NCBI RefSeq assembly: GCF_021233415.1
Contig: NZ_CP089466.1
Location: 1,178,001-1,242,000, forward strand
Direction of reading: 5' to 3'
DNA length: 64,000 nt
Source: Halobacterium litoreum
GTDB lineage: Archaea > Halobacteriota > Halobacteria > Halobacteriales > Halobacteriaceae
In this document: in pieces, positions 1 to 64,000 of the stretch
Layout: every line of letters begins with the position of its first letter
How positions within the stretch are numbered: position 1 is the stretch's first letter
Made by a program: the position numbers and the translations under genes
Notes under the pieces: model-generated
Database searches by the model: none
Seen by the model: the letters and a program-made list of their open reading frames with translations, nothing else
What the model was told of the DNA's origin: nothing

Positions 1-924
1 GGCGTCGGGCCGGGAGACACGGTGGTGACGACGCCGTTCTCGTTCGTCGCGAGCGCGAACGCGATTCGGCACGCGGGCGCCGAACCCGTCTTCGCCGACG
101 TCGACCCGGACACGCTCACGCTCGACCCCGACGCCGTCGCCGACGTGGCGGCGCGCCGCGACGACGTGGTCGCCGTCCTCGCCGTCCACCTCTACGGCGC
201 GCCCGCCGCGATGCGCGACCTGCGGGACGTCGCCGACGACCACGGCCTCGCGCTCGTGGAGGACGCCGCGCAGGCCCACGGCGCGGAGTACCGCGGCGAC
301 CGCGTCGGCTCGCTCGGCGACGTCGCCTGCTTCTCGTTTTACCCGACGAAGAACATGACGTCGGGCGAGGGCGGGATGGTCACCACCGACCACGACGCGC
401 TCGCCCAGCGCGTCCGGCGCTTCTGCGACCACGGCCGCACGCAGGGGTACGCCCACGTCCAACTCGGCCACAACTTCCGGATGACGAGTCTCTGTGCCGC
501 CATCGGACGGGCGCAACTGGAGAAACTCCCCGCGTACAACGACGCGCGCCGCGAGCACGCCGCCGCCCTCGACGCCGGCCTCGCCGGGACGAGCGTCGAG
601 ACGCCGTCGGTCCCCGCCGACGCCCGCTCGGTCTTCCACCAGTACACCGTCCGGAGCGACCACCGGGACGCGCTCGCCGACCACCTCGCGGAGCGCGGCG
701 TGGACACGGGCGTCTACTACCCGACGCCGATTCACCGCCAGCCGGCGTACGCCGACGTGCACGCCGAACTCCCGGTCGCCGAGCGCGCCGCCGACCGCGT
801 GCTCTCGCTCCCGGTCCACCCCGACCTCTCGGCCCGCGACCTCGACCGCGTCGTCGCCGCCGTCGAGTCCTTCGACGCCGCGCGAGACACCGCGACCGCC
901 CGCCGGGGCGTGATGGACTCGTGA
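1..924 (+). CDS. DegT/DnrJ/EryC1/StrS sugar aminotransferase (5' end missing)
   Basis: PLP-dependent aminotransferase of the sugar-nucleotide family, which adds an amino group to a keto-sugar. The reading frame is open from base 1, so the N-terminal part (roughly 60 residues by comparison with the family) lies outside the window. The PLP lysine is in the FYPTKNM stretch (codon at 349-351), preceded by the VEDAAQAHGA motif typical of the family; the glycine-rich SGEGGM segment follows. The stop overlaps the next gene by GTGA, so they are co-translated. The next gene is a Gfo/Idh dehydrogenase that could supply the 3-keto substrate. The family assignment is secure; the exact sugar is inferred. 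Confidence 0.93.
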   Translation, partial: GVGPGDTVVTTPFSFVASANAIRHAGAEPVFADVDPDTLTLDPDAVADVAARRDDVVAVLAVHLYGAPAAMRDLRDVADDHGLALVEDAAQAHGAEYRGDRVGSLGDVACFSFYPTKNMTSGEGGMVTTDHDALAQRVRRFCDHGRTQGYAHVQLGHNFRMTSLCAAIGRAQLEKLPAYNDARREHAAALDAGLAGTSVETPSVPADARSVFHQYTVRSDHRDALADHLAERGVDTGVYYPTPIHRQPAYADVHAELPVAERAADRVLSLPVHPDLSARDLDRVVAAVESFDAARDTATARRGVMDS

Positions 925-1895
925 CCGACGCTCCGCTCAGCGTGGGCGTAATCGGCGTCGGGAGCATGGGCCGGAACCACGTCCGCGTCTACCGCGAACT
1001 CGCGGAGACCGACCTCGTCGGCGTCGCGGACGCCGACCGCGAGGCGGCCGAACGCGTGGCCGGCGAGTACGGCACCGAGGCGTTCGCCACCGGCGACCTG
1101 CTCTCGCGGGTCGACGCCGTCTCCGTCGCCGTGCCCACGTCTGCCCACGCGCCGCTGGTCGCGGACGCCATCGACGCGGGCGTCCACGTCCTCGTCGAGA
1201 AGCCGTTCGTCGCGGACCCCGAGGAGGGCAGGGCGCTCGCCGACGCCGCGCGCGACGCCGGCGTCACACTCCAGGTCGGGCACGTCGAGCGATTCAATCC
1301 GGCAGTCCGGACGCTCGCGTCCATCCTGCCGGGCCTCGACGTCATCGCCGTGACTGCCGAGCGCCTCGGGCCGCCCGTGGACCGCGACCTCGACGCGAGC
1401 GTCGTCTCCGATTTGATGATTCACGACATCGACGTGGCGTGCGCGATGCTCGACGCCGACCCGATTTCGGTCTCGGCCTCCGGCACCGCGGACGGCGAGT
1501 ACGCGACCGCGCACTGCTCGTTCGAGGGCGGCGTCGTCGCCTCACTCACCGCGAGCAGGGTCACCCAACAGAAGGTCCGGCGCTTCGCCGTGACCGCCCG
1601 CGAGTGCCGCGTCACGGTGGACTACCTCGACCAGTCCGTCGAGATTCACCGGAGTTCGACGCCCGAGTACGTCGCCACGAACGGCGACCTCAGGCACCGC
1701 ACCGAGAGCGTCGTGGAGCGCCCGCTCGTGGAGAACGGCGAACCCCTGAAACACGAACTCGCGTCGTTCGCGGACGCCGCGCGGAACGGCACCGACCCCG
1801 TCGTCACCGCCGAGGACGGCGTGCGCGCGGTCGAACTCGCGTCCTGCATCGAGGGACTGGTCGCCACCCGCGACACCGCGGAGGTGTGGACGTGA
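921..1895 (+). CDS. Gfo/Idh/MocA family oxidoreductase (possible UDP-GlcNAc(A) 3-dehydrogenase)
   Basis: 324-residue NAD(P)-dependent sugar oxidoreductase. An N-terminal Rossmann fold with GVIGVGSMG at about residue 9 and the family EKP motif near residue 93 are visible, followed by the C-terminal alpha/beta substrate domain with a conserved HDID-type segment. The GTG start is set by the GTGA overlap with the aminotransferase. In the WbpB/WbpE pair of diacetylated uronic acid pathways, such an enzyme oxidises C3 before the aminotransferase acts, and the gene order here fits that. The substrate is inference. Confidence 0.9.
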   Translation: MTDAPLSVGVIGVGSMGRNHVRVYRELAETDLVGVADADREAAERVAGEYGTEAFATGDLLSRVDAVSVAVPTSAHAPLVADAIDAGVHVLVEKPFVADPEEGRALADAARDAGVTLQVGHVERFNPAVRTLASILPGLDVIAVTAERLGPPVDRDLDASVVSDLMIHDIDVACAMLDADPISVSASGTADGEYATAHCSFEGGVVASLTASRVTQQKVRRFAVTARECRVTVDYLDQSVEIHRSSTPEYVATNGDLRHRTESVVERPLVENGEPLKHELASFADAARNGTDPVVTAEDGVRAVELASCIEGLVATRDTAEVWT

Positions 1896-3271
1896 CCCGG
1901 CGCCTCTACGGGTCGACGGCCGCGACGGACACCCAACGCGAGTGGTTCCGCACCGGCGACGTGCCGGTCGCGGTGTACGGTCTCGGGAAGATGGGGCTGC
2001 CGTTGGCCGCCGTCTACGCCGAGAACTGCGGGAACGTCACCGGCGTCGACGTGGACGAGTCCGTGGTCGAGGCCGTGAACGCGGGCGACTGCCCGGTCGA
2101 CCGCGAACCCGGCCTCCCGGGACTCGTGCGCGAACTCGTCGGACGGGGCGCGCTCCGCGCGACCACCGACTCGACGCGCGCCGCCGAAGACGCCGCCGTC
2201 CACGTCGTCATCGTGCCGACCGTCCTCACCGACGAGAAGGAACCCGACCTGTCCGCGGTCACGTCTGTCGCGGCGGACGTGGCCTCGGGGCTCTCGTCGG
2301 GCGACCTCGTGGTCGTCGAATCGACGGTTCCGCCCCGTACGTGCGCGGACGTGGTCGAACCGATGCTCGCCGACCGGAGCGGCCTCGAATCGGGCGAGTT
2401 CGGCGTGGCGTTCTGCCCCGAGCGCACGTCCAGCGGGCGCGCGCTCGCCGACGTGCGGGGCACCCACCCGAAGGTCGTCGGCGGCGTCGACGACGAGGCC
2501 ACGCGCGTGGCCGAACTCGTCTACGGCGAACTCGTGGCCAACGACGTGATTCCCGTCTCGGACGCCGCCACCGCGGAGGCCGTCAAGGTGTTCGAGGGGC
2601 TCTACCGGGACGCGAACATCGCGCTCGCGAACGACCTCGCGCGCCTCACGGACGAACTCGCTATCGACGTGCGGGAGGCCATCGACGCCGCGAACACCCA
2701 GCCCTTCTGTGACATCCACGAGCCGGGCGCGGGCGTCGGCGGCCACTGCATCCCGTACTACCCGTACTTCGTCTTGAACTGGCTGCACGCCGACGCGCCG
2801 CTCGTGCGCACCGCCCGCGAGGTCAACGACGCGATGCCGGGGTTCGTCGCCGACCGGGTCGCCGAAGGCCTCGCCGCGCAGCACGCCGACGACGCCGCGA
2901 TGGCGACGAACGGCGGCGACGCGCTCGCGGACGCCTCGGTCGCCGTCCTCGGGCTCGCGTACCGGGCGGGCGTCGCGGAGACGCGCGCCAGCCCCGGTAT
3001 CGACGTCTGCGAGCGCCTCGCGGAGCGCAACGCGACCGTCTACGCGGCCGACCCGCTCGTGGACGCCGAGGGCGTGCCGGCGGAGGACGTGGCGATAGCC
3101 GACCTGCCCGAGACCGACCTCGACGCCGCGGTGCTCGCCACCGCCCACGAGGAGTTCGAGGATATCGACTGGCCGGCGTTCGACCCGCTGGTCGTCGTGG
3201 ACGGCCGAGACGCCCTCGACCTCTCGGCCACCGACCACCGCCAGTACACCGTCGGGAGGGGGTGGCAGTGA
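1892..3271 (+). CDS. Nucleotide-sugar 6-dehydrogenase (UDP-GlcNAc/UDP-ManNAc dehydrogenase type)
   Basis: 459 residues, normal for the WecC/WbpA/UDP-glucose dehydrogenase family, which oxidises C6 of a UDP-sugar to the uronic acid with two NAD+. The Rossmann motif YGLGKMG lies near residue 29, and the catalytic cysteine is C286 in GGHCIPYYPYF. The C-terminal UDP-binding domain begins around residue 350. I chose the GTG at 1892 because it overlaps the previous stop by GTGA and directly precedes the conserved domain; the open frame upstream of it only shadows the previous gene. It probably makes the uronic acid building block of the surface glycan. Confidence 0.93.
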   Translation: MTRRLYGSTAATDTQREWFRTGDVPVAVYGLGKMGLPLAAVYAENCGNVTGVDVDESVVEAVNAGDCPVDREPGLPGLVRELVGRGALRATTDSTRAAEDAAVHVVIVPTVLTDEKEPDLSAVTSVAADVASGLSSGDLVVVESTVPPRTCADVVEPMLADRSGLESGEFGVAFCPERTSSGRALADVRGTHPKVVGGVDDEATRVAELVYGELVANDVIPVSDAATAEAVKVFEGLYRDANIALANDLARLTDELAIDVREAIDAANTQPFCDIHEPGAGVGGHCIPYYPYFVLNWLHADAPLVRTAREVNDAMPGFVADRVAEGLAAQHADDAAMATNGGDALADASVAVLGLAYRAGVAETRASPGIDVCERLAERNATVYAADPLVDAEGVPAEDVAIADLPETDLDAAVLATAHEEFEDIDWPAFDPLVVVDGRDALDLSATDHRQYTVGRGWQ

Positions 3272-4059
3272 CGGGAGAGTTCACCACGGCGGCGTACTGC
3301 GACCTGCTCGACGCCATCGACGCCGGCGGCTACGAGACGCTCACGGTCCGCGAGTACCTCGCGCGCGACGACCTGCCCGAGCGCTTCGTCGTGCTCCGCC
3401 ACGACGTGGACCGCAAGCCCGAGAACGCCGCGAAGATGGCGGCGCTGGAGGCCGAACGCGGCGTCAGGAGCACGTACTACTACCGGACGAAGACGTTCAC
3501 CGCGGACAGCGTCGAGCGCGTCTCGTCGCTCGGCCACGAGGTCGGCTACCACTACGAGGACTACGTCCGCGCCCGCGGCGACGTGGCGGCCGCCCACCGC
3601 CTGTTCGCGACCCACCTCCGGATGTTCCGGCGGGTCTGTGACGTGGACACCGTCTGCATGCACGGCAACCCCCTCTCGAAGCACGACAACCGCGACATGT
3701 GGACGGTCGACGGCGCGCCCGGCTTCGCCGACTACGGCCTGCTCGGGGAGGCCTACCTCTCGATGTCCTTCGAGGACGTGACGTACTTCTCGGACACCGG
3801 GCGAACGTGGCGCGACGGCCCGCTCAAGATAAAGGACCACACGATGGGCGAGGGCGAGAAGACCGTCGCCGCGGACGCCACCTCCGAGTTGGCGGCGCTG
3901 TTCCGCGACGGCGAACTCGACCGGGCGTGCGTGCTCGCCCACCCCGACCGGTGGGCCGACTCCCTGCCGGAACTGGTGGCGGCGCGCTCGAAGGACCGCG
4001 CGGTGAACCTCGTGAAACGAGGGATGCGACTGCTGGACTACGGGGCTGTGTCCTCATGA
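3268..4059 (+). CDS. Polysaccharide deacetylase-like protein (HDVD type)
   Basis: About 263 residues. RHDVD at residues 44-48 matches the first NodB metal motif in its archaeal HDVD form. GHEVGYHYED and CMHGNPLSKHD further on supply further histidines, although the classical H(S/T)xxH motif is not clear. The GTG at 3268 is preferred because it gives the same 4-base GTGA overlap as its neighbours; a GTG at 3262 is possible. It sits inside the sugar-nucleotide operon, so it probably removes an acetyl group from a glycan or glycolipid intermediate. It lacks a signal peptide and so appears cytoplasmic. Deacetylase activity is inferred. Confidence 0.8.
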   Translation: MTGEFTTAAYCDLLDAIDAGGYETLTVREYLARDDLPERFVVLRHDVDRKPENAAKMAALEAERGVRSTYYYRTKTFTADSVERVSSLGHEVGYHYEDYVRARGDVAAAHRLFATHLRMFRRVCDVDTVCMHGNPLSKHDNRDMWTVDGAPGFADYGLLGEAYLSMSFEDVTYFSDTGRTWRDGPLKIKDHTMGEGEKTVAADATSELAALFRDGELDRACVLAHPDRWADSLPELVAARSKDRAVNLVKRGMRLLDYGAVSS

Positions 4060-5624
4060 CTACGATAACAATCGGACTGGACGGGGCGAACTGGGACCTG
4101 CTCGGGCCGTGGCTCTCGGAGGGCCGCCTCCCGAACCTGCAACGACTAATCGACGACGGCGTCGGCGGCGTCTCCGAGAGTTGCCTGCCGCCGCTGACGG
4201 TGCCGAACTGGAAGTGCTACGCGACCGGGAAGAACCCCGGGAAACTGGACGTGTTCCGGTTCGACCGCATCGACACGGCGAACCGCGAGCACGTCTTCCA
4301 CGACGCGACGGACTTCCGGAGCGCGGAACTCTGGGACTACCTGAACGACGACGGGCTGACCGCGGGCGTCGTGAACAAGCCCTCGACGTACCCGCCCAAG
4401 GAGATAGACGGCTTCGTCGTCGCGGGCGGCCCGGACGCCTCTGAGTCGGCGTACCGCTCGCTGGATTCGGGGTTCGCGACGCCCGAGCGCGTGGAGTCGT
4501 TCCTGCGCGAGGAACTGGACTACCGCGTCCACCCGAGCCCGATGATTTCGCCCTCGGAGAAGGGCGAGGCGGAAGTCGAGGCCGTCCTCAACCTCGTGGA
4601 CCTGCGCTTCGAGGCCGCCGAGCGCTTACTGGAGCGCGAGAACCCCGACTTCCTCCACCTCACGGTGTTCTACAGCATGGCGCTCCAGCACTACTTCTGG
4701 GACGACGAGCCGGTCCGGCGGGCGTGGGAGCGCATCGACGACCACCTCGGCCGCCTGCTCGACGACGACCACGACGTGCTCGTGATGTCCGACCACGGCA
4801 CGTGGCACGTGGACACCGTCTTCTACGTGAACGTCTGGCTCGCGCAGCACGGCTACCTCGCCGTCGACGGCGGCGTGGACGAACTGCTCCAGCGCCTCGG
4901 CGTCACCCGCGAACGCGCGCTCTCCGTCGCGAAGCGCCTCGGGATGGTCGACACCCTGAGCCGCGTCGTCCCCGAGCGCCTCCAGCGGATGATTCCGTGG
5001 GAGGAGGGCGTCAAGCGCGACCGCGTGCTGTCGGTCGTGGACTGGGAGGAGACCACCGCGGTCGCGAGCAATCAGGGCCCGATTTACCTGAACGTCCCGC
5101 GCGACGACGCCGCCTACGAGGGCATCCGGGACGAACTCATCGAGGAACTCGAATCGCTCACGCACCCCCAGACCGGCCAGCAACTCCTGAAGGCCGTCCA
5201 CCGCGGCGAGGAGTACTACGACGGCCCGTACGCCGGGAACGCCCCCGACCTGCTCGTCGACCAAGGCGAGAACGTCCACGTCAGCGACGCCATCGGTCCC
5301 GACGACCCCGTGGCCGACTCGGGCGTCTGGGTCGGCGGCAACATGCCCGAGGGAATCTTCCTGTTCTCCGGGCCGAGCTTCCAGTCCGAGGGCCTGACGC
5401 GGCGCGCCTCCATCACGGACCTCGCGCCGACGCTCCTGCACGCGATGGGCGCCCGCGTCCCCGACGACCTCGACGGCGAGGTGTTAGACGTGTTCGCCGA
5501 GGGCTCGGAGCCGGCGGCCCGCGAGGTGGCGACCCGGAACCCGCTCTCGGAGGACCGACTCGGAGAGGAGAGCGACGACGCGAACGTCGAGGAGCGACTC
5601 GCCGACCTCGGGTACCTGGAGTGA
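4056..5624 (+). CDS. Alkaline-phosphatase-superfamily phosphodiesterase/phosphotransferase
   Basis: 522 residues. The N-terminal IGLDGANW supplies the first metal aspartate, PPLTVPNW around residues 48-55 contains the candidate Thr nucleophile, and MSDHGTWHVD near residue 245 provides the Asp-His metal pair of type I phosphodiesterase/nucleotide pyrophosphatase enzymes. There is no signal peptide or membrane helix, so it is probably cytoplasmic or peripheral. ATG at 4056 overlaps the previous stop (ATGA). In a glycan operon it may act on nucleotide-sugars or transfer a phospho-group to the glycan; the substrate is unknown. Confidence 0.85.
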   Translation: MTTITIGLDGANWDLLGPWLSEGRLPNLQRLIDDGVGGVSESCLPPLTVPNWKCYATGKNPGKLDVFRFDRIDTANREHVFHDATDFRSAELWDYLNDDGLTAGVVNKPSTYPPKEIDGFVVAGGPDASESAYRSLDSGFATPERVESFLREELDYRVHPSPMISPSEKGEAEVEAVLNLVDLRFEAAERLLERENPDFLHLTVFYSMALQHYFWDDEPVRRAWERIDDHLGRLLDDDHDVLVMSDHGTWHVDTVFYVNVWLAQHGYLAVDGGVDELLQRLGVTRERALSVAKRLGMVDTLSRVVPERLQRMIPWEEGVKRDRVLSVVDWEETTAVASNQGPIYLNVPRDDAAYEGIRDELIEELESLTHPQTGQQLLKAVHRGEEYYDGPYAGNAPDLLVDQGENVHVSDAIGPDDPVADSGVWVGGNMPEGIFLFSGPSFQSEGLTRRASITDLAPTLLHAMGARVPDDLDGEVLDVFAEGSEPAAREVATRNPLSEDRLGEESDDANVEERLADLGYLE

Positions 5625-6649
5625 TGCGCGCGCTCGTCGACGTCACGCACCCGGCCCACGTCCACCTGTTCCGGAACGCCGTCGGCGAACTCCGGAACCG
5701 CGGGCACGCCGTCCGCGTCGCGTCCCGCGAGAAGGACGTGACGACCGACCTGCTCGACGCCCACGGGATTCCCCACGCCGTCCTCTCCCGGAAGCGCGCG
5801 GGGCCCGCGGGCGTCGCCCGCGAGTGGGCGGGCCGCGAACTCCGACTGCTCCGGTACGCCCGCCGGTTCGACCCGGACGTTGTCCTGAGTCGCCTGAATC
5901 CGGCGTCGGCGCACGTCGCCGCCACGCTCGGCGTGCCGAACGTCGTGTTCCACGACACCGAGGTCGCGGGCGCGCTCGACCGCGTGACCCTGCCGTTCGC
6001 CGCAGTCGTCGCGACGCCCGCGGAGTTCGACCGCGACCTCCCGGCGCGCCACCTCCGGTACCAGGGCTACCACGAACTCGCGTACCTCCACCCGGCGCGG
6101 TTCGCGCCCGACCCACAGCGCCTCCGCGACCACGGCGTCTCGCCCGACGACCGGTACGCAGTCCTGCGCCTCGTCGCGCGCGACGGCCACCACGACGACG
6201 CCGACGCCGGGCTCTCCGCCGCCGCCGCGCGCACGCTCGTCGACGACCTGCCGGGCGACGTGTTCGTCTCCGCCGAGGGCGCCCTGCCGCCGGGGCTCGC
6301 GGCGCGCGAACCGCCGGTGCCCGTCGACGCGATGCACGACCTGCTCGCGTTCGCGGACGTCTACGTCGGCGACTCCGCGACGATGGCGACGGAAGCCGGC
6401 CTGCTCGGCACGCCGTCGGTGCGCTACGACGCCTTCGACGGCGTGCTCGGGAACTTCGAGGCGCTCGCCGACTACGGCCTCGTCGCGTCCACCGGCGACG
6501 AACGCGAGGCCGTCGACCGCGCGCGCTCGCTGGCCGACGACCCGGACGCCGGCGACCGGTGGCGGCGCCGGCGCCGACGCCTGCTCGCGGACAAGATAGA
6601 CCTCACCGCGTACGTCGTCGAACTCGCCGAGGAGGTGGGCGGCGAATGA
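5624..6649 (+). CDS. DUF354 family glycosyltransferase-like protein
   Basis: 341 residues, GT-B-like fold. The start MRALVDVTHPAHVHLFRNAV is typical of DUF354 proteins, which resemble the MurG/UDP-GlcNAc 2-epimerase fold. A conserved C-terminal segment with YVGDSATMATEAGLLGTPSVR forms the expected nucleotide-sugar binding region. ATG shares one base with the preceding stop (TGATG). It may be a cytoplasmic glycosyltransferase or a sugar-nucleotide 2-epimerase-like enzyme of the surface-glycan pathway; the family is recognised but the reaction is not. Confidence 0.85.
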   Translation: MRALVDVTHPAHVHLFRNAVGELRNRGHAVRVASREKDVTTDLLDAHGIPHAVLSRKRAGPAGVAREWAGRELRLLRYARRFDPDVVLSRLNPASAHVAATLGVPNVVFHDTEVAGALDRVTLPFAAVVATPAEFDRDLPARHLRYQGYHELAYLHPARFAPDPQRLRDHGVSPDDRYAVLRLVARDGHHDDADAGLSAAAARTLVDDLPGDVFVSAEGALPPGLAAREPPVPVDAMHDLLAFADVYVGDSATMATEAGLLGTPSVRYDAFDGVLGNFEALADYGLVASTGDEREAVDRARSLADDPDAGDRWRRRRRRLLADKIDLTAYVVELAEEVGGE

Positions 6650-7572
6650 GCGGCAACGAACCCGGCGTCGCCGACGTGCTCGGGGACGGCGACGGCGAAC
6701 GCCCGATTCCGGACGGCCACGAGTTCGCGCTGTTGCTCACCCACGACGTCGACCGGCCGTACAAGACCTACCAGTCGCTGTTCTACGCGCTCACCCAACC
6801 CGAGAAGCGCCGGTACCACCTCTCGTCGCTGCTGCCCGGCGTGAATCCGTACTGGCAGTTCGAGAACGCGATGGCGGTCGAACGCGACCTCGGCGTGCGG
6901 TCGGCCTTTTACTTCCTCGACGAGCAGCCGCTCCGCGAGCGCCCGGTCCGGGACTGGCTGTCGATGGACGGCTGGCGGCTGTACGGCGGCCGGTACTCCC
7001 TCTCAGACCCTCGGATTCGGGACCTGATTGCGGCGCTCGACGACGGCGGCTGGGAGGTCGGCCTCCACGGCTCCTACGAGTCCTACCGGGACCGCGACCG
7101 CCTGCGCGACGAACAGGCGACCGTCGAGGCTGCGCTCGGGAGCGAAGTCACGGGCGGCCGCCAGCACTACCTCAACCTCGCGCCCGAGACGTGGCGCCAC
7201 CAGCGCGCGCTCGGGCTACGGTACGACGCCAGCCTCGGCTCCAGCGACGACTACGGATTCGACCACGGCTACGGCGTCCGCCGGCCGTTCGACGACGATT
7301 TCGCGGTGTTCCCGCTGACCGCGATGGAACAAGCCCTCCCCGACCCCGGCCGCGACTACGACGCGGCGTGGGCGGCCTGCGAAGACCTGCTCGAAGAAGC
7401 GCGGGACAACGACGCCGTGGCGACGGTGCTCTGGCACCCCCGGCACTTCAGCCACCGCGACTTCCCCGGCTACCTCCGGCTCTACCGGGCGCTCGTCGAG
7501 CGCGCGCTCGACCTCGGCGCGTGGGTCGGCCCGCCGGGGGAGTTCTACGAGACGGCCGAACTCGGCGAGTGA
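6646..7572 (+). CDS. Second polysaccharide deacetylase-like protein (HDVD type)
   Basis: 308 residues. LLLTHDVDRPYK at residues 29-40 is the metal-binding HDVD motif; GWEVGLHGSYESY around residue 140 and VLWHPRHFSH near the C terminus add His ligands, giving a fuller active site than the relative at 3268. ATGA overlap with the DUF354 gene marks it as the last gene of the operon. It is probably a carbohydrate esterase-4-like enzyme acting on a glycan intermediate; no export signal is visible. A 94-bp gap containing a short CCCC-GATAA-GGGG-like palindrome follows. Confidence 0.82.
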   Translation: MSGNEPGVADVLGDGDGERPIPDGHEFALLLTHDVDRPYKTYQSLFYALTQPEKRRYHLSSLLPGVNPYWQFENAMAVERDLGVRSAFYFLDEQPLRERPVRDWLSMDGWRLYGGRYSLSDPRIRDLIAALDDGGWEVGLHGSYESYRDRDRLRDEQATVEAALGSEVTGGRQHYLNLAPETWRHQRALGLRYDASLGSSDDYGFDHGYGVRRPFDDDFAVFPLTAMEQALPDPGRDYDAAWAACEDLLEEARDNDAVATVLWHPRHFSHRDFPGYLRLYRALVERALDLGAWVGPPGEFYETAELGE

Positions 7573-7666
7573 CCGCCAGTTCCCCCGATAAGGGGAGCGT
7601 ACTCGGCGATACGGCGCGTACGACATCCATTACTTTGCCCGTATCTGTGGTGAGTGTCTGTGTCCG

Positions 7667-8899
7667 ATGGCCCGCTCTCCCGACGCCGACCGCCGCGTAC
7701 TCGTCCTCGACGGCGACAGTCAAGCGTCCCTGAGCGTCGTCTCGTCGCTCGGCTCGCGGGGCGTCGCCGTCACCGTCGGGAACGACGCTCCGAACTCCGT
7801 CGGGAGCCACTCCCGGTACGTCGACAGCGAGTTCGTCTACCCCGACCCCGCCGTGGAGCCCGCGGCGTTCGCCGACGAACTCCGGGCGTTCCTCGACGAC
7901 ACCGACCACTTCGCCGTGCTGCCGACGCGCGACGACACCACGACCGTCGTCTCCCGGCACAAGCGCCGGCTCGCCGCGACGGACACCGTGGTCGCCGTCG
8001 AGGACTGGCCGCGGTTCCGGCGCGCCACCGACAAGGAGCGCACCTTCGAGTTGGCGGGCGACCTCGACGTGCCGACGCCGGACACGCGCGCCCCCGAGTC
8101 GCTCGCAGACGCGGCGTCGATGGCCGGCGACCTCCCGTACCCGGTGGTCGTGAAGTCCCGCAGCAAGCACGTCGCCGACAGCGACGGCCGCCTCTACACC
8201 CACGAGGTCGGAGACAGCGACTACGCGCGGACGCCGCTCGAACTGGTGTCGACGTACCGCCGGCTGCTGGCTGCCGACGCCGGCACTCGGTCCGAGCCGC
8301 CGATCGTACAGGAGTACGTCGAGGGGCAGACGACGACCACCGTCGGGGTCGCGGACGCGGGCGAGTTCCTCGCGCACTTCCAGGAGTTGCGGCTGCGTAC
8401 CACGCCGGCGTCCGGCGGCAGTTCCACGCTCATCACGGGATTCAAGGACGAGACGATGCGCGAGTACGCCGGCGAGGTCGTCGCCGCGCTCGACTGGACC
8501 GGCCCCATCCAGGTGGAGTTCATGTGGACGCCCGACGACGAGTTCTACCTCGTGGAGGTGAACGGCCGGTACTGGGGGTCGACGCCGCTCGCGGTCGCCT
8601 CGGGCGTCGACATCCCGTGGCTCCACTACTCGCTTCTGACCGGCGAGCGCCCGGAGATTCCGGAGACGTACCGCGACGACGTGGTCCAACAACGCCTGCT
8701 GTACGGCGACCTGAAGTGGCTCGGCGAGCAGTTGGAGGACGGCAACGTCGCCGCAGTCGGGCCGTTCCTCCGCGCGCTCTGGACCGACGACCAGGTGTTC
8801 GTGCGGCCCGACGACCCGATGACGACGGTCGCCGCGCTCCGGCAGGCCGCCGAACTCGGCGCCGGCGCGGTCAGGGACGCCGTCACAGGGCGCTTCTGA
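7667..8899 (+). CDS. ATP-grasp carboxylate-amine ligase-like protein
   Basis: 410 residues with the ATP-grasp layout: an N-terminal pre-ATP-grasp domain (VLVLDGDSQASLSVV), an ATP-binding lid around YPVVVKSRSKHV (about residue 160), and the Mg/ATP catalytic loop with VEVNGRYWGS near residue 298. It resembles carbamoyl-phosphate-synthase-type ATP-grasp proteins found in polysaccharide clusters, which form amide or peptide bonds on carboxylates. A weak promoter-like ATTACTTT lies 30 nt before the ATG. It ends exactly where the convergent acyltransferase ends. A role in amidating a uronic acid is inference. Confidence 0.85.
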   Translation: MARSPDADRRVLVLDGDSQASLSVVSSLGSRGVAVTVGNDAPNSVGSHSRYVDSEFVYPDPAVEPAAFADELRAFLDDTDHFAVLPTRDDTTTVVSRHKRRLAATDTVVAVEDWPRFRRATDKERTFELAGDLDVPTPDTRAPESLADAASMAGDLPYPVVVKSRSKHVADSDGRLYTHEVGDSDYARTPLELVSTYRRLLAADAGTRSEPPIVQEYVEGQTTTTVGVADAGEFLAHFQELRLRTTPASGGSSTLITGFKDETMREYAGEVVAALDWTGPIQVEFMWTPDDEFYLVEVNGRYWGSTPLAVASGVDIPWLHYSLLTGERPEIPETYRDDVVQQRLLYGDLKWLGEQLEDGNVAAVGPFLRALWTDDQVFVRPDDPMTTVAALRQAAELGAGAVRDAVTGRF

Positions 8900-9547
8900 T
8901 TACTCGTCGAGGTACTCGGCGGCGACCCGTTCGGAGAGCGCGCCCCGGTACTCGTCGGCGAGCGCGGCGGCCTCGCCGTCGTCGAGGTAGGACTTGAACT
9001 GGCGGACGCGCGCCGGCGTCCCCGCCGAAACCGAGTGCGGCGGCAGGTCGCGGGTGACGACGCTGTTCGCGCCCACGACCGAGTTCTCGCCGACGCTGGT
9101 CCCCTCGGCGACGAACGTGAACGCGCCCACCCAGCAGTCCGCCCCGATTTCCGCGTCGCCCTCGCGCACGTCCAGTCCCTGATTCGTGTTCGGCGCGCGG
9201 CTCATGTCCTGGTCGGCGACGCGGTTCTGCGTGTAGAGGAACACGAAGTGACTCACCGCCGTGTTCTCGCCGACGCGGACGGTCTGTCCGTCCTTCGCCT
9301 GCAGCCGAGAGTGGCGGCCGATGTACGACCCCTCGCACAGTTCCACGTCGCCGTCGCCGTACACCGTGATGCCGGGGCCGTTGAACTCGAAGTCCGGGTG
9401 GACGTCGTAGCGCTCGCGGTACCGCCGGTACCGACGCCGGTCGCGGGCCGCCTGCACGTACTGCGCGAGCGCGCCCGTCGCGTCGTTGAACAGCACGCGG
9501 TCGGCGACGGGGCTCGACGCGAGGCGGCGTTCAAGGTCGCGCAACAT
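8900..9547 (-). CDS. Left-handed beta-helix (hexapeptide) acyltransferase
   Basis: 215 residues. The segment from about residue 50 to 180 shows hexapeptide repeats (for example VELCEG, AEIGAD, GENSVVGANSVV), and the C terminus has the usual AGTPAR turn of WbbJ/maltose-O-acetyltransferase-like proteins. It may transfer an acetyl group to an amino-sugar, as WbpD does in diacetylated uronic acid pathways, or O-acetylate the glycan. It is convergent with the ATP-grasp gene with no gap, and divergent from the GNAT-like gene at 9643, each with its own promoter element. Confidence 0.88.
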   Translation of the reverse strand: MLRDLERRLASSPVADRVLFNDATGALAQYVQAARDRRRYRRYRERYDVHPDFEFNGPGITVYGDGDVELCEGSYIGRHSRLQAKDGQTVRVGENTAVSHFVFLYTQNRVADQDMSRAPNTNQGLDVREGDAEIGADCWVGAFTFVAEGTSVGENSVVGANSVVTRDLPPHSVSAGTPARVRQFKSYLDDGEAAALADEYRGALSERVAAEYLDE

Positions 9548-9573
9548 TACCCCGGCAGTCGGCGGGCCGACGC

Positions 9574-9581
9574 TTCGTTAC
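9574..9581 (-). promoter_or_regulatory. TATA-position element GTAACGAA for the acyltransferase
   Basis: On the reverse strand GTAACGAA ends 26 nt before the ATG at 9547. This is the TATA-box position for a leaderless transcript and a variant of the ATAACAAT element found elsewhere in the window. Confidence 0.5.
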
Positions 9582-9608
9582 GAACCGGCTCACGACGGTA
9601 GGAGGCCG

Positions 9609-9616
9609 ATAACAAT
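9609..9616 (+). promoter_or_regulatory. ATAACAAT promoter element
   Basis: Perfect ATAACAAT ending 26 nt before the ATG at 9643, matching the TATA position of a leaderless transcript. It forms a divergent promoter pair with the element at 9574-9581. Confidence 0.6.
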
Positions 9617-9642
9617 TGCTCCGCGCGCGCCCCACGCAGTCG

Positions 9643-10650
9643 ATGGAGATACAGCAACTCTCGCTCGACGAGTGGGGAGACGCGCTGCCGTCGTCGGGGT
9701 TCGAAGTGTTCCACACGCCCGCGGCCCTCGGCGTGCTCGACGACCACGCGGACGGCGACCTCCGCCTGTACGGCGGCTTCAAGGGCGACCAGCCGGTCGG
9801 CCTCTTTCCGGTGTTCGTCCAGGAGCGCGCCGTCGGCCGCGCGCTGCTCTCGCCGCCGCCCGGCTTCTCGGTGCCGCGCCTCGGCCCGCTCGTGATGCCC
9901 GCCAGCCCGAAGCGACGGAAGCGCGAACAGGTCAACGGCCGATTCGCCGAACACGTCCTCGACGAACTCGACATCGACGCCTCGCTGACGCTGTTCCGAG
10001 CCGTCTGTCCCACCTCGTACCCCGACCCGCGGCCGTACGTCTGGTCGGACCTCTCGCTGGACACGTCGTTCACCTACCACCTCGACGTGCCCGACGACAC
10101 CGACGACCTGCTCGCGTCGTTCTCGAAGAGCCTGCGCCGCGAGATTCGGGACGGCGTGGACTCGGACGTCACCGTCGACGTCTCGAAGGAGGACGGCGTG
10201 CGCACCGTCTTCGAGCGCACCCGCGAGCGGTACGCCGAGCAGGGCCGCGGCTTCACGCTCGACTGGGGGTACGTCAGCGACCTGACGCGCGCGCTCGCCG
10301 CCGACGACCGGTGCCGGACGTACGTCGCCCGCACCCCCGGCGGGCGGTTCCTCTCGGGTATCGTCGTCCTCTACAGCAACGACGCGGCGTACTACTGGCT
10401 CGGCGGCGCGCGAACCGACTACGAGGGCACGAGCGTGAACAGCCTCCTGCACTGGCACATCCTCCGTGACATCGCAGCGGGCGAACCCCGCGAGTCCGTC
10501 GATACCTACGACCTGATGGGCGCGAACACGGAGCGCCTCTGCCGGTACAAGAGCAAGTTCGGCGCCGACCTCGCGCCGTACTACGCGCTCGAATCCCGCG
10601 GCCCGGGGATGACCGCCGCGAAGACCGCGTACCGGCTGGTGAGCCGGTAG
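9643..10650 (+). CDS. GNAT/FemAB-like acyltransferase
   Basis: 335 residues. The arrangement (two GNAT-like halves, with a central SFSKSLRREIRDG segment and a C-terminal YDLMGANTERLCRYKSKFG) resembles Acetyltransf_6/FemAB-type proteins that transfer acyl or aminoacyl groups in envelope biosynthesis. ATG 9643 was chosen because it lies 26 nt downstream of the promoter element; an in-frame upstream TTG at 9616 would overlap that element. The GT4 gene begins immediately after its stop, so they form an operon. Acyl donor and acceptor are unknown. Confidence 0.78.
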   Translation: MEIQQLSLDEWGDALPSSGFEVFHTPAALGVLDDHADGDLRLYGGFKGDQPVGLFPVFVQERAVGRALLSPPPGFSVPRLGPLVMPASPKRRKREQVNGRFAEHVLDELDIDASLTLFRAVCPTSYPDPRPYVWSDLSLDTSFTYHLDVPDDTDDLLASFSKSLRREIRDGVDSDVTVDVSKEDGVRTVFERTRERYAEQGRGFTLDWGYVSDLTRALAADDRCRTYVARTPGGRFLSGIVVLYSNDAAYYWLGGARTDYEGTSVNSLLHWHILRDIAAGEPRESVDTYDLMGANTERLCRYKSKFGADLAPYYALESRGPGMTAAKTAYRLVSR

Positions 10651-11595
10651 GTGGCCGCCGTGCGCGTCCTCAACCTCGTGCCGAACGCGCAGTCCCGCTT
10701 CTTCAAACAGCAGGTCGACGTGCTCGCCGACCGCGGCGTCAGCGAGACGACGCTCACCGTGCCGGGCCGCCGCGAGTACGACGACGGCGACACCACGGCG
10801 CGCACGCCACTCGACTACGCGCGGTTCGTTCCGTCCGTCCTCAAGCACTCGTTCGGCGACTACGACCTCGTCCACGCGAACTACGGCCTCACGGCGCCCC
10901 ACGCCGTCGTCCAGCCGAACCTCCCGGTCGTGCTGTCGCTGTGGGGCACCGACCTGATGGGGGAGTACGGCTGGGTGAGCAAACTCTGCGCGCGGTTCGC
11001 GGACGCCGTCGTCGTGATGTCGCCCGCGATGGCGGCCGAACTCGACGGCGACTGCCGCGTCATCCCGCACGGCGTGAACCTCGACCGCTTCCGCCCCGAA
11101 CCGCAGGCGGCCGCCCGCGCCGCGCTCGACTGGGACGCCGACGCGCGCCACGTCCTGTTCCCGTATCCGAGAGAGCGCACGGTGAAGGACTACCCGCGGG
11201 CGGACCAGGTGGTCGACCGCGTACGCGACCGAATCGACGACGTGGCGCTCCACACGCCCACCGGCGTCCCCCACGAGGAGATGCCGACGTACATGAACGC
11301 CGCCGACGCCCTGCTCGTCACCTCCCGCCGCGAGGGGTCGCCGAACGCCGTCAAGGAGGCGCTCGCGTGCAACCTCCCCGTCGTCTCGACGGACGTCGGC
11401 GACGTCGCCACGCGCCTCGACGGCGTCACCCACTCCCGCGTCTGCGAGACCGACGGCGAACTCGTCGACGCGCTCGCGACCGTCCTCCGCGCCGGCGAGC
11501 GCTCGAACGGCCGCGAGGCCGCCCGCGAGGTCAGCGTCGAGCGCACCAGCCAGCGCCTCCACGACTGCTACCGGGACGTGCTCGCCGGCCGCTAG
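10651..11595 (+). CDS. Glycosyltransferase family 4 (group 1)
   Basis: 314 residues. GT-B glycosyltransferase: an N-terminal acceptor domain with YDLVHANYGLTAPHAV, the hinge VIPHGVNLDRFRP near residue 145, and the EX7E-like donor site SRREGSPNAVKEALACNLPVV near residue 235. GTG at 10651 abuts the previous stop; a second in-frame GTG at 10660 (before RVLNLVP) is an alternative start. It probably adds one sugar to the lipid-linked surface glycan on the cytoplasmic face. Confidence 0.92.
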   Translation: MAAVRVLNLVPNAQSRFFKQQVDVLADRGVSETTLTVPGRREYDDGDTTARTPLDYARFVPSVLKHSFGDYDLVHANYGLTAPHAVVQPNLPVVLSLWGTDLMGEYGWVSKLCARFADAVVVMSPAMAAELDGDCRVIPHGVNLDRFRPEPQAAARAALDWDADARHVLFPYPRERTVKDYPRADQVVDRVRDRIDDVALHTPTGVPHEEMPTYMNAADALLVTSRREGSPNAVKEALACNLPVVSTDVGDVATRLDGVTHSRVCETDGELVDALATVLRAGERSNGREAAREVSVERTSQRLHDCYRDVLAGR

Positions 11596-11658
11596 CGACG
11601 CGCCGAACCGCCAGACAGCGACGGGTCGTCGGCCGACCCTAGACCGCGTACCCGGCGC

Positions 11659-11666
11659 ATAACAAT
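11659..11666 (+). promoter_or_regulatory. ATAACAAT promoter element
   Basis: Perfect ATAACAAT, 36 nt before the ATG at 11703. If transcription starts about 26 nt downstream, the mRNA would have a leader of roughly 10 nt. Confidence 0.55.
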
Positions 11667-11702
11667 CCCCCGAGGCGCCCGACTCCGAACAACGCACGCG
11701 CT

Positions 11703-13544
11703 ATGTCATCGACACCGAACCGCCTCCGGAAACTCGCGCTCGTCGCGGGGTTCGCGGGACTCGCCGTCGCCGTCCTCGCCGCCCACCGAACGCCCGCCGC
11801 CGGCTACGAGATATCGCCGTACGCCGCCACGCCGCGGGCCGTCTGGGCGGGGGTCGGCGTCGCGCTCGCCGCCGGTGCGCTCGGCGCGCTCACCGCGCCA
11901 GCACGCAGTCGCAGTCGAGACGCCGGCGTCCTGCTCGTCGTCGGGAGCGCGCTCGCCGTCTACGCGATGCCCGTGATTCGCGGGTACGAGTTCTACGGCG
12001 CCGGCGACGCGCTCAGTCACGTCGGGTGGGCCCGGGAAATCGCCTCGGGCGCCCTCGAACCGACGAACCTCCTCTACCCCGGCGTCCACACGCTCACCGT
12101 GTTCGTCTCGGGCGTCGCGGACGTCCCGCTCCCGCTCGCGAACAACTACGTCGTGCTCGTCGCGTTCCCGCTCGTCTTCCTGCTGTTCGTGCCGCTGGCC
12201 GCACAACTGCTCGCCGGGACGCCGACGGCGTACGCCGTCGGCCTGCTCGCCGCCGTCGTCTTCGTCCCCATCAACAACATCGCCGTCCACCCCATCGCCC
12301 ACCCCGCGAGCCAGGCGATTCTCGCGTTCGCGTTCCTGCTGTACCTCGCGCTCGCGTACGCCGTCGGCGTCCTCGACACCGGCGCCGGCGCCGAACCCGG
12401 CGGCGACCGAGCGCACGGTTCGCTCGGCCGGCCGTTCTCCGTGACTGGAACGGGCGGCCTGCTCGCGCTCGCGTCGGCCGCCATCGTCCTCGTCCACCCC
12501 CAGCAGGCGCTGAACGTCGCGCTCGTCTTCGTCGCGGTGTCGTTCGTCCAGTTCGTCGGTCGGTGGTACTTCGACGACCACCCGGTCACCACGCACCGCC
12601 CGCTTTACCTCCACACCGCCGTGCTCGTCGGCGCGTTCGCGCTCTGGGCGCCGCGCTTCGAGCGCGCGCAGGGCGCCGCCCAGTCGACCATCCGGAGCAT
12701 CCTCCAGCAGGGCGCGTCCACCGGCGACGTGGTCGCCGCGAAGTCCGCGTCGCTCACCGTCGTCGGCGGCAGCCTCCCCGAAATATTCCTGAAACTGTTC
12801 GGCACCGCCACCGTCGTCTCCCTGCTCGCCGCCGGCCTGCTCGTCGTCGCGCTGCGCCGACACCGCCGCGGCCCGGACTCGCTGGTCGCGTACGTCGCCG
12901 CCGGGTTCGTCCCGCTCGTCGCCGTCTTCGCCGTCGTGCTCGCGGCCGAGCAGGGCGACATGTACTTCCGGTACCAGGGATTCATCATGGTGCCCGTGAC
13001 GGTGGTCGGGGCCGCCGCGCTCGCCCGCGCCCGAGGGTGGTTCGCGGGCCGCGACCACCCGAGAGCCGGCACCGCCGTCGTCGCCGCGCTCCTCCTTGTG
13101 CTCGTGCCCGTCGGTCTCGTCGCCGTCCACCCGTCGCCGTACATGTACCAGCCCTCACAGCACGTCACCGAGGAGCAGGTCGCCGGCTACGACGCGGCGT
13201 TCGAGCACCGCGACCCGGACGTCCCGTTCACCGGCCTCCGTGGTGGCCCCCGGCGGTTCGTCGACTACCACTACGGCACCCAGCAGGCGCGCACGACGCT
13301 GAACTTCCCCGGCTACGAGGCCGGGACGCTGCCGTCGACGTTCGCGAACGCGAGTTACGCCGACGCCTACGAGACCACCCGGTACCTCGTGATATCGGCT
13401 GCCGTCCGCGAGACGGAAGTGGAGTTGTACGACGGCTTCCGGTATCCCCGGCGCGGGTTCGAGTTGCTGGAGTCGACGCCGGGCGTCGCGCGCGTCCGGT
13501 CGAACGGCGAGTTCCGGCAGTACGTCGTCGAGGGTGACGAATGA
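11703..13544 (+). CDS. Polytopic membrane protein, GT-C glycosyltransferase-like
   Basis: 613 residues with about 11-13 hydrophobic helices and an extracellular C-terminal domain of about 120 residues (from about 490). The loop GAGDALSHVGWAREIASG after the third helix has the acidic-residue pattern of GT-C enzymes or glycan polymerases that use lipid-linked sugars. The last four bases overlap the flippase gene (ATGA), linking it to export of the glycan. No precise family is recognised; a polymerase, ligase or GT-C transferase role is inferred from topology and position. Confidence 0.7.
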   Translation: MSSTPNRLRKLALVAGFAGLAVAVLAAHRTPAAGYEISPYAATPRAVWAGVGVALAAGALGALTAPARSRSRDAGVLLVVGSALAVYAMPVIRGYEFYGAGDALSHVGWAREIASGALEPTNLLYPGVHTLTVFVSGVADVPLPLANNYVVLVAFPLVFLLFVPLAAQLLAGTPTAYAVGLLAAVVFVPINNIAVHPIAHPASQAILAFAFLLYLALAYAVGVLDTGAGAEPGGDRAHGSLGRPFSVTGTGGLLALASAAIVLVHPQQALNVALVFVAVSFVQFVGRWYFDDHPVTTHRPLYLHTAVLVGAFALWAPRFERAQGAAQSTIRSILQQGASTGDVVAAKSASLTVVGGSLPEIFLKLFGTATVVSLLAAGLLVVALRRHRRGPDSLVAYVAAGFVPLVAVFAVVLAAEQGDMYFRYQGFIMVPVTVVGAAALARARGWFAGRDHPRAGTAVVAALLLVLVPVGLVAVHPSPYMYQPSQHVTEEQVAGYDAAFEHRDPDVPFTGLRGGPRRFVDYHYGTQQARTTLNFPGYEAGTLPSTFANASYADAYETTRYLVISAAVRETEVELYDGFRYPRRGFELLESTPGVARVRSNGEFRQYVVEGDE

Positions 13545-15010
13545 CGCTCGCCGAGCGCATCGTGCGCGGCGCGAAGGCGTCGCTCGGCGCGACGATGCTG
13601 GACATCCTCACGAACGCCGCGCTCGTCGTGTTGCTCACGCGCGTCCTCCTGACGCCCAACGAGTACGGCCAACTCAACTTCGTGCTGTCGGCGCTCGGCG
13701 TCGTCACCATCCTCGCGACGCTCGGCATCCCGAAGTCGACGGCGCGCTACGTCACCGAGTTCGCGGAGACCGACCCCGGCCAAGTGCCCCACGTCGTCAA
13801 GAAGTCCGTCGTCTTCCTCGGGTCGCTCGTCGCCGCCGTCTCCGTGGCGACGCTCCTGCTCGGGCGCCCGGTCGCGAACGCGCTCGGCACGCCCTCGGTC
13901 GTTCCCTATCTGCTCGCCGGCAGCCTCTACGTCGTCGGGCGCGCCGGCCGCACGTACTTCACCGCGCTGTTCCAGGGGTTCAACCGCGTGACGTACAGCG
14001 CCACCGTCTCCTCCGTCGCGAGCGCGAGCCGGCTCCCGTTCGTCGTCGCGTTCGTCGTCCTCGGGTTCGGCGTCGGCGGCGCGCTGTTCGGCTACGTCGC
14101 GAGCGGCGTGCTGGCGACGTTCGTCGGCGCCTACATCGCGTACACGAAGTTCTACTCGAAGTACGACGCCGCCGACGAACCGGACGCCGACCTCTCGAAG
14201 CGCTTACTGGAGTACAGCATCCCGCTGACCGCGACTCGGGGCGCGAACGTCCTCGACAAGAAAGTCGACACGCTGCTCGTCGGCGTCCTCCTGAACATGA
14301 CCGCGGTCGGCTACTACACCGTCGCGAAGCAGGTGTCTGACTTCGTCGCCGCGCCCGCGTCCTCGTTCGGGTACGCCGTCTCGCCCGCGCTCGGCGAGCA
14401 GTCCTCGAAAGACGAGATAGAGCGCGCCGCGACCCTCTACGAGCAGTCTCTGGAGTACGTCCTCGTCGCGTATCTCCCGGCGGTCGTCGGCCTCGTGTTG
14501 GTCGCCGACCCGATGATTCGGTACGTGTTCGGCACCGACTACCTCGGCGCCGTCCCCGTCGTGCAAGTGTTCGCGGGGTTCATGCTCGTGAACGCCGTCA
14601 ACAAGGTCACCAGCGACGGCCTCGACTACCTCGGTCGCGCCCGCTCGCGGGCCATCATCAAGTCCGCGATGGCCGTCTCGAACTTCTGTCTGAATCTCGT
14701 CCTCATCCCCGTCCTCGGCGTCGTCGGCGCGGCGCTCGCGACGGTCGCGACGTACACCGTCTACACGCTCTCGAACGTCTACTTCATCCACCAGGAACTG
14801 GCCTTCGACGTCCCCACCGTCCTCCGGACGCTCGGCGCCGTCGCCCTCGTCACGGTCGCGATGGCGGGCACCGTCTGGGTCGCGCTCCCGTACGTCTCCG
14901 GCCTGCCGACGCTGTTCGCGACGGTGTTCCTCGGCGGCGCGACGTGGGCCGCGCTCTCCGTCGCCGGCGGCATCCTCGACGTGCGGAAGGTCGCGAACCT
15001 CCTGACGTGA
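13541..15010 (+). CDS. Wzx-type polysaccharide flippase (MOP superfamily)
   Basis: 489 residues with about 14 membrane helices throughout. The N terminus (AKASLGATMLDILTNAALVVLLTRVLTP-like) and the internal RGANVLDKKVDTLLVG segment around residue 230 are typical of RfbX/Wzx proteins that move lipid-linked oligosaccharides across the membrane. ATG overlaps the stop of the preceding membrane protein (ATGA). It supports a lipid-linked repeat-unit mode of assembly for this locus. Confidence 0.92.
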   Translation: MTLAERIVRGAKASLGATMLDILTNAALVVLLTRVLLTPNEYGQLNFVLSALGVVTILATLGIPKSTARYVTEFAETDPGQVPHVVKKSVVFLGSLVAAVSVATLLLGRPVANALGTPSVVPYLLAGSLYVVGRAGRTYFTALFQGFNRVTYSATVSSVASASRLPFVVAFVVLGFGVGGALFGYVASGVLATFVGAYIAYTKFYSKYDAADEPDADLSKRLLEYSIPLTATRGANVLDKKVDTLLVGVLLNMTAVGYYTVAKQVSDFVAAPASSFGYAVSPALGEQSSKDEIERAATLYEQSLEYVLVAYLPAVVGLVLVADPMIRYVFGTDYLGAVPVVQVFAGFMLVNAVNKVTSDGLDYLGRARSRAIIKSAMAVSNFCLNLVLIPVLGVVGAALATVATYTVYTLSNVYFIHQELAFDVPTVLRTLGAVALVTVAMAGTVWVALPYVSGLPTLFATVFLGGATWAALSVAGGILDVRKVANLLT

Positions 15011-15026
15011 CGGCCACAAGCGCCCC

Positions 15027-15034
15027 ATAACAAT
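15027..15034 (+). promoter_or_regulatory. ATAACAAT promoter element
   Basis: Perfect ATAACAAT ending 25 nt before the ATG at 15060, 16 bp after the flippase stop. It would give the epimerase its own leaderless transcript. Confidence 0.6.
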
Positions 15035-15059
15035 CCCCGTCTTCGGCGACGCTACGGGT

Positions 15060-16031
15060 ATGCAGGCAAGCCCCACGCGAACAGTCGAACGGTCCGCCGT
15101 CCCCGAAGACCTCCGCGACACCACCGTCCTCGTCACCGGGGGCGCGGGGTTCGTCGGCAGCCACATCGCGGACGCGCTCGTCGAGGACGCCGACGTGCGC
15201 GTGCTCGACGACTTCTCGACGGGGCGCCGAGAGAACGTCCCGGCGGGCGCGACGATTCACGAGGGCGACGTGCGCGACCCCGAGACGGTCGCCGAGGCGA
15301 TGGCCGGCGTGGACGTGGTGTTCCACGAAGCCGGCCTCGTGAGCGTCCCCGAGTCCGTCGAACAGCCGGCGTTGAGCCACGACTGCAACGCGACCGCGAC
15401 GCTCGGCGTGCTGGAAGCCGCGCGCCGCGAGGACGCCCGCGTCGTCGTCGCGTCCAGCGTCGCCGTCTACGGGAACCCGGTCGACGTCCCGATTCACGAG
15501 GGCGACCCGAAGGAGCCGACCTCGCCCTACGGCGTCGACAAACTCGCCATCGACCAGTACGCCCGGCTCTACAGCGACCTCTACGGGCTGGAGACCGTGG
15601 CGCTCCGGTACTTCAACGTCTACGGCCCCCGGCAGTCCGCCGGCCAGTACAGCGGCGTCATCTCCACGTTCCTCGAACAGGCCCAGTCCGGCCAGCCCCT
15701 GACGGTGGAGGGCGACGGCACCCAGACCCGTGACTTCGTCCACGTCTCGGACGTGGTGCGCGCGAACCTCGCGGCCGCCACCACCGACCGCGTCGGGCGC
15801 GCGTTCAACGTCGGCACCGGCGACAGCGTCACAATCCGCGAACTCGCCGACCTCGTCATCGACGCCACGGACGCGACCCAGGGCGTCGTCCACCGCCCGC
15901 CACGCGAGGGAGACGTCGAGCGCAGTCGCGCCGACGTGACGCGAGCGCGCCGCCAACTCGGCTACGAACCGACCGTCGAACTCGGGGAGGGGCTGCGGGA
16001 ACTCGCGAAGAGCGCGGCGCGAGTGCGGTAG
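15060..16031 (+). CDS. NAD-dependent sugar epimerase/dehydratase (GalE-like)
   Basis: 323-residue extended short-chain dehydrogenase. The Rossmann motif GGAGFVGSH is at residues 27-35 and the catalytic YxxxK is Y157-K161 (YGVDK). The RYFNVYGPRQ segment around residue 182 is typical of UDP-GlcNAc/UDP-Glc 4-epimerases of the WbpP/GalE group. It probably interconverts UDP-sugars for the glycan. It is the last forward gene before the reverse-strand block. Confidence 0.92.
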   Translation: MQASPTRTVERSAVPEDLRDTTVLVTGGAGFVGSHIADALVEDADVRVLDDFSTGRRENVPAGATIHEGDVRDPETVAEAMAGVDVVFHEAGLVSVPESVEQPALSHDCNATATLGVLEAARREDARVVVASSVAVYGNPVDVPIHEGDPKEPTSPYGVDKLAIDQYARLYSDLYGLETVALRYFNVYGPRQSAGQYSGVISTFLEQAQSGQPLTVEGDGTQTRDFVHVSDVVRANLAAATTDRVGRAFNVGTGDSVTIRELADLVIDATDATQGVVHRPPREGDVERSRADVTRARRQLGYEPTVELGEGLRELAKSAARVR

Positions 16032-16039
16032 GGGCGGCC

Positions 16040-16831
16040 TCACGCGAGCGCCAGCACCACGAGAACGACGCCACCGACTCCGGACGCCACGCCGACGCCG
16101 TCGGCGAGTCGGTCGCCCCACGACACCACCCGTTCGAGCGACAACACGACCGTGAGTCCGGCCATCCACAGGATGTTCATCGAGCCGACGACCACCATGA
16201 CGGCGAACAGCGCCCAACAACAGCCCACGCAGAAGACGCTGAACCGGAAACTCATCGCCGCGGCGCCGCGGACTCCCGGCCGGTGGTACTCCATCAGGAA
16301 CCCCAGCGGCGTGCGACAGTACCTGAGACAGCGGTCCTTGTACGGCGAGAGTTGGTACGCGGACAGCATCAGGAGCGTGCCGCCGAACAGGAGCGCGCCG
16401 TGCTGGTCCGCGACGACGGCGACCGGAAAGACCGCGTTCACCGCCAACGGCACGACGCCCGTCGCGGTCCAGACGAGCGCGTACGTTCCCATGAAGACGC
16501 CCACCCGAGCGGCCGTCCCTCGGTTGTCGACCTCGCCGAGCGTGTTGTAGTAGAGTCGAAAGAGCGGCACCGACGACGGGTACATCATCGCGACCATCAT
16601 CACGCCCCACATGCACAGGTAGAGGCCGACGCCGACGAATCCGTTCGAGAGAGCCATCGCTTCCGGCGCCCCCGGGTCGGACATCGCGAGGCCCGGAACC
16701 ATCCCCGGCATCGGGAGCCACCGCCCGACAATCGCCGTCCACGCCAAGAGCGCGATTCCGTACGTGACGATGGCGACGACCGGGATTCGGCGGAGCCCGA
16801 ACGCGGCCCGCATCGAGTCGCTTGCCGTCAT
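16040..16831 (-). CDS. DUF2182 integral membrane protein
   Basis: 263 residues, about seven helices. The Met-rich signature MWGVMMVAMMYPSSVP (around residues 74-89) and a later CVGCCWAL motif identify the DUF2182 family of predicted metal-binding membrane proteins. It starts 27 bp after the stop of the DUF1326 gene, with which DUF2182 is commonly paired in bacteria. It may handle copper or another soft metal; function is not established. Confidence 0.85.
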   Translation of the reverse strand: MTASDSMRAAFGLRRIPVVAIVTYGIALLAWTAIVGRWLPMPGMVPGLAMSDPGAPEAMALSNGFVGVGLYLCMWGVMMVAMMYPSSVPLFRLYYNTLGEVDNRGTAARVGVFMGTYALVWTATGVVPLAVNAVFPVAVVADQHGALLFGGTLLMLSAYQLSPYKDRCLRYCRTPLGFLMEYHRPGVRGAAAMSFRFSVFCVGCCWALFAVMVVVGSMNILWMAGLTVVLSLERVVSWGDRLADGVGVASGVGGVVLVVLALA

Positions 16832-16858
16832 CTCTCGTTGTCGTGTTTCGGTTCTCGT

Positions 16859-17464
16859 CTACGCCGACCCGAACTCGAACTCGCCGAAGTACGCGTTGTT
16901 GCCGGGGTTCTCCCACGAGAACTGGTCGTCGAACGCCACGAGCCACTCCGAGGACTTGCCGAGTTTCGCTTCCTGGTCCGGCGGCATCAACGGATGAGGG
17001 AAGGCGGTCCCGGGTTCGTCGTGGAAGCCGGTGCGCTGGTCGACCGCCATCGAAACCGCGTCGCCGGCTTCGAACTCGAAGTGCCCGTCGCTACTGGTGT
17101 ACTCGAACGGGAGCGAGACGACGTCGACGACCTCGTCGATCAGTCCGCGCAGCGCACCGAACAGGCCGCCGGCCTCCCCGGAGAAGATCATCTGGAGGGC
17201 TTCGGACTGCGGTTCGTCTGCGGCCTCGTCGAGCACGAGCACGACGTCCCAGCCGCCCTCGAAGAGCACGCCCTCCTGGTCGAGGAGCACCCCGCCGGTG
17301 AGCCCGTCCAACGAGACGTCCCCGTAGTTCCCCTCCTCGATGTTCCAGAACACGCCGGCGTTGCAGACGTCGTCCGTCGGTGATTCGAACCAGAGGCACT
17401 GGCAGGGCACCTCGCAGTTGCAACACTCCACGTACTCGCCGGCGATCGTCCAGTCTTCAGTCAT
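16859..17464 (-). CDS. DUF1326 domain protein (Cys-rich)
   Basis: 201 residues. The N terminus carries a dense cysteine motif (C14, C15, C17, C21, C23, C34) followed by the DUF1326 beta-rich domain. No signal peptide. It is the first gene of a two-gene operon with DUF2182, suggesting a soluble partner, perhaps metal-binding, for the membrane protein. An ATTACAAA element ends 25 nt before its ATG. Function is unknown. Confidence 0.85.
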   Translation of the reverse strand: MTEDWTIAGEYVECCNCEVPCQCLWFESPTDDVCNAGVFWNIEEGNYGDVSLDGLTGGVLLDQEGVLFEGGWDVVLVLDEAADEPQSEALQMIFSGEAGGLFGALRGLIDEVVDVVSLPFEYTSSDGHFEFEAGDAVSMAVDQRTGFHDEPGTAFPHPLMPPDQEAKLGKSSEWLVAFDDQFSWENPGNNAYFGEFEFGSA

Positions 17465-17489
17465 GCTGATGCTGACGAGCCACAGCGAC

Positions 17490-17497
17490 TTTGTAAT
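17490..17497 (-). promoter_or_regulatory. TATA-position element ATTACAAA
   Basis: Reverse-strand ATTACAAA ends 25 nt before the DUF1326 ATG at 17464, consistent with a leaderless promoter. Confidence 0.55.
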
Positions 17498-17656
17498 GAG
17501 TCTCGTTCGAGGCTCTAATGCCGAATTACGGGAGAGTAGGTCGCTCTATTTGACATTGCGCGATTCGGTCCGGTCGCCGAGGGCCGGTCGGTCGTCGGGC
17601 GCCGGTGACAGCGTCCGCGTGGCGGCCCGGCGAGCGTCGCTCGTCTCCCGACCGCA

Positions 17657-18463
17657 TCACCGCGAGTCGAATTCGAGCGCGGCGAGGTCCGGGTGGTCCC
17701 AGTCCGCGAGCGCGGGGTCGCCGCGCACGTACCGGTCGCGGACCGCCTGCCAGTCGGCGTGCCGGCGGAGGACGCGCACGGGCACCGACTCCAGGCCGAG
17801 AATCTTCGCGATGGAGAGGCGGTTCCGGCCGTCCTCGAACAGCAGGTCGCCGTCCCTGCCGACGTGGACCGCTATCTCGTCTTTCAGGCGTTCGGTCTTC
17901 AGTTCGTGCTGGGGCTTGATGGGGTCCGAAACACCGGATTCGAGCAGTTCGTCCTGCGTGTAGTAGCCCTCCCGAGCGATGGTGTCGTAGAGGTCGTCGA
18001 GGCGCTCGCAGCGCGCCTCGAACGCCTCCCGGGACGTACACCCCCAGTTCGGGACCCCGGCCTCGATTTCGGCGACGATTCGGTCGAAGAACTCGGTGTC
18101 GGCCCACGACACGCCGTCCTCGAAGTGGCGCTCGTACGCTCGGTAGACGTCCATCTCCGCGAAGCGGTCGTCGCCGCGGTCCCAGTCGCCGCCCGCGACC
18201 TCGCCGGCGACGCGGAACTTCGGCGGGTCGAACTCCACGACGCGCTCGATGCGCGCCGGGTCGACCGAAATCAGCCGGTACGGCTCCGGCGGCGCGTCGT
18301 ATCGCAGCCGGTTCGTCGCGGTGCGCGCCGCGACGTAGGCGCGCGCGTACCCGTCTCTCGCCCGCAGGAGGTACCCCCGGAGTTCGGGGCGTTCGGCGAC
18401 CAGCCGGCGGCCCGCGCCGCGCAGCCAGTCGTCGAGCGTCCCGAACGCGCTCCCCACGGACAT
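17657..18463 (-). CDS. ParB/sulfiredoxin-like domain protein of unknown function
   Basis: 268 residues. The C-terminal half contains a DGDLLFEDGRNRLSIAKILGLESVPVRVL segment (residues about 215-243) that matches the ParB/Srx-like pattern D-G-(N/H)-R-(L)-(A) followed by G-x-x-x-VPV. No helix-turn-helix is evident. The ATG at 18463 follows the stop of the Gfo/Idh gene by two bases, so they are co-transcribed. ParB-like folds include nucleotide-binding and phosphotransferase enzymes, so a role in glycan modification is conceivable but unproved. Confidence 0.7.
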   Translation of the reverse strand: MSVGSAFGTLDDWLRGAGRRLVAERPELRGYLLRARDGYARAYVAARTATNRLRYDAPPEPYRLISVDPARIERVVEFDPPKFRVAGEVAGGDWDRGDDRFAEMDVYRAYERHFEDGVSWADTEFFDRIVAEIEAGVPNWGCTSREAFEARCERLDDLYDTIAREGYYTQDELLESGVSDPIKPQHELKTERLKDEIAVHVGRDGDLLFEDGRNRLSIAKILGLESVPVRVLRRHADWQAVRDRYVRGDPALADWDHPDLAALEFDSR

Positions 18464-18465
18464 CG

Positions 18466-19593
18466 TTACTCGGCGTCCCGGGAGACGACCGGTTCGACCG
18501 GGTGGCTCTCCCGCGGTTCGGCGCGGCTCGCGGCGTTCCTGACCTCCTCCATGAGGTAACTCGTCCACCGGGACTCGGCGAGCGGCACCGGCATCGCGTC
18601 CGGGTCGCCAGCTTCGAGCGCGCGGGACTCGGCGTCGTTCTGGTAGTAGTGCGCGTTCAGCAAGCGGAGCGTGTCCCAGTCGTCGCTCCGGTTCCGCCGG
18701 AGGACGGCGCGCGCGTTCTTCACCGTGCCCGCCGTGCGGTCGACCGCCTGGTCGACGTTGTTCAGCACGCGCCCCACGGCAGACCCCTTGTAGTTCCGGT
18801 CGTGTTCGACGAGCGTCTGGGATATCAAGTCGGCGGTGAGGGATTTGTCCTCGCCGTGAATCAGGAGTTGGCGGACGGGCCGCGTGCCGCCGAGCACCTT
18901 CGTCGTGCAGAGCACGCCGTCGTCGGTGTGGTACTGGAGTTGCGCGCCGTCGTACGCGAAGTCGCGGTCGTAGTCGCCGTACAGCGCGGTGGTCGCGGCG
19001 ACGGCGTCCTCGCTGCGGGGGTAGCCGCCCGCGCGCAGCGTTAGGTAGATGGGGTGGGGGATTCCCTCCTCGAACTCGCCGCCCGCGAGCTCGAAGTTCC
19101 ACGGCCCGCGGTTCGGGTCGTCCGGGCGACTCGACCCCGTGTAGATGACGTCGACGCCGCGGACGTCGCCGAGTTCGCCGTCGCGTTTCTGTCGCATCGC
19201 CTCGCGCACGACGGGGTCGAAGTCGTGGTTGTGCTTCTCGGAGACGACGACGCCGTGGCGCTCGGCGTGGGCCGCGAGTTCCTCGAACTCCTCGTAGGTC
19301 TCCGTGATGGGTTTCTCTATCTGGACGGGAATCCCGGCCTCGATGATTCGCTTCGCGATGGGGAGGTGGGTCTGGACCGGCGTGCAGACGTGGACCCAGT
19401 CGAGGTCGGTGTCCGCGAGCAGCGACTCCACGTCGAAGTACGCCGCGACGTCGTAGTCCTCGGCGATTTCGCGGGCGGTCTCTTCGTCGGTGTCGCAGAC
19501 GGCGACGAGTTCCGTCCGGGGGTTCCGGTCGAGGCCGGAGAGGTGGACGCCCGAGACGGTGCCGCCGCCGACGACAGCGCTTCGCAGTGTCAT
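18466..19593 (-). CDS. Gfo/Idh/MocA family oxidoreductase (second copy)
   Basis: 375 residues. The Rossmann motif VVGGGTVSGVH is at residues 7-17 and the catalytic-lysine motif EKPITE near residue 95. The C-terminal domain contains PHPIYLTLRAGGYPR, a substrate-binding His region. ATG 19593 was selected because a perfect promoter element lies 25 nt upstream and it precedes the Rossmann motif directly; in-frame codons upstream lack family similarity. It is distinct from the Gfo/Idh gene at 921 and is coupled to the ParB-like gene. Confidence 0.88.
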   Translation of the reverse strand: MTLRSAVVGGGTVSGVHLSGLDRNPRTELVAVCDTDEETAREIAEDYDVAAYFDVESLLADTDLDWVHVCTPVQTHLPIAKRIIEAGIPVQIEKPITETYEEFEELAAHAERHGVVVSEKHNHDFDPVVREAMRQKRDGELGDVRGVDVIYTGSSRPDDPNRGPWNFELAGGEFEEGIPHPIYLTLRAGGYPRSEDAVAATTALYGDYDRDFAYDGAQLQYHTDDGVLCTTKVLGGTRPVRQLLIHGEDKSLTADLISQTLVEHDRNYKGSAVGRVLNNVDQAVDRTAGTVKNARAVLRRNRSDDWDTLRLLNAHYYQNDAESRALEAGDPDAMPVPLAESRWTSYLMEEVRNAASRAEPRESHPVEPVVSRDAE

Positions 19594-19618
19594 CGCCGGC
19601 ACGTCGCCCCGTCGGCGC

Positions 19619-19626
19619 ATTGTTAT
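19619..19626 (-). promoter_or_regulatory. ATAACAAT promoter element
   Basis: Reverse-strand perfect ATAACAAT ending 25 nt before the ATG at 19593. Confidence 0.6.
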
Positions 19627-19633
19627 GGAGCGG

Positions 19634-20218
19634 CTAGCCCCGCTCGCGGGCCGGTTCGGGGGGCGACGGACGGAGCCAGCGGAGTCCCGGCGTTCCGTCG
19701 GCCACCCAGACGGCGACGGCGGCGGCGACGAGCGCCGCGTCCGCAAGCAGGTAGAGCGCGCCCCGCGGCGTCCCGAGGAACCGGACGAACGCGCCGACGA
19801 GGTCCTGTAGGTGCGGGAGGGCGCTGGTCGTCCCGCCGTCCGGTGCGGGAATCACCGGCCACAGCAGGAAGCCGGCGCGCAGTTCGCCGTCGACGACGAG
19901 CGGGTACGCCACGTCGCCCGCGAGATGGGAGAGGTAGCCGACGGCGAACGCGACGCTCGCTCTGGAGTCGCCGCGAGCCCGCCCCGCGGCGAGCGCGACC
20001 GCGACGACCGGGACGGCGACGAGCAGCGAGTGCCCGAGCGACCGGCCCGACGGCAGGACGGCGAGCCACCACGCCAGCGGCTTGTCCACGAGGTCGGGGA
20101 GCAGGCTCGCGAACCCGACGACGACCGCGGCGCGCGTCGACGGCGGCCGCCCCCACAGCCACCGACTCGCCGCCGAGTAGAGGAGGTACGCTGCCGCGGC
20201 GTGTTCCCATGGCCACAT
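19634..20218 (-). CDS. YdjM/LexA-binding-type membrane-bound metal-dependent hydrolase
   Basis: 194 residues with four to five membrane helices. WPWEHAAAAYLL at the N terminus, FASLLPDLVDKPL, GRSLGHSLL and YLSHLAGDVAYP reproduce the spaced His/Asp pattern of the YdjM (PF04307) family of inner-membrane predicted hydrolases. The ATG overlaps the stop of DUF1616 (ATGA). Substrate unknown; context suggests envelope or lipid metabolism. Confidence 0.82.
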   Translation of the reverse strand: MWPWEHAAAAYLLYSAASRWLWGRPPSTRAAVVVGFASLLPDLVDKPLAWWLAVLPSGRSLGHSLLVAVPVVAVALAAGRARGDSRASVAFAVGYLSHLAGDVAYPLVVDGELRAGFLLWPVIPAPDGGTTSALPHLQDLVGAFVRFLGTPRGALYLLADAALVAAAVAVWVADGTPGLRWLRPSPPEPARERG

Positions 20219-21276
20219 CAGACTAGACTCGGACTCGCGCTCCCTGCCGCGCTCGCGCTCGCGTTCCCGGCGCTCGCGCGCTGGACGTCGACCCAGAGGA
20301 ACAGGTGGTGTGGCGCGCTCGAAGCGGACGCCTCGCTGGGCGCGTCGCCGGGGTAGACGAAGACGTTCATGCGGAGGTCGTCACCGAGCATCGTCGGGCG
20401 CGCCGTGAGCGTGCGCTCGGCGGTCCGCTCGTCGGGCACGGAGAGGCCGATGCGGTCGAGTTCCTCGCGTTCGAGGACGACCGTCTGGCCGTCGGTCGTG
20501 CGGACGCGCTGGAGCACGAGGACGGCGGTGTACTCCCGCGACTCGCCCTCGCGGTTCTCGACGGTGAGCGTGACGTTCGCCGGGTCGCCGCGCTCGATGC
20601 TCGTGGTGTAGTTGCTCGCGACGAGGTCGCCGCCGCGGTCGTCTAAGAGCGCGACCTCGGTGTACGCCTCGCCGCGGTCGGGGGCCGCGAGGCCGACGGC
20701 GAGCGCGCTCGCGGCGGCGACGACGGCGACGGCGAGCGCGACGTTCAGCGCCGCGTCGACGGCGGGGACGTCGACGGTCGACGCTTTCGCCTCGGCGCGA
20801 AGCCGGGCGACCGGGACGACGAGGCGGTCCTCGCTCGGCAGGCGGAGGCGGCGCCACGCGCCGAGGAGCGCGCCCGCCGCGACGACGGCGACGACGGCGA
20901 CGGTGAGCGTGCGCGCGCCGAAGTCGAGGCCGAGCAGCGAAATCGGCACGCCGAGCAGGACGACGAGAACGAGCGACGTGGCGACCGAGAGGCTCAGGCG
21001 CTCGACCCAGTTCGGGCCGCGAACCCAGCGCGTCCGGCGGCGGGCGGGGTCGAGGACGCCGCGCGCCGGGAACAGCGCGGAGACGGTGGCGTACCCCGGC
21101 GCGAACCCGAGGAGGACGGCGGCGAGCGCGACTTGCGCCGGCCCGGTCACCACGTCGGCGAGGAGCAGCGAGCCGGCGACGAGCGCGAACCCGGCGACTG
21201 CGGCGAGGTCGCCGGTCGCCGCCGCGAGGCCGTGGTCGCCCGGACGCGACTCGACGGCGTCGCTGTCACGCATCAT
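20218..21276 (-). CDS. DUF1616 membrane protein
   Basis: 352 residues. Four hydrophobic helices between residues 20 and 135, then a fifth near 190, followed by an external domain with NYTTSIERGDPANVTLTVENREGE, a DUF1616-type beta-sandwich region. It ends in an Ala/Ser-rich tail. Start taken at the ATG at 21276 (a second ATG follows directly); no in-frame start exists closer to the promoter. It overlaps the YdjM-like gene. It probably serves the surface-glycan or S-layer machinery, by context only. Confidence 0.82.
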   Translation of the reverse strand: MMRDSDAVESRPGDHGLAAATGDLAAVAGFALVAGSLLLADVVTGPAQVALAAVLLGFAPGYATVSALFPARGVLDPARRRTRWVRGPNWVERLSLSVATSLVLVVLLGVPISLLGLDFGARTLTVAVVAVVAAGALLGAWRRLRLPSEDRLVVPVARLRAEAKASTVDVPAVDAALNVALAVAVVAAASALAVGLAAPDRGEAYTEVALLDDRGGDLVASNYTTSIERGDPANVTLTVENREGESREYTAVLVLQRVRTTDGQTVVLEREELDRIGLSVPDERTAERTLTARPTMLGDDLRMNVFVYPGDAPSEASASSAPHHLFLWVDVQRASAGNASASAAGSASPSLV

Positions 21277-21313
21277 GCTCTCCCCCCGACAGTCCGCGTC
21301 GCTCCAGTGCCAT
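21266..21313 (-). other. Possible 15-codon upstream reading frame
   Basis: An ATG at 21313 lies 28 nt from the promoter element at 21342-21349, the usual leaderless spacing. It opens a 15-codon frame that ends at 21266, overlapping the DUF1616 start in another frame. It may be a regulatory upstream ORF or chance. Confidence 0.25.
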
Positions 21314-21341
21314 CGTTGTCGCGTGTCGTGGGCGACCGGGC

Positions 21342-21349
21342 ATTGTTAT
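21342..21349 (-). promoter_or_regulatory. ATAACAAT promoter element
   Basis: Reverse-strand perfect ATAACAAT, 65 nt before the DUF1616 ATG at 21276 and 28 nt before an ATG at 21313. The DUF1616 mRNA would have a leader of about 37 nt. Confidence 0.55.
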
Positions 21350-21375
21350 GGAGCGCGTAGCCCGGCGGAGCCCGG

Positions 21376-22740
21376 CTACGAGTGGAAGAAACTCATCACG
21401 TAGTACAGCGGCCGCTCGTAGACGTCCGGCTCCTTCGAGAAGCCGATGTGGGAGCCGATCTGGGCGTTGTTGAAGTGCGCGTACTGGGGGCCGCGGAGGA
21501 TGCGGTGGAGGAGCCGGTCGTCCATCGAGATGCGGACGTAGCCGTCGCTCGTGTCCGCGGCGTCCGCGGTCGTAATCTCGTAGCCGTCGCCGCTCATCGA
21601 CAGCGCCGCCACCTTGTCGTCCACGAGGTCCAGCAGGACGGTGGTGTCGCTCTCCCAGTTCACGTCCTGGCGTTTCGCCTCCATGTGCTCGTAGGCCGGT
21701 TCCACCAGGTCCGCGAGGTCCGTGAGGCTCGGGTGGTCGTCTGCCTCGTGGGGGAACGTGCGGTCGGCGAGTTCGGTCTCGATGTACTCGCGGCGCTCGT
21801 CCGGGTCGACGGGCGTGTACGGCTCGGAGGGGCGTTCCTCGTCTAAGTCGAAGTACGCCTCGCTGTTCAACAGAATCGGTTCGCTGTGCGCTGGCTCGAT
21901 GTTCTCGCTGCCCGCGAAATGCCAGTACGCCTCCTGTCGCGTGGGCGACGCGACGTACTGGTTTCGGTGGGCGAGCGACCCGGCGAGCGTGTAACTGCCC
22001 GCGAACGGCATGAAGTACCGCGGTTCGAGCGCGTTCACGAACCCCTCGGCGTCCTCGTACATCTCCCCGATGACTTCGTCGCGGGCGTCGAGGCGCTGTT
22101 CGTGCGTGTAGTCCTCCATGCACTGCGGGTAGAAGTTCGCCGCGGCGTACTGCATCAACAGCAAGTCGATGTCCTCGTACTGGTCGTTCACGACGGCGCA
22201 GGCGCGCTCGGAGAGCGGCCACCGGCAGTCGTTGGCGTTCACGACGACGTTCTCGCCGTCGTCGAAGACGCCCATCGAGTCGATCTGCGTGGAGCCGTCA
22301 GTGGTGCGCTCGCTGGAGGACTCCATCCACCAGCCACAGCCGAAGTAGTTGCCACACGCCTCGGGGTCGCAGTTGTCCGCGCCGAGGACGTTGATGTGGA
22401 GGTCGCCCGCGAGGTGGGTGCGTTCGGCGTGGGGCAGTTCGATGGCGTCGAACCCGAGGCGTTCGACGTTCTGCTTGAGGAAGTCGGTGGCGTAGTCGTG
22501 GATGAGGACGGGGATGTCGGAGTCCAGTCGCTCCATCGTCTCCCGGTGGAAGTGGTCCGGGTGGATGTGGGAGACGTAGATGTAGTCCACGTGGTTGTAG
22601 TCTTCTGGTTCGAACTCCAGCGGGGGGTAGTGCGCCCACGAGCCGTAGAACGCCCCGTCGAGGAGCCACGGGTCACACAGGACCGACGTGTCCCCCGACT
22701 CCACGACGACGCTCGACGACTTCAGGTGGCGGAGTCGCAT
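21376..22740 (-). CDS. MBL-fold metallo-hydrolase, CMP-N-acetylneuraminate hydroxylase (CMAH)-like
   Basis: 454 residues. The metallo-beta-lactamase metal motif H58-x-H60-x-D62-H63 (SHIHPDHFH) is intact. Later segments VVVNANDCRWPL, LLLMQYAAANFYP, LEPRYFMPFAGSY and the C-terminal RLLHRILRGPQ...FNNAQIGSHIGF correspond in order to the vertebrate CMAH catalytic part as I recall it. The Rieske iron-sulfur domain of CMAH is absent. This points to a hydrolase or oxidoreductase acting on a nonulosonate- or amino-sugar-like substrate in this glycan locus. Substrate is unproved. Confidence 0.78.
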   Translation of the reverse strand: MRLRHLKSSSVVVESGDTSVLCDPWLLDGAFYGSWAHYPPLEFEPEDYNHVDYIYVSHIHPDHFHRETMERLDSDIPVLIHDYATDFLKQNVERLGFDAIELPHAERTHLAGDLHINVLGADNCDPEACGNYFGCGWWMESSSERTTDGSTQIDSMGVFDDGENVVVNANDCRWPLSERACAVVNDQYEDIDLLLMQYAAANFYPQCMEDYTHEQRLDARDEVIGEMYEDAEGFVNALEPRYFMPFAGSYTLAGSLAHRNQYVASPTRQEAYWHFAGSENIEPAHSEPILLNSEAYFDLDEERPSEPYTPVDPDERREYIETELADRTFPHEADDHPSLTDLADLVEPAYEHMEAKRQDVNWESDTTVLLDLVDDKVAALSMSGDGYEITTADAADTSDGYVRISMDDRLLHRILRGPQYAHFNNAQIGSHIGFSKEPDVYERPLYYVMSFFHS

Positions 22741-22766
22741 ACGGGAGTCCTCCAGTTGCTCGACAC

Positions 22767-22774
22767 TTTGTTAG
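22767..22774 (-). promoter_or_regulatory. TATA-position element CTAACAAA
   Basis: Reverse-strand CTAACAAA ends 26 nt before the ATG at 22740 of the CMAH-like gene. Confidence 0.58.
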
Positions 22775-22846
22775 GCGCCAGTTCGGTGTCCGGCCCGGAC
22801 GGTTCGGGGTGCGTTTCCGGGCGTCAGCGCGCGTAAGCACGGCCTT

Positions 22847-22916
22847 CTCGGTGCGGACGACCGAGCAGTCCGAATCCGGGGTTTCGCGTCGCTCCGACGC
22901 CCGAGAATCCGCGAAA
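22847..22916. repeat. Cluster of inverted repeats upstream of the NosD gene
   Basis: Three perfect inverted repeats: CTCGGT at 22847-22852 with ACCGAG at 22860-22865; GCGTCG at 22886-22891 with CGACGC at 22895-22900; and TTTCGCG at 22882-22888 with CGCGAAA at 22910-22916, enclosing the second. They lie between two divergent promoters. Confidence 0.6.
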
Positions 22917-22923
22917 GCGCTGG

Positions 22924-22931
22924 CTTACAAT
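22924..22931 (+). promoter_or_regulatory. TATA-position element CTTACAAT
   Basis: CTTACAAT ends 30 nt before the ATG at 22962 of the NosD-like gene, slightly further than the 25-28 nt seen elsewhere. Confidence 0.45.
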
Positions 22932-22961
22932 GAGGACGTACGGTCTCGGTAGGCGACGCGC

Positions 22962-24434
22962 ATGCATCCGAGAAGCACGCAGTTCGCCGGCCGCACCGCG
23001 GCGGTGTTCGTGGCGGTCCTCGTGACCGTCTCGTTCGCCGCCGGCGCCGCCGGCGCGAGGGCAGGAACCGACAGCGCGGCGACCGTCGGCGTGTCGTCGT
23101 GTGGAACTATCGACGCTCCGGGGTTCTACGAACTCACCGCGAACGTCACGAACGCCACCGGCGACGGCTGCATCGAGATTACGGCCGACCGCGTGTTCCT
23201 CCGCGGGAACGGCCACGTGCTCGCCGCCGGGAACGCAACCGGCGCCGCCGTCACCGCGACCGACGCCGAGCAGGTGTCGGTCACCGGAATCACGGCGACC
23301 GGGTGGCAGACCGGCGTCGCGTTCCGGAACGTCTCGGGCGGCACCATCCTCGGGAACACCGTCTCCGACGCCGCCGTCGCCGGCGTCTCGCTCCGGGACG
23401 GAACCGGCGGCGTCGCGGTCACGGAGAACCGCGTCTCGAACGCCTCCACGGGGGTCTCGGTCGGCGACGCGGGCGAGGGCAACGTCGTCTCGGGCAACGA
23501 CCTCGCGGACCTCTCGAACGCCGGCGTGTCGGTCGCCGCCGACGAGACCGACGTGGTCGACAACGACGTGACCGACGCGCTCGGGGGCGCCGTCCGCGTC
23601 ACCGGCGCCCAGTCCGCGCTCGTCGCGAACAACACCGTCCGCGGCGGCATCGGCGGCGTCCTCGTCTCGAACTCGTCCGGCGTCACGGTGCGCGCGAACG
23701 ACTTCGGCGGCGTCGACGGCGCGAGCGTCCTCGTCGAGGGCGCCGCGAACGACACCGGCGACGCACAGCCGTCCGCGCGACCGTCGTGGACCGGCGACTT
23801 CGACGGCGTCCCCGTCGGCCTCTTCGACGGCGCGCTCGTCACGCAGCCGGTCCCCGAGACGCAGGTCGCAAACAACACCGTCGCGAACGGGAGCGGCTAC
23901 GGCATCGTCTTCCGGGAGACGGCCACCGCGACCATCGCCGGCAACGACGTGACCGGCGCCCGCGACGGCATCCGCGTCCACAACGCGACGAACGTCACCG
24001 TCACCGGGAACGTCGTCACCAACAGCACGGACGACGGCGTCGCGGTGGCGAACGCCACGGGGAACGTCGTGGAAGCCAACCGCCTGCTCGACAACGGCGA
24101 CGACGGCGTCTACGTCGTCGGGAGCAACAACACGGTCGCGAACAACACCGCGCGCCGGAACGCCGACGACGGCGTCGACGTCCAGAGCGCGGTCGGCGCG
24201 ACCGTCACCGGGAACGTCGCCAGCGACAACGGCGACGACGGCATCTACCTCCGGGGCGTCCGCGACGCCGTCGTCCGGTTCAATACCGTTCGGGAGAACG
24301 TCGACGACGGCGTCGACCTCCGCGGCTCGACGAACACCGTCGTGCGCGGGAACGCGGTCTGCCTGAACCGCCACGACGACCTCGTGGCGCGCAACGGGTC
24401 GCGGGCCAACAGCGTCGGCCCGAACGACTGCTGA
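22962..24434 (+). CDS. Secreted NosD-like right-handed beta-helix protein
   Basis: 490 residues. An N-terminal signal peptide (about residues 1-35) is followed by two blocks of parallel beta-helix repeats with the recurrent motif GN-x-V-(x)n-DGV/GI, as in NosD/PbH1 carbohydrate-binding proteins; a break of about 60 residues near 260-310 separates them. Many N-x-S/T sequons suggest it is itself glycosylated. No C-terminal membrane anchor is visible. It is probably a cell-surface or secreted glycan-binding or glycan-cleaving protein. It is convergent with the PKD protein, stops nine bases apart. Confidence 0.85.
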   Translation: MHPRSTQFAGRTAAVFVAVLVTVSFAAGAAGARAGTDSAATVGVSSCGTIDAPGFYELTANVTNATGDGCIEITADRVFLRGNGHVLAAGNATGAAVTATDAEQVSVTGITATGWQTGVAFRNVSGGTILGNTVSDAAVAGVSLRDGTGGVAVTENRVSNASTGVSVGDAGEGNVVSGNDLADLSNAGVSVAADETDVVDNDVTDALGGAVRVTGAQSALVANNTVRGGIGGVLVSNSSGVTVRANDFGGVDGASVLVEGAANDTGDAQPSARPSWTGDFDGVPVGLFDGALVTQPVPETQVANNTVANGSGYGIVFRETATATIAGNDVTGARDGIRVHNATNVTVTGNVVTNSTDDGVAVANATGNVVEANRLLDNGDDGVYVVGSNNTVANNTARRNADDGVDVQSAVGATVTGNVASDNGDDGIYLRGVRDAVVRFNTVRENVDDGVDLRGSTNTVVRGNAVCLNRHDDLVARNGSRANSVGPNDC

Positions 24435-24443
24435 CGCTGCCGA

Positions 24444-27400
24444 CTACGTCTCTCTTCTCGCTGCCGCGAGCGCCGCCACCAGCACCGCCACCAGCGCGAC
24501 GGCGACGCCGAAGCCGGGGACGCCATCGCCGGACGAACTCGTGGTCGTCGTCGACTCAGTCGTCGCGGTGTCGTCGCTGGCGACGCGAATCGACACCGAC
24601 GCGTTCCCGACCGACGCCTCGTAGTCGCCGGGCGCCTGAATCGAGCGCGTGAACTCCACGCGCCGCGTCTCGCCGGGCGCCACGGAGACGTTCTCGACGG
24701 CGACGACCTCGCCGAACAGTTCGAGTTGCACGCGCTCGCTGCCCTCCGCGTCCCCGGTGTTCGACACGACGGCGGTGAGCGTGAACGCTTCGCCGGCGGC
24801 GACCGGCTGCTCGCCGGCGTCGACGCTGTCGACCGAGATGTTCGGCACCCGCGGTTCGACCGTGATGTACTGTTTCTCGCCCTCGTCGACCTCGATGGTC
24901 TTGTTGCCGGGCGTGGTGAACCGGTGGGTGAACGTCACGGTGCGCGTCTCGTTCGGGTCGAGTGGCACCTCGCGGCTGGTAATCTGGTCGCCCTCGACCT
25001 CGAACTCGACGGTCTTCGTCCCGGGTGCGTCGCCCGTGTTCGACACGGTCGCCTCCACGACGATGGAGTCGCCGACGAGCAGCGTGCGGTCCTCGACGGT
25101 GACGTTCGCCGGCCCGATTTCCGGGTCGCCGGTGTCGGCGGGCGGCGAACTGCCGCCGCTGTTGCCGCCACCGCTACTGCCGCCGCCACTGCTCCCACCG
25201 CCCGGACTACCGCCGCCGCCCGGACTCCCACCGCCACCGCTGTTGCCGCCGCCCGGATTACCGCCGCCACCGCTGTTGCCGCCACCGCCGTTGTTCCCAC
25301 CGCCGCCGTTGTTCCCGCCGCCGCCGTTGTTCCCGCCGCCACCGCTGCTGCGCGCGGCGACGGTGACGGTCTGGGTGGCGGTCGCGGTCGCGCCCGACTC
25401 GTTCTGCACTTCGAGCGTGACCGTGTACGACCCGGACGAGTCGTAGGTGTGCGTGGGCTGCTGGCCGGACGCGCTCGCGCCGTCGCCGAACGTCCACGAG
25501 TACGACGTGATGTCCGCGACGGGCGTGGACGCGCTCGCGTCGAACGAGACGGACTGACCGGCGGTCGGGTCGCGGGTCTCGACCGCGAACTCGGCGTCGA
25601 GCGGGAGCGGTTCGCCGACCGTCACGGTCGCGCTCGCAGTCGATTCGAGGCCGTCGTCGTCGACGACCGTCACGCTCGGCGACACGTCGCCGAGGTCGTC
25701 GTAGGCGTACTCGACGGTCGGCTCGTCGGTCTCCTCGTCGGTGTCGCCGTCGCCGTCGAAGTCCCACTCGTAGGTCTCGATGCTCCCGTCCTCGTCGCTG
25801 GAGGCGCTGGCGTCCAGCGTGAACGGCTCGTCGACGGTGACGCGACTCGGCGCGGAGAGCGCCGCAGTCGGCGGGAACTCGCGCTCGTCGACTTCGAGTT
25901 CCTCGTAGACGGTGTCCGTGTTGCCGTCGTCGTCCACGACAGTCACGCCCACGTCGTAGTCGTCGGTCTCGTTGTAGACGTGGGTCGTGGTCGGCGAGGA
26001 CGTGGTCGAGTCCACCTCATCGTCGCCGTCGAAGTCCCACCGGTACTCGGTAATCCGGCCCTCGTCGGTGGAGCCGCCGGCGTCGAGTGTCACCGTCTCG
26101 TTGACGAACGCCGTCTCGGGCACCGCGAGGTCGGCGTTCGGCGGGCCGGTGACGGTCACCGTCGCGGACGCGGTGGCGGTCTGCCCGCCGGTGTCCACGA
26201 CCGTCACCGTCGCCGTGTACGTACCCGCGCCCTCGTACTCGTGGGCGACCGCGGGGTCGTCGGTCTCGTCGTCGACCTCGCCGTCGCCGTCGAAGTCCCA
26301 CCGGTAGACCTCGACGCCGCGGTCGTCCGAGGAGTTGCTCGCGTCGAACACCACGTCCTCGTCGACGGTGGCGTTCGCCGGCGCGGAGAGCGCCGCGGTC
26401 GGCGGGTCGTCAGGCGGCAGCACCTCCACGGTCGCGGACGCGTTCGCGGTCTGTCCGCCGGTGTCGACGACGGTCACCGTCGCGTCGACGGTGCCGGTCT
26501 GCGTGTACGCGTACTCGGTCGTGGGGCCCGCCGTGGTCGCGTCCACCTGCCCGTCGCCGTCGAAGTCCCAGCGGTACGAGTCGATGCCCTCCTCGTCGTC
26601 GCTGTCGGACGCGTCGAACGTCGCCGGCTGTCCGACCGTCGCCGTCTCCGGCGCGTCGAGTTCGGCGGACGGCGGGTCGTCGACGGGCACCACCTCTATC
26701 TCGGCGGTCGCGGTGTCTATCTCGTCGGCCTCGTCCACCACCTGTACGGTCGGCGTGTAGTTACCCGGCTCCTCGTAGGTGTGGTCGATAGTCGGCTCGT
26801 CCGTCTGGGCGTCCTCCTCGCCGTCGCCGTCGAAGTCCCACTCGTAGGTCTCGATGCCGCGGTCGTCGGTCGACCCGGTGGCGTCGAGTGTCACCGTCTC
26901 GTCCTCGAGGACCGCCGCGGGCGCGTCGAGGCTCGCGTTCGGCGGCCGGTTCGGCGCCAGCACTTCCACGTCCGCGGTCGCCGCGTCAACCGCGCCCGCG
27001 TCGTCCACGACGGTGACGACGGTGGTCACGTCGCCCGGCTCGGTGTACGCGTGCTCGACCTCGGCGTCGGTCGTGTTCAGGTCGACCGTGCCGTCGCCGT
27101 CGAAGTCCCAGCGGTACTCGGTAATCCGGCCCTCGTCGGTGGAGTCGCTGGCGTCCAGGGTCACCGTCTCGTTCACGACCGCCGTGTCGGGCGCGTCGAG
27201 GACGGCGTCCGGCGGCGTCTGTGGCACGGTCACCTCGATTGTCGTGGACGCCGTGTCCGCGTTCCCGTACGTGTCGAAGGCCGTCACCGACACCGTGTAG
27301 TTGCCCGCCTCCTCGAAGGACCGCGACACCGCCGGGTCCTCGGTGACGCGGTCGGTCTCGCCGTCGCCGTCGAAGTCCCACTCGTAGCCGCCGACGGCCT

Positions 27401-28220
27401 CGTCGTCGGTCGTCCCGCTCGCGTCGATGGTGACGCTGTCGCCCTCCTCCGTGGTGTCGGGCGCCGTCACGCTCGCGGACGGCGGCGTCTCCAGACACGG
27501 CCCGCTGTGGACGAACGCGCGACGGTCCATGTCGAGGCCGGTCTCCGAGCCGTCCGCGCCGACCAGCGTCCAACTGTCGACGCGCGTCTCCTCCGTGCCC
27601 GAGTAGCCCCAGTCGCCCCAGTGCGCGGCGTCCTCGTTGAAGCCGGGCGTGATTTCGATGGCGCCGTCCAGGTCGCCGACGCCGCGGAACGCGCCGCCGT
27701 CGGTGCGGTTCGGCCCCCACTTCCAGTCGATGGTCGCGGACTCCCCGCCGAGGCTCCAGTCGTCGTCCCGCTCCGGGTAGCGGTCGTCCTGTACGACCCA
27801 CTCGCCGCCCGCCGGCAGGTCGTCGAAGGACATCGTCAGCGTGCTCCCGCCGTCCTCGTCGCCGAGGCGGTCGTGGAGGAACACGGCGCTCGCGCCCTCA
27901 GACCCCTCGTAGAAGAACAGCACGCTCCCCGACGTCTCCTGGTACTCCGTCGTGCCGTAGGAGCTGTACGTCAGCGCGAACGGGTTCCCCGTGATGTCCG
28001 GGTAGGGGTTCCGGTAGTCGTAGAACTCGGTGACGTTCTGGCCGGTGTCCGTCACCGGACTCACCGTCGCGCACGTCGTCCCCTGCGCGACGGCGTACGT
28101 CGACGCCTGCATCGCCGACGACGACCCGCTGAACGACACGACGCCGACTATCGGCGCCGCGACGACGAACGATACCACTGCCACGACTGCGGCCACCCGG
28201 GAGAGCGAGGACTCGGGCAT
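24444..28220 (-). CDS. Large surface protein: eight PKD domains, CARDB-like domains, PGF-CTERM anchor
   Basis: 1258 residues. A signal peptide is followed by a unique N-terminal domain (to about 240) and eight PKD repeats of about 85-90 residues (245-955), each with a YxWDFDGDGxxD core. Then come a Gly/Asn/Ser-rich linker (958-1027), two CARDB-like beta-sandwich domains (1028-1215), a Thr/Ser-rich stalk and a C-terminal PGFG-helix-Arg tail, the PGF-CTERM archaeosortase signal. The ATG at 28220 is chosen because it is 27 nt from the promoter; an ATG at 28226 is possible. It is likely an S-layer-associated adhesin or carbohydrate-binding protein. Confidence 0.88.
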   Translation of the reverse strand: MPESSLSRVAAVVAVVSFVVAAPIVGVVSFSGSSSAMQASTYAVAQGTTCATVSPVTDTGQNVTEFYDYRNPYPDITGNPFALTYSSYGTTEYQETSGSVLFFYEGSEGASAVFLHDRLGDEDGGSTLTMSFDDLPAGGEWVVQDDRYPERDDDWSLGGESATIDWKWGPNRTDGGAFRGVGDLDGAIEITPGFNEDAAHWGDWGYSGTEETRVDSWTLVGADGSETGLDMDRRAFVHSGPCLETPPSASVTAPDTTEEGDSVTIDASGTTDDEAVGGYEWDFDGDGETDRVTEDPAVSRSFEEAGNYTVSVTAFDTYGNADTASTTIEVTVPQTPPDAVLDAPDTAVVNETVTLDASDSTDEGRITEYRWDFDGDGTVDLNTTDAEVEHAYTEPGDVTTVVTVVDDAGAVDAATADVEVLAPNRPPNASLDAPAAVLEDETVTLDATGSTDDRGIETYEWDFDGDGEEDAQTDEPTIDHTYEEPGNYTPTVQVVDEADEIDTATAEIEVVPVDDPPSAELDAPETATVGQPATFDASDSDDEEGIDSYRWDFDGDGQVDATTAGPTTEYAYTQTGTVDATVTVVDTGGQTANASATVEVLPPDDPPTAALSAPANATVDEDVVFDASNSSDDRGVEVYRWDFDGDGEVDDETDDPAVAHEYEGAGTYTATVTVVDTGGQTATASATVTVTGPPNADLAVPETAFVNETVTLDAGGSTDEGRITEYRWDFDGDDEVDSTTSSPTTTHVYNETDDYDVGVTVVDDDGNTDTVYEELEVDEREFPPTAALSAPSRVTVDEPFTLDASASSDEDGSIETYEWDFDGDGDTDEETDEPTVEYAYDDLGDVSPSVTVVDDDGLESTASATVTVGEPLPLDAEFAVETRDPTAGQSVSFDASASTPVADITSYSWTFGDGASASGQQPTHTYDSSGSYTVTLEVQNESGATATATQTVTVAARSSGGGGNNGGGGNNGGGGNNGGGGNSGGGGNPGGGNSGGGGSPGGGGSPGGGSSGGGSSGGGNSGGSSPPADTGDPEIGPANVTVEDRTLLVGDSIVVEATVSNTGDAPGTKTVEFEVEGDQITSREVPLDPNETRTVTFTHRFTTPGNKTIEVDEGEKQYITVEPRVPNISVDSVDAGEQPVAAGEAFTLTAVVSNTGDAEGSERVQLELFGEVVAVENVSVAPGETRRVEFTRSIQAPGDYEASVGNASVSIRVASDDTATTESTTTTSSSGDGVPGFGVAVALVAVLVAALAAARRET
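25290..25343. repeat. 18-bp tandem units encoding GGGGNN
   Basis: Three near-identical 18-bp units beginning at 25290, 25308 and 25326 encode repeated Gly4-Asn2 in the linker of the PKD protein. It is coding microsatellite-like DNA, prone to length change. Confidence 0.75.
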
Positions 28221-28247
28221 TGCCATGCGAGTCGCCGCCTGTCGTCC

Positions 28248-28255
28248 TTTGTTAT
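28248..28255 (-). promoter_or_regulatory. ATAACAAA promoter element
   Basis: Reverse-strand ATAACAAA ends 27 nt before the ATG at 28220 and 21 nt before the alternative ATG at 28226, favouring 28220 as the start of the PKD protein. Confidence 0.6.
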
Positions 28256-28383
28256 GAGCGAGTTTCGCACCGCGTACCCGACGGAGCCGGCGCGACGCGC
28301 CGAAAATCAGTGCCCTGTGGCGCGCCCTCGGAAGCCGACGCTACCCGTCGATGAGGGGTGACAGCGACTCACACAGGAGATGG

Positions 28384-28391
28384 GTAACAAT
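28384..28391 (+). promoter_or_regulatory. GTAACAAT promoter element
   Basis: GTAACAAT, 43 nt before the ATG at 28435; a leader of about 17 nt is expected. Confidence 0.5.
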
Positions 28392-28434
28392 ACATCGGCT
28401 CCGCCTACTCCCGGAGCGACCCCCGCCAACTCCA

Positions 28435-29604
28435 ATGTACCGAGGCCACACCACCGCCGTCGTCGTGCCGGCGTACAACGAGGAACCGTTCGTCGCGGAC
28501 ACGATCGCGTCCGTCCCCGGCTTCGTCGACCGCGTCTACGTCGTCGACGACGGCTCGACGGACGGGACGTGGGACGAGATTCGGCGCGCCGCCGCGAGCG
28601 CCGACCAGCGCCCCGAAGCCACCGAGTTCGCGGAGCGCGTCGTCCCCATCCAGCACGACGCCAACCGCGGCGTCGGCGGCGCCATCAAGACCGGCTACCT
28701 GCGCGCGAGAACCGACCGAATCGAACTGACCGCGGTGATGGGCGCGGACGGCCAGATGGAACCCGAGATGCTCGGCGACCTCTTCGACCCAATCGTCGAG
28801 GGGCGGGCCGACTACACGAAGGGCAACCGCTTCCTGGGCGCGACCGACCGCGGCGACATGCCCGCCCACCGGTTCGTCGGGAACGCCGCGCTCGCCGCGC
28901 TCACGAAGGTCGCGAGCGGCTACTGGAGCGCTGGCGACCCGCAGAGCGGCTACACCGCCATCTCGCTGCGCGCGCTGGAGGCAGCCGACATCGACGGGAT
29001 GTACGAGTTCTACGGCTACTGCAACGACCTGCTCGTGAAACTGAACGTCGCCGAGATGCGCGTCGTCGACGTCCCGCGCCCCATCACGTACGGCGAGGAG
29101 GAGAGCCACATCAGGTACCGGAGTTACGTCCCGCGGGTCTCCGCGATGCTCGCGCGGAACTTCGGCTGGCGGCTCGGCCGGAAGTACCTCGTCTACGACT
29201 TCCACCCGCTCGTCGGTGCGTACGCGGCGGGCGCCGTCGCCTCGACCGCGGGCGCCCTCGGCCTGCTGTGGGCGCTGCCCGGCGTCGGGTCGTTCGCCAC
29301 GCCCGTGGCGCGCGGCGCAATCGCGCTCGCCTTCCTCCTGCTCGGCGCGCTCGCGTTCGTCGCCGCGATGACGATGGACATGCACGCCAACGCCCACCTC
29401 AGCGACAGCGACGACCCCTACGGCCGCGACGCACAGCGAGCGCGCGGGAACCGCGACACGGACGCCGTGCAGGTCGAACTCCCCGCCGCCGAGTGGTCGT
29501 CGCTGCTCGACGATGCGTCACCGAACGGGGACGCACCGGAGGCCGCGCGCCGGCTCCGCGAACGCCTCCGCGACCGCGTCGCCGAACCCGACCGCGCGGA
29601 CTGA
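28435..29604 (+). CDS. Glycosyltransferase family 2, dolichyl-phosphate-sugar synthase-like, membrane-anchored
   Basis: 389 residues. The GT2 domain has VVVPAYNEEPFVADTI at residues 9-24, VVDDGSTDGTW (DD motif), MGADGQMEPEML (DxD-like) and SGYTAIS. Two C-terminal helices (about 255-275 and 285-310) and a charged cytoplasmic tail follow. The start at 28435 is used because an open frame upstream would run across the promoter element. It probably loads a sugar on a polyprenyl/dolichyl phosphate for N-glycosylation or polymer assembly. Confidence 0.9.
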   Translation: MYRGHTTAVVVPAYNEEPFVADTIASVPGFVDRVYVVDDGSTDGTWDEIRRAAASADQRPEATEFAERVVPIQHDANRGVGGAIKTGYLRARTDRIELTAVMGADGQMEPEMLGDLFDPIVEGRADYTKGNRFLGATDRGDMPAHRFVGNAALAALTKVASGYWSAGDPQSGYTAISLRALEAADIDGMYEFYGYCNDLLVKLNVAEMRVVDVPRPITYGEEESHIRYRSYVPRVSAMLARNFGWRLGRKYLVYDFHPLVGAYAAGAVASTAGALGLLWALPGVGSFATPVARGAIALAFLLLGALAFVAAMTMDMHANAHLSDSDDPYGRDAQRARGNRDTDAVQVELPAAEWSSLLDDASPNGDAPEAARRLRERLRDRVAEPDRAD

Positions 29605-29619
29605 CGCGGTACGCGGACA

Positions 29620-29627
29620 CTAACTAA
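29620..29627 (+). promoter_or_regulatory. TATA-position element CTAACTAA
   Basis: CTAACTAA ends 26 nt before the glmM ATG at 29654, a variant of the TAACAA element at the leaderless spacing. Confidence 0.5.
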
Positions 29628-29653
29628 CTGGGTCGCTAGCGCCGGTTTCGACC

Positions 29654-31000
29654 ATGTTCGGTACGAGCGGCATCCGCGGCGAGTTCGGGACCGACGTGAC
29701 GGCGGGGCTCGCGCTCCGCGTCGGCCGCGCCGTCGCCTCGGAGGGCTGCGAGCGCGTCGTCGTCGGGCGCGACCCGCGGAAGACCGGGCCCGTGCTCGTC
29801 GACGCCGTCTCCGCGGGGCTCCGGGAGTGTGGCGCCGACGTGGTGCGCGTCGGCGAGGTGCCGACGCCGACGGTCGCGCGGTCGGTCGAGTGGTACGACG
29901 CGGACGCCGGTATCGCGGTGACGGCGTCCCACAACCCGCCCGCGGACAACGGCCTGAAACTCTGGAGCGCGGACGGCTCTGCGGTCGTCGGCGACGAGCA
30001 GGCGGCCGTCGCGGAGCGACTGGAGCGAGACGACTTCCGCCCCCGGCGGTGGGGCGAAATCGGCGGTTCGCGGACGGTGGCGTCGGCGTACCGTCGCCAC
30101 GTCGCCGCTATCGCTGACGCCGTCACGGTCGACCCGCCGCTCGCCGTCACCGTCGACGTGGGTCACGGGAGCGGCCGCCTCTCGGCGACCGCGCTCCGCA
30201 AACTCGGCTGCGAGGTGGAGACGATGAACGCGCTCCCGGACGGCTCGTTCCCGGCGCGCCCGAGCGAACCGACCGCCGAGAACTGCGAGCGCCTCCGGCG
30301 CGTCGTCGCGCAGACGGACGCCGACTTCGGGGTCGCCCACGACGGCGACGCGGACCGCGCGCTCGCCGTCACCGAGTCCGGGCGGTTCGTCTCCGGGGAC
30401 GTGTTGCTCGCGCTGTTCGCGCGCCGAGAGGCCGGTCCGGGCGACCGAGTCGCGGTCCCAATCGACACGAGCGTCGCGGTGCGCGACGAACTCGCGGCGG
30501 TCGGCGCGTCCACGACGTTCACGAAGGTCGGGGACGGCCACGTCGCCGCGCGCACCGCCGACGACGACGTGGTGTTCGGCGGCGAGCCGAGCGGCGCGTG
30601 GATTTTCCCGGCCCTGTCGCGGTGCCCGGACGGCCCGCTCGCCGCCGCGAAACTCGCCGCGCTGGTCGCCGACCACGGCTCGCTGGACGCGCTCGTCGAG
30701 GACGTGAGCTCGGTGCCGATTCGCCGCGAGAGCGTGCGGACCGACGCGAAACGCGACGTCGTCGAGCGCGTGCGCGGCCTCGTCGCCGACCGGTACGCGA
30801 ACGTCACGAGCGTCGACGGCGTCCGCGTCGACGAGGACGACGGCTGGTTCCTCGTGCGGGCCAGCGGTACCCAGCCTCTCGTCCGCGTCACCGCCGAGGC
30901 GCGGGACAGCGACCGGATGCGTGCGCTGTTCGACAGCGCCCGCGACCTGGTGTCGACGGCGGCGCGGTCGGTCGGCGCGGAGACCGAACTCGCCGGCTAG
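29654..31000 (+). CDS. glmM: Phosphoglucosamine/phosphohexomutase (GlmM)
   Basis: 448 residues, full length for the family. Active-site phosphoserine S92 in TASHNPP, the metal loop DGDADR near residue 234, the sugar-binding loop GGEPSGAW near 313, and the phosphate-binding RASGTQPLVR at about 405 are all present. It converts glucosamine-6-phosphate to glucosamine-1-phosphate (and possibly other hexoses). It is followed by glmU with glmS close by, so the locus supplies UDP-GlcNAc to the glycan genes upstream. Confidence 0.92.
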   Translation: MFGTSGIRGEFGTDVTAGLALRVGRAVASEGCERVVVGRDPRKTGPVLVDAVSAGLRECGADVVRVGEVPTPTVARSVEWYDADAGIAVTASHNPPADNGLKLWSADGSAVVGDEQAAVAERLERDDFRPRRWGEIGGSRTVASAYRRHVAAIADAVTVDPPLAVTVDVGHGSGRLSATALRKLGCEVETMNALPDGSFPARPSEPTAENCERLRRVVAQTDADFGVAHDGDADRALAVTESGRFVSGDVLLALFARREAGPGDRVAVPIDTSVAVRDELAAVGASTTFTKVGDGHVAARTADDDVVFGGEPSGAWIFPALSRCPDGPLAAAKLAALVADHGSLDALVEDVSSVPIRRESVRTDAKRDVVERVRGLVADRYANVTSVDGVRVDEDDGWFLVRASGTQPLVRVTAEARDSDRMRALFDSARDLVSTAARSVGAETELAG

Positions 31001-31007
31001 CCGGCAG

Positions 31008-31015
31008 GTAACAAG
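31008..31015 (+). promoter_or_regulatory. GTAACAAG promoter element
   Basis: GTAACAAG ends 28 nt before the ATG at 31044 and 22 nt before the GTG at 31038, favouring the ATG as the glmU start. Confidence 0.5.
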
Positions 31016-31043
31016 GCACTAGGTTCGCGTCGGAGGCGTGCGT

Positions 31044-32114
31044 ATGCAAGCAGTGATTCTCGCGGCCGGCAGGGGACGACGCATGGCGCCGCTGTCGTCG
31101 GTCGCGCCGAAACCGATGCTACCGGTGGCCGACCGCCCGCTCGCGGCGCACGTCGCTGACGCGGCGGTCGCCGCGGGCGCCGACGAACTCGTGTTCGTGG
31201 TGGGATACGGCGCCGAACACGTCCGCGCGTACTTCGGCGACCGGTACGACGGCGTGCCCGTGGCGTACGCCGAACAGGAGACCCAGTCGGGCACCGCGGA
31301 CGCGGTGCGCGCGGCCCGCGAGCGCCTCGACGGCCGGTTCGCGGTGCTGAACGGCGACAACGTCTTCGACGCCGCGAGCGTCAGCGAGTTGTTCGCGCAC
31401 GACGCCGCGGTCGCCGCCCACCGGGTGCCCGACCCCTCCGAGTACGGCGTGCTCTCCACCGAGGACGGGGTGGCGACGGGCATCGTGGAGAAGCCCGACG
31501 ACCCGCCGACCGACCTCGCGAACGCCGGCGCGTACGTCTTCCCCGAGTCGGCGCTCGACGACCTCGACGTCCCCGCGAGCGAGCGCGGCGAGCGCGAACT
31601 CACGGACGTCCTCGCGGCGGTCGTCGCGCGCCGCGACGTGGCGGTCGTCGCGACCGAGGAGTGGCGCGACGTGGCGCGACCGTCGGACCTGCTGGCGGCC
31701 AACGACCGCGCGCTCGAAGCGCTCGAACCGCGGACCGAGGCCGTCCCGCCGACGGCGACGGCGCGGGGGACGGTGCGGGTCGCGGACGGCGCCACCGTCG
31801 AACCGCGCGCCCGCCTCGACGGCCCCGTGTTCGTCGCGGACGGCGCGACCGTCGGACGGAACGCCGTCCTCGAGGGACCCGTCGTCGTCGGGCCGGGCGC
31901 GCGCATCGGCGCCGACGCGACCGTCTCCTCGGTCGTCCTCCTCGCGGACGCGGCGGTCGGCGCGGACGGGAGCGTCCGGGGTGCGGTCGTCGGTCCGGAC
32001 TGTAGCGTGGCGACGGGCGCGCGACTCGCGGGCGTCTCCGGCGAGACGAGGACGAGCGCGGCCGCCGTCGTCGCCGCCGACGCGTCGCTCGGCGGCGGGC
32101 TCCGATACCGGTGA
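31044..32114 (+). CDS. glmU: Sugar-1-phosphate nucleotidylyltransferase with hexapeptide tail (GlmU-like)
   Basis: 356 residues. The N-terminal nucleotidyltransferase domain is complete: LAAGRGRRM at residues 6-14, KPMLPV, QSGTADAV near 78, and NGDN. The C-terminal hexapeptide region (from about 240) is short and rich in VxDGAxV repeats. Start at ATG 31044, with GTG 31038 as alternative. It likely makes UDP-GlcNAc or another NDP-sugar. Acetyltransferase capacity is less certain because the beta-helix is short; a paralogue at 32894-33934 may supply it. Confidence 0.88.
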   Translation: MQAVILAAGRGRRMAPLSSVAPKPMLPVADRPLAAHVADAAVAAGADELVFVVGYGAEHVRAYFGDRYDGVPVAYAEQETQSGTADAVRAARERLDGRFAVLNGDNVFDAASVSELFAHDAAVAAHRVPDPSEYGVLSTEDGVATGIVEKPDDPPTDLANAGAYVFPESALDDLDVPASERGERELTDVLAAVVARRDVAVVATEEWRDVARPSDLLAANDRALEALEPRTEAVPPTATARGTVRVADGATVEPRARLDGPVFVADGATVGRNAVLEGPVVVGPGARIGADATVSSVVLLADAAVGADGSVRGAVVGPDCSVATGARLAGVSGETRTSAAAVVAADASLGGGLRYR

Positions 32115-32141
32115 GGAGGGGGTGCGGACGGCCGTCGCGGA

Positions 32142-32780
32142 CTACCGTTCCTGTTCGGCGCGCGACTCGACGTAGGAGCGATAGGAGACGGCGAGCGCCG
32201 CCACGAGGAACACGCCGACGGTCGCCGTCGCGACGGCGTGTGCGCTCGCCATCTGCGCCGCGAAGAACAGCACGGCGAACGCGACGTAGCCGCCGACGTG
32301 GGCCGTCGGGAACGCCACGTCCTCTTCCTCCTCGGCGTCCACGTTCAGGTACTCGTACAGCGGTTCGACGTTCGGGCCGGGGTCGATGCGGCCGCGGTCC
32401 TGGTTGAAGTCGACGACGCCCGCGTCGTCCATCTTCGGCAGGTGACACTGGTAGAGGCCGATGTAGACGCGTTTGCGCTGCTGGGCGTTCAACTGCTGGA
32501 CCGTCGTGTCGTTCTCGATGGCGGCGATGTGCTCGGCGAGTTCGCCGATGGTGATGGTGTCTTCCGTCTCCCGGAGGTACTCCAGGACGAGCCGCCGTCG
32601 TCGGTTCTTCAGAATCTCGAAGGTGACGTCCAGCGGGAGTTCCTCCCGCTGGTCGTCTGCCTCCTCGTCGCCGTCGGTTGATGGCTGGGGGAGGCTGTCA
32701 GGTTCCCTCGCGACGGGCTCCGATGGCCCGGTGTCCGATTGACTCCCCGATTCTCCGCCTGTGTGGGTTCCCTCTAGCAT
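32142..32780 (-). CDS. Membrane-anchored HTH regulator (DUF7344-like)
   Basis: 212 residues. After an acidic low-complexity N terminus, a winged-helix domain (about 55-150) contains LKNRRRRLVLEYL, ITIGELAEHIA and RKRVYIGLYQCHLPKMDDAGVV, the haloarchaeal DUF7344 pattern. Two C-terminal transmembrane helices anchor it (about 160-205). ATG 32780 is chosen because GTAACGAA lies 28 nt upstream; longer in-frame starts would cross that promoter. It is convergent with glmU. It may sense the envelope and regulate nearby genes. Confidence 0.8.
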   Translation of the reverse strand: MLEGTHTGGESGSQSDTGPSEPVAREPDSLPQPSTDGDEEADDQREELPLDVTFEILKNRRRRLVLEYLRETEDTITIGELAEHIAAIENDTTVQQLNAQQRKRVYIGLYQCHLPKMDDAGVVDFNQDRGRIDPGPNVEPLYEYLNVDAEEEEDVAFPTAHVGGYVAFAVLFFAAQMASAHAVATATVGVFLVAALAVSYRSYVESRAEQER

Positions 32781-32808
32781 CGTTGTGGTCTTCGTGTACC
32801 GCGTGTCG

Positions 32809-32816
32809 TTCGTTAC
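32809..32816 (-). promoter_or_regulatory. TATA-position element GTAACGAA
   Basis: Reverse-strand GTAACGAA ends 28 nt before the ATG at 32780 of the HTH regulator, identical to the element of the acyltransferase at 9547. Confidence 0.5.
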
Positions 32817-32893
32817 CGATTCGCTTCCGTCAGACGCCCGTGTGTCACGCGTCATCTCGCGGGCGCCGTCCCCCCGCTCGGATTGCTGACTCG

Positions 32894-33934
32894 TCACAAC
32901 CCCCGGTCCCGGGTGAGGACTTCCCCCGGTTTCGTGGACGCGCCCGCTGCGAGCGTGACGCCCGCGTCGAGGCACGTCCCGATGCCCAACTTCGCTCCCG
33001 CCCCGACGACCGCGCCGAACTTCCGACGGCCCGTGGACACCCGGTCGCCGTCGTGGGCGACCCGCACGGGTTCGTCGTCGTGTCGCAGGTTCGCAACCTG
33101 CGTGCCGGCCCCGAGATTCGCACCGGGGCCGACCACGCTGTCCCCCACGTAGGTGAGGTGTGGAGCGCGCGCGTCGTCGAGGAGGACGCTGTTTTTCACT
33201 TCCACCGCGTGACCGATTCGGACTTCCCGGCCCAGAAAGGTACGTCCTCTAACATAAGCGTTTGGTCCGACTCGAACACCCGGCGAGAGGTACGCTGGCC
33301 CCTCCACGACGCACCCGGACTCCACGACGGCGCCCGGTTCGACCACGACGTCCCCCCGAATCTCGGCCGACCCGTGGACATCGCCGCGGACCGAGCGGGA
33401 CTGCTCGTCGAGGACGACGCCGTTCGCCTCCAGTAGGTTCCACGGGCGGCGCACGTCGAACCCGAACGGACAGTCAACGGGCTCGGGGTGTTCGAGCGCG
33501 TCCGCGAGTTTCGGGACGGACGCCGCCCGTCGCGCGCGCTCGACAGACACCGAGAACGCGAGCGGCGGGCGTTCGACGGCCTCGTCGCCCGTCCGGACTG
33601 CGGCCGCGGGCCGCGCCGCCGCGACGCGCCGAATCGTCTCGCCGGCCAGCACCGCCGTCGCGAGCGCCACGACCACGCGGTCGTCCGACTCGTGTCCGCG
33701 TGGTGATATTTTCCCCAGGTCGGCTGCGACCTCGTCCACGACGTCCGCCGCGGTTCCCCACTCGCTAACGTCGGCCGCGTCGGTCACGACCGCGAGTTCG
33801 TCCACGCCCGCGGCGACCATCGCGTCCGCGGCGCGCTCGACCGCGGGGGCGCCCGCAACCGGATACAGCGCCGCCGAACGCGCCGGTTCGACCCGGGGCG
33901 ACAGTTCGCTCGGCGTCCACAGCACTCCCAACAT
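32894..33934 (-). CDS. GlmU-like acetyltransferase with degenerate nucleotidyltransferase domain
   Basis: 346 residues. The N-terminal ~165 residues recall a nucleotidyltransferase (YPVAGAPAVERAADAMVAAGVDELAVVT) but lack the glycine-rich LAAGxGxRM loop and the SGTA motif. The linker FDVRRPWNLLEANGVVL is the usual junction to the beta-helix. The C-terminal half is a full hexapeptide helix (VEPGAVVESGCVV...KNSVLLDDARAPHLTYVGDSVVGPGANLGAGT) with the GlmU acetyltransferase-like loop. It probably acetylates glucosamine-1-phosphate, complementing the gene at 31044. ATG 33934; a TTG at 33943 is also in frame. Confidence 0.82.
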   Translation of the reverse strand: MLGVLWTPSELSPRVEPARSAALYPVAGAPAVERAADAMVAAGVDELAVVTDAADVSEWGTAADVVDEVAADLGKISPRGHESDDRVVVALATAVLAGETIRRVAAARPAAAVRTGDEAVERPPLAFSVSVERARRAASVPKLADALEHPEPVDCPFGFDVRRPWNLLEANGVVLDEQSRSVRGDVHGSAEIRGDVVVEPGAVVESGCVVEGPAYLSPGVRVGPNAYVRGRTFLGREVRIGHAVEVKNSVLLDDARAPHLTYVGDSVVGPGANLGAGTQVANLRHDDEPVRVAHDGDRVSTGRRKFGAVVGAGAKLGIGTCLDAGVTLAAGASTKPGEVLTRDRGL

Positions 33935-33963
33935 GTCCGTCAATCAGACATCATTCGACGTGC

Positions 33964-33971
33964 TTAGTTAC
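33964..33971 (-). promoter_or_regulatory. TATA-position element GTAACTAA
   Basis: Reverse-strand GTAACTAA ends 29 nt before the ATG at 33934 of the GlmU-like gene. Confidence 0.45.
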
Positions 33972-34094
33972 CCGTCGGCTACGCGGCGCTAAGCCCTTCC
34001 AAACAGCGAGTAACGGTTCGCACCGCGGGACACTCGACGCCGCGCCGGGTGGATGTTTCGGGGTAACGGCGGGGTGGGAGCCACCAACCGCCGA

Positions 34095-34102
34095 ATAACA
34101 AT
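34095..34102 (+). promoter_or_regulatory. ATAACAAT promoter element of glmS
   Basis: Perfect ATAACAAT. A transcription start about 26 nt downstream (near 34128) would leave an unusually long leader of about 146 nt before the glmS ATG at 34274. Confidence 0.55.
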
Positions 34103-34132
34103 GCCCGGATGAGCCGATTGGTGTACGTTACC

Positions 34133-34153
34133 TTGGACGGTAAGCGCGTCCAA
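34133..34153. repeat. Inverted repeat TTGGACG-N7-CGTCCAA at the glmS transcript start
   Basis: Perfect 7-bp arms (34133-34139 and 34147-34153) separated by 7 nt, just downstream of the predicted transcription start. It could be a leader hairpin or an operator. Confidence 0.6.
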
Positions 34154-34257
34154 AACCACAATGACCCCGAACACACCGAATCCCCGCACGGAACGGCCCC
34201 GGACGCGAAGCCACCAGCACCGGCCGCCACGGACGGCTCGCCGCCGTGCCCGCAACC

Positions 34258-34268
34258 CCCTCGGAGGG
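34258..34268 (+). promoter_or_regulatory. Shine-Dalgarno GGAGG in a small hairpin before glmS
   Basis: GGAGG at 34263-34267 is 6 nt before the ATG. CCCT at 34258-34261 can pair with AGGG at 34265-34268 (loop CGG), partly hiding it. A Shine-Dalgarno site is unusual in this window, where most transcripts look leaderless. Confidence 0.45.
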
Positions 34269-34273
34269 AACAG

Positions 34274-36088
34274 ATGTGCGGAATAACGGCGTGCGTCGCC
34301 ACCGACGACGTGGCCGACACGCTGCTCGCCGGCCTCCGGAACCTCGAGTACCGGGGGTACGACTCGGCGGGCGTCGCGACCCGGAACGGTGACGGCGTGA
34401 CCGTCGTGAAACGCGAGGGCGGCATCGACGAACTCGCCGCGAAACTCGACGACGCCGACCCGTCCGGCCGCCTCGGCGTCGGGCACACGCGCTGGAGTAC
34501 ACACGGCGCGCCCACCGACGCCAACGCCCACCCGCACACCGACTGCGAGGGGCGGGTGGCCGTCGTCCACAACGGCATCATCGAGAACTACGCCGACCTC
34601 CGCTCGGAACTCGCGGCCCGCGGCCACGAACTCACGAGCGACACCGACACCGAAGTCGTCCCCCACCTCGTCGGCGAAGCGCTCGCCGACGGCGCGTCCC
34701 CGGAGGCGGCGTTCCGCGCCGCGGTCGAACGCCTCGACGGGAGTTACGCGCTGGCGATGGTCGCGGCCGGCGAGGAAGCCGTCTACGCGACGCGCAACGG
34801 CTCGCCGCTCATCCTCGGCGTCGACGACGGCCGGCGGTTCCTCGCGAGCGACGTGCCGTCGTTCCTCGAACACACGTCCCGCGTCGTCTACCTCGAAGAC
34901 GGCGACGTGGTGCGCGTGACCGCCGACGACCACGAGATAACGGCCCTCGACGGTCGCCCGGTCGACCGGCCGGTCGAGTCCATCGACTGGCAGCCCGAGG
35001 ACGCCGAACGCGACGGCTTCGACCACTACATGCTCAAGGAGATTCACGAGCAGCCGGCGGCCCTCGAACGCGCCGTCAGCGGTCGCATCACGGCCGACGG
35101 GCGCGTCCAGTTGGACGACTTCCCGCCGGGCGCGTTCGACGACGTGGGAAACGTCCACCTGATAGCCTGCGGGACGTCCTACCACGCGTCGCTGTACGCG
35201 CGACAGCTGTTCACCGAGCGCGGCGTCCCCGCCCACGTGTTCAGCGCGGGCGAGTACGCGACGACGCCCGCGCCCGTCGACGACGACACGCTCGTCGTCG
35301 CGGTGACCCAGAGCGGCGAGACCGCGGACACGCTCGCGTCGCTCCGGAACGCCGCCGACCGCGGCGCGCGCACGCTCGCGGTGACGAACGTCGTGGGTTC
35401 GACGGCCGCCCGCGAGTGCGACGACGCGCTGTTCATCCGCGCCGGCCCCGAAATCGGCGTGGCGGCGACGAAGACGTTCTCCTCGCAGGTCGCGGCGCTG
35501 ACGCTGCTCGCCGAACGCCTCACCGAGGACGTCACCGGGTCGCCGGGCGACGACCGCGCCGACGTGTTGCGCGCGCTCGAACGACTCCCGAGCGACGTCC
35601 AGCAGGTCTTAGACCAGTCCAACCCCGAGCAGTTGGCCGCCCGGTACCGGGACCGCGACGGCCACTTCTTCATCGGGCGCGGCGTCGCGTTCCCGGTCGC
35701 GCTGGAGGGCGCGCTGAAGTTCAAGGAGATAACGTACGAACACGCCGAGGGGTTCGCCGCCGGCGAACTCAAACACGGCCCGCTCGCGCTCGTCACCCCG
35801 AACACGCCCGTCTTCGCGGTGTTCTCCGGGCGCCACGACGAGAAGACGCTGAACAACGTCGAGGAGGTGCGGACGAGGGGCGCGCCCGTCGTCGGCGTCG
35901 CCAGCGAGGAGGCGACCGACGTCGTCGACGCCGTCGACGAGTTCCTGCCGATTCCCGACACCCACCCGGTCGCCGCGGGCGTGCTCGCGAACGTCCAACT
36001 GCAGTTGGTGTCCTACCACGTCGCGGACCTGCTCGGGCGCTCCATCGACAAACCGCGGAACCTCGCGAAGAGCGTGACCGTAGAGTGA
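34274..36088 (+). CDS. glmS: Glutamine-fructose-6-phosphate transaminase (isomerizing)
   Basis: 604 residues, normal length. After Met removal the N-terminal Cys of MCGITACV is the glutaminase nucleophile, which fixes the start at 34274. The Ntn glutaminase domain (1-220) with RWSTHG and a substrate motif HNGIIENY is followed by two SIS isomerase domains (CGTSYHASLYAR and IGRGVAFPVALEGALKFKE); the C terminus KPRNLAKSVTVE is the classic GlmS end. It makes glucosamine-6-phosphate, the entry to UDP-GlcNAc for the glycan locus. The leader is long and structured. Confidence 0.96.
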   Translation: MCGITACVATDDVADTLLAGLRNLEYRGYDSAGVATRNGDGVTVVKREGGIDELAAKLDDADPSGRLGVGHTRWSTHGAPTDANAHPHTDCEGRVAVVHNGIIENYADLRSELAARGHELTSDTDTEVVPHLVGEALADGASPEAAFRAAVERLDGSYALAMVAAGEEAVYATRNGSPLILGVDDGRRFLASDVPSFLEHTSRVVYLEDGDVVRVTADDHEITALDGRPVDRPVESIDWQPEDAERDGFDHYMLKEIHEQPAALERAVSGRITADGRVQLDDFPPGAFDDVGNVHLIACGTSYHASLYARQLFTERGVPAHVFSAGEYATTPAPVDDDTLVVAVTQSGETADTLASLRNAADRGARTLAVTNVVGSTAARECDDALFIRAGPEIGVAATKTFSSQVAALTLLAERLTEDVTGSPGDDRADVLRALERLPSDVQQVLDQSNPEQLAARYRDRDGHFFIGRGVAFPVALEGALKFKEITYEHAEGFAAGELKHGPLALVTPNTPVFAVFSGRHDEKTLNNVEEVRTRGAPVVGVASEEATDVVDAVDEFLPIPDTHPVAAGVLANVQLQLVSYHVADLLGRSIDKPRNLAKSVTVE

Positions 36089-36228
36089 CCGTACCACCAC
36101 CACCACGATGCGAACACCACGGCTCGACGCCCGCCCCGAACGCGGCCGCCGCCCCGACCGGCAGTCGGCCGGCCGGCCGCCGCGGCGAGCCCGCGACGAC
36201 AGAACGGTGACAGCCCACGGACCCACAG

Positions 36229-36744
36229 ATGTCCAACCAAGAACGCGAATCGTTGAGTCAGGGGGAAGTGTACGACCTCCTGAGCAACGCTCGACGGCGC
36301 TTCGTCATCTCCTACCTCAGGGAGCGCGACGAACCGGTGGAACTCAGCGACCTGTCCCGCGAGGTGGCCGCGTGGGAGAACGAGACGGCGGTCGAGAACC
36401 TCACCGACCAGCAGGTCAAACGCGTCTACGTCTCGCTCTACCAGACCCACGTGCCGAAACTCGACGACTCCGGCATCGTGGACTACGACCAGGACTCCGG
36501 CGAGGTGCGACTCACGTCCAGCGTCGCCGAACTGGACACGTACCTGCCGGAGCGAGACGACGAACGAGTGCCGTGGCAGTTGGTGTACGCCGGCATCGCG
36601 GGCGTCGGGCTGCTGGCGTACGTGTTCGTGTTGGCGTTCCCCGGTCTCGTCGGGGGCGTCACGACGACTGCCGTCGGCGTCGCGGTCATCGTCGCGTTCG
36701 GCGTCGCGGCGGCAGCGCACTACCTGACCGGGAGGGAACTATGA
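36229..36744 (+). CDS. Membrane-anchored HTH regulator (second DUF7344-like copy)
   Basis: 171 residues, clearly a paralogue of the regulator at 32142: LLSNARRRFVISYLRERDEPVELSDLSREVA and KRVYVSLYQTHVPKLDDSGIVDYD align with it, and two C-terminal helices (about 118-165) follow. No obvious promoter element precedes it; it may be transcribed from glmS, whose stop is 140 bp upstream. It is followed after 22 bp by a small winged-helix gene. Role inferred as envelope-linked transcription control. Confidence 0.8.
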   Translation: MSNQERESLSQGEVYDLLSNARRRFVISYLRERDEPVELSDLSREVAAWENETAVENLTDQQVKRVYVSLYQTHVPKLDDSGIVDYDQDSGEVRLTSSVAELDTYLPERDDERVPWQLVYAGIAGVGLLAYVFVLAFPGLVGGVTTTAVGVAVIVAFGVAAAAHYLTGREL

Positions 36745-36766
36745 TTCGACACTCACGGAGGCGGCC

Positions 36767-37045
36767 ATGACGCCGGACTGGGACGTGGTCGGCTACGTCA
36801 TCAGTTCGGAGCACCGCACGAAGGTACTGGGACGGCTGGCCGAGGGGCCGGCGACGCCCACGCAGATAGCCAGCGACGTCGACCTGTCGGTGACCCACGT
36901 CTCGCGGGCGCTGAGCTCGCTCCGGGAGCGCGAACTCGTCGAGTTGCTCGTGCCCGAGGACCGACGGAAGGGCCGCGTCTACGGCATCACCGACCTCGGC
37001 GGCGAGACCTGGGAGACCATCCAAGCGAAAGACCTCACGAAGTGA
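36767..37045 (+). CDS. Small winged-helix transcriptional regulator
   Basis: 92 residues, a single MarR/ArsR-like winged helix: HRTKVLGRLAEGPATPTQIASDVDLSVTHVSRALSSLRERELVEL is helix-turn-helix plus recognition helix, and RRKGRVYGITDLG is the wing. No ligand domain. It directly follows the membrane HTH gene and probably shares its transcript. Target unknown. Confidence 0.85.
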   Translation: MTPDWDVVGYVISSEHRTKVLGRLAEGPATPTQIASDVDLSVTHVSRALSSLRERELVELLVPEDRRKGRVYGITDLGGETWETIQAKDLTK

Positions 37046-37189
37046 CGGCGGAAAAACGGGGTGGGGGAGCGTGGTGGCTCCAGTCGGGGGCAGGGTCGGG
37101 GAGTCGCGCTCCGGGGGAGACGCGGAACGGTCGTCCTCCCCACTCTGTGTGTCTGGTGCCACCCCCTTTGTTAAGCGGGGCGTGCGCCG

Positions 37190-37552
37190 TTAGGTAGCGA
37201 GAACCACGACCGCGTTTCTGGCGGCGACGGCGACGTGAACGACCGCGGGGAGTCCGTACCCGAGGACGCGGACGACGCGGTCGGCGTTCGGCGGCGGGTC
37301 GAGCCACCGGTCCACCGCGAGAATCGTGGCTTCGGTGACGGCGACGACCGCGACGACCACGAGGACGCTCGCGAGCAGGAGCGCCGCGGGCACGCCGTAC
37401 GCGTGAATCGCCGCGGCGACGACGGGGTTCGCTTCGCGGACGTCGGCCACCCACCGGAGCCCGGCGTACGTGGTCGCGGCGTCGGCGAACTTCGACGCCG
37501 CGAGGAGGGCGACGAGGCCGGTTCGCGTCCCGAGTGCGTCGGTCGCAGACAT
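37190..37552 (-). CDS. Small membrane protein (possibly DUF5658-like)
   Basis: 120 residues with three to four hydrophobic helices. The N-terminal KFADAATTYAGLRWV...EANPVVA pattern resembles haloarchaeal DUF5658 proteins, a match I cannot confirm by search. A promoter element ATAACAAA lies 26 nt before its ATG. It diverges from the zinc-ribbon gene. Function unknown. Confidence 0.75.
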   Translation of the reverse strand: MSATDALGTRTGLVALLAASKFADAATTYAGLRWVADVREANPVVAAAIHAYGVPAALLLASVLVVVAVVAVTEATILAVDRWLDPPPNADRVVRVLGYGLPAVVHVAVAARNAVVVLAT

Positions 37553-37578
37553 CGACCGACAGTCCGCCTCGTCGCCGG

Positions 37579-37586
37579 TTTGTTAT
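37579..37586 (-). promoter_or_regulatory. ATAACAAA promoter element
   Basis: Reverse-strand ATAACAAA ends 26 nt before the ATG at 37552. It forms a divergent pair with the element at 37645. Confidence 0.6.
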
Positions 37587-37644
37587 GGCCCGAGTTCCGC
37601 GCGCACCGCTCGAAATCAGTCGTTTCGACGGGGATAGGCGTTCG

Positions 37645-37652
37645 ATAACAAA
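37645..37652 (+). promoter_or_regulatory. ATAACAAA promoter element
   Basis: ATAACAAA ends 25 nt before the ATG at 37678 of the zinc-ribbon gene. Confidence 0.6.
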
Positions 37653-37677
37653 GGCTCCGGGCGTCGCTGGTGGGGGC

Positions 37678-37827
37678 ATGGCACAGCGACAACCGACACT
37701 CGGCGAGTGCCCGGACTGCGAGGCTGCCGTGCCGGAGGGCGCGTTGCTCATCCGGTACCGCCGGAACGGCTGGCCCGCGGTGTTCGCCGAGTGCCCCGAC
37801 TGCGGTGGCGTCGTCCGGCCGACCTGA
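37678..37827 (+). CDS. Small zinc-ribbon protein
   Basis: 49 residues. Two CPDC knuckles (C11/C14 and C39/C42) separated by 24 residues form a one-zinc ribbon. A perfect leaderless-type promoter precedes it. Such mini zinc fingers are common and functionally undefined in haloarchaea. The next small gene starts 56 bp downstream with its own promoter. Confidence 0.8.
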   Translation: MAQRQPTLGECPDCEAAVPEGALLIRYRRNGWPAVFAECPDCGGVVRPT

Positions 37828-37847
37828 CCGCGACCGGAAGCCGCGGC

Positions 37848-37855
37848 ATAACGAA
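37848..37855 (+). promoter_or_regulatory. TATA-position element ATAACGAA
   Basis: ATAACGAA ends 28 nt before the ATG at 37884 of a 36-codon reading frame, supporting that frame as a real gene. Confidence 0.5.
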
Positions 37856-37883
37856 ACACGTGGCGGTGGACGATTCGCTCGCC

Positions 37884-37994
37884 ATGCGCTTGAAACTGCT
37901 CGCCACCACCGTCCTGGTGGGCGTTGCACTGGTAGCCGGACTGTTCGTCGAACGACGCACGCGACCCGACCTCGCGGACGAGTACGCCGACTGA
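37884..37994 (+). CDS. 36-residue single-helix membrane protein
   Basis: Starts MRLKLLATTVLVGVALVAGLF, one transmembrane helix with a basic N-terminal flank, and ends in an acidic tail. No similarity recognised. The ATG at 37884 is preferred to an in-frame GTG at 37860 because of the promoter spacing. It may be a small regulatory or structural membrane peptide; coding status rests on promoter, helix and composition. Confidence 0.55.
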   Translation: MRLKLLATTVLVGVALVAGLFVERRTRPDLADEYAD

Positions 37995-38159
37995 CCGAGC
38001 CGCGGGCCGCGAGTGCGCGAGCGCCGCCGGCGCGGACGTGTCGGCTCGCTTCGACGTCCCCGCGAGTACGCCCGGACTGCCCGCCTGTTCGGCGGCGTAA
38101 CTGATTTCTATCCACTCGCACTCGACGCCCGCGGAGACCGCCTGAGACCCCTCAATTCG

Positions 38160-38250
38160 CCCCTCGTAACGGGGTACGACGAGGGAATATTCGTCGGTCT
38201 TAGGACCCGGATACTGCTGTTATTGGTGTTATTACAATACTTACGAGGGG
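38160..38250. repeat. CCCCTCGTAA inverted-repeat set around a promoter
   Basis: CCCCTCGTAA at 38160-38169 is perfectly inverted as TTACGAGGGG at 38241-38250; a third partial copy (ACGAGGG) is at 38179-38185. The downstream copy sits between the TATA-position element (38231-38238) and the ATG at 38265, a usual place for a repressor site. Confidence 0.55.
38231..38238 (+). promoter_or_regulatory. TATA-position element ATTACAAT
   Basis: ATTACAAT ends 26 nt before the ATG at 38265, within a locally A+T-rich stretch from about 38213 to 38245. Confidence 0.58.
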
Positions 38251-38264
38251 TCAAAGCGAGTGCG

Positions 38265-38381
38265 ATGGCACACCAGATAACCGAGTCGGACAAGCAGCGG
38301 ATGAAGCGGTTCGCGGCGACGCCGAAGTACCAGCGCGGCCCGCACCTCCTCGAACCGGAGGCCGAGGACGGCGACGAGTAG
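38265..38381 (+). CDS. 38-residue conserved-looking small protein
   Basis: Starts MAHQITESDKQRMKRFAATP; amphipathic basic helix followed by an acidic tail, no cysteines, no signal. The ATG is 26 nt from a promoter element flanked by an inverted repeat, so expression is probably regulated. I have the impression that similar small proteins occur in haloarchaea but cannot name the family. Longer in-frame frames upstream cross the promoter and are rejected. Confidence 0.65.
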   Translation: MAHQITESDKQRMKRFAATPKYQRGPHLLEPEAEDGDE

Positions 38382-38486
38382 AGCAGTCGGTAACGTGGTA
38401 CAAACGGGGTGAGGCGACTCGCGTGTGCCGCCACACCCGCGGTTCCCTCCTCTTTTACTTCCTGTACGCGGCGGGTAGCGCGCGCC

Positions 38487-39044
38487 TCACTCACCGACCA
38501 CTGTCTCGACGCGGACGACCGTCGCGAACTCGCCGTCGAGGTGTGCGAGCGCACTCCGGTGGACCTCCTCGGCGGGGATGGTGTCGCCGTCGAACGTCCG
38601 GTCGAAGGTGGCCGTGGCGTCCCGCGCGAGCGTCACCTCGTAGCCGCGGTTCTCCGCCATCCGCGTGGTCGTGGAGACGCAGTGGTCGGTGGTCAGCCCG
38701 CAGACGACGAGCGCGTCGACGCCGCGCTCGGCGAGCCACGAGTCGAGGCCGGTGCCGACGAACGCGCCGTTGACCGACTTCACGACCTCGTGCTCGTCGC
38801 CGGCGGGTTCGAGGTCGTCGCGGTACGCGAACCCGGGTTCGCCCCGCTGCAGCGGCGAGTCCGGTTCGGTGGAGTCGTGGCGGACGTGGACGACGGGCGC
38901 GTCGGCGGCCCGCCACGCCGCGAGCAGGTCGCCGGCGCGCGCTTCGGCGTCGGGGTTGTTGCGTTCGCCCCACGCCGGGTCGTCGAACCCCCGCTGGAAG
39001 TCGACGAGGACGAGCGCCGTCGCCGGCGTCGGTCCGTCAGTCAT
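38487..39044 (-). CDS. Isochorismatase-family cysteine hydrolase
   Basis: 185 residues. The catalytic triad D15 (LVDFQRGF), K89 and C122 ([13 protein letters not shown]) of the isochorismatase/nicotinamidase family is intact, and the cis-peptide loop before Cys122 is present. The start overlaps the end of the YqcI-like gene by 8 bp, so they are co-transcribed. Substrate unknown; possibilities include amide hydrolysis linked to the upstream N-hydroxylase-like protein. Confidence 0.92.
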
Positions 39045-39867
39045 CGGCCTCGCGGGGCGCGCCCGCCACGGGGTCGACGCCCGCGGTCGCCTTCGGGTGG
39101 TCGCGCGTGAACGTCACCGGACACTCGTCGGGCGCCTGCGCGTCGTCCTCGCGGAACATGTACTGGGGCCACTCGCGGTCGCCGTCCACGCCCCAGTCCC
39201 CGAGGTCGGCGTGCGGGCAGACGCCGTCGTACTCCTCCATCCGGCCCTGGATGGTCTCGCGGGCGCGCTGGCCGGCGTCGGTGTCCGCGGTGATGCCGTC
39301 GAACAACTGCCGGGGCTGGAACGTGATTTCCAGGCCCACCGGACAGTACCGCGAGTACCGGCCGTGCTCGTCGTAGAACGGCGCGCGACACGTCGGGAAC
39401 ATCGGTTCGCCGCCGAAGCAGAACTCCCACTCCGGGTCGTCCGTCTCCGTCGGAATGTCCGCGGGCCACGGCTCGGGGTCGTGGACGTGCAGGAAGTTCA
39501 GGACGTGCCAGAGCGCCTCGTGGTAGTCGACCTCCTCGAAGTCGCGCTCGGGCGGCGCGAAGAACGTCACGAGCGACGCCCGGCCCTCGCGGTCCCGGTA
39601 GACGTCGAGGTACTCCAGTAGCGCGTCCCTAAACCGGAGGAGCGCGTCCGGGTCGGTGAGCGACGGGACGACCGCGTACAGCGGTTCGCCGTTGGCCACC
39701 GACTCCGCGCCGAAGAAACACGGGAACGGCTCGCCGTCGCGCTCCCCGGTCACTCCCTCGCGGAACGTCTCCCAGTGTCGGTCCGCCCACGCCGGATAGT
39801 CGCCGGCTTCGACGCGCTCGGCCAGCGTCGACTGGTCGACCAGGGCCCCCAACTCCGGCTCGTTCAT
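39037..39867 (-). CDS. YqcI/YcgG family protein (GntA-like heme N-hydroxylase family)
   Basis: 276 residues. The N-terminal [20 protein letters not shown] (about 47-66) and central [26 protein letters not shown] segments match YqcI/YcgG (PF08892). This family includes GntA, a heme-dependent enzyme that N-hydroxylates a guanidine amino acid. A TAATTT box lies 23 nt before the ATG. It is paired with an isochorismatase-like hydrolase. Function here is inferred from the family only. Confidence 0.82.
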
Positions 39868-40167
39868 GCGCCGAACTCGGGGCGTAGCGAAATTAGGCGT
39901 TCCGGTCGCACCGGGAGCGCGGACGGGGGCGAACTCACCTCGGGTGAGAGCGCGACGCCGTCACTCGCGGCGCGTTCACCGCCTCTCGACGGCGGTTCTC
40001 GGAGACCGATAATCGCAGACGCCGGTTTAGGTGGCGGGACGAACGTGTTCGTATAGAGCGGTGCTGCGGGCCGCGTCGTCGACCGACGCCAGCGTTTTGG
40101 TCCGCGGTACCGACACACACGACTGGACTGCACCGAACTGCGAACGCCCACCCACCAACCCCACACC
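39868..40167. other. 300-bp divergent intergenic region upstream of cydA
   Basis: Contains the reverse TATA-like box for the YqcI gene near 39891-39896 and a perfect hairpin CTCACC-TCG-GGTGAG at 39934-39948. Promoter-like T/A stretches for cydA (GTTTAGG near 40024, TCGTATAG near 40050, GTTTTGG near 40095) are present but none is at the leaderless spacing. No gene is evident. Confidence 0.5.
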
Positions 40168-41595
40168 ATGGTAGACCCAGTCCTCGCGAGTCGACTCCAG
40201 TTCGCGCTCACCACCATCGTCCACATCATCTTCCCCGTCGTCAGCATGGGGCTCGCTCCCTTCCTCGTCTACTTCACGTACAAGGACATCCGGAGCGACG
40301 ACCCCGTCTACGAGCAACTGCGGCGGTTCTGGACGAAGATATTCGCGGTGAGTTTCGTCGTCGGCACCGTCACCGGCATCGTCCTCGAGTTCGAGTTCGG
40401 CACCAACTTCGCCGCGTTCTCCGCGTTCGCCGGCGAACTGTTCGGCGGCCCGCTGGCCATCGAGGGCATGATGGCGTTCATGCTCGAAGCCACGTTCCTC
40501 GGCGTGTTCGTGTTCGGGCGCGAGCGCGTCGGCGACAAACTCTACTTCGTCTCCAGCGTCGCCGTCGGCCTCGGCACGTGGCTGTCAGCGGTCTGGATTC
40601 TCGTCGCGAACTCCTGGATGCAGACGCCGCGGGGCTACGAACTCGCACGGGAGGGCGGGCAGACCATCGTCCACCTCAGCGACCCCATCGCCGCCTACGC
40701 CAACCCCCGGTTCCCGTGGATGTTCGTCCACATGCAGAACGCCGCCGTCGAGTCCGTCGCGCTGCTGATGTCGGGCATCGCGGCGTACTACGTCTTCCGA
40801 CACCACGTCTGGGGATACCCCGTCGAACACCCGCGCTTCTGGCAGAAGACGCTCAAAATTGCGCTCGTCGTCCTCCTGATTACGGCCCCCTTCCAAGTCA
40901 TTCACGGCGACGCCTACGGCCGCCACGTCGCCGAGACCCAACCCCAGAAGTTCGCCGCGATGGAGGCCGTCTGGGAGACCGACTCCTACGTCCCCGAGTA
41001 CATCGTCGCGTTCCCGACGAGCGTCGACCAACTGCTCGACCCGCGCGCGAAGGAACTGTTCGGCATCGGCATCCCCGGCGGGGCGTCGTGGCTCGCGAGC
41101 GGCGGCGACCCGAACGCGGAGATACGCGGGCTGAACTCCTTCGAGACGGAGGCGCCACCGGTCGCCATCGTGTTCTGGGCGTTCCGCGCGATGGTCGGCC
41201 TGGGGTTCTGGTTCGTCCTGTTGGCGTTCTGGGCGGGCTACCGGTGGCGGACCGGCGACCTCTACGAGGACGGCCTGCTCCACAAGGCCCTGATGGGGTC
41301 GTCCTTACTCGGCATCCTCGCCGTCGAACTCGGGTGGATTGTCACCGAGGTGGGGCGCCAGCCGTGGGTCGTACAGGGCGTGTTGAAGACCAGCGAGGGC
41401 GTCTCCCCCGGCCTCACGGGCAGCGAGGCGACGCTGACGCTCGCCGGGTTCGCCGCGGTCTACCTCGGGCTGCTGTCGCTGTACACGTACGTAATCACGC
41501 GAATCGTGCGCGCCGGCCCGCCGGGCGGCGACGAACTGCGGACGCCCGAACCCCGGGACGCGACCGACGGCGCGGAGGTGGCCGTCGATGACTGA
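40168..41595 (+). CDS. cydA: Cytochrome bd oxidase subunit I
   Basis: 475 residues, nine membrane helices. H19 (TTIVHIIFP) corresponds to the heme ligand of the family; FVHMQNAAVES holds the second histidine near 190, and EVGRQPWVVQG is the highly conserved GxQPW motif near 395. The Q loop is short, as in Bacillus-type enzymes. It oxidises quinol (here probably menaquinol) and reduces O2. Its 3' end overlaps cydB by 8 bp. Confidence 0.95.
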   Translation: MVDPVLASRLQFALTTIVHIIFPVVSMGLAPFLVYFTYKDIRSDDPVYEQLRRFWTKIFAVSFVVGTVTGIVLEFEFGTNFAAFSAFAGELFGGPLAIEGMMAFMLEATFLGVFVFGRERVGDKLYFVSSVAVGLGTWLSAVWILVANSWMQTPRGYELAREGGQTIVHLSDPIAAYANPRFPWMFVHMQNAAVESVALLMSGIAAYYVFRHHVWGYPVEHPRFWQKTLKIALVVLLITAPFQVIHGDAYGRHVAETQPQKFAAMEAVWETDSYVPEYIVAFPTSVDQLLDPRAKELFGIGIPGGASWLASGGDPNAEIRGLNSFETEAPPVAIVFWAFRAMVGLGFWFVLLAFWAGYRWRTGDLYEDGLLHKALMGSSLLGILAVELGWIVTEVGRQPWVVQGVLKTSEGVSPGLTGSEATLTLAGFAAVYLGLLSLYTYVITRIVRAGPPGGDELRTPEPRDATDGAEVAVDD

Positions 41596-42586
41596 GCCGT
41601 TCCTCGCGGGCGGCCCGCTGTTCGGCCTGCCGCTCCCGGAACTGTGGTTCGCGCTCCTCTTTGCCATCCTCGGTACCTTCCTGTTCCTCGACGGCTTCGA
41701 CTTCGGCGCCGGCGTCCTGTTCGGCCTGCGCGAGGGCGACGAGGACCGGGAGACGATTCTCGCCGCCATCGGGCCGTTCTGGGACGGTAACGAGGTGTGG
41801 CTCGTCGTCTTCGGCGGCGCGCTGTTCGCCGCCTTCCCCACCGTCTACGCCGCGCTGTTCAGCCGCCACTACCTGCTGATGTTCGCCATCCTCGGCGCGC
41901 TCATCCTCCGCGGCCTCGCGCCCGAGATGTACGAACAGCGCCACGACGACGCGTGGCAGCGCTGGTGGGGGCGGTCGTTCGTCGCCGGGAGCGCGCTCTC
42001 GCCGTTCCTCCTCGGCGCGTTCGTCGGGAACTGGGTCGCCGGCGCCGGCCGGTCGCTCACGCTCTCCGGCGTCGTCGTCGGCGCCACCGTCGTCGCGCTC
42101 GCGGTCGTCTCCGGCGTCGCGTTCCTCCGGGTGAAGGCCCGCGGCGCGCTCCGCGAGGAGATTCGCACCTACGGCGAGGGCGCCGTCGTCGCGTACCTCG
42201 TCGGCGTCGTCGCTTCTCTGGGCGTGCTCTCGCTCGCCGCCGACCGCGTCGCCGACGCCGTCGCGACGCTCCCGGTCCTCGCGCTCGTCGTCGCGTCAGT
42301 CGCGCTCGCCGCGGGGTACGTCGCCGCGCTCCGCGCCGACCGCGACCACCTCGCGCTCGCCGCGAGCGCCGCGATGACCTACGGTCTCGTCGCCGTCGTC
42401 GCGCTCCTGCTCTACCCCGGCATCGACCCCGCGGGCGGCCACACCGTCGACTCCGCGATAATCTCGACGCTCCCGCTGAACCTCATGTCCGTCGGCGCGG
42501 CGATTCTGCTCCCGCTCGTCGCGTCGTACTTCGTCGTCCTCTACAGCGCGTTCAGCGGCCCCGCGGAACCCACGGAGGGGTACTGA
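41588..42586 (+). CDS. cydB: Cytochrome bd oxidase subunit II
   Basis: 332 residues, eight to nine helices. LDGFDFGAGVLFGL at about 36-49 and WDGNEVWLVVFGGALFAAFP are hallmarks of CydB. It overlaps cydA and a following 68-codon gene (TGATG), forming a three-gene operon. Confidence 0.95.
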   Translation: MTEPFLAGGPLFGLPLPELWFALLFAILGTFLFLDGFDFGAGVLFGLREGDEDRETILAAIGPFWDGNEVWLVVFGGALFAAFPTVYAALFSRHYLLMFAILGALILRGLAPEMYEQRHDDAWQRWWGRSFVAGSALSPFLLGAFVGNWVAGAGRSLTLSGVVVGATVVALAVVSGVAFLRVKARGALREEIRTYGEGAVVAYLVGVVASLGVLSLAADRVADAVATLPVLALVVASVALAAGYVAALRADRDHLALAASAAMTYGLVAVVALLLYPGIDPAGGHTVDSAIISTLPLNLMSVGAAILLPLVASYFVVLYSAFSGPAEPTEGY

Positions 42587-42792
42587 TGGCGGAGTCGAAC
42601 CCCCTCCTGTTCTCCCGAATCGTCGTGACGTGGCTCGAACTCGTCGTCGTCGGGTTCGCGGGCGCGGCGCTCGGCGGCGCGACCAGCGGGCCCGTCCAGT
42701 TGGTCGTCTACCTCGCGACGACGCTCGCGTCGGTGGCCGTCCTCGTCTACAACGTCGACCGGTTGGTGCGGGCGCGCGTCGCGGCGGCGTAG
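42586..42792 (+). CDS. Small two-helix membrane protein in the cyd operon
   Basis: 68 residues: two hydrophobic helices (about 10-32 and 37-56) and a basic C terminus. ATG shares a base with the cydB stop, so translation is coupled. Bacterial bd oxidases carry small third subunits (CydX, CydH/CydY); this is an analogous candidate, although its two helices and sequence do not match CydX. Function inferred by position. Confidence 0.75.
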   Translation: MAESNPLLFSRIVVTWLELVVVGFAGAALGGATSGPVQLVVYLATTLASVAVLVYNVDRLVRARVAAA

Positions 42793-42861
42793 TGTGGGCC
42801 GATAGCCGGTTACCGGGAACTCACTCCCACAGTTACGGTGGTCGACGTTCCAGGGTGAGAC

Positions 42862-44283
42862 ATGTCCGAACCGTTCGTCGTGGTCGGCGGGGACGCCGCC
42901 GGCCTGAGCGCCGCCAGCAAGTACCGACGCGAGAACCCCGACGGCGACGTCATCGTCTTCGAGAAGGGCGACTGGGTGTCGTACGCGCAGTGCGGGATGC
43001 CGTACTTCGTGAAAGGCGAGGTCGACTCCATCACCGACCTGCTGTCGTTGAAACCCGACCAGGCCGAAGAGCGCGGCATCGACCTGCGGCGGCGTCACGA
43101 AGTGCTGTCGGTGAACCCCGACGAGCAGACCGTCACCGTGCGAAACGAGGACGGGACGTTCGAGCAGGCGTACGGCGACCTCCTGATTGCGACCGGCGCG
43201 CGCGCCGTCTCGGACCCGATTCCGGGCACCGACCTGTCGGGCGCGTTCACGCTCCACAGCATGGACGACACCGCCGCGCTGCGCGCGTTCCTCGTGGACG
43301 AGGCCGAGGCCGAGGAAATCGCGAGCGTCGAGTACGTCGACGGCGACTACGTCCGCGGGTTCGGCGCGCGCGACCCGCCGGAGACGGCGGCCATCGTCGG
43401 CGGCGGCTACGTCGGCGTGGAGATGGCCGAAGCCTTCAGCGCCCACGGCCTCGACGTCCACCTGTTCCAGCGCCCCGACCGCCTGCTCGAACCGTTCGGC
43501 GAGGCGGTCGCCGAGGAAGTCGCGGACGCCCTCCGGGACGCCGGCGTCACGCTCCACCTCGACATGGAAGTGAAGCGACTCGCCGGCGACGGCGGCCGCC
43601 TCACCGGCGTCGAGTGCGCGAACACGCGCCTCGACGCGGACGTGGCGGTGGTCGGCATCGGCGTCGCACCGAACACCGACCTCCTCTCGGACACCGACGT
43701 CGAACTCGGCGACAGCGGCGCCATCGCAATCGACGACCACGGGCGCACGAACCGCGAACACGTCTACGCCGCGGGCGACTGCGCGGAGATGCGCCACGCC
43801 GTGACCGGCGAACCCGACTGGACGCCCCTCGGCCTCACCGCGAACCGCGCCGGGCGCGCAATCGGGCAGACGGTCGCCGGCGACCCCGAACCAGTCGGCG
43901 ACATCGCGGGGACGGCGGTCGTGAAGGCGTTCGACGAGGAGTGCGGGCGAACCGGGATTCTGGACCACGAGCGCGCTCGCGACGCCGGCTTCGACCCCGT
44001 CTCGGAGACGGTCACTGCCGGGTCGCGGTCGGGCTACTACCCCGGGAATGCGGAAACCACAGTCACGCTCACCGCCGACCGCGAGACCGGGCGCCTGCTC
44101 GGCGGGAGCATCGTCGGCACCGACCGCGCCGCCATCCGCATCGACACCGTCGCCACCGCGCTCGAAGCCGGTATGACCGTCGCCGAGGTCGAACGCCTCG
44201 ACCTGGCGTACGCGCCGCCGTTCAGCCCCGTCTGGGACCCCGTGCTCGTCGCCGCGAAGGTGCTGCGCGGCAGCCTCGACTGA
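42862..44283 (+). CDS. CoA-disulfide reductase/NADH oxidase-like flavoprotein
   Basis: 473 residues. FAD Rossmann motif VVGGDAAGLSAA at 7-18, redox C44 in SYAQCGMPY (the single-cysteine signature of CoADR/Nox enzymes), NAD(P) motif IVGGGYVGVEMAEAF at about 177, FAD-binding YAAGDCAE near 307 and a C-terminal dimerisation domain with YPGNAETTV. It reduces CoA disulfide or polysulfide, or oxygen. A GTTACGG stretch about 24 nt before the ATG may be its promoter. Confidence 0.92.
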   Translation: MSEPFVVVGGDAAGLSAASKYRRENPDGDVIVFEKGDWVSYAQCGMPYFVKGEVDSITDLLSLKPDQAEERGIDLRRRHEVLSVNPDEQTVTVRNEDGTFEQAYGDLLIATGARAVSDPIPGTDLSGAFTLHSMDDTAALRAFLVDEAEAEEIASVEYVDGDYVRGFGARDPPETAAIVGGGYVGVEMAEAFSAHGLDVHLFQRPDRLLEPFGEAVAEEVADALRDAGVTLHLDMEVKRLAGDGGRLTGVECANTRLDADVAVVGIGVAPNTDLLSDTDVELGDSGAIAIDDHGRTNREHVYAAGDCAEMRHAVTGEPDWTPLGLTANRAGRAIGQTVAGDPEPVGDIAGTAVVKAFDEECGRTGILDHERARDAGFDPVSETVTAGSRSGYYPGNAETTVTLTADRETGRLLGGSIVGTDRAAIRIDTVATALEAGMTVAEVERLDLAYAPPFSPVWDPVLVAAKVLRGSLD

Positions 44284-44322
44284 CTCGGTCGCCGTCCGTC
44301 GCTGACGAGAAAACCGCGAGAA

Positions 44323-44955
44323 CTAGTGTTCGAGGCCCGAGAGCAGGGCATCGACCTTCTCCTGCTCGCCGTCGAGGCGCTGCGGGTAGATGGCGACCGC
44401 GACCACGAAGTCGCCGTCGTGTTTGACCTTCGTGACGTGGACGTAGACGTCCACCGACTGCCCGCCCGAGAGCGTCGCGGTGCCCTCGAACTTCGTCACG
44501 TCCGCCGTCTGGTTCAGCGTCCCCACCTCTCGGGTGCCGACCGAGTCGCCGATGGAGAGGCCGCTGTACTGCTGTTGGGCGAGGGAGGCGAGTTCGCGGT
44601 CCGAGTAGTCCTTGATGGGGTTGAAGGTCTGCCCGAGCACGCTCACCTCGGGGCTGGCGAACGCGCCGAACACCGCCGCCCGGCGCTCACCGAGTACGGG
44701 CACGTCGACGGTGCGCTCGTACATCGCCACCCAGTTCGTGACGGTGACGTTCTTCGACTGGCCGGCCGCCGAGAACGTGCGCGTGACCTCCGAACTGTTC
44801 ACCGCCGCCTCCTCGTACTCCGTCTGCTGGAGCGCGTCGTCGCCGACGGTCGCCTTCGACGCCGAGAACGTGATGGGGCCGCTGAGGAACCCGAGACACC
44901 CGCTCGTCGCCACGAGCGCGGCGAAGACCACCGCGACGGTCACACGTCTGTCCAT
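44323..44955 (-). CDS. Haloarchaeal lipoprotein (DUF6517-like)
   Basis: 210 residues. Signal peptide with lipobox TSGC (Cys about residue 20), then a beta-rich domain with NPIKDYSDRELASLAQQQYSG and YVHVTKVKHDGDFVVAVAIYP. Similar to the DUF6517 lipoproteins of haloarchaea as far as I can judge. ATG 44955 gives the signal peptide; longer frames upstream are not coding. Exported and lipid-anchored; role unknown. Confidence 0.82.
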   Translation of the reverse strand: MDRRVTVAVVFAALVATSGCLGFLSGPITFSASKATVGDDALQQTEYEEAAVNSSEVTRTFSAAGQSKNVTVTNWVAMYERTVDVPVLGERRAAVFGAFASPEVSVLGQTFNPIKDYSDRELASLAQQQYSGLSIGDSVGTREVGTLNQTADVTKFEGTATLSGGQSVDVYVHVTKVKHDGDFVVAVAIYPQRLDGEQEKVDALLSGLEH

Positions 44956-44999
44956 ACCCGTCGAATCGACCGGACGCCGATAAGTGTAGTGGCCGCCGG

Positions 45000-46484
45000 T
45001 CAGCGCCGGAACGTCGCGCCGTCGTCCGTGTCCTCGACGGTCACGCCGAGCGCTTCGAGGCGGTCGCGGAGGTCGTCGGCGCGCTCGTAGTTCCCCGCCT
45101 CGCGTTCCTCCTCGCGAACGTCTAAGACGAGTTCGACGAGTTCGTCCGCGAGCGCCACGTCGCCGCCCGCCTCGCCGTCGCCGAACTGGAAGCCGAGGAC
45201 GCCGCCGCCCAGTTCCTCGAACGCCTCGATGGCGTCCACGAGGCCGCGGTAGTCGAAGCGCTCGGCCTCGTCCACGTGACGGTTCACGGCGGTGGCGAGT
45301 TCGAGGAGCGCGGACACCGCGCCGCGCGCGTTGAAGTCGTCGTTCATCGACGCCGCGAACTCCCGCCGGGCGTTCTCGACGGCGTCCCGCAGGTCGTCGT
45401 CCGCGACCTTCGCGTACGCCTCGGAACTGTCGGCGGCCTCGACGGCGCGGTCGTACGCGCGCTCGAGGCGCTCCCAGCGCTCCTCGGCCTCCGAAATCGT
45501 CGCCTCGGAGTACGTCTGTCGCTGCGTGTAGGACGTCGAGACGAGGAACATCCGCACCACGTTCGCGCCGAACGCCTCGATGGCGTTCTTCACGGTGAAG
45601 AAGTTCCCGAGACTCGAACTCATCTTCTCGCCCTCGGTTTCGAGGAGGCGGACGTGGAGCCAGTACTTGGCGAACGGTTCGCCCGCCGCCGCCTCGCTCT
45701 GCGCGATTTCGTTCTCGTGGTGGGGGAACACGAGGTCCTGCCCGCCGACGTGGACGTCGATGTGGTCGTCGAGGTGCGTCGTCGCCATCGCCGAGCACTC
45801 GATGTGCCAGCCCGGACGCCCCTCGCCCCACGGCGACGCCCACGTCTGCCCGCACTCGTGGTCGATGGGCGGCAGGCTCTCGTCGCGGTGTTCGTTCGCG
45901 TCGTCAGCCGAGACGCCGCCCGCCTTCCAGAGCGCGAAGTCCGCCGGGTGGCGCTTCTCGGACTGCTCGTCTTCGGCGCCCTGTGCCTCCATCTCCTCGA
46001 CGCGCTGGCCCGAGAGCTTCCCGTAGTCCTCGAAGCGCGTCACGTCGAAGTACACCGAGCCGTTTGACTCGTAGGCGTACCCCTTCTCGACGAGCGTCTC
46101 CACGAGGTCGATGATTTCGGGGACGTGCTCGGAGACGCGAGGGTAGACGTCCGCCCGCGCGAGGTTCAGGTCCCGCATGTCCTCGATGACTGACTCGATG
46201 AAGTGCGTCGCCACCTCGCCCTCCGTCTCGCCGAAATCGTCCTCGCCGGTGCGCGCGACGATTTTCTCGTTCACGTCCGTGAAGTTCTGGACGTGGCGCA
46301 CGCCGTAGCCGACGTGCGAGAGCCACCGCGCCATCACGTCCGACTGCACCCAGAGGCGAGCGTGCCCGAGGTGGGCGTCGTCGGAGACCGTCAGGCCACA
46401 CGTGTACACGAGCACGTCGTCGGGGTCGCGTGGCTCGAAGGGCTCTCGCTCGCCGGAGAGGGTGTTCGACACGTAGAGCGTCAT
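45000..46484 (-). CDS. cysS: Cysteinyl-tRNA synthetase
   Basis: 494 residues, class I synthetase. Zinc ligand C29 and the HIGH-like H38-L-G-H41 (HLGHARLW), a second zinc Cys/His set in HECGQTWASPWGEGRPGWHIECSAM, and the KMSKS-like KMSSSLGNF near residue 275. The C-terminal DALR anticodon domain follows. It charges tRNA-Cys. Confidence 0.96.
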   Translation of the reverse strand: MTLYVSNTLSGEREPFEPRDPDDVLVYTCGLTVSDDAHLGHARLWVQSDVMARWLSHVGYGVRHVQNFTDVNEKIVARTGEDDFGETEGEVATHFIESVIEDMRDLNLARADVYPRVSEHVPEIIDLVETLVEKGYAYESNGSVYFDVTRFEDYGKLSGQRVEEMEAQGAEDEQSEKRHPADFALWKAGGVSADDANEHRDESLPPIDHECGQTWASPWGEGRPGWHIECSAMATTHLDDHIDVHVGGQDLVFPHHENEIAQSEAAAGEPFAKYWLHVRLLETEGEKMSSSLGNFFTVKNAIEAFGANVVRMFLVSTSYTQRQTYSEATISEAEERWERLERAYDRAVEAADSSEAYAKVADDDLRDAVENARREFAASMNDDFNARGAVSALLELATAVNRHVDEAERFDYRGLVDAIEAFEELGGGVLGFQFGDGEAGGDVALADELVELVLDVREEEREAGNYERADDLRDRLEALGVTVEDTDDGATFRR

Positions 46485-46542
46485 TCACCGGAGGTACGCG
46501 CGCCAGCGCTTCAAAGCGTCGGAACGAGCGACGCTCGCTCGG

Positions 46543-47031
46543 TCAGTCGCCGCCCGCCCTGGGCACGGCCACGACGGCGTCCTCTACGATTCGGAGCGCG
46601 TCCGCCGCCGCCCGCCGCGTCACCACGACGGCAAGCGTCTCGCCCGCGACGCCCGCCGCCACCGGGTCGACGCCCGCGGCGTGCAGGCGTTCGAGCGCGA
46701 ACGCGAGCGACCGCGAGTCCACGTCGCCACTCGCCAACAGCGCCGTCAGGTCGCCCTCGCCGGGCGCGAACCCCGTGCCCGCCACCGCCAGCAGGCCGTC
46801 CTCGCTCTCCCCGAGGCCGGACTGCATCGAGACGTGCGCGCTCCGGTCGCCCGCCGCGAACGCCGGCAGTTCCTCGCCGTACCGGCGAATCGCCGCGGCG
46901 ACCGCGTCCTCGTCCCCGGCAACGTCGACGAAGCGCGCGGCGGCGGCGTGATTCACCACGCCCGCGCGGAGCGCGCGCCGCAGGAACGGGTGGTCGTCGA
47001 CCGCCGCTCGTGTCTCTCCGGCAACACTCAT
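46543..47031 (-). CDS. Uncharacterised haloarchaeal protein (DUF7523-like)
   Basis: 162 residues, no signal or membrane helix. The segment FLRRALRAGVVNHAAAARFV (N-terminal) and LAVVVTRRAAADALRIVEDAV (C-terminal) look like a helix pair and an ACT-like strand-helix. A canonical ATTTAAG box ends 24 nt before the ATG. It diverges from a winged-helix gene at 47119. Function not recognised. Confidence 0.75.
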   Translation of the reverse strand: MSVAGETRAAVDDHPFLRRALRAGVVNHAAAARFVDVAGDEDAVAAAIRRYGEELPAFAAGDRSAHVSMQSGLGESEDGLLAVAGTGFAPGEGDLTALLASGDVDSRSLAFALERLHAAGVDPVAAGVAGETLAVVVTRRAAADALRIVEDAVVAVPRAGGD

Positions 47032-47055
47032 ACCACCTCCTCGGGGCGGGGGTGG

Positions 47056-47062
47056 CTTAAAT
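47056..47062 (-). promoter_or_regulatory. Canonical TATA-like box ATTTAAG
   Basis: Reverse-strand ATTTAAG ends 24 nt before the ATG at 47031; paired with a forward TTTAAAT at 47090-47096. Confidence 0.55.
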
Positions 47063-47089
47063 CTCAGCGCGTGCGACAGACGACCGGCG

Positions 47090-47096
47090 TTTAAAT
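47090..47096 (+). promoter_or_regulatory. Canonical TATA-like box TTTAAAT
   Basis: TTTAAAT ends 22 nt before the GTG at 47119. It illustrates the ordinary haloarchaeal box, distinct from the TAACAAT type in the glycan half. Confidence 0.6.
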
Positions 47097-47118
47097 CCCC
47101 GTGGGCTGAAAGGCGGGT

Positions 47119-47463
47119 GTGAGCGAGGACAGCGTCCCGACGGCAGTGCTCTCGTTGCTCGACGACGAGCACGCGCGAGCCATCCTCGCAGCGGCAAGCA
47201 CGGAACCCATGTCCGCCAGCCAACTGAGCGAGGCCTGCGACGCGTCGACGGCGACGGTGTACCGCAGAATCGACGACCTGACCGAACTCGACCTCCTCGA
47301 AGAATCCATCAACGTACGCTCGGACGGGAACCACCACCGCGTCTACCGCGCGACCCTCCAGCGATTCACGCTCGAACTCGAAGACGGCGAATTCGCCACC
47401 GAGGTCGAGTGCGAGTCCGAGGACGTCGCCGACCGATTCACGCGCATGTGGGAGGGACTATGA
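47119..47463 (+). CDS. Winged-helix transcriptional regulator
   Basis: 114 residues, ArsR-like HTH: DDEHARAILAAASTEPMSASQLSEACDASTATVYRRIDDLTELDLLEE is a helix-turn-helix with recognition helix, followed by a wing and an acidic C terminus. GTG start is set by promoter spacing. Translation of the downstream membrane protein overlaps (ATGA), suggesting that the two genes work together. Confidence 0.87.
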   Translation: MSEDSVPTAVLSLLDDEHARAILAAASTEPMSASQLSEACDASTATVYRRIDDLTELDLLEESINVRSDGNHHRVYRATLQRFTLELEDGEFATEVECESEDVADRFTRMWEGL

Positions 47464-47759
47464 ACGCCTGGTATCTCGCCATCCTCGCGGTGTCGCTGGT
47501 GTCGACGGCCGTCGGCCTCTTCGTCGGCTATCAGGCCTACCGGGGGTTCCGGCGCCACCAGTCGCGGGCGATGCAGTACCTCTCGGTGGGACTCATCCTC
47601 CTGACTGCGGTGACCAACACCACCGCGTTCGTCGGGTCCGCGCTCCTCCGGTACGACGTCATCGACGGCGCGCTCCAGTTGCCGTTCACGCTCGGCGTGC
47701 GCGTCCTCCAGTTCGCCGGCCTCGTCTGCATCGCGTACTCGCTGTACCGGCGGCCCTGA
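47460..47759 (+). CDS. Small three-helix membrane protein (DUF7521-like)
   Basis: 99 residues, three helices (about 3-25, 38-60, 72-94). Overlaps the winged-helix gene. HTH plus small membrane protein pairs are frequent in haloarchaea, and the membrane partner may sense a signal; that function is inference. Confidence 0.8.
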   Translation: MNAWYLAILAVSLVSTAVGLFVGYQAYRGFRRHQSRAMQYLSVGLILLTAVTNTTAFVGSALLRYDVIDGALQLPFTLGVRVLQFAGLVCIAYSLYRRP

Positions 47760-47778
47760 GCCCGCGCCCGCGACTCGA

Positions 47779-48939
47779 CTACTCGCAGGCGACGGACTCG
47801 GCGACAGCGAGCAGTTCCTCCTTCGAGAGGTCGCTGGCGGCTATCGAGTACTGGCTCTCCTCGCAGCTCCACGTCAGCAGTTTCGTCCGGCCCGTCGTCA
47901 GGTAGTTCCCCTCGCGTCCGGCGACCGTGACGTTCTCGCCGCTCGACAGGCCCGTGCCGTTCGTCACGTACGCCATCTTGCTCACGCGGAGCGTCGCGCC
48001 GTCCTCGCCCTCGTAGTGGAGGCCGACCTGCGAGGCGTTCCCGGGGTAGTGCTGGCCGCGAACGAACGCGTAGCCCTCGGGCACGTCCGGGTCGGGGACC
48101 GCGATGTCGACCGCCTCGCGGAGCGCCTCGGGGGTGTCGTAGGTCTCCGCCGAGACGTTCAGCGTCTCGACGGACGCGTTCTCCGGCGGTTCGAAGTCGA
48201 AGATGCCGCCGGGGAGGTCGGCGTTGAACGTGACGTTCTCGACGCGGGACTCGACCTCGATTGTCCGGTCGTTCAGCGTCGCCCGGACGTGGGTCTTCAG
48301 GGGGTAGTAGAACTCGGCGTCGAGCCACACCGTCCGGTTCGAGGTGAGCGCGGCGTCGGTCGTCGGCGTCATCCGGAACCCGTGGGCGGTCCGGTCGGCG
48401 ATAGTGTCCGTGCCAAGGTACTCGACGCGGTAGCCGCCGATGTCCTCGGTCGGCACCGACGACCCCTGTCTGGCCGGGAGGACCGGGAGCGGCGAGACGC
48501 CGGTTTCGGGGTCGACAGTGCCGTTCTCTCGCGCCGCGGCGACGATGCTCGCGTAGTACGCACTCCGGTCGACGGACGACGTGGCCGTTCGCGGAATCAG
48601 CGTGGCGTTGTTCGCCGCGTCGTCGTAGATGACCGTCGTCGTCTCGTTCGCTATCACGAGATTCCCGGCGCGGGACTCGGGCGAGAGCACGCGCTGGCGC
48701 TGCCGGACGGGGTCGCCGAACGCGGCGTACAGGTGGCTCCGCGTGCGGTTCGTCGTGTTGCCGAACGTCGACACGGAGACCTGCGTGGCCTCCATCGTCT
48801 CCAGTTCGGCGAACTCGGCTTCGACGTCCTCGTTGGGAACGTCGGCGCCGCTGCCGCCGCCGAGCGTCCCGATGGCGTTACAGCCACTGGTGACGAGGAG
48901 GGCGGCGACCGCGACGGCGAGGAGGGGACGGCGACTCAT
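47779..48939 (-). CDS. LolA/DUF4367-like lipoprotein
   Basis: 386 residues. Signal peptide with lipobox TSGC (Cys near 20) followed by a half-barrel domain typical of LolA/LppX-like carriers (ATQVSVSTFGNTTNRTRSHLYAAFGDP, DAEFYYPLKTHVRATLND) and a C-terminal DUF4367-like part (GEDGATLRVSKMAYVTNG). N-x-S/T sequons are numerous. It probably binds lipids or maintains the envelope. A TTTTATC box lies upstream. Confidence 0.83.
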   Translation of the reverse strand: MSRRPLLAVAVAALLVTSGCNAIGTLGGGSGADVPNEDVEAEFAELETMEATQVSVSTFGNTTNRTRSHLYAAFGDPVRQRQRVLSPESRAGNLVIANETTTVIYDDAANNATLIPRTATSSVDRSAYYASIVAAARENGTVDPETGVSPLPVLPARQGSSVPTEDIGGYRVEYLGTDTIADRTAHGFRMTPTTDAALTSNRTVWLDAEFYYPLKTHVRATLNDRTIEVESRVENVTFNADLPGGIFDFEPPENASVETLNVSAETYDTPEALREAVDIAVPDPDVPEGYAFVRGQHYPGNASQVGLHYEGEDGATLRVSKMAYVTNGTGLSSGENVTVAGREGNYLTTGRTKLLTWSCEESQYSIAASDLSKEELLAVAESVACE

Positions 48940-49065
48940 GACGCCTCCAACGTGTGGGGCAAAGAAGATAAAACGGGCGAAAAGCGCCGGTTTTCGGGCC
49001 GCATTGCTCCCGCAAACGCCGCCCGTCCCGAAGTCACTAAGGCCGCGTCGTCCCAACGTCGGGGT

Positions 49066-49989
49066 ATGCAAGCGCTGGTCATCGTCGGGCACGGCTCGCA
49101 CCTCAATCCGGGCTCCTCGGACCCCGCGTTCGCGCACGCCGACACCATCCGCGAGGCGGGCGCGTTCGACGAGGTGCGGGAGGCGTTCTGGAAGGAGGAA
49201 CCGTCGTTCCGCGAGGTCCTGCGGACCCTCGAATCCGACGAGGTGTACGTCGTCCCGCTGTTCATCTCGGAGGGCTACTTCACCGAGCAGGTTATCCCGC
49301 GGGAGCTCCGCCTCGACGACTGGGACCCCGAGAACTGGGACTCGGACGGCACGGACGCCGACCACGTCACGCTCGACGCCGCGGACGTGGAGAAGACGGT
49401 CCACTACTGCGGGCCGGTCGGCACCCACGACTCGATGAGCGACGTCATCGTCCAGCGCGCGAAGTCGATTACGGGAGACGAGGACGTGGGCGAGGTCGAC
49501 GAGTCGGACTCGTCGGCTCGTCAGACGGAGTCTGACGGTGGGTTCGGCCTCGCCGTCGTCGGCCACGGCACGGAGCGCAACGAGAACTCCGCGAAGGCCA
49601 TCCACTACCACGCCGACCGCATCCGCGAGATGGGGCGCTTCGACGAGGTGCAGGCCGTCTTCATGGACGAGGACCCCGAGGTGGACGACGTGACCGACTT
49701 CTTCGAGAGCGAGGACATCGTCGTCGTCCCGCTGTTCGTCGCGGACGGCTTCCACACGCAGGAGGACATCCCCGAGGACATGGGGCTGACCGACGATTAC
49801 CGGGACGGCTACCCCGTTCCCGGCGAGGTGGACGGCCACCGCATCTGGTACTCGGGCGCCGTCGGCACCGAACCGCTCGTCGCGGACGTAATCTTGGAGC
49901 GCGCCGAGGACGCCGGCGCGCCCGTCCACGACGCCGTCGAGGCCGTGCGAGAGAAGACCGGCGGCGCGGACGCGGCCGCGGGGGACTGA
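49066..49989 (+). CDS. cbiX: CbiX/SirB-type sirohydrochlorin chelatase-like protein (two domains)
   Basis: 307 residues. Two tandem CbiX halves: VIVGHGSHLNPGS at the start and AVVGHGTERNENS at about 163, each with the metal-binding His and a later FxxxGxFTxxDI-type strand (FISEGYFTEQVIP, FVADGFHTQEDIP). Inserts metal (Co/Ni/Fe) into sirohydrochlorin. Overlaps the DR2241 gene (TGATG). Start ATG 49066 begins the conserved domain. Confidence 0.9.
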   Translation: MQALVIVGHGSHLNPGSSDPAFAHADTIREAGAFDEVREAFWKEEPSFREVLRTLESDEVYVVPLFISEGYFTEQVIPRELRLDDWDPENWDSDGTDADHVTLDAADVEKTVHYCGPVGTHDSMSDVIVQRAKSITGDEDVGEVDESDSSARQTESDGGFGLAVVGHGTERNENSAKAIHYHADRIREMGRFDEVQAVFMDEDPEVDDVTDFFESEDIVVVPLFVADGFHTQEDIPEDMGLTDDYRDGYPVPGEVDGHRIWYSGAVGTEPLVADVILERAEDAGAPVHDAVEAVREKTGGADAAAGD

Positions 49990-51047
49990 TGTCGGTCGCC
50001 GACGCACTCGCCGACGCCGCCGACGCCGGCATCGACTTCGACGGCCTCACCGTGGAACCGTACCGCGACGCCTACCGCTGGCAGACGCCCGACGGCGAGG
50101 CGGTCGTCACCGAAGCCGAACTCCGGGAGCGCGCGGACAGCCCGTATGCGACGAACTGGCACTACTGGGAGCGCGTCGTGGAGGGCCACGACACCGCGCG
50201 GCGCGCGTTCCTCCGGTGGCTCGAAGGCGACGGCGAGCACGCCGTCCCCGAGCGCTACGACCACCTCCGGGGCGGCCACACGCGACACTGGGGCGAACTC
50301 GCGGTGACCGTCGTCCTGAGCGAGGACGGCCAGCGGCGCTACGAGGTCCGCCACGAGGACGACCTCGGAGCGGACGTCGACGCCTACACCGACCCGCTGG
50401 AGGCGCGCCAGTTGGTGAAACACGACGACGACGGGCGCTACCGGCCGCTGTCGACGGCGCCGACGCTCCCGACCGGGTGGGCGTTCGTCGACCTCGACGG
50501 GAGCGACCTCGTGCAGACCGTCGAGTACGTCTACCCGGCGACGGTCGCGAACTGGCACCGAGAGCGCGAGGGCGACCTCGACGTCGACCACTGGGAGGAC
50601 GCCGCCGGCCGACAGTCCGGCATCTACGAAATCGTCCAGCAGTTAGACGGCGACGCCCTGGAGTGGGCGGCCGAGGCCTGCTGTGTCGACTCCCAGTGCC
50701 TGAAGCGCCGCGAGTGGGACGAGAGCGAGGACGAGGAACTCGACGTGCCCCGCGGCGACGGCGAGTTCCCGTGCCGGGAGCCGTGCTCGCTGTTTATCGC
50801 GGCCGCGCGCAAGTTCACGACGCTCGAACGCGAGGAGACTCGCGAGTACACCTTCGAGTTGACGCCCGAGGAGAAAGAACAAGTCGAGGACATCGTCGAC
50901 GCCGTCGCGGACGGCCGCACCGACGAGATTCGGGAGGCGGACGTCTACGAGGGCGCGAACCGCTACCGGGCGCGGTTCCTGCGCGCCAAGCGCATGGACG
51001 AACACGGCCTCTCGGGGACGCCGACGTACCCCGAAGACCACGAGTAG
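49989..51047 (+). CDS. DR2241 family protein (4Fe-4S)
   Basis: 352 residues. The C-terminal part has CCVDSQC and FPCREPCSLFIAAARKF, a 4Fe-4S binding set found in DR2241 proteins. The family often lies next to cobalamin or siroheme chelatase genes, as it does here. Probably a redox or metal-handling partner for the CbiX protein; reaction unknown. Confidence 0.85.
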   Translation: MSVADALADAADAGIDFDGLTVEPYRDAYRWQTPDGEAVVTEAELRERADSPYATNWHYWERVVEGHDTARRAFLRWLEGDGEHAVPERYDHLRGGHTRHWGELAVTVVLSEDGQRRYEVRHEDDLGADVDAYTDPLEARQLVKHDDDGRYRPLSTAPTLPTGWAFVDLDGSDLVQTVEYVYPATVANWHREREGDLDVDHWEDAAGRQSGIYEIVQQLDGDALEWAAEACCVDSQCLKRREWDESEDEELDVPRGDGEFPCREPCSLFIAAARKFTTLEREETREYTFELTPEEKEQVEDIVDAVADGRTDEIREADVYEGANRYRARFLRAKRMDEHGLSGTPTYPEDHE

Positions 51048-51078
51048 AGAACGGGCGCGCGCAGCGCACTCCGGCGGG

Positions 51079-51636
51079 CTACGCGTACAACACGTAGGCC
51101 GCCGCCGCGACGCCCGCGAGTAGGCCGAACGCGCCGACGAACACCGCGACGCCGTCCGAGACGGCGAGCGCGAGCGCGGCCGCGACGACCACGGCGACGC
51201 CCGCGCCGACCGCCGGCCACGCCACCTCGCCAGCCGAGGATTCGGATTCGACTTCGACCTGCTGTTTCTCCGAGAGCGTCTCGTCGACCGCTACGTCGGG
51301 GCCGCCGTCCTTCCGCTCGGCCGTGACGGTGACGTTCACGCGCGCCTCCTCGGCGCCGTAGCCCGTCACGAGGTCGACGTACCCCTTCGTCGGCGCGTGG
51401 TCCGGCGGAATCACCACCTCGACGCGACGCGTCTCGCCCTCGTCGACGTAAATCTGTGTCTGCTCCGGGCGCGCCACCTTTGCGAGCGCGTCGTCCAAGT
51501 GGAGGTGGACGTGGAGCGGGCCGCCGTGGTTCTCGAACGCCAGCACGAACGAGCGGTCGGTCTCCAGTCGCGCCGCTTCCGGCGCTACCTCACGTGGCTG
51601 GTCGCGGTTGAGGTGGACGGCGAGACGCTCCGGCAC
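51079..51636 (-). CDS. Haloarchaeal protein with C-terminal helices (DUF7524-like)
   Basis: 185 residues. An immunoglobulin-like beta-sandwich (10-105) resembling archaeal CARDB-type domains, a charged linker and two C-terminal helices. GTG start at 51636; no ATG fits. It is on the opposite strand to the DR2241 gene, ending 31 bp beyond it. Function unknown. Confidence 0.7.
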   Translation of the reverse strand: MPERLAVHLNRDQPREVAPEAARLETDRSFVLAFENHGGPLHVHLHLDDALAKVARPEQTQIYVDEGETRRVEVVIPPDHAPTKGYVDLVTGYGAEEARVNVTVTAERKDGGPDVAVDETLSEKQQVEVESESSAGEVAWPAVGAGVAVVVAAALALAVSDGVAVFVGAFGLLAGVAAAAYVLYA

Positions 51637-51690
51637 GCTCGGTGGATGGAACCGGGGTTAGAAAAAGGTTCGTGGCGTGATACGGCGCGG

Positions 51691-51885
51691 TCAGGCCGGC
51701 GCGTCCTCTCGCATGTCCGGGGGCAGGAGGTTCGGGATGCCGTCCTCGATTGGGTACGTCTCGCCGCACTCCGTACACGTCAGCGTTCCCGACATGACCT
51801 CGTCGTCCTCGCGGGACTCGACGTCGAGTTCGAGGTCGTGTTTGTCCAGCGGACAGCAGACGATGTCCATGAGGTCTTCTTTCAT
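51691..51885 (-). CDS. Trm112-like zinc-binding methyltransferase activator
   Basis: 64 residues. MKEDLMDIVCCPLDKHDLEL start, C10/C11 and C37/C40 zinc knuckles (CTECGETYP), and DGIPNLLPPDM at the end, all characteristic of Trm112p, the activator of tRNA and other methyltransferases. The ATG at 51885 gives the family length; a longer frame to 51912 is not needed. Confidence 0.88.
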   Translation of the reverse strand: MKEDLMDIVCCPLDKHDLELDVESREDDEVMSGTLTCTECGETYPIEDGIPNLLPPDMREDAPA

Positions 51886-51939
51886 GTACGGAGCGTGGAC
51901 GGCGGCAATCAAAAGCGTGCGGGTTCCGCGCGCGGCCCG

Positions 51940-53304
51940 CTACTCGAAGGGGTTCTGTCGGACGACGGACTCCTCGCGGCCCGGCCCGACGCCGAGCACG
52001 TACGCGGGCGCGTCGAGTTCATCCTCGACGTACTCCACGTAGTCGCGTGCGGCCTCGGGGAGGGCGTCGTAGCCCTCCGCGGCGACCGTCTCGGGGTCGA
52101 ACTCCTCCCAGCCCTCGAAGGTCCGGAAGACGGGGTCGCAGTCGCCCCAGCGCTCGGTGGTCGCGGGCATCGAGTAGACCGTCTCGCCGTCGAGTTCGTA
52201 GGCGTGCCCGACTTTCACCTCGTCCAGGCCGGCGAGCACGTCGAGGTGGTTGAGAGCGAGGCCGGTGAAGCCGTTGGCGCGCGCGGAGTGGCGGAGCATC
52301 GGCATGTCCAGCCAGCCGACGCGTCGCGGGCGGCCGGTGACGGTGCCGTACTCGCCGCCCTCCTCGCGGATGTACGTCGCCAGTTCCTCGTTGTCGCCCT
52401 CGCCCTGCTCGTCGTAGTCCGGCGTGTCGCCGACGACGCCGCCGAGTTCGGTCGGCATCGGGCCGCTGCCGACGCGCGTCAGGTAGCCCTTCACAATGCC
52501 GAGTACCTCGCCGCCGCCGACGACGCCGGGGCTCAGGCCGGTGCCCGTCGCGGCGCCGCCCGCGGTCGGGTTCGAGGACGTGACGTAGGGGTAGTTCCCG
52601 TGGTCGATGTCGATGATGGTGCCCTGTGCGCCCTCGAACATCACCTCGTCGCCGTCGTCGAGACGGTCGGCGAGGTAGTTCCCGGCGTCCACGGTCATGT
52701 CCTCGTCGGCGAGGCGTTCGCCGTAGCGCGCGTACTGCTCGTGGAGGGCGTCGACGTCGAACGCGTCGCCGGTCTCCACGCCGAAGACATCCTCGGCGAG
52801 GCGGCGCTTCTGTGGCACGACGTACTCCAGTTTCTCCCGGAGGGTGTCGGTGTCGAGTAGGTCCGCGACGCGGAGGCCTCGGCGACCGGCCTTGTCCTCG
52901 TAGGTCGGCCCGATGCCGCGGCCGGTCGTCCCGACCTCCTGGTCGGACTCGCTTTTGACGTCTTCCTCGATGCCGTCGAGGACGCGGTGGTAGGGGAGGA
53001 TGACGTGAGCGCGCTTCGCGACTCTCACGTCGGGGTCGAGGCCGCGCTCGCGGAGCGCGTCGATTTCCTCGAACAGCGTCTCGGGGTTGACGACACAGCC
53101 GTTGCCGAGGACGCCGGTCTTCCCGCGGACGGCGCCGGAGGGGACCAGCGACAGTTTGTACTCTTCGCCGTCGGCCACGACGGTGTGGCCGGCGTTGTCG
53201 CCGCCCTGGTAGCGGGCGACGACGTCAGCGGCGTCGCCGAAGATGTCGACGACGCCACCCTTCCCTTCGTCGCCGAGTTGCGCGCCGACGATTGTGACGG
53301 TCAT
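51940..53304 (-). CDS. purA: Adenylosuccinate synthetase
   Basis: 454 residues. N-terminal GTP-binding loop QLGDEGKG at 9-16, NAGHTVV, the QGTIIDIDHGNYPYVTSSNP signature near 237, and the GRPRRVGWLD motif near 330. It converts IMP to adenylosuccinate. ATG 53304 is used; a reverse-strand GTAACCGG ends 28 nt before it and may be its promoter. Frames further upstream are not coding. Confidence 0.96.
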   Translation of the reverse strand: MTVTIVGAQLGDEGKGGVVDIFGDAADVVARYQGGDNAGHTVVADGEEYKLSLVPSGAVRGKTGVLGNGCVVNPETLFEEIDALRERGLDPDVRVAKRAHVILPYHRVLDGIEEDVKSESDQEVGTTGRGIGPTYEDKAGRRGLRVADLLDTDTLREKLEYVVPQKRRLAEDVFGVETGDAFDVDALHEQYARYGERLADEDMTVDAGNYLADRLDDGDEVMFEGAQGTIIDIDHGNYPYVTSSNPTAGGAATGTGLSPGVVGGGEVLGIVKGYLTRVGSGPMPTELGGVVGDTPDYDEQGEGDNEELATYIREEGGEYGTVTGRPRRVGWLDMPMLRHSARANGFTGLALNHLDVLAGLDEVKVGHAYELDGETVYSMPATTERWGDCDPVFRTFEGWEEFDPETVAAEGYDALPEAARDYVEYVEDELDAPAYVLGVGPGREESVVRQNPFE

Positions 53305-53394
53305 ACGACTGCGTTCCACCGTCGGGGTGAAACCGGTTACGGTCTCACCGGGGAATATGGGCACGCACGTGTGTAGGTGCGGAAGTTAATCTGC

Positions 53395-53454
53395 CGTTAA
53401 TTGGACGAACGCGGGTGTTGTCCGGGAGTCTGACTGCATCACAAGCGTTAATTG
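53395..53454. repeat. Direct repeat CGTTAATTG in the purA/regulator intergenic region
   Basis: Exact copies of CGTTAATTG at 53395-53403 and 53446-53454, plus a GTTAAT at 53385-53390. It lies in the 238-bp divergent gap; a regulator-binding site is possible. Confidence 0.45.
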
Positions 53455-53507
53455 TTACCACTCGCAACTTACGAGGGCGCGTCTTCTCGTCCGTCCGGTG
53501 TGATAAC

Positions 53508-53515
53508 CTTTAAAA
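53508..53515 (+). promoter_or_regulatory. Canonical TATA-like box CTTTAAAA
   Basis: CTTTAAAA ends 27 nt before the ATG at 53543. Confidence 0.6.
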
Positions 53516-53542
53516 CCCCGCCAAGACAAGTTAACAAATGCC

Positions 53543-53845
53543 ATGATAGACCGGCTTGAGAAGGAAGTCGACATGCTGGAACGACATCTCCAGGTCCTCC
53601 GCATGGTCATCGAGAACGAACCTATCGGCATCGTGAAGATGTCCAACGAAACCGGCTACCCCCACCACAAGGTCCGGTACTCCCTCCGCGTGCTCGAAGA
53701 GGAGAACCTCATCGAGCCGTCCAGTCAGGGAGCCATCACGACCGAGCGCACCGACGAGTTCGTCGAAGAACTCGACGGCAAGGTCGACGAAATCGTCGAC
53801 AAGATGGAGTCGATGAAAATCGACGCGACCGCGGAAGCCGACTAA
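53543..53845 (+). CDS. Coiled-coil/winged-helix regulator
   Basis: 100 residues. An N-terminal coiled coil (LEKEVDMLERHLQVL) is followed by a winged helix (GIVKMSNETGYPHHKVRYSLRVLEEENLIEPSSQGAIT) and a second helix (VDEIVDKMESM). Typical of small dimeric haloarchaeal regulators. Strong canonical promoter; possible autoregulatory direct repeat upstream. Convergent with the 687-aa protein with one base between stops. Confidence 0.87.
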   Translation: MIDRLEKEVDMLERHLQVLRMVIENEPIGIVKMSNETGYPHHKVRYSLRVLEEENLIEPSSQGAITTERTDEFVEELDGKVDEIVDKMESMKIDATAEAD

Positions 53846-53846
53846 C

Positions 53847-55910
53847 CTACAGTTCCGGCACCGTGAGGTGGAAGGCGTCGCTCCGGTCTTCCACGAGACA
53901 CAGGTGATAGCCCGCTTTCCGAGCGACTTTCACGTAACTCTCCTTGTCGCTGCGACTCAGGAAGCCGCCGCCACCCGTCTCCTCGGCGGCGGTTTCGAGG
54001 GCCGGCGGCTCGAAGAACGACGCGGTCACGTAGACCGCCGCGCCGAGGTCGTCGCTCCCCTCGCGGACGCCCGTTGCGGCGTCCACGAGTGACTGCATCT
54101 CGTCCCCGGTGACGGGCTCCCGCTCGGCGTTCAACTCCGCCACGACGAGCGGGTTCCCCATCCGGTCCCGGAGCACGACGTCGAACGTCTCGGCGACGGC
54201 GCCGTCCTCGGTTTCGACTTCGACGGTGCCGTCCAACTCCGCGCGGTCGACGTCCGGGATGGCGTCGTAGAGGTCAGCCAGTCCCGACTGGTGCCCGGAG
54301 TCCCGAATCTCGTACGGGAGTTCGCGGACCGCCCACGACACGAACCGGTAGGCCGCCGTGTCCGCGAGGAACGACTCGAAGGACTCGCCGTCCACGGTCG
54401 CCCGCGACGCCTCGAACTGCGTGTGGTGGTCGATGCGCAGATTCTGGTTTACCTCCTCGCGGTTCGTCGACCCGTCCAGTTCGTCCAGCGTCGGCTTCCC
54501 CTTCGAGTCGTAGCGCACGAAGAGGTTCGTACCCGACAGCGCCTCGCTCCGGTCGAGTTCGAGGTCGCCGTCGGGCTGGTCGGCCTCGACGGCCGCCAGT
54601 TCCGCCTCCAGTTCGTCCACGCGGGACTGAAGTTCGTCGCGCTCGCGCTCTACCTCCTCGACGGTCTCCCGGAGGTCGTCGCGTTCGCCCTCCAGCGTCG
54701 CGAGTCGCTCCTTGGTCTCCTCCAGTTTCGCGTCCCGCCGCTTCACCGCCTGCTTCAGCTTCTCGACGGTCGAACGCGGCTTCCCCGACGACGACTGCTG
54801 GTCGGCGTTCGCGGAACGCTTCGAGCGGGACTGCGTCGACCGCTTGCGTTGCGTGCGCTTGGACTGTTCGCTCCGCGACGGCGCGTTCGACGACGACCCG
54901 CTCGCCGCCTCGGTGCCGCCGTCGCTCGTCGCGCTCTTCTCGGGGTCGAGTGTCGGCACCGAGCGCGCGTTCTGCCACTCCTGTTCCTCGTCGAACGCGC
55001 GCCCCTCCGGTGACTCGTCGCCACCGGCGTCGCCGCCAGCCGACCCCGACGGCGCCTCGACGGTCGTCTCGCCGGTGTCCGCGTCGCCGGTGCTCGCCGC
55101 CGTTGCCCCGGCGGCCGCCGTGTCTGTAGTGGACGACGACGCGGCGCCGGTTCCGGAACTGCTCGGCGACTGGTCCGTCGCCGACGTCGCTTCCGTGCGC
55201 GACTCGCCGCCGGTCGACTGCTCGGTCGCGGGCGACGACTCGGCCGCCGCCGGGCTGTCGTCGCTCGCGGCCGCACCACCGGCGGCCGCCGCACCCGCGG
55301 CCGCACCACCGGCGGCCGCCGCACCCGCGGCCGCGTCGGTGGGCTCGCCCTCGCTCTCGTCTTCGTCCTCGACTTCGGGGAGCGCCGTGACGTTCACCGG
55401 CGTCTTCATGACCTCGTAGACGCCGACCTCGTCGTCCGCGCGCTCGAACGCCTCGTCGCCCGTTATCAGTTCCTCGCTCGTTCCGACGAACGCCGCGCTC
55501 ATCGACCGGCCGCCGTAGTAGACGACGTAGTAATCCCCGGAGAGGACGTTCTCCGAGAGTTCGACGTAGCCCGTGAAGTTCGCACTGGAGAGGGTGTCGT
55601 CGGCCTCCGACAGCGGCGTGTCGTTCGAGTAGTACTTCGCTTGCGTCTGTCCGCCTCGCTCCTGCATCGAGAACAGGAGCGCGACGGACGGGTCCGGTGC
55701 CTCGTACACCGTCCCGTCGGCGTCCTCGAAGTCCTCGATGTCGCCCTCGAAGACGCCGATGACGCGGCCGTTCAACACGAACAACCACGTTCCGTCGGCG
55801 ACGACCGCGCCCGAGAAGTTAGCGTCCGCGAGGTCGTGGAGTTCGCGGAAGCCACCCGAGAACGGCCGGGAGTCCCACGACTCCACCCGCTCGACCGTGT
55901 GTGCCTGCAT
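53847..55910 (-). CDS. Large coiled-coil protein with low-complexity linker (DUF7527-like)
   Basis: 687 residues. N-terminal domain (1-180; SGGFRELHDLADANFSGAVV), an Ala/Gly/Ser/Thr-rich linker (about 190-370), a coiled coil (about 385-450) and a C-terminal domain (about 465-687) with ASRATVDGESFESFLADTAAYRF. No membrane helix or signal. The N-terminal domain repeats an FSGAVVADGTW/FTGYVELSEN motif. Role unknown; chromosome or cytoskeletal association is only a guess. Confidence 0.8.
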   Translation of the reverse strand: MQAHTVERVESWDSRPFSGGFRELHDLADANFSGAVVADGTWLFVLNGRVIGVFEGDIEDFEDADGTVYEAPDPSVALLFSMQERGGQTQAKYYSNDTPLSEADDTLSSANFTGYVELSENVLSGDYYVVYYGGRSMSAAFVGTSEELITGDEAFERADDEVGVYEVMKTPVNVTALPEVEDEDESEGEPTDAAAGAAAAGGAAAGAAAAGGAAASDDSPAAAESSPATEQSTGGESRTEATSATDQSPSSSGTGAASSSTTDTAAAGATAASTGDADTGETTVEAPSGSAGGDAGGDESPEGRAFDEEQEWQNARSVPTLDPEKSATSDGGTEAASGSSSNAPSRSEQSKRTQRKRSTQSRSKRSANADQQSSSGKPRSTVEKLKQAVKRRDAKLEETKERLATLEGERDDLRETVEEVERERDELQSRVDELEAELAAVEADQPDGDLELDRSEALSGTNLFVRYDSKGKPTLDELDGSTNREEVNQNLRIDHHTQFEASRATVDGESFESFLADTAAYRFVSWAVRELPYEIRDSGHQSGLADLYDAIPDVDRAELDGTVEVETEDGAVAETFDVVLRDRMGNPLVVAELNAEREPVTGDEMQSLVDAATGVREGSDDLGAAVYVTASFFEPPALETAAEETGGGGFLSRSDKESYVKVARKAGYHLCLVEDRSDAFHLTVPEL
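55267..55334. repeat. 30-bp exact tandem repeat in coding DNA
   Basis: Two perfect 30-bp units (55267-55296, 55297-55326) plus an 8-bp partial third unit. They encode the Ala/Gly-rich linker of the coiled-coil protein. Confidence 0.9.
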
Positions 55911-56009
55911 ACTGCGCGGAACGCGTGGCGCGCGTAAAAGGCTTTCCGGGGCGGACGAGCCCCTCAGAAGGTCACTCGGCGCGACACGTCAATCGAGTTG
56001 TGTCTCCGC

Positions 56010-56288
56010 TCAGAGTTTGTTCGAAGCGTCGTCCGCGAGCTCCTCCATGCGCTTGCTGAGGCGGCCCGCACTGGAGAACTCGTCCTCGCTCATCGCCGCC
56101 GCGAGCGAGTTCCCGAGGAGGAAGACGGCGTGTTTGTGCTCGCTTTTGGACTTGTGGACGTGGGAGGGGTCGACTTCGAGTTGCTCGTAGGCCGCGAACG
56201 CGTCCTCGTCGACGGTGTCGAACTCGATGAACTGGTCTTTGATCTGGACCATCTGCTCGTGTAAGTCGAGGAGCTCGTCCTTGTGCAT
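56010..56288 (-). CDS. UPF0058 family protein
   Basis: 92 residues, helical: MHKDELLDLHEQMVQIKDQF start and HKHAVFLLGNSLAAAM segment are characteristic of UPF0058. Conserved in haloarchaea, function unknown. A TTAACACG stretch lies about 24 nt upstream of the ATG. Not linked to the next gene. Confidence 0.9.
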   Translation of the reverse strand: MHKDELLDLHEQMVQIKDQFIEFDTVDEDAFAAYEQLEVDPSHVHKSKSEHKHAVFLLGNSLAAAMSEDEFSSAGRLSKRMEELADDASNKL

Positions 56289-56351
56289 CTCTGGTCTGAG
56301 TTAGATTTTGGACGTGTTAAGCGTTGTCCGCGACGGGTTCACACGCGCCCG

Positions 56352-56570
56352 TCAGAAGACGTACTCGTCCTCGTGGCCCATCATGTCGCCTTCGCCTTCG
56401 AGACCGAACTCCTCTTCGTCGTCGGACGGGCCGCTCGTCTTGTACGCGCGGATGCCCGACGAGAGCAGTTGCTCGATTGCTTCCTCGCGGCTGACGAACT
56501 CCCCCTGTTCGACGAGTTGGGCGATCTGCATCTCGATCTGGTCCGGGATGTTGACTTCGACGGTAGGCAT
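56352..56570 (-). CDS. Ribbon-helix-helix DNA-binding protein
   Basis: 72 residues. VEVNIPDQIEMQIAQLVEQGEFVSREEAIEQLLSSGIR is a ribbon-helix-helix (CopG/MetJ-type) with beta strand and two helices, followed by an acidic tail. Transcriptional repressor or small DNA-binding protein. A CTTAAGAA box ends 28 nt before the ATG. Target unknown. Confidence 0.82.
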   Translation of the reverse strand: MPTVEVNIPDQIEMQIAQLVEQGEFVSREEAIEQLLSSGIRAYKTSGPSDDEEEFGLEGEGDMMGHEDEYVF

Positions 56571-56727
56571 CGTACTGGGCGGGGCTTCGCCGCCACCGTT
56601 CTTAAGCCTGACGGGCACGCGCGAGCGGGAGTCCGCCGACGATGACGGCGCTATCTGCCGATTCCGGGAGGCGGCGAGCGCGACCCGAGTCGGTAGGAAT
56701 ACGTGTGTCCCGCCGCTAGGTCGGTCC

Positions 56728-57324
56728 ATGAGTGTCGAGGACGTCACGGACCTCTACGAGGAGTTCGGGGACGACAGGGTCCCGCCGGGCCAGCGCGAGA
56801 CGTCGAAGTTCCCGGTGTTGTCGAAGGGCGGGACGCCGTCGTGGGACCCCGAGTCGTGGGAGTTCACCGTGACCGGCGCGGTCGACGAGGAACTGTCGCT
56901 CTCCTTCGAGGAGTTCACCGGCCTCGACGCCGAGACCCAGCGACAGGACTTCCACTGCGTCACCGGCTGGTCGAAACTCGACTGCGAGTTCACGGGCGTG
57001 ACGTTCCCGCACCTCGCCGAGTTGGCGGGTGTCCGCGACGACGCGGTCCACGTGATGTTCCACGCGCTAGACGGCTACACGACGAACCTCCCGCTGGAGA
57101 CCTGCATGCGCGACGAGGTACTGTTCGCGTGGGAGTACGACGGCGACGACCTGCCCCGCGAGCACGGCGGCCCCCTGCGCGTCGTGACGCCCCACAAGTA
57201 CGCGTACAAGGGCGCGAAGTGGGTTGACGGCGTGGAGTTCCTCACCGAACCCGAGCGCGGCTACTGGGAGAAGCGCGGCTACTCGAACACCGCCGACCCG
57301 TGGGCGGAAGACCGGTACAGTTAG
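56728..57324 (+). CDS. Sulfite-oxidase-fold molybdopterin-dependent oxidoreductase
   Basis: 198 residues. The catalytic-domain core is evident: DFHCVTGWSKLDCEFTGV (C at about 73 is the molybdenum ligand), GYTTNLPLETCM, and PLRVVTPHKYAYKGAKWVDGVEF near the end. It lacks the dimerisation domain and any Tat signal, so it is a short cytoplasmic YedY/SUOX-like enzyme. The stop lies inside a direct repeat (57312-57330). Confidence 0.88.
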   Translation: MSVEDVTDLYEEFGDDRVPPGQRETSKFPVLSKGGTPSWDPESWEFTVTGAVDEELSLSFEEFTGLDAETQRQDFHCVTGWSKLDCEFTGVTFPHLAELAGVRDDAVHVMFHALDGYTTNLPLETCMRDEVLFAWEYDGDDLPREHGGPLRVVTPHKYAYKGAKWVDGVEFLTEPERGYWEKRGYSNTADPWAEDRYS

Positions 57325-57406
57325 CCACGCAGCGCGCAGCGCCGCGGAACGAGCGAGCGGGAGGGAACAACGTGACCGACACGCGAGCCGGTACAGTTAG
57401 CCACGC
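57312..57406. repeat. 19-bp exact direct repeat CCGGTACAGTTAGCCACGC
   Basis: Identical copies at 57312-57330 and 57388-57406, 76 bp apart. The first copy includes the stop codon of the sulfite-oxidase-like gene; the second is intergenic before menF. Confidence 0.9.
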
Positions 57407-57449
57407 GAGAAGGATAGGCTATTAGTCGGGGAGTCCTGAACCACGAACA

Positions 57450-58775
57450 ATGAGTTCTCTGTCCGGCGAAGCGGCCGTTCAGGGGCCGGTCGTGAGCAGG
57501 AGTTGCCGGGTCGCGGACGTCTCCTATCGGGCGTTTCTCGCGTCGCGGGACGCCCCGCGCATCCACTGGGCCGACCCCGACGGCGTGGAGGTGTCGGGGG
57601 TCGGCGCGACGGCGGTGGTGACGGCGGCGGGCGGCGACCGCTTCGACGCCGTCCGCGAGTGGGCCGACGCGCTGTTCGCGGACGCCGACCACGACGGCCC
57701 CGAGGTCGCTCGGCCGCGCGCCCTCGGCGGCTTCGCGTTCTTCGACGACCACGAGGCCGGCGGGACGTGGGCTGGCTTCCCCGCCGCGCAGTTCGTCGTC
57801 CCCGAGTTCCAGTTGGCGAGCGCGGGCGACGAGACGTGGCTGACGGTGACGCGCGCCGGCGACGACGCCACCGCCGAGGGCGTTGAGGCGGCGCTCGAAG
57901 ACGCCCGCGAGACGGTCGAGTCGCTGCCGGCGATGGTGCCCGGCGGCGACCGACCGGGCGTCCGCGAGACGACGCCGACGCCGGGGAAAGCGGCGTGGTG
58001 TGACCAAGTCCGGGACGCGCTCGCCCGCATCGAGGACGGGAGCCTCCGGAAGGTCGTCCTCGCGACGGCGCTGCGCGCCGACCTGAACGCGCCCGTCGAG
58101 CCGCGGAACCTCCTCGAGCGCCTCCGTCAGCGCTACTCCGAGTGCTTCCGGTTTCTCGTGGAGCCGACGAGCGACGCGGCGTTCCTCGGCGCGACCCCCG
58201 AGCGCCTCGCGACGCTCTCCGGCGACACGGTGCGGACGACGGCGCTCGCGGGGTCAGTCGAGCGCGGCGAGTCGGTCGCCGAGGACGCGCGACTCGCGGA
58301 ACTGCTCCGGGAGAGCGACAAACTCCGCCACGAGCAGGAACTCGTCACCGACACCATCGCCGAGCGCCTCGACGCGCTCGGCGACGTGACGGTGGGCGAG
58401 CGCGGCGTCCGCAAACTCTCGAACATCCAGCACCTCGAAACGCCGATTTCGGCGACTGTGACCGACGACACGCACGTCCTCGACGTGGTCGAGCGCCTGC
58501 ATCCGACGCCGGCCGTCAACGGCCTGCCGGCGGACGCGGCGCTGGACACGATTCGGGAGACGGAGACGTTCGACCGCGGGTGGTACGCCGCGCCAGTCGG
58601 GTGGTTCGACGCCGACGGCGACGGGACGTTCGGCGTCGGCCTGCGCTCCGCGGTCGCCGCCGGCGAGACGGTGACGATGTTCGGCGGGAACGGCATCGTC
58701 GCGGACAGCGACCCGGAGGCCGAGTGGGAGGAGGTACAGTTGAAGTACCGGCCGATTCTGGACGAACTCGAATGA
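57450..58775 (+). CDS. menF: Isochorismate synthase
   Basis: 441 residues, chorismate-binding family. LRKVVLATAL, TALAGSVERGES, HEQELVTDTIAERL, and the C-terminal RLHPTPAVNGLPADAAL, WYAAPVGWFDADGDG and EWEEVQLK motifs identify MenF/EntC. It catalyses chorismate to isochorismate for menaquinone. Overlaps menD by ATGA. A CTATTAGT box ends 23 nt before the ATG. Confidence 0.94.
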   Translation: MSSLSGEAAVQGPVVSRSCRVADVSYRAFLASRDAPRIHWADPDGVEVSGVGATAVVTAAGGDRFDAVREWADALFADADHDGPEVARPRALGGFAFFDDHEAGGTWAGFPAAQFVVPEFQLASAGDETWLTVTRAGDDATAEGVEAALEDARETVESLPAMVPGGDRPGVRETTPTPGKAAWCDQVRDALARIEDGSLRKVVLATALRADLNAPVEPRNLLERLRQRYSECFRFLVEPTSDAAFLGATPERLATLSGDTVRTTALAGSVERGESVAEDARLAELLRESDKLRHEQELVTDTIAERLDALGDVTVGERGVRKLSNIQHLETPISATVTDDTHVLDVVERLHPTPAVNGLPADAALDTIRETETFDRGWYAAPVGWFDADGDGTFGVGLRSAVAAGETVTMFGGNGIVADSDPEAEWEEVQLKYRPILDELE

Positions 58776-60511
58776 CGGCGCCGAACCGGAACGTCCTGTG
58801 GGCGCGCGCTGCGGTCGACGAACTCGCGAAGTCCGGGGTGGACGCGGTCTGTGTCTGCCCCGGCAGTCGCTCCACGCCGTTGACGGTCGCGCTCGCCGAG
58901 CACGACGACATCCGGGTGTTCTCGCACCTCGACGAGCGCTCGGCGGCGTTCTTCGCGCTCGGCCGCGGGAAGCGCACCGGTCGCCCGACGCCGGTCGTCA
59001 CCACGTCGGGCACGGCGACGGCGAACCTCCACCCGGCGGTGATGGAGGCAAATCAGGCCCGCGTCCCCCTGCTCCTCCTGACCGCGGACCGGCCGCCGGA
59101 ACTCCGGGACTCGGGCGCGAACCAGACCGTCGACCAGACGAAACTGTACGGCGACGCCGTCCGCCACTTCCGGGAACTCCCCGAACCCGAGGCCGACGAC
59201 CGGAAACTCCGGTCGCTCCGAACCGCGGTCTGCCGTGCCGTCGGCGAGACGACGGGCGCGAACCCGGGTCCGGTTCACCTGAACTTCCCGTTCCGGAAGC
59301 CGCTCGAACCGACCGAGGCGCCGGGCGACGTTCCCGGGTCGTTCGCCGAGGACTACCCGCTCGCCGCCGAGGGACGCGACGGCCCGTTCGTCGCCGTCGA
59401 CCACGGCCGGAGCGAGCCACCCGAGCGCGTGCTCGCGGACCTCGCTGACGCCGCGGCGAGCGCCGAGCGCGGCCTCGTCGTCGCCGGCCCGGACGACCAC
59501 GGGCTCGCCGGAGATGCTGCCGCCGCGCTCGCCGAAGCCACCGGCTTCCCGGTGTTCGCGGACCCGCTGTCCGACGCGCGGTTCGGCTCGCAGACCGCCG
59601 ACGCGCCCGTCGTCGGCGGCTACGACGGCTTCCTCGCCGCCGACTTTCCGGCCCCCGACTTCGTCCTGCGGTTCGGCGCGTCCCCTACCTCGAAGCGCCT
59701 CCGTCACTTCCTCCGGGACGCGGACGCCCGACAGGTCGTCGTCGACGCCGCGGGCGGGTGGCGCGAAGCCGAGTTCACTGCGACCGACCTCGTCGCCGCC
59801 GACCCGACCGAGACGGCGCGAGCGCTCGCCGAGCGCGTGGATTCGGGCCGCAGCGACTGGACCGACCGGGTGCTCGACGCCGAGGCCCGGTACTGGGGCG
59901 CGGTGGACGGCTTCGAGCGCGACTGCCTGCTGGAAGGCGACGTGGCCGCGACGGTGTTCGCGGACGCACCCGACCCCGCGACGATTGCGGTCTCGAACAG
60001 CATGCCGGTGCGGGACGCCGACCGGTTCGCGCGCCCCCGCGACGCAAATCTGACCGTCCTCGGGAATCGCGGCGCGTCGGGCGTCGACGGCGTCACCTCC
60101 ACCGCGCTCGGCGCGGGGAGCGCGACCGACGACCCGCTCGTCCTCCTGACCGGCGACATCGCGTACTACCACGACTCGAACGGCCTGCTCGCGCTGGAGC
60201 GCTGTGGCGTGGACGCCACCGTCGTCCTCGTGAACAACGACGGCGGCGGCATCTTCCACGAACTCCCCATCGAGGCCTTCGACCCGCCGTTCACCGAGCA
60301 GTTCGTCACGCCCCACGGCCTCGACTTCGCGCCGACCGGCGACACCTACGACTTAGAGTTCGCTCGGGTCGAGAGCCTCGACGGCTTCCGCGAGGCCTAC
60401 CGCGAGTCCGTCGGCTCGCCGGGCACGCAGGTCATCGAGGTGCGGACGGACGCCGAAGCGACCCACCGGGAGCGCGACCGCCTCGACTCGCTGGTCGCCG
60501 ACCGGCTCTGA
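58772..60511 (+). CDS. menD: MenD, SEPHCHC synthase
   Basis: 579 residues, TPP enzyme. N-terminal PGSRSTPLTVAL, the SGTATANLHPAV segment, and the Mg/TPP-binding GDIAYYHDSNGL...NNDGGGIF near residues 455-490 are present. It adds a succinyl semialdehyde unit from 2-oxoglutarate to isochorismate. Overlaps menF and ends before a reverse-strand membrane gene. Confidence 0.95.
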   Translation: MTAPNRNVLWARAAVDELAKSGVDAVCVCPGSRSTPLTVALAEHDDIRVFSHLDERSAAFFALGRGKRTGRPTPVVTTSGTATANLHPAVMEANQARVPLLLLTADRPPELRDSGANQTVDQTKLYGDAVRHFRELPEPEADDRKLRSLRTAVCRAVGETTGANPGPVHLNFPFRKPLEPTEAPGDVPGSFAEDYPLAAEGRDGPFVAVDHGRSEPPERVLADLADAAASAERGLVVAGPDDHGLAGDAAAALAEATGFPVFADPLSDARFGSQTADAPVVGGYDGFLAADFPAPDFVLRFGASPTSKRLRHFLRDADARQVVVDAAGGWREAEFTATDLVAADPTETARALAERVDSGRSDWTDRVLDAEARYWGAVDGFERDCLLEGDVAATVFADAPDPATIAVSNSMPVRDADRFARPRDANLTVLGNRGASGVDGVTSTALGAGSATDDPLVLLTGDIAYYHDSNGLLALERCGVDATVVLVNNDGGGIFHELPIEAFDPPFTEQFVTPHGLDFAPTGDTYDLEFARVESLDGFREAYRESVGSPGTQVIEVRTDAEATHRERDRLDSLVADRL

Positions 60512-60514
60512 GAG

Positions 60515-61144
60515 TCACGTCCGCCGGACGTACGCCGCGTACACTATCGCGCCTATTGTTCCGAAAACCAGCGCGTACGCGCCGCAGTTGATTGCGACCG
60601 TCCACGCGTCGGGGCCGACGGACGCGGACGCGAGGCCGGCGTCCCGCGAGTACGCGACCCACCGAAGCGCAACCACCGCGGCCGCGACATAGCCGAACGC
60701 GACGCGGACGCCGGTCAGCACCGGTGACGCGTCCGGCGTGACGCGCGCCGCGACGACGAACCCCGCGACTAGCAGGACGGCGGGCGGCACGAGAACGAGC
60801 GCGCCGTCCCAGACGGGAAGGTCGCGGACGTTCACGACCCGGTGTGCCGAGTTCCCGAGCGCCGTCACCCGCACGTCCAGGGGGACGTAGTGACTCGCGT
60901 AGAAGAACCACCCCGTCACCTGCACGGGGTCGGGTTCGAGCCAGTCGGCGGCCTGCCGGAACAGCGGGCCGGCGTCCGGACCGAGGAAGCGCGCGACGTC
61001 CTCGACGAAGCCGGCGGAGTCCCGGGCCTCGTCGTACTCAAGGACGAACGTCGCCGCGAACCCCGCGAGGAACGCGACGACGCCCGCGACGGCGGCGCGC
61101 GCCGTGTCCCGCCAGTCGCGGTACAGCGCGCCCGGGAAGTCCAT
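60515..61144 (-). CDS. Uncharacterised membrane protein (four to five helices)
   Basis: 209 residues. Helices at about 18-36, 72-90, 112-135, 141-160 and 180-203, with a long extracellular loop containing the YDEARDSAGFVEDVARF and NVRDLPVWDG segments. A CCTTAAGG box is 22 nt before the ATG. Lies between menD and menB, on the opposite strand, so it may not be part of the pathway. No family recognised. Confidence 0.75.
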   Translation of the reverse strand: MDFPGALYRDWRDTARAAVAGVVAFLAGFAATFVLEYDEARDSAGFVEDVARFLGPDAGPLFRQAADWLEPDPVQVTGWFFYASHYVPLDVRVTALGNSAHRVVNVRDLPVWDGALVLVPPAVLLVAGFVVAARVTPDASPVLTGVRVAFGYVAAAVVALRWVAYSRDAGLASASVGPDAWTVAINCGAYALVFGTIGAIVYAAYVRRT

Positions 61145-61262
61145 ACGCTCTCCTGCCCGAGAACGGCCTTAAGGTTGCGGGTGGCTGTCGGACGGCTCGC
61201 GGTCTGCTCGCGGGCGGGTGGCGGGTGTAAACCCTTTTGCACGCCGCCCGCCCACCCTCGGT

Positions 61263-62177
61263 ATGGTCTCTGAACTGTTCGACCCCGACCGCTGGGAGGC
61301 GGTCGACGACGTCGACTTCACCGACATCACGTACCACCGGGGGACGGACGTGGACGCGGTGCGAATCGCGTTCGACCGCCCCGAGGTGCGCAACGCGTTC
61401 CGACCCGGGACAGTGGACGAACTCCACGAGGCGCTCGACCACGCGAAACGCCAGTCCGACGTCGGCTGTGTCCTCCTGACGGGCAACGGCCCGAGTCCGA
61501 AAGACGACGGCTGGGCGTTCTGCTCGGGCGGCGACCAGTCCGTGCGCGGCGACTCCGGCTACGAGTACCGGGGCGACGACGAGGCCGACGCCGACGAGGA
61601 CGAGTCGGTGCGAGAGGCGAAGGCGGGCCGCCTCCACATTCTGGAAGTCCAGCGCGCGATTCGGTTCATGCCCAAGCCCGTGGTCGCCGTCGTCCCCGGG
61701 TGGGCGGTCGGCGGCGGGCACAGCCTCCACGTCGTCTGTGACATCACGCTCGCGAGCGACGAGCACGCGAAGTTCCTCCAGACCGACCCCGACGTGGCCT
61801 CGTTCGACGCCGGGTTCGGGTCGGCGTACCTCGCCAAGCAGGTCGGCCAGAAGAAGGCCCGCGAAATCTTCTTCCGCGGGAAGACGTACAGCGCCGAGGA
61901 AGCCGTCGACATGGGAATGGCCAACGAGGCGGTCCCGCACGACGACCTGGAGGAGGTGGCCCTGGAGTGGGCCGACGAGATGGCGTCGAAGTCGCCGACG
62001 GCGATGCGAATGTTGAAGTACGCGTTCAACATGGCCGACGACGGCCTCGTCGACCAGCAGGTGTTCGCGGGCGAAGCCACCCGCCTCGGCTACATGACCG
62101 ACGAAGCCAAGGAGGGCCGAGAGGCGTTCATGGAGGGCCGCGACCCGGATTTCTCGAAGTACCCCTGGCATTACTGA
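61263..62177 (+). CDS. menB: 1,4-dihydroxy-2-naphthoyl-CoA synthase
   Basis: 304 residues, crotonase fold. FCSGGDQSVRG near 83-93 is the MenB oxyanion and product-binding motif, and WAVGGGHSLHVVCDI near 159 follows. C-terminal DPDFSKYPWHY is typical of MenB. It closes the naphthoate ring from o-succinylbenzoyl-CoA. The ATG at 61263 has a GTAAACCC stretch 28 nt upstream. Confidence 0.95.
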   Translation: MVSELFDPDRWEAVDDVDFTDITYHRGTDVDAVRIAFDRPEVRNAFRPGTVDELHEALDHAKRQSDVGCVLLTGNGPSPKDDGWAFCSGGDQSVRGDSGYEYRGDDEADADEDESVREAKAGRLHILEVQRAIRFMPKPVVAVVPGWAVGGGHSLHVVCDITLASDEHAKFLQTDPDVASFDAGFGSAYLAKQVGQKKAREIFFRGKTYSAEEAVDMGMANEAVPHDDLEEVALEWADEMASKSPTAMRMLKYAFNMADDGLVDQQVFAGEATRLGYMTDEAKEGREAFMEGRDPDFSKYPWHY

Positions 62178-62308
62178 TTCGCCGGCCTTTTCAGTGACAG
62201 CGCGCTCGCCGTAGGCAGGATGTACGCTCGCTCGCTACGACCCGTGAGCGACCGCGTTTTCGCACGCACAGCACCGAGACGACCGAGCGACGCCCCCCGT
62301 CGACGACG

Positions 62309-63913
62309 ATGAGTCGGGGTGGCTGGTACGTTCTCGGCCTCGAAGACGCGACGTGGCCCGAGCGCGGCCTGTTCTTCGTCGCGATGGCGGCGATGCTCTC
62401 GCTCGCCGCCGTCGGATTCCTGCGCCCGGCGCTCCTCAGCGACGCGCTGAACGGCGCCTTCGACTGGGTGCTGACGTACTTCGGCTGGTGGTTCATCCTC
62501 CTCGGGTTCATCCTGTTGGTGCTCGTCCTCTGCGTGACGTTCTCCCGGTACGGCCGCCTCCGCATCGGCGGCCCGGACGCCGAACCAGAGTTCGACACGT
62601 TCTCCTGGCTCTCGATGGTGTTCACCGTCGGCTTCGGCGCCTCGATTCTCATCTGGGGCGTCGGCGAACCCGTCTCCATCTTCCAGAACCCGCCGCCGAA
62701 ACCCTACCCCGTCGAGGGCGCGTCGCTGAAGTCGCTGTCACTCGCGTTCATGTTCGTCCACGAGGTGTTCCCGGGGCTGGCGATGTGGTACCTCCCGGTC
62801 GCCCTCGCGTTCGGCATCGTCGTCTACACCGAGGGCGTCGGCGAGTACAAGATCAGTTCGATGCTCACCGGTATCGTCCCGGCCGACGACTACCCCGGCT
62901 TCCACTGGACCGTCGACCTCGCCGCCATCGTCGCGAGCATCGGCGGCATCGCCACCACGCTCGGGTTCAGCTCCCAGACGATGGCCGCCATCCTCGGCGG
63001 CGTCTTCGGCCTCGACGCCGCCGTCCTCACGTACGGCATCTTCGCGCTCATCGGCGGCGTCTTCCTCGTCGACGTCTGGCTCGGCCTCCGGAAGGGCATC
63101 CGGAACGCGGCGCGCGCGACGATGGTGTTCATCGGGCTCGCGATGGCGCTGCTCGTCGTCGTCGGGCCGACGCTGTTCATGTTCGAACTCGGCCTCGACG
63201 CGACCGGCGTCTGGCTGAACAACATGGTCCGGATGATGCTGTACACCGACCCCACGGCGTCCGGCAACTGGGCGGCCAACTGGACCGGCTTCTGGTGGGC
63301 GTGGTGGGCGGCGTGGAGCATCTTCGTCGGGAGTTTCGTCGCGCGCGTCTCGAAGGGACGCACCATCCGCGAGATGTTCGCCGTCCTCGTGCTCGCGCCG
63401 ACGGCGCTGACGTGGATTCAACACCTCCTCGTCGGCGGGTGGGTGCTCGCGCCCGGCTACGTCGGCCCCGTCGGCGACGCGCTGGCGGCCAACGGCATCC
63501 CCGCGGCCATCGCGCGAGCGCTCTCCGTGACGCCGTACGGCTCCGTCCTCGCGGTGCTGTTCGTCGTCGTCATCGCCGGCTACATCGTCACGTCGCTTGA
63601 CTCGGCGGTGTTCATGATATCCGCCATCACGCTCGGCGACGAGGACCCGAACGCCCGGAACCGCGCGTGGTGGGGTGCACTGCTCGCCTTCTTCGGCGTG
63701 GTGAGCCTCGAACTGGAGAGCTTCGCGGCCATCCAGTCGCTGTCCCCGCTGCTCGCGCTCCCGTTCACGGTGTTCCTGCTCGCAATCGTCTACGCGGCCT
63801 ACGTCGCCGCTCGCGACTACGCGAGAGAAGCCGACGGCGTCGACGTCGAACCCGGTTCGTTGCTCTCCGAGCAGTCGCGGTCCGCTGACACCGCGGCCTC
63901 GGACGACGACTGA
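62309..63913 (+). CDS. BCCT family betaine/choline/carnitine transporter
   Basis: 534 residues, 12 helices. The signature WTGFWWAWWAAWSIFVGSFVARVSKGRTIREM (around 325-356) and a GxxEP-type helix (GVGEPVSIF near 115) are typical of sodium-coupled BCCT carriers, which import glycine betaine for osmotic balance, as needed in a halophile. A short acidic tail follows. No obvious promoter; 131 bp of upstream non-coding DNA. Confidence 0.92.
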   Translation: MSRGGWYVLGLEDATWPERGLFFVAMAAMLSLAAVGFLRPALLSDALNGAFDWVLTYFGWWFILLGFILLVLVLCVTFSRYGRLRIGGPDAEPEFDTFSWLSMVFTVGFGASILIWGVGEPVSIFQNPPPKPYPVEGASLKSLSLAFMFVHEVFPGLAMWYLPVALAFGIVVYTEGVGEYKISSMLTGIVPADDYPGFHWTVDLAAIVASIGGIATTLGFSSQTMAAILGGVFGLDAAVLTYGIFALIGGVFLVDVWLGLRKGIRNAARATMVFIGLAMALLVVVGPTLFMFELGLDATGVWLNNMVRMMLYTDPTASGNWAANWTGFWWAWWAAWSIFVGSFVARVSKGRTIREMFAVLVLAPTALTWIQHLLVGGWVLAPGYVGPVGDALAANGIPAAIARALSVTPYGSVLAVLFVVVIAGYIVTSLDSAVFMISAITLGDEDPNARNRAWWGALLAFFGVVSLELESFAAIQSLSPLLALPFTVFLLAIVYAAYVAARDYAREADGVDVEPGSLLSEQSRSADTAASDDD

Positions 63914-63920
63914 CCGCGCG

Positions 63921-64000
63921 TCAGGCCGCCTCCACCGACGGACGCACCACGCCGTCCGTCCCGGAGACGACGACGCGCGTGCCGCCGTCGTAGTCGGCGT
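63921..64000 (-). CDS. C-terminal fragment of a reverse-strand gene (truncated by window end)
   Basis: The reverse strand is open from the window edge to a TGA at 63921-63923. The last residues read RVVVSGTDGVVRPSVEAA. Nearly every third codon position is G or C, as in real genes here. Too short to name. Confidence 0.5.
   Translation of the reverse strand, partial: ADYDGGTRVVVSGTDGVVRPSVEAA

Follow-up and report, generated by a model that had tools for sequence, protein, structure and literature searches.

What does a CMAH-like MBL protein do in an archaeal glycan locus if it carries no Rieske domain? The question is posed by a gene of Halobacterium litoreum, within a 64-kb stretch of DNA that we call the window. 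The first-pass annotation of this stretch had suggested that the protein may perform another reaction than CMAH, on a nonulosonate or an amino sugar. It had missed the strand: the 454-aa ORF, which opens with ATG, sits on the minus strand (22740-21376), and translation of this segment on the plus strand runs into a stop. As the ORF displays haloarchaeal coding bias (GC1/2/3 of 0.64/0.38/0.93, 20% acidic residues), is 80% identical in protein sequence to a counterpart in Halobacterium bonnevillei and is present as one full-length copy in the window genome, we take it as confirmed that 21376..22740 is a genuine gene. Among open-licence papers, we found none on a Rieske-free CMAH-like family. The gene and its parts are as follows.

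21376..22740, minus strand: Rieske-free CMAH/NamH-like MBL protein, 454 aa (ORF, domain, profile and tree evidence)
21814..22740, minus strand: MBL-fold domain, residues 1-309, with conserved likely ligands H58, H60, D62, H63 and D171 (model, PDB matches, invariant columns)
21376..21813, minus strand: C-terminal domain, residues 310-454, with a predicted SCP2-like fold (separate model, pLDDT 93.6)
22336..22371, minus strand: cysteine insertion at MBL motif 3, C124, C129 and C135 (together in 68/82 members)
22225..22227, minus strand: C172, beside the conserved D171 (Cys in 62/82 members, all within the 68 that carry the motif)

The gene is patchily distributed. At E<=1e-12, 48 of 391 genomes sampled from the class match the protein: its own genome, 46 others and G350, whose match is a Rieske-MBL protein and not of the Rieske-free type. 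Two of the 46 others are incomplete, with a C-terminal fragment in G025 and two pieces in G230. Near full-length genes are found in 4/26 genomes of the organism's taxonomic family. The C-terminal piece was matched alone at G025:C1:42165-42536 (L005) and likewise on a Salarchaeum plasmid (H24).

Searches with the window protein returned a sole Pfam hit, a weak N-terminal MBL match (Lactamase_B_3, 27.7 bits; cut-off 24), and the UlaG-type/UPF0173 model of NCBIfam, NF001911, scored 19.8 bits against a cut-off of 144. Pfam gave no Rieske hit in the protein, neither N- nor C-terminal, and the protein starts at the MBL domain. A model predicted with 54 relatives has a mean pLDDT of 92.3, with residues 135-150 below 50. 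The sequence does not reach Pfam SCP2_Rv3818, although the predicted fold of residues 310-454 is SCP2-like (VIA Z 9.6 to 3bdq_B, an SCP2 structure, rmsd 3.1 over 105 aligned residues; the best Foldseek E was only 0.004). For residues 1-309, the fold search bunched UlaG-like, NAPE-PLD and CmlA structures at Z 18-22, a tie, so that the predicted fold alone would not tell the window MBL from any of these. The MBL metal motif that the first-pass annotation described is indeed kept: HxHxDH is present in 82/82 family members (H58, H60, D62 and H63 here), and these four residues and D171 are invariant in 79/79 Rieske-free members of the alignment.

To place the family, we built a profile from 54 relatives and scored it against control proteins. 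An archaeal Rieske-MBL protein reached 151.6 bits, two NamH-like proteins 126.9 and 125.6, and CMAH 93.7, the CMAH control being an unsourced sequence. Seven UlaG-like haloarchaeal MBLs stayed at or below 28.0 bits, and among 200 shuffles of the CMAH sequence the top score was 4.1. Thus, a closer kinship to UlaG than to CMAH, which the annotation had named as the finding that would overturn it, did not emerge (at most 28 bits for UlaG-like proteins vs 94-152). The ordered CMAH-like segments that it had reported were recovered as three collinear matches of the unsourced CMAH to the profile: the MBL core, NTxDC...PFAG and a weak C-terminal piece. The signature A..[YF]P + P[FSYC]A[GKAS] is found in 76/82 family members, 3/3 CMAH-type and 2/2 NamH-like proteins, and 0/7 UlaG-like controls. 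An assignment as a plain UlaG-type MBL was considered and set aside; profile scores and signature disfavor it, and the fold search alone does not separate the two.

NamH is described as having an N-terminal UlaG domain and a C-terminal Rieske domain (PMC10050696), and as acting on UDP-MurNAc with molecular oxygen (PMC10234563); its substrate is a UDP-GlcNAc-derived sugar (PMC10234563, PMC6378297). One source presents CMAH as a distant homologue of NamH, both reactions being those of a monooxygenase (PMC6481270), and an excerpt of a 2016 review states that no CMAH structure was then known (PMC4819959). Two plasmid proteins, L141 and L142 (Nocardia and Tsukamurella, genera in the order listed), are NamH-like, with an MBL domain at the N-terminus, a match to Pfam SCP2_Rv3818 and, at the C-terminus, a Rieske domain; a BLAST alignment of L141 and the window protein spans 361 aa at 27% (pairwise E-values come from single-sequence searches). 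Homology of the window protein to CMAH across the MBL domain and the part following it, that is, over most of its length, is well supported by the sequence comparisons. On the same comparisons, NamH is at least as near a characterized relative as CMAH; the annotation was right about the CMAH likeness and left NamH unnamed. To our knowledge, muramic acid is absent from archaea.

Archaea also encode proteins with a Rieske domain in the CMAH position. The protein L006, encoded in a different genome of the genus, is 626 aa long, carries a Rieske domain at its N-terminus (Pfam, 43 bits) and shares 25% identity with the unsourced CMAH over 533 aa; on these features, it is an archaeal CMAH-type protein. 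Such Rieske-MBL proteins were found in 3/391 class genomes, one of them as a fragment with an in-frame stop, and 3/3 of these genomes hold NeuB vs 76/391 overall (hypergeometric 0.007). In L006 (307-2187), L131 and L132, the C-terminus resembles the hybrid-cluster-associated redox disulfide domain (TIGR03980, 37.9 bits, under the cut-off of 44.95). The G350 copy of the Rieske-MBL gene (L135) shares its locus with NeuB and an enzyme resembling PseF.

Phylogeny separates these groups. For a quick tree we left out the short rows L101, L102, L115, L116 and L130, as well as L128, L135 and L136, each a duplicate or of Rieske type; from the careful tree, of 72 rows, 18 further near-copies were dropped. 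In the latter, the sampled Rieske-free proteins form one clade (96/98), as do the CMAH types (99/95) and NamH (100/96). The window protein lies in the Rieske-free clade, outside that of CMAH, in which the unsourced CMAH is long-branched. The protein is thus neither a CMAH nor a NamH in the strict sense, as it lacks the Rieske domain and stands outside both clades. How CMAH and NamH branch relative to the Rieske-free clade is weakly supported (87/63), and long branches (unsourced CMAH, L118-L121) leave the deep order uncertain. Haloarchaeal members form one clade, in which the pair G173/G372 diverges first.

In the tree, the family is thus bracketed by two N-acetyl hydroxylases, CMAH and NamH, with a weakly supported order between these. 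As it is so bracketed, the same reaction on another sugar seems a better expectation than another reaction. We therefore favor, with moderate confidence, a reading in which the window gene encodes a Rieske-free member of the CMAH/NamH superfamily that hydroxylates the N-acetyl methyl group of a nucleotide-activated amino sugar, to yield an N-glycolyl sugar for a cell-surface glycan. For the chemistry, substrate and electron route of the window protein, we infer the following. A metal center held by H58, H60, D62, H63 and D171, in which the metals are probably iron, would activate O2 as the oxidant. The activated O2 would then hydroxylate the N-acetyl methyl group to N-glycolyl. Electrons may arrive from a separate ferredoxin or Rieske ferredoxin, or through a cysteine site next to the metal center. 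The substrate in H. litoreum may be UDP-GlcNAc itself or a sugar derived from it, for instance a 3-amino uronate, and in many other members a nonulosonate.

The gene neighborhood speaks to the substrate. Consistent with the archaeal glycan locus proposed in the annotation, the window contains GlmM, a GlmU-like enzyme, a GT2 glycosyltransferase and a flippase.

921..1895, plus strand: UDP-GlcNAc 3-dehydrogenase-like oxidoreductase (NF040723, 225.5 bits, below the cut-off of 450)
1883..3271, plus strand: nucleotide-sugar dehydrogenase (TIGR03026, 346.9; cut-off 189.8)
13541..15010, plus strand: Wzx-type flippase (context in relatives)
15060..16031, plus strand: NAD-dependent sugar epimerase (context in relatives)
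18466..19674, minus strand: Gfo/Idh/MocA oxidoreductase, start approximate (context in relatives)
19634..20218, minus strand: YdjM-like membrane protein (context in relatives)
20218..21276, minus strand: DUF1616 protein, downstream neighbor kept in relatives (context in relatives)
28351..29604, plus strand: GT2 glycosyltransferase, a neighbor of the MBL gene in several relatives (context in relatives)
29654..31000, plus strand: archaeal GlmM, phosphoglucosamine mutase (TIGR03990, 461.1; cut-off 439)
31038..32114, plus strand: archaeal GlmU-like sugar-1-P nucleotidylyltransferase/acetyltransferase (TIGR03992, 311; cut-off 292.1)

The cassette is kept in several haloarchaea, on named plasmids in two of them. 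It comprises GT2, a PKD protein, a beta-helix protein (in one), the MBL protein, DUF1616, a YdjM-type hydrolase, Gfo/Idh, epimerase and flippase, plus GlmM and GlmU or GlmS. The UDP-GlcNAc 3-dehydrogenase-like enzyme, the nucleotide-sugar dehydrogenase and a DegT aminotransferase lie 18-21 kb from the MBL gene. At 16040-17464, two adjoining minus-strand ORFs, one with a Cys-rich N-terminus, presumably resemble a DUF2182/DUF1326 pair. NeuB was not found in the window genome (G000) at E<=1e-15 (it is present in 76/391 genomes of the class), which makes a nonulosonate substrate improbable there. Of the suggestion in the annotation, the nonulosonate is thus unlikely for this organism, and the bracketing speaks against a different reaction.

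Other members tell more about nonulosonates. A genome-wide scan yielded 79 loci, which by record titles are 27 haloarchaeal and 52 not. NeuB/PseI is present in 17/52 non-haloarchaeal and 0/27 haloarchaeal loci. For 48 loci, both the size of the genome and its number of NeuB genes were known; in 15 of these, NeuB falls within 10 kb of the MBL gene, vs 0.52 expected, and 38 of the 48 genomes contain NeuB. The 48 comprise L074 plus 47 of the 52 loci from outside the haloarchaea, with the other 26 haloarchaeal loci and L085, L088, L102, L108 and L113 left out. The cluster representatives of PseB, PseC, PseG and PseI exceed their NCBIfam equivalog cut-offs. PseI directly adjoins the MBL gene in L061, L070, L072, L085 and L100, followed by a GNAT acetyltransferase in L070 and L085. 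Bacteria and thaumarchaea, as well as a single haloarchaeon and some viral contigs, have the MBL gene in nonulosonate loci. The sialic-like sugar for which the annotation advised looking is likely in many other members and unlikely in the window organism. What the nonulosonate and haloarchaeal contexts have in common is an N-acetylated amino sugar.

This linkage has its bounds. In 35/52 non-haloarchaeal loci there is no NeuB nearby, some members (SAR11, Natrinema, Haloarcula) sit among housekeeping-looking genes, and among haloarchaea we found no link between the MBL gene and NeuB presence (9/47 vs 9.1 expected). The haloarchaeal case is L134:2523-14213 (G173, outside the scan list), where a PseB-, PseC-, NeuB-, PseF- and PseG-like cluster lies beside an MBL gene of the first-splitting branch. 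Three viral contigs, L127 (gene at 8001-9329), L128 and L129, pair the Rieske-free gene with NeuB, with a sugar aminotransferase in L127 and L128; judged by these genes, they carry nonulosonate cassettes. A methyltransferase cluster with TylF-type members adjoins the MBL gene at L098:9255-10001, L100:9224-9973 and L118:11301-12140, and such a neighbor might methylate the newly made hydroxyl.

If the protein is a hydroxylase, how might electrons reach it? The annotation was correct that no Rieske domain is encoded nearby: none lies within the 64-kb window, and the three in the window genome are all elsewhere. Likewise, in 79 loci none adjoins the MBL gene; L068 has one about 5.5 kb away, and L080 has one that resembles a bc-complex subunit. 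Two of the three Rieske proteins of the window genome are stand-alone and ferredoxin-like. The one that we tested as a partner, the Rieske ferredoxin L124, is present in 21/26 genomes of the taxonomic family, with or without the MBL gene (near full length in 4/26), and is thus general, so that no specific partner was found.

The cysteine insertion may offer another route. In the Rieske-free family it follows the pattern D-x-C-[DN]-P-x2-C-x5-C, and the three-cysteine motif is absent from 3/3 CMAH-type, 2/2 NamH-like and 7/7 UlaG-like rows. The C172 column holds Cys in 62/68 motif carriers and Asn in 13/14 members without the motif. L105-L114, L118, L119 and L121, many of them SAR11, lack the three cysteines and have Asn for C172; L106, L108 and L118 sit in nonulosonate loci. 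By analogy with MBL topology, the cysteines would lie near the metals. Tflp has been described as an MBL protein in which cysteines lie near a di-iron center and which gives an Fe-S signal (PMC7785958); it may serve as a precedent for such a site rather than a proof. Alternatively, the hydroxylase could take its electrons solely from a separate carrier, with the cysteines as a structural zinc site or as non-redox metal ligands. This variant, compatible with our preferred reading, is somewhat unlikely: the 14/82 members without the cysteines, three of them with NeuB in the locus (L106, L108, L118), and the stand-alone Rieske ferredoxin-like proteins of the window genome speak for it, but the generality of L124 speaks against it.

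Several results count against a hydroxylase: the missing Rieske domain in cis, the MBL-fold tie with plain hydrolases, the lack of a haloarchaeal NeuB link and the NeuB-less loci. An aerobe-marker test of the oxygenase idea did not discriminate, as COX1 is present in 44 of the 48 genomes in which NeuB was counted vs 310/326 in a background from one phylum. A protein of CMAH/NamH ancestry might instead be a hydrolase using zinc or another metal, with no redox chemistry; its most likely activity would then be N-deacetylation or deacylation of the same amino sugars. Hydrolysis is the default MBL chemistry, the fold search ties the protein with UlaG-like, SaxA and NAPE-PLD hydrolases, and SaxA, whose annotation is isothiocyanate hydrolase, ranks second among the PDB profile hits. 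We nevertheless consider a hydrolase unlikely, since the family is bracketed by two oxygenases, its profile is nearer to CMAH/NamH types than to UlaG-like MBLs, and redox-capable cysteines are co-conserved at motif 3. A CmlA/FrsH-type O2-dependent enzyme that hydroxylates another sugar position or a lipid-linked glycan, its SCP2-like domain holding the substrate or lipid, is improbable: FrsH (3.2e-8) and CmlA (8.5e-4) are among the best PDB profile hits and alkylsulfatases have SCP2-like domains similar to the C-terminal one here, but the sequence match covers only about 110 N-terminal residues, and that to CMAH and NamH types extends much further.

Returning to the N-acetyl hydroxylase, if the Rieske-free family makes N-glycolyl groups on other sugars, N-glycolylation would be far more widespread, and the monooxygenase chemistry of the CMAH/NamH MBL domain could be tested in smaller enzymes. 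That the Rieske domain is N-terminal in CMAH and C-terminal in NamH also suggests how evolution recruits redox domains. As a speculation that we regard as quite unlikely in full, the Rieske-free branch could be a third independent solution to feeding electrons, in which a cysteine-ligated iron or Fe-S center at motif 3 (C124, C129 and C135, with C172 beside D171) takes the place of a Rieske domain. A Rieske-free MBL-SCP2 ancestor of this kind would have given rise to CMAH and to NamH, each acquiring its Rieske domain independently and at the opposite end from the other. In bacteria, archaea and some viruses, such enzymes would make N-glycolyl hexosamines and acids of the N-glycolyl pseudaminic type.

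Set beside known systems, the window protein resembles NamH in its N-terminal MBL domain with HxHxDH, in the A..YP and P.AG signatures and perhaps in the SCP2-like domain predicted to follow, whereas NamH has a C-terminal Rieske domain and a role in peptidoglycan and lacks the cysteine insertion. With CMAH and L006/L131/L132 it shares a collinear match across the MBL domain and the part after it, and the metal ligands; CMAH differs in its N-terminal Rieske domain, its own clade and its lack of the cysteine motif, and the window genome has no NeuB. The likeness to the diiron monooxygenases CmlA and FrsH is in the MBL fold and in the sequence of about the first 110 residues, with no match further on; their large domain before the MBL is absent, as the window MBL begins at residue 1-2 and the match in FrsH starts at 253. 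Finally, UlaG/UPF0173 hydrolases share the MBL fold and a weak N-terminal sequence match, but the window protein falls far under their curated cut-off, and the UlaG-like controls carry neither the superfamily signature nor the C-terminal domain.
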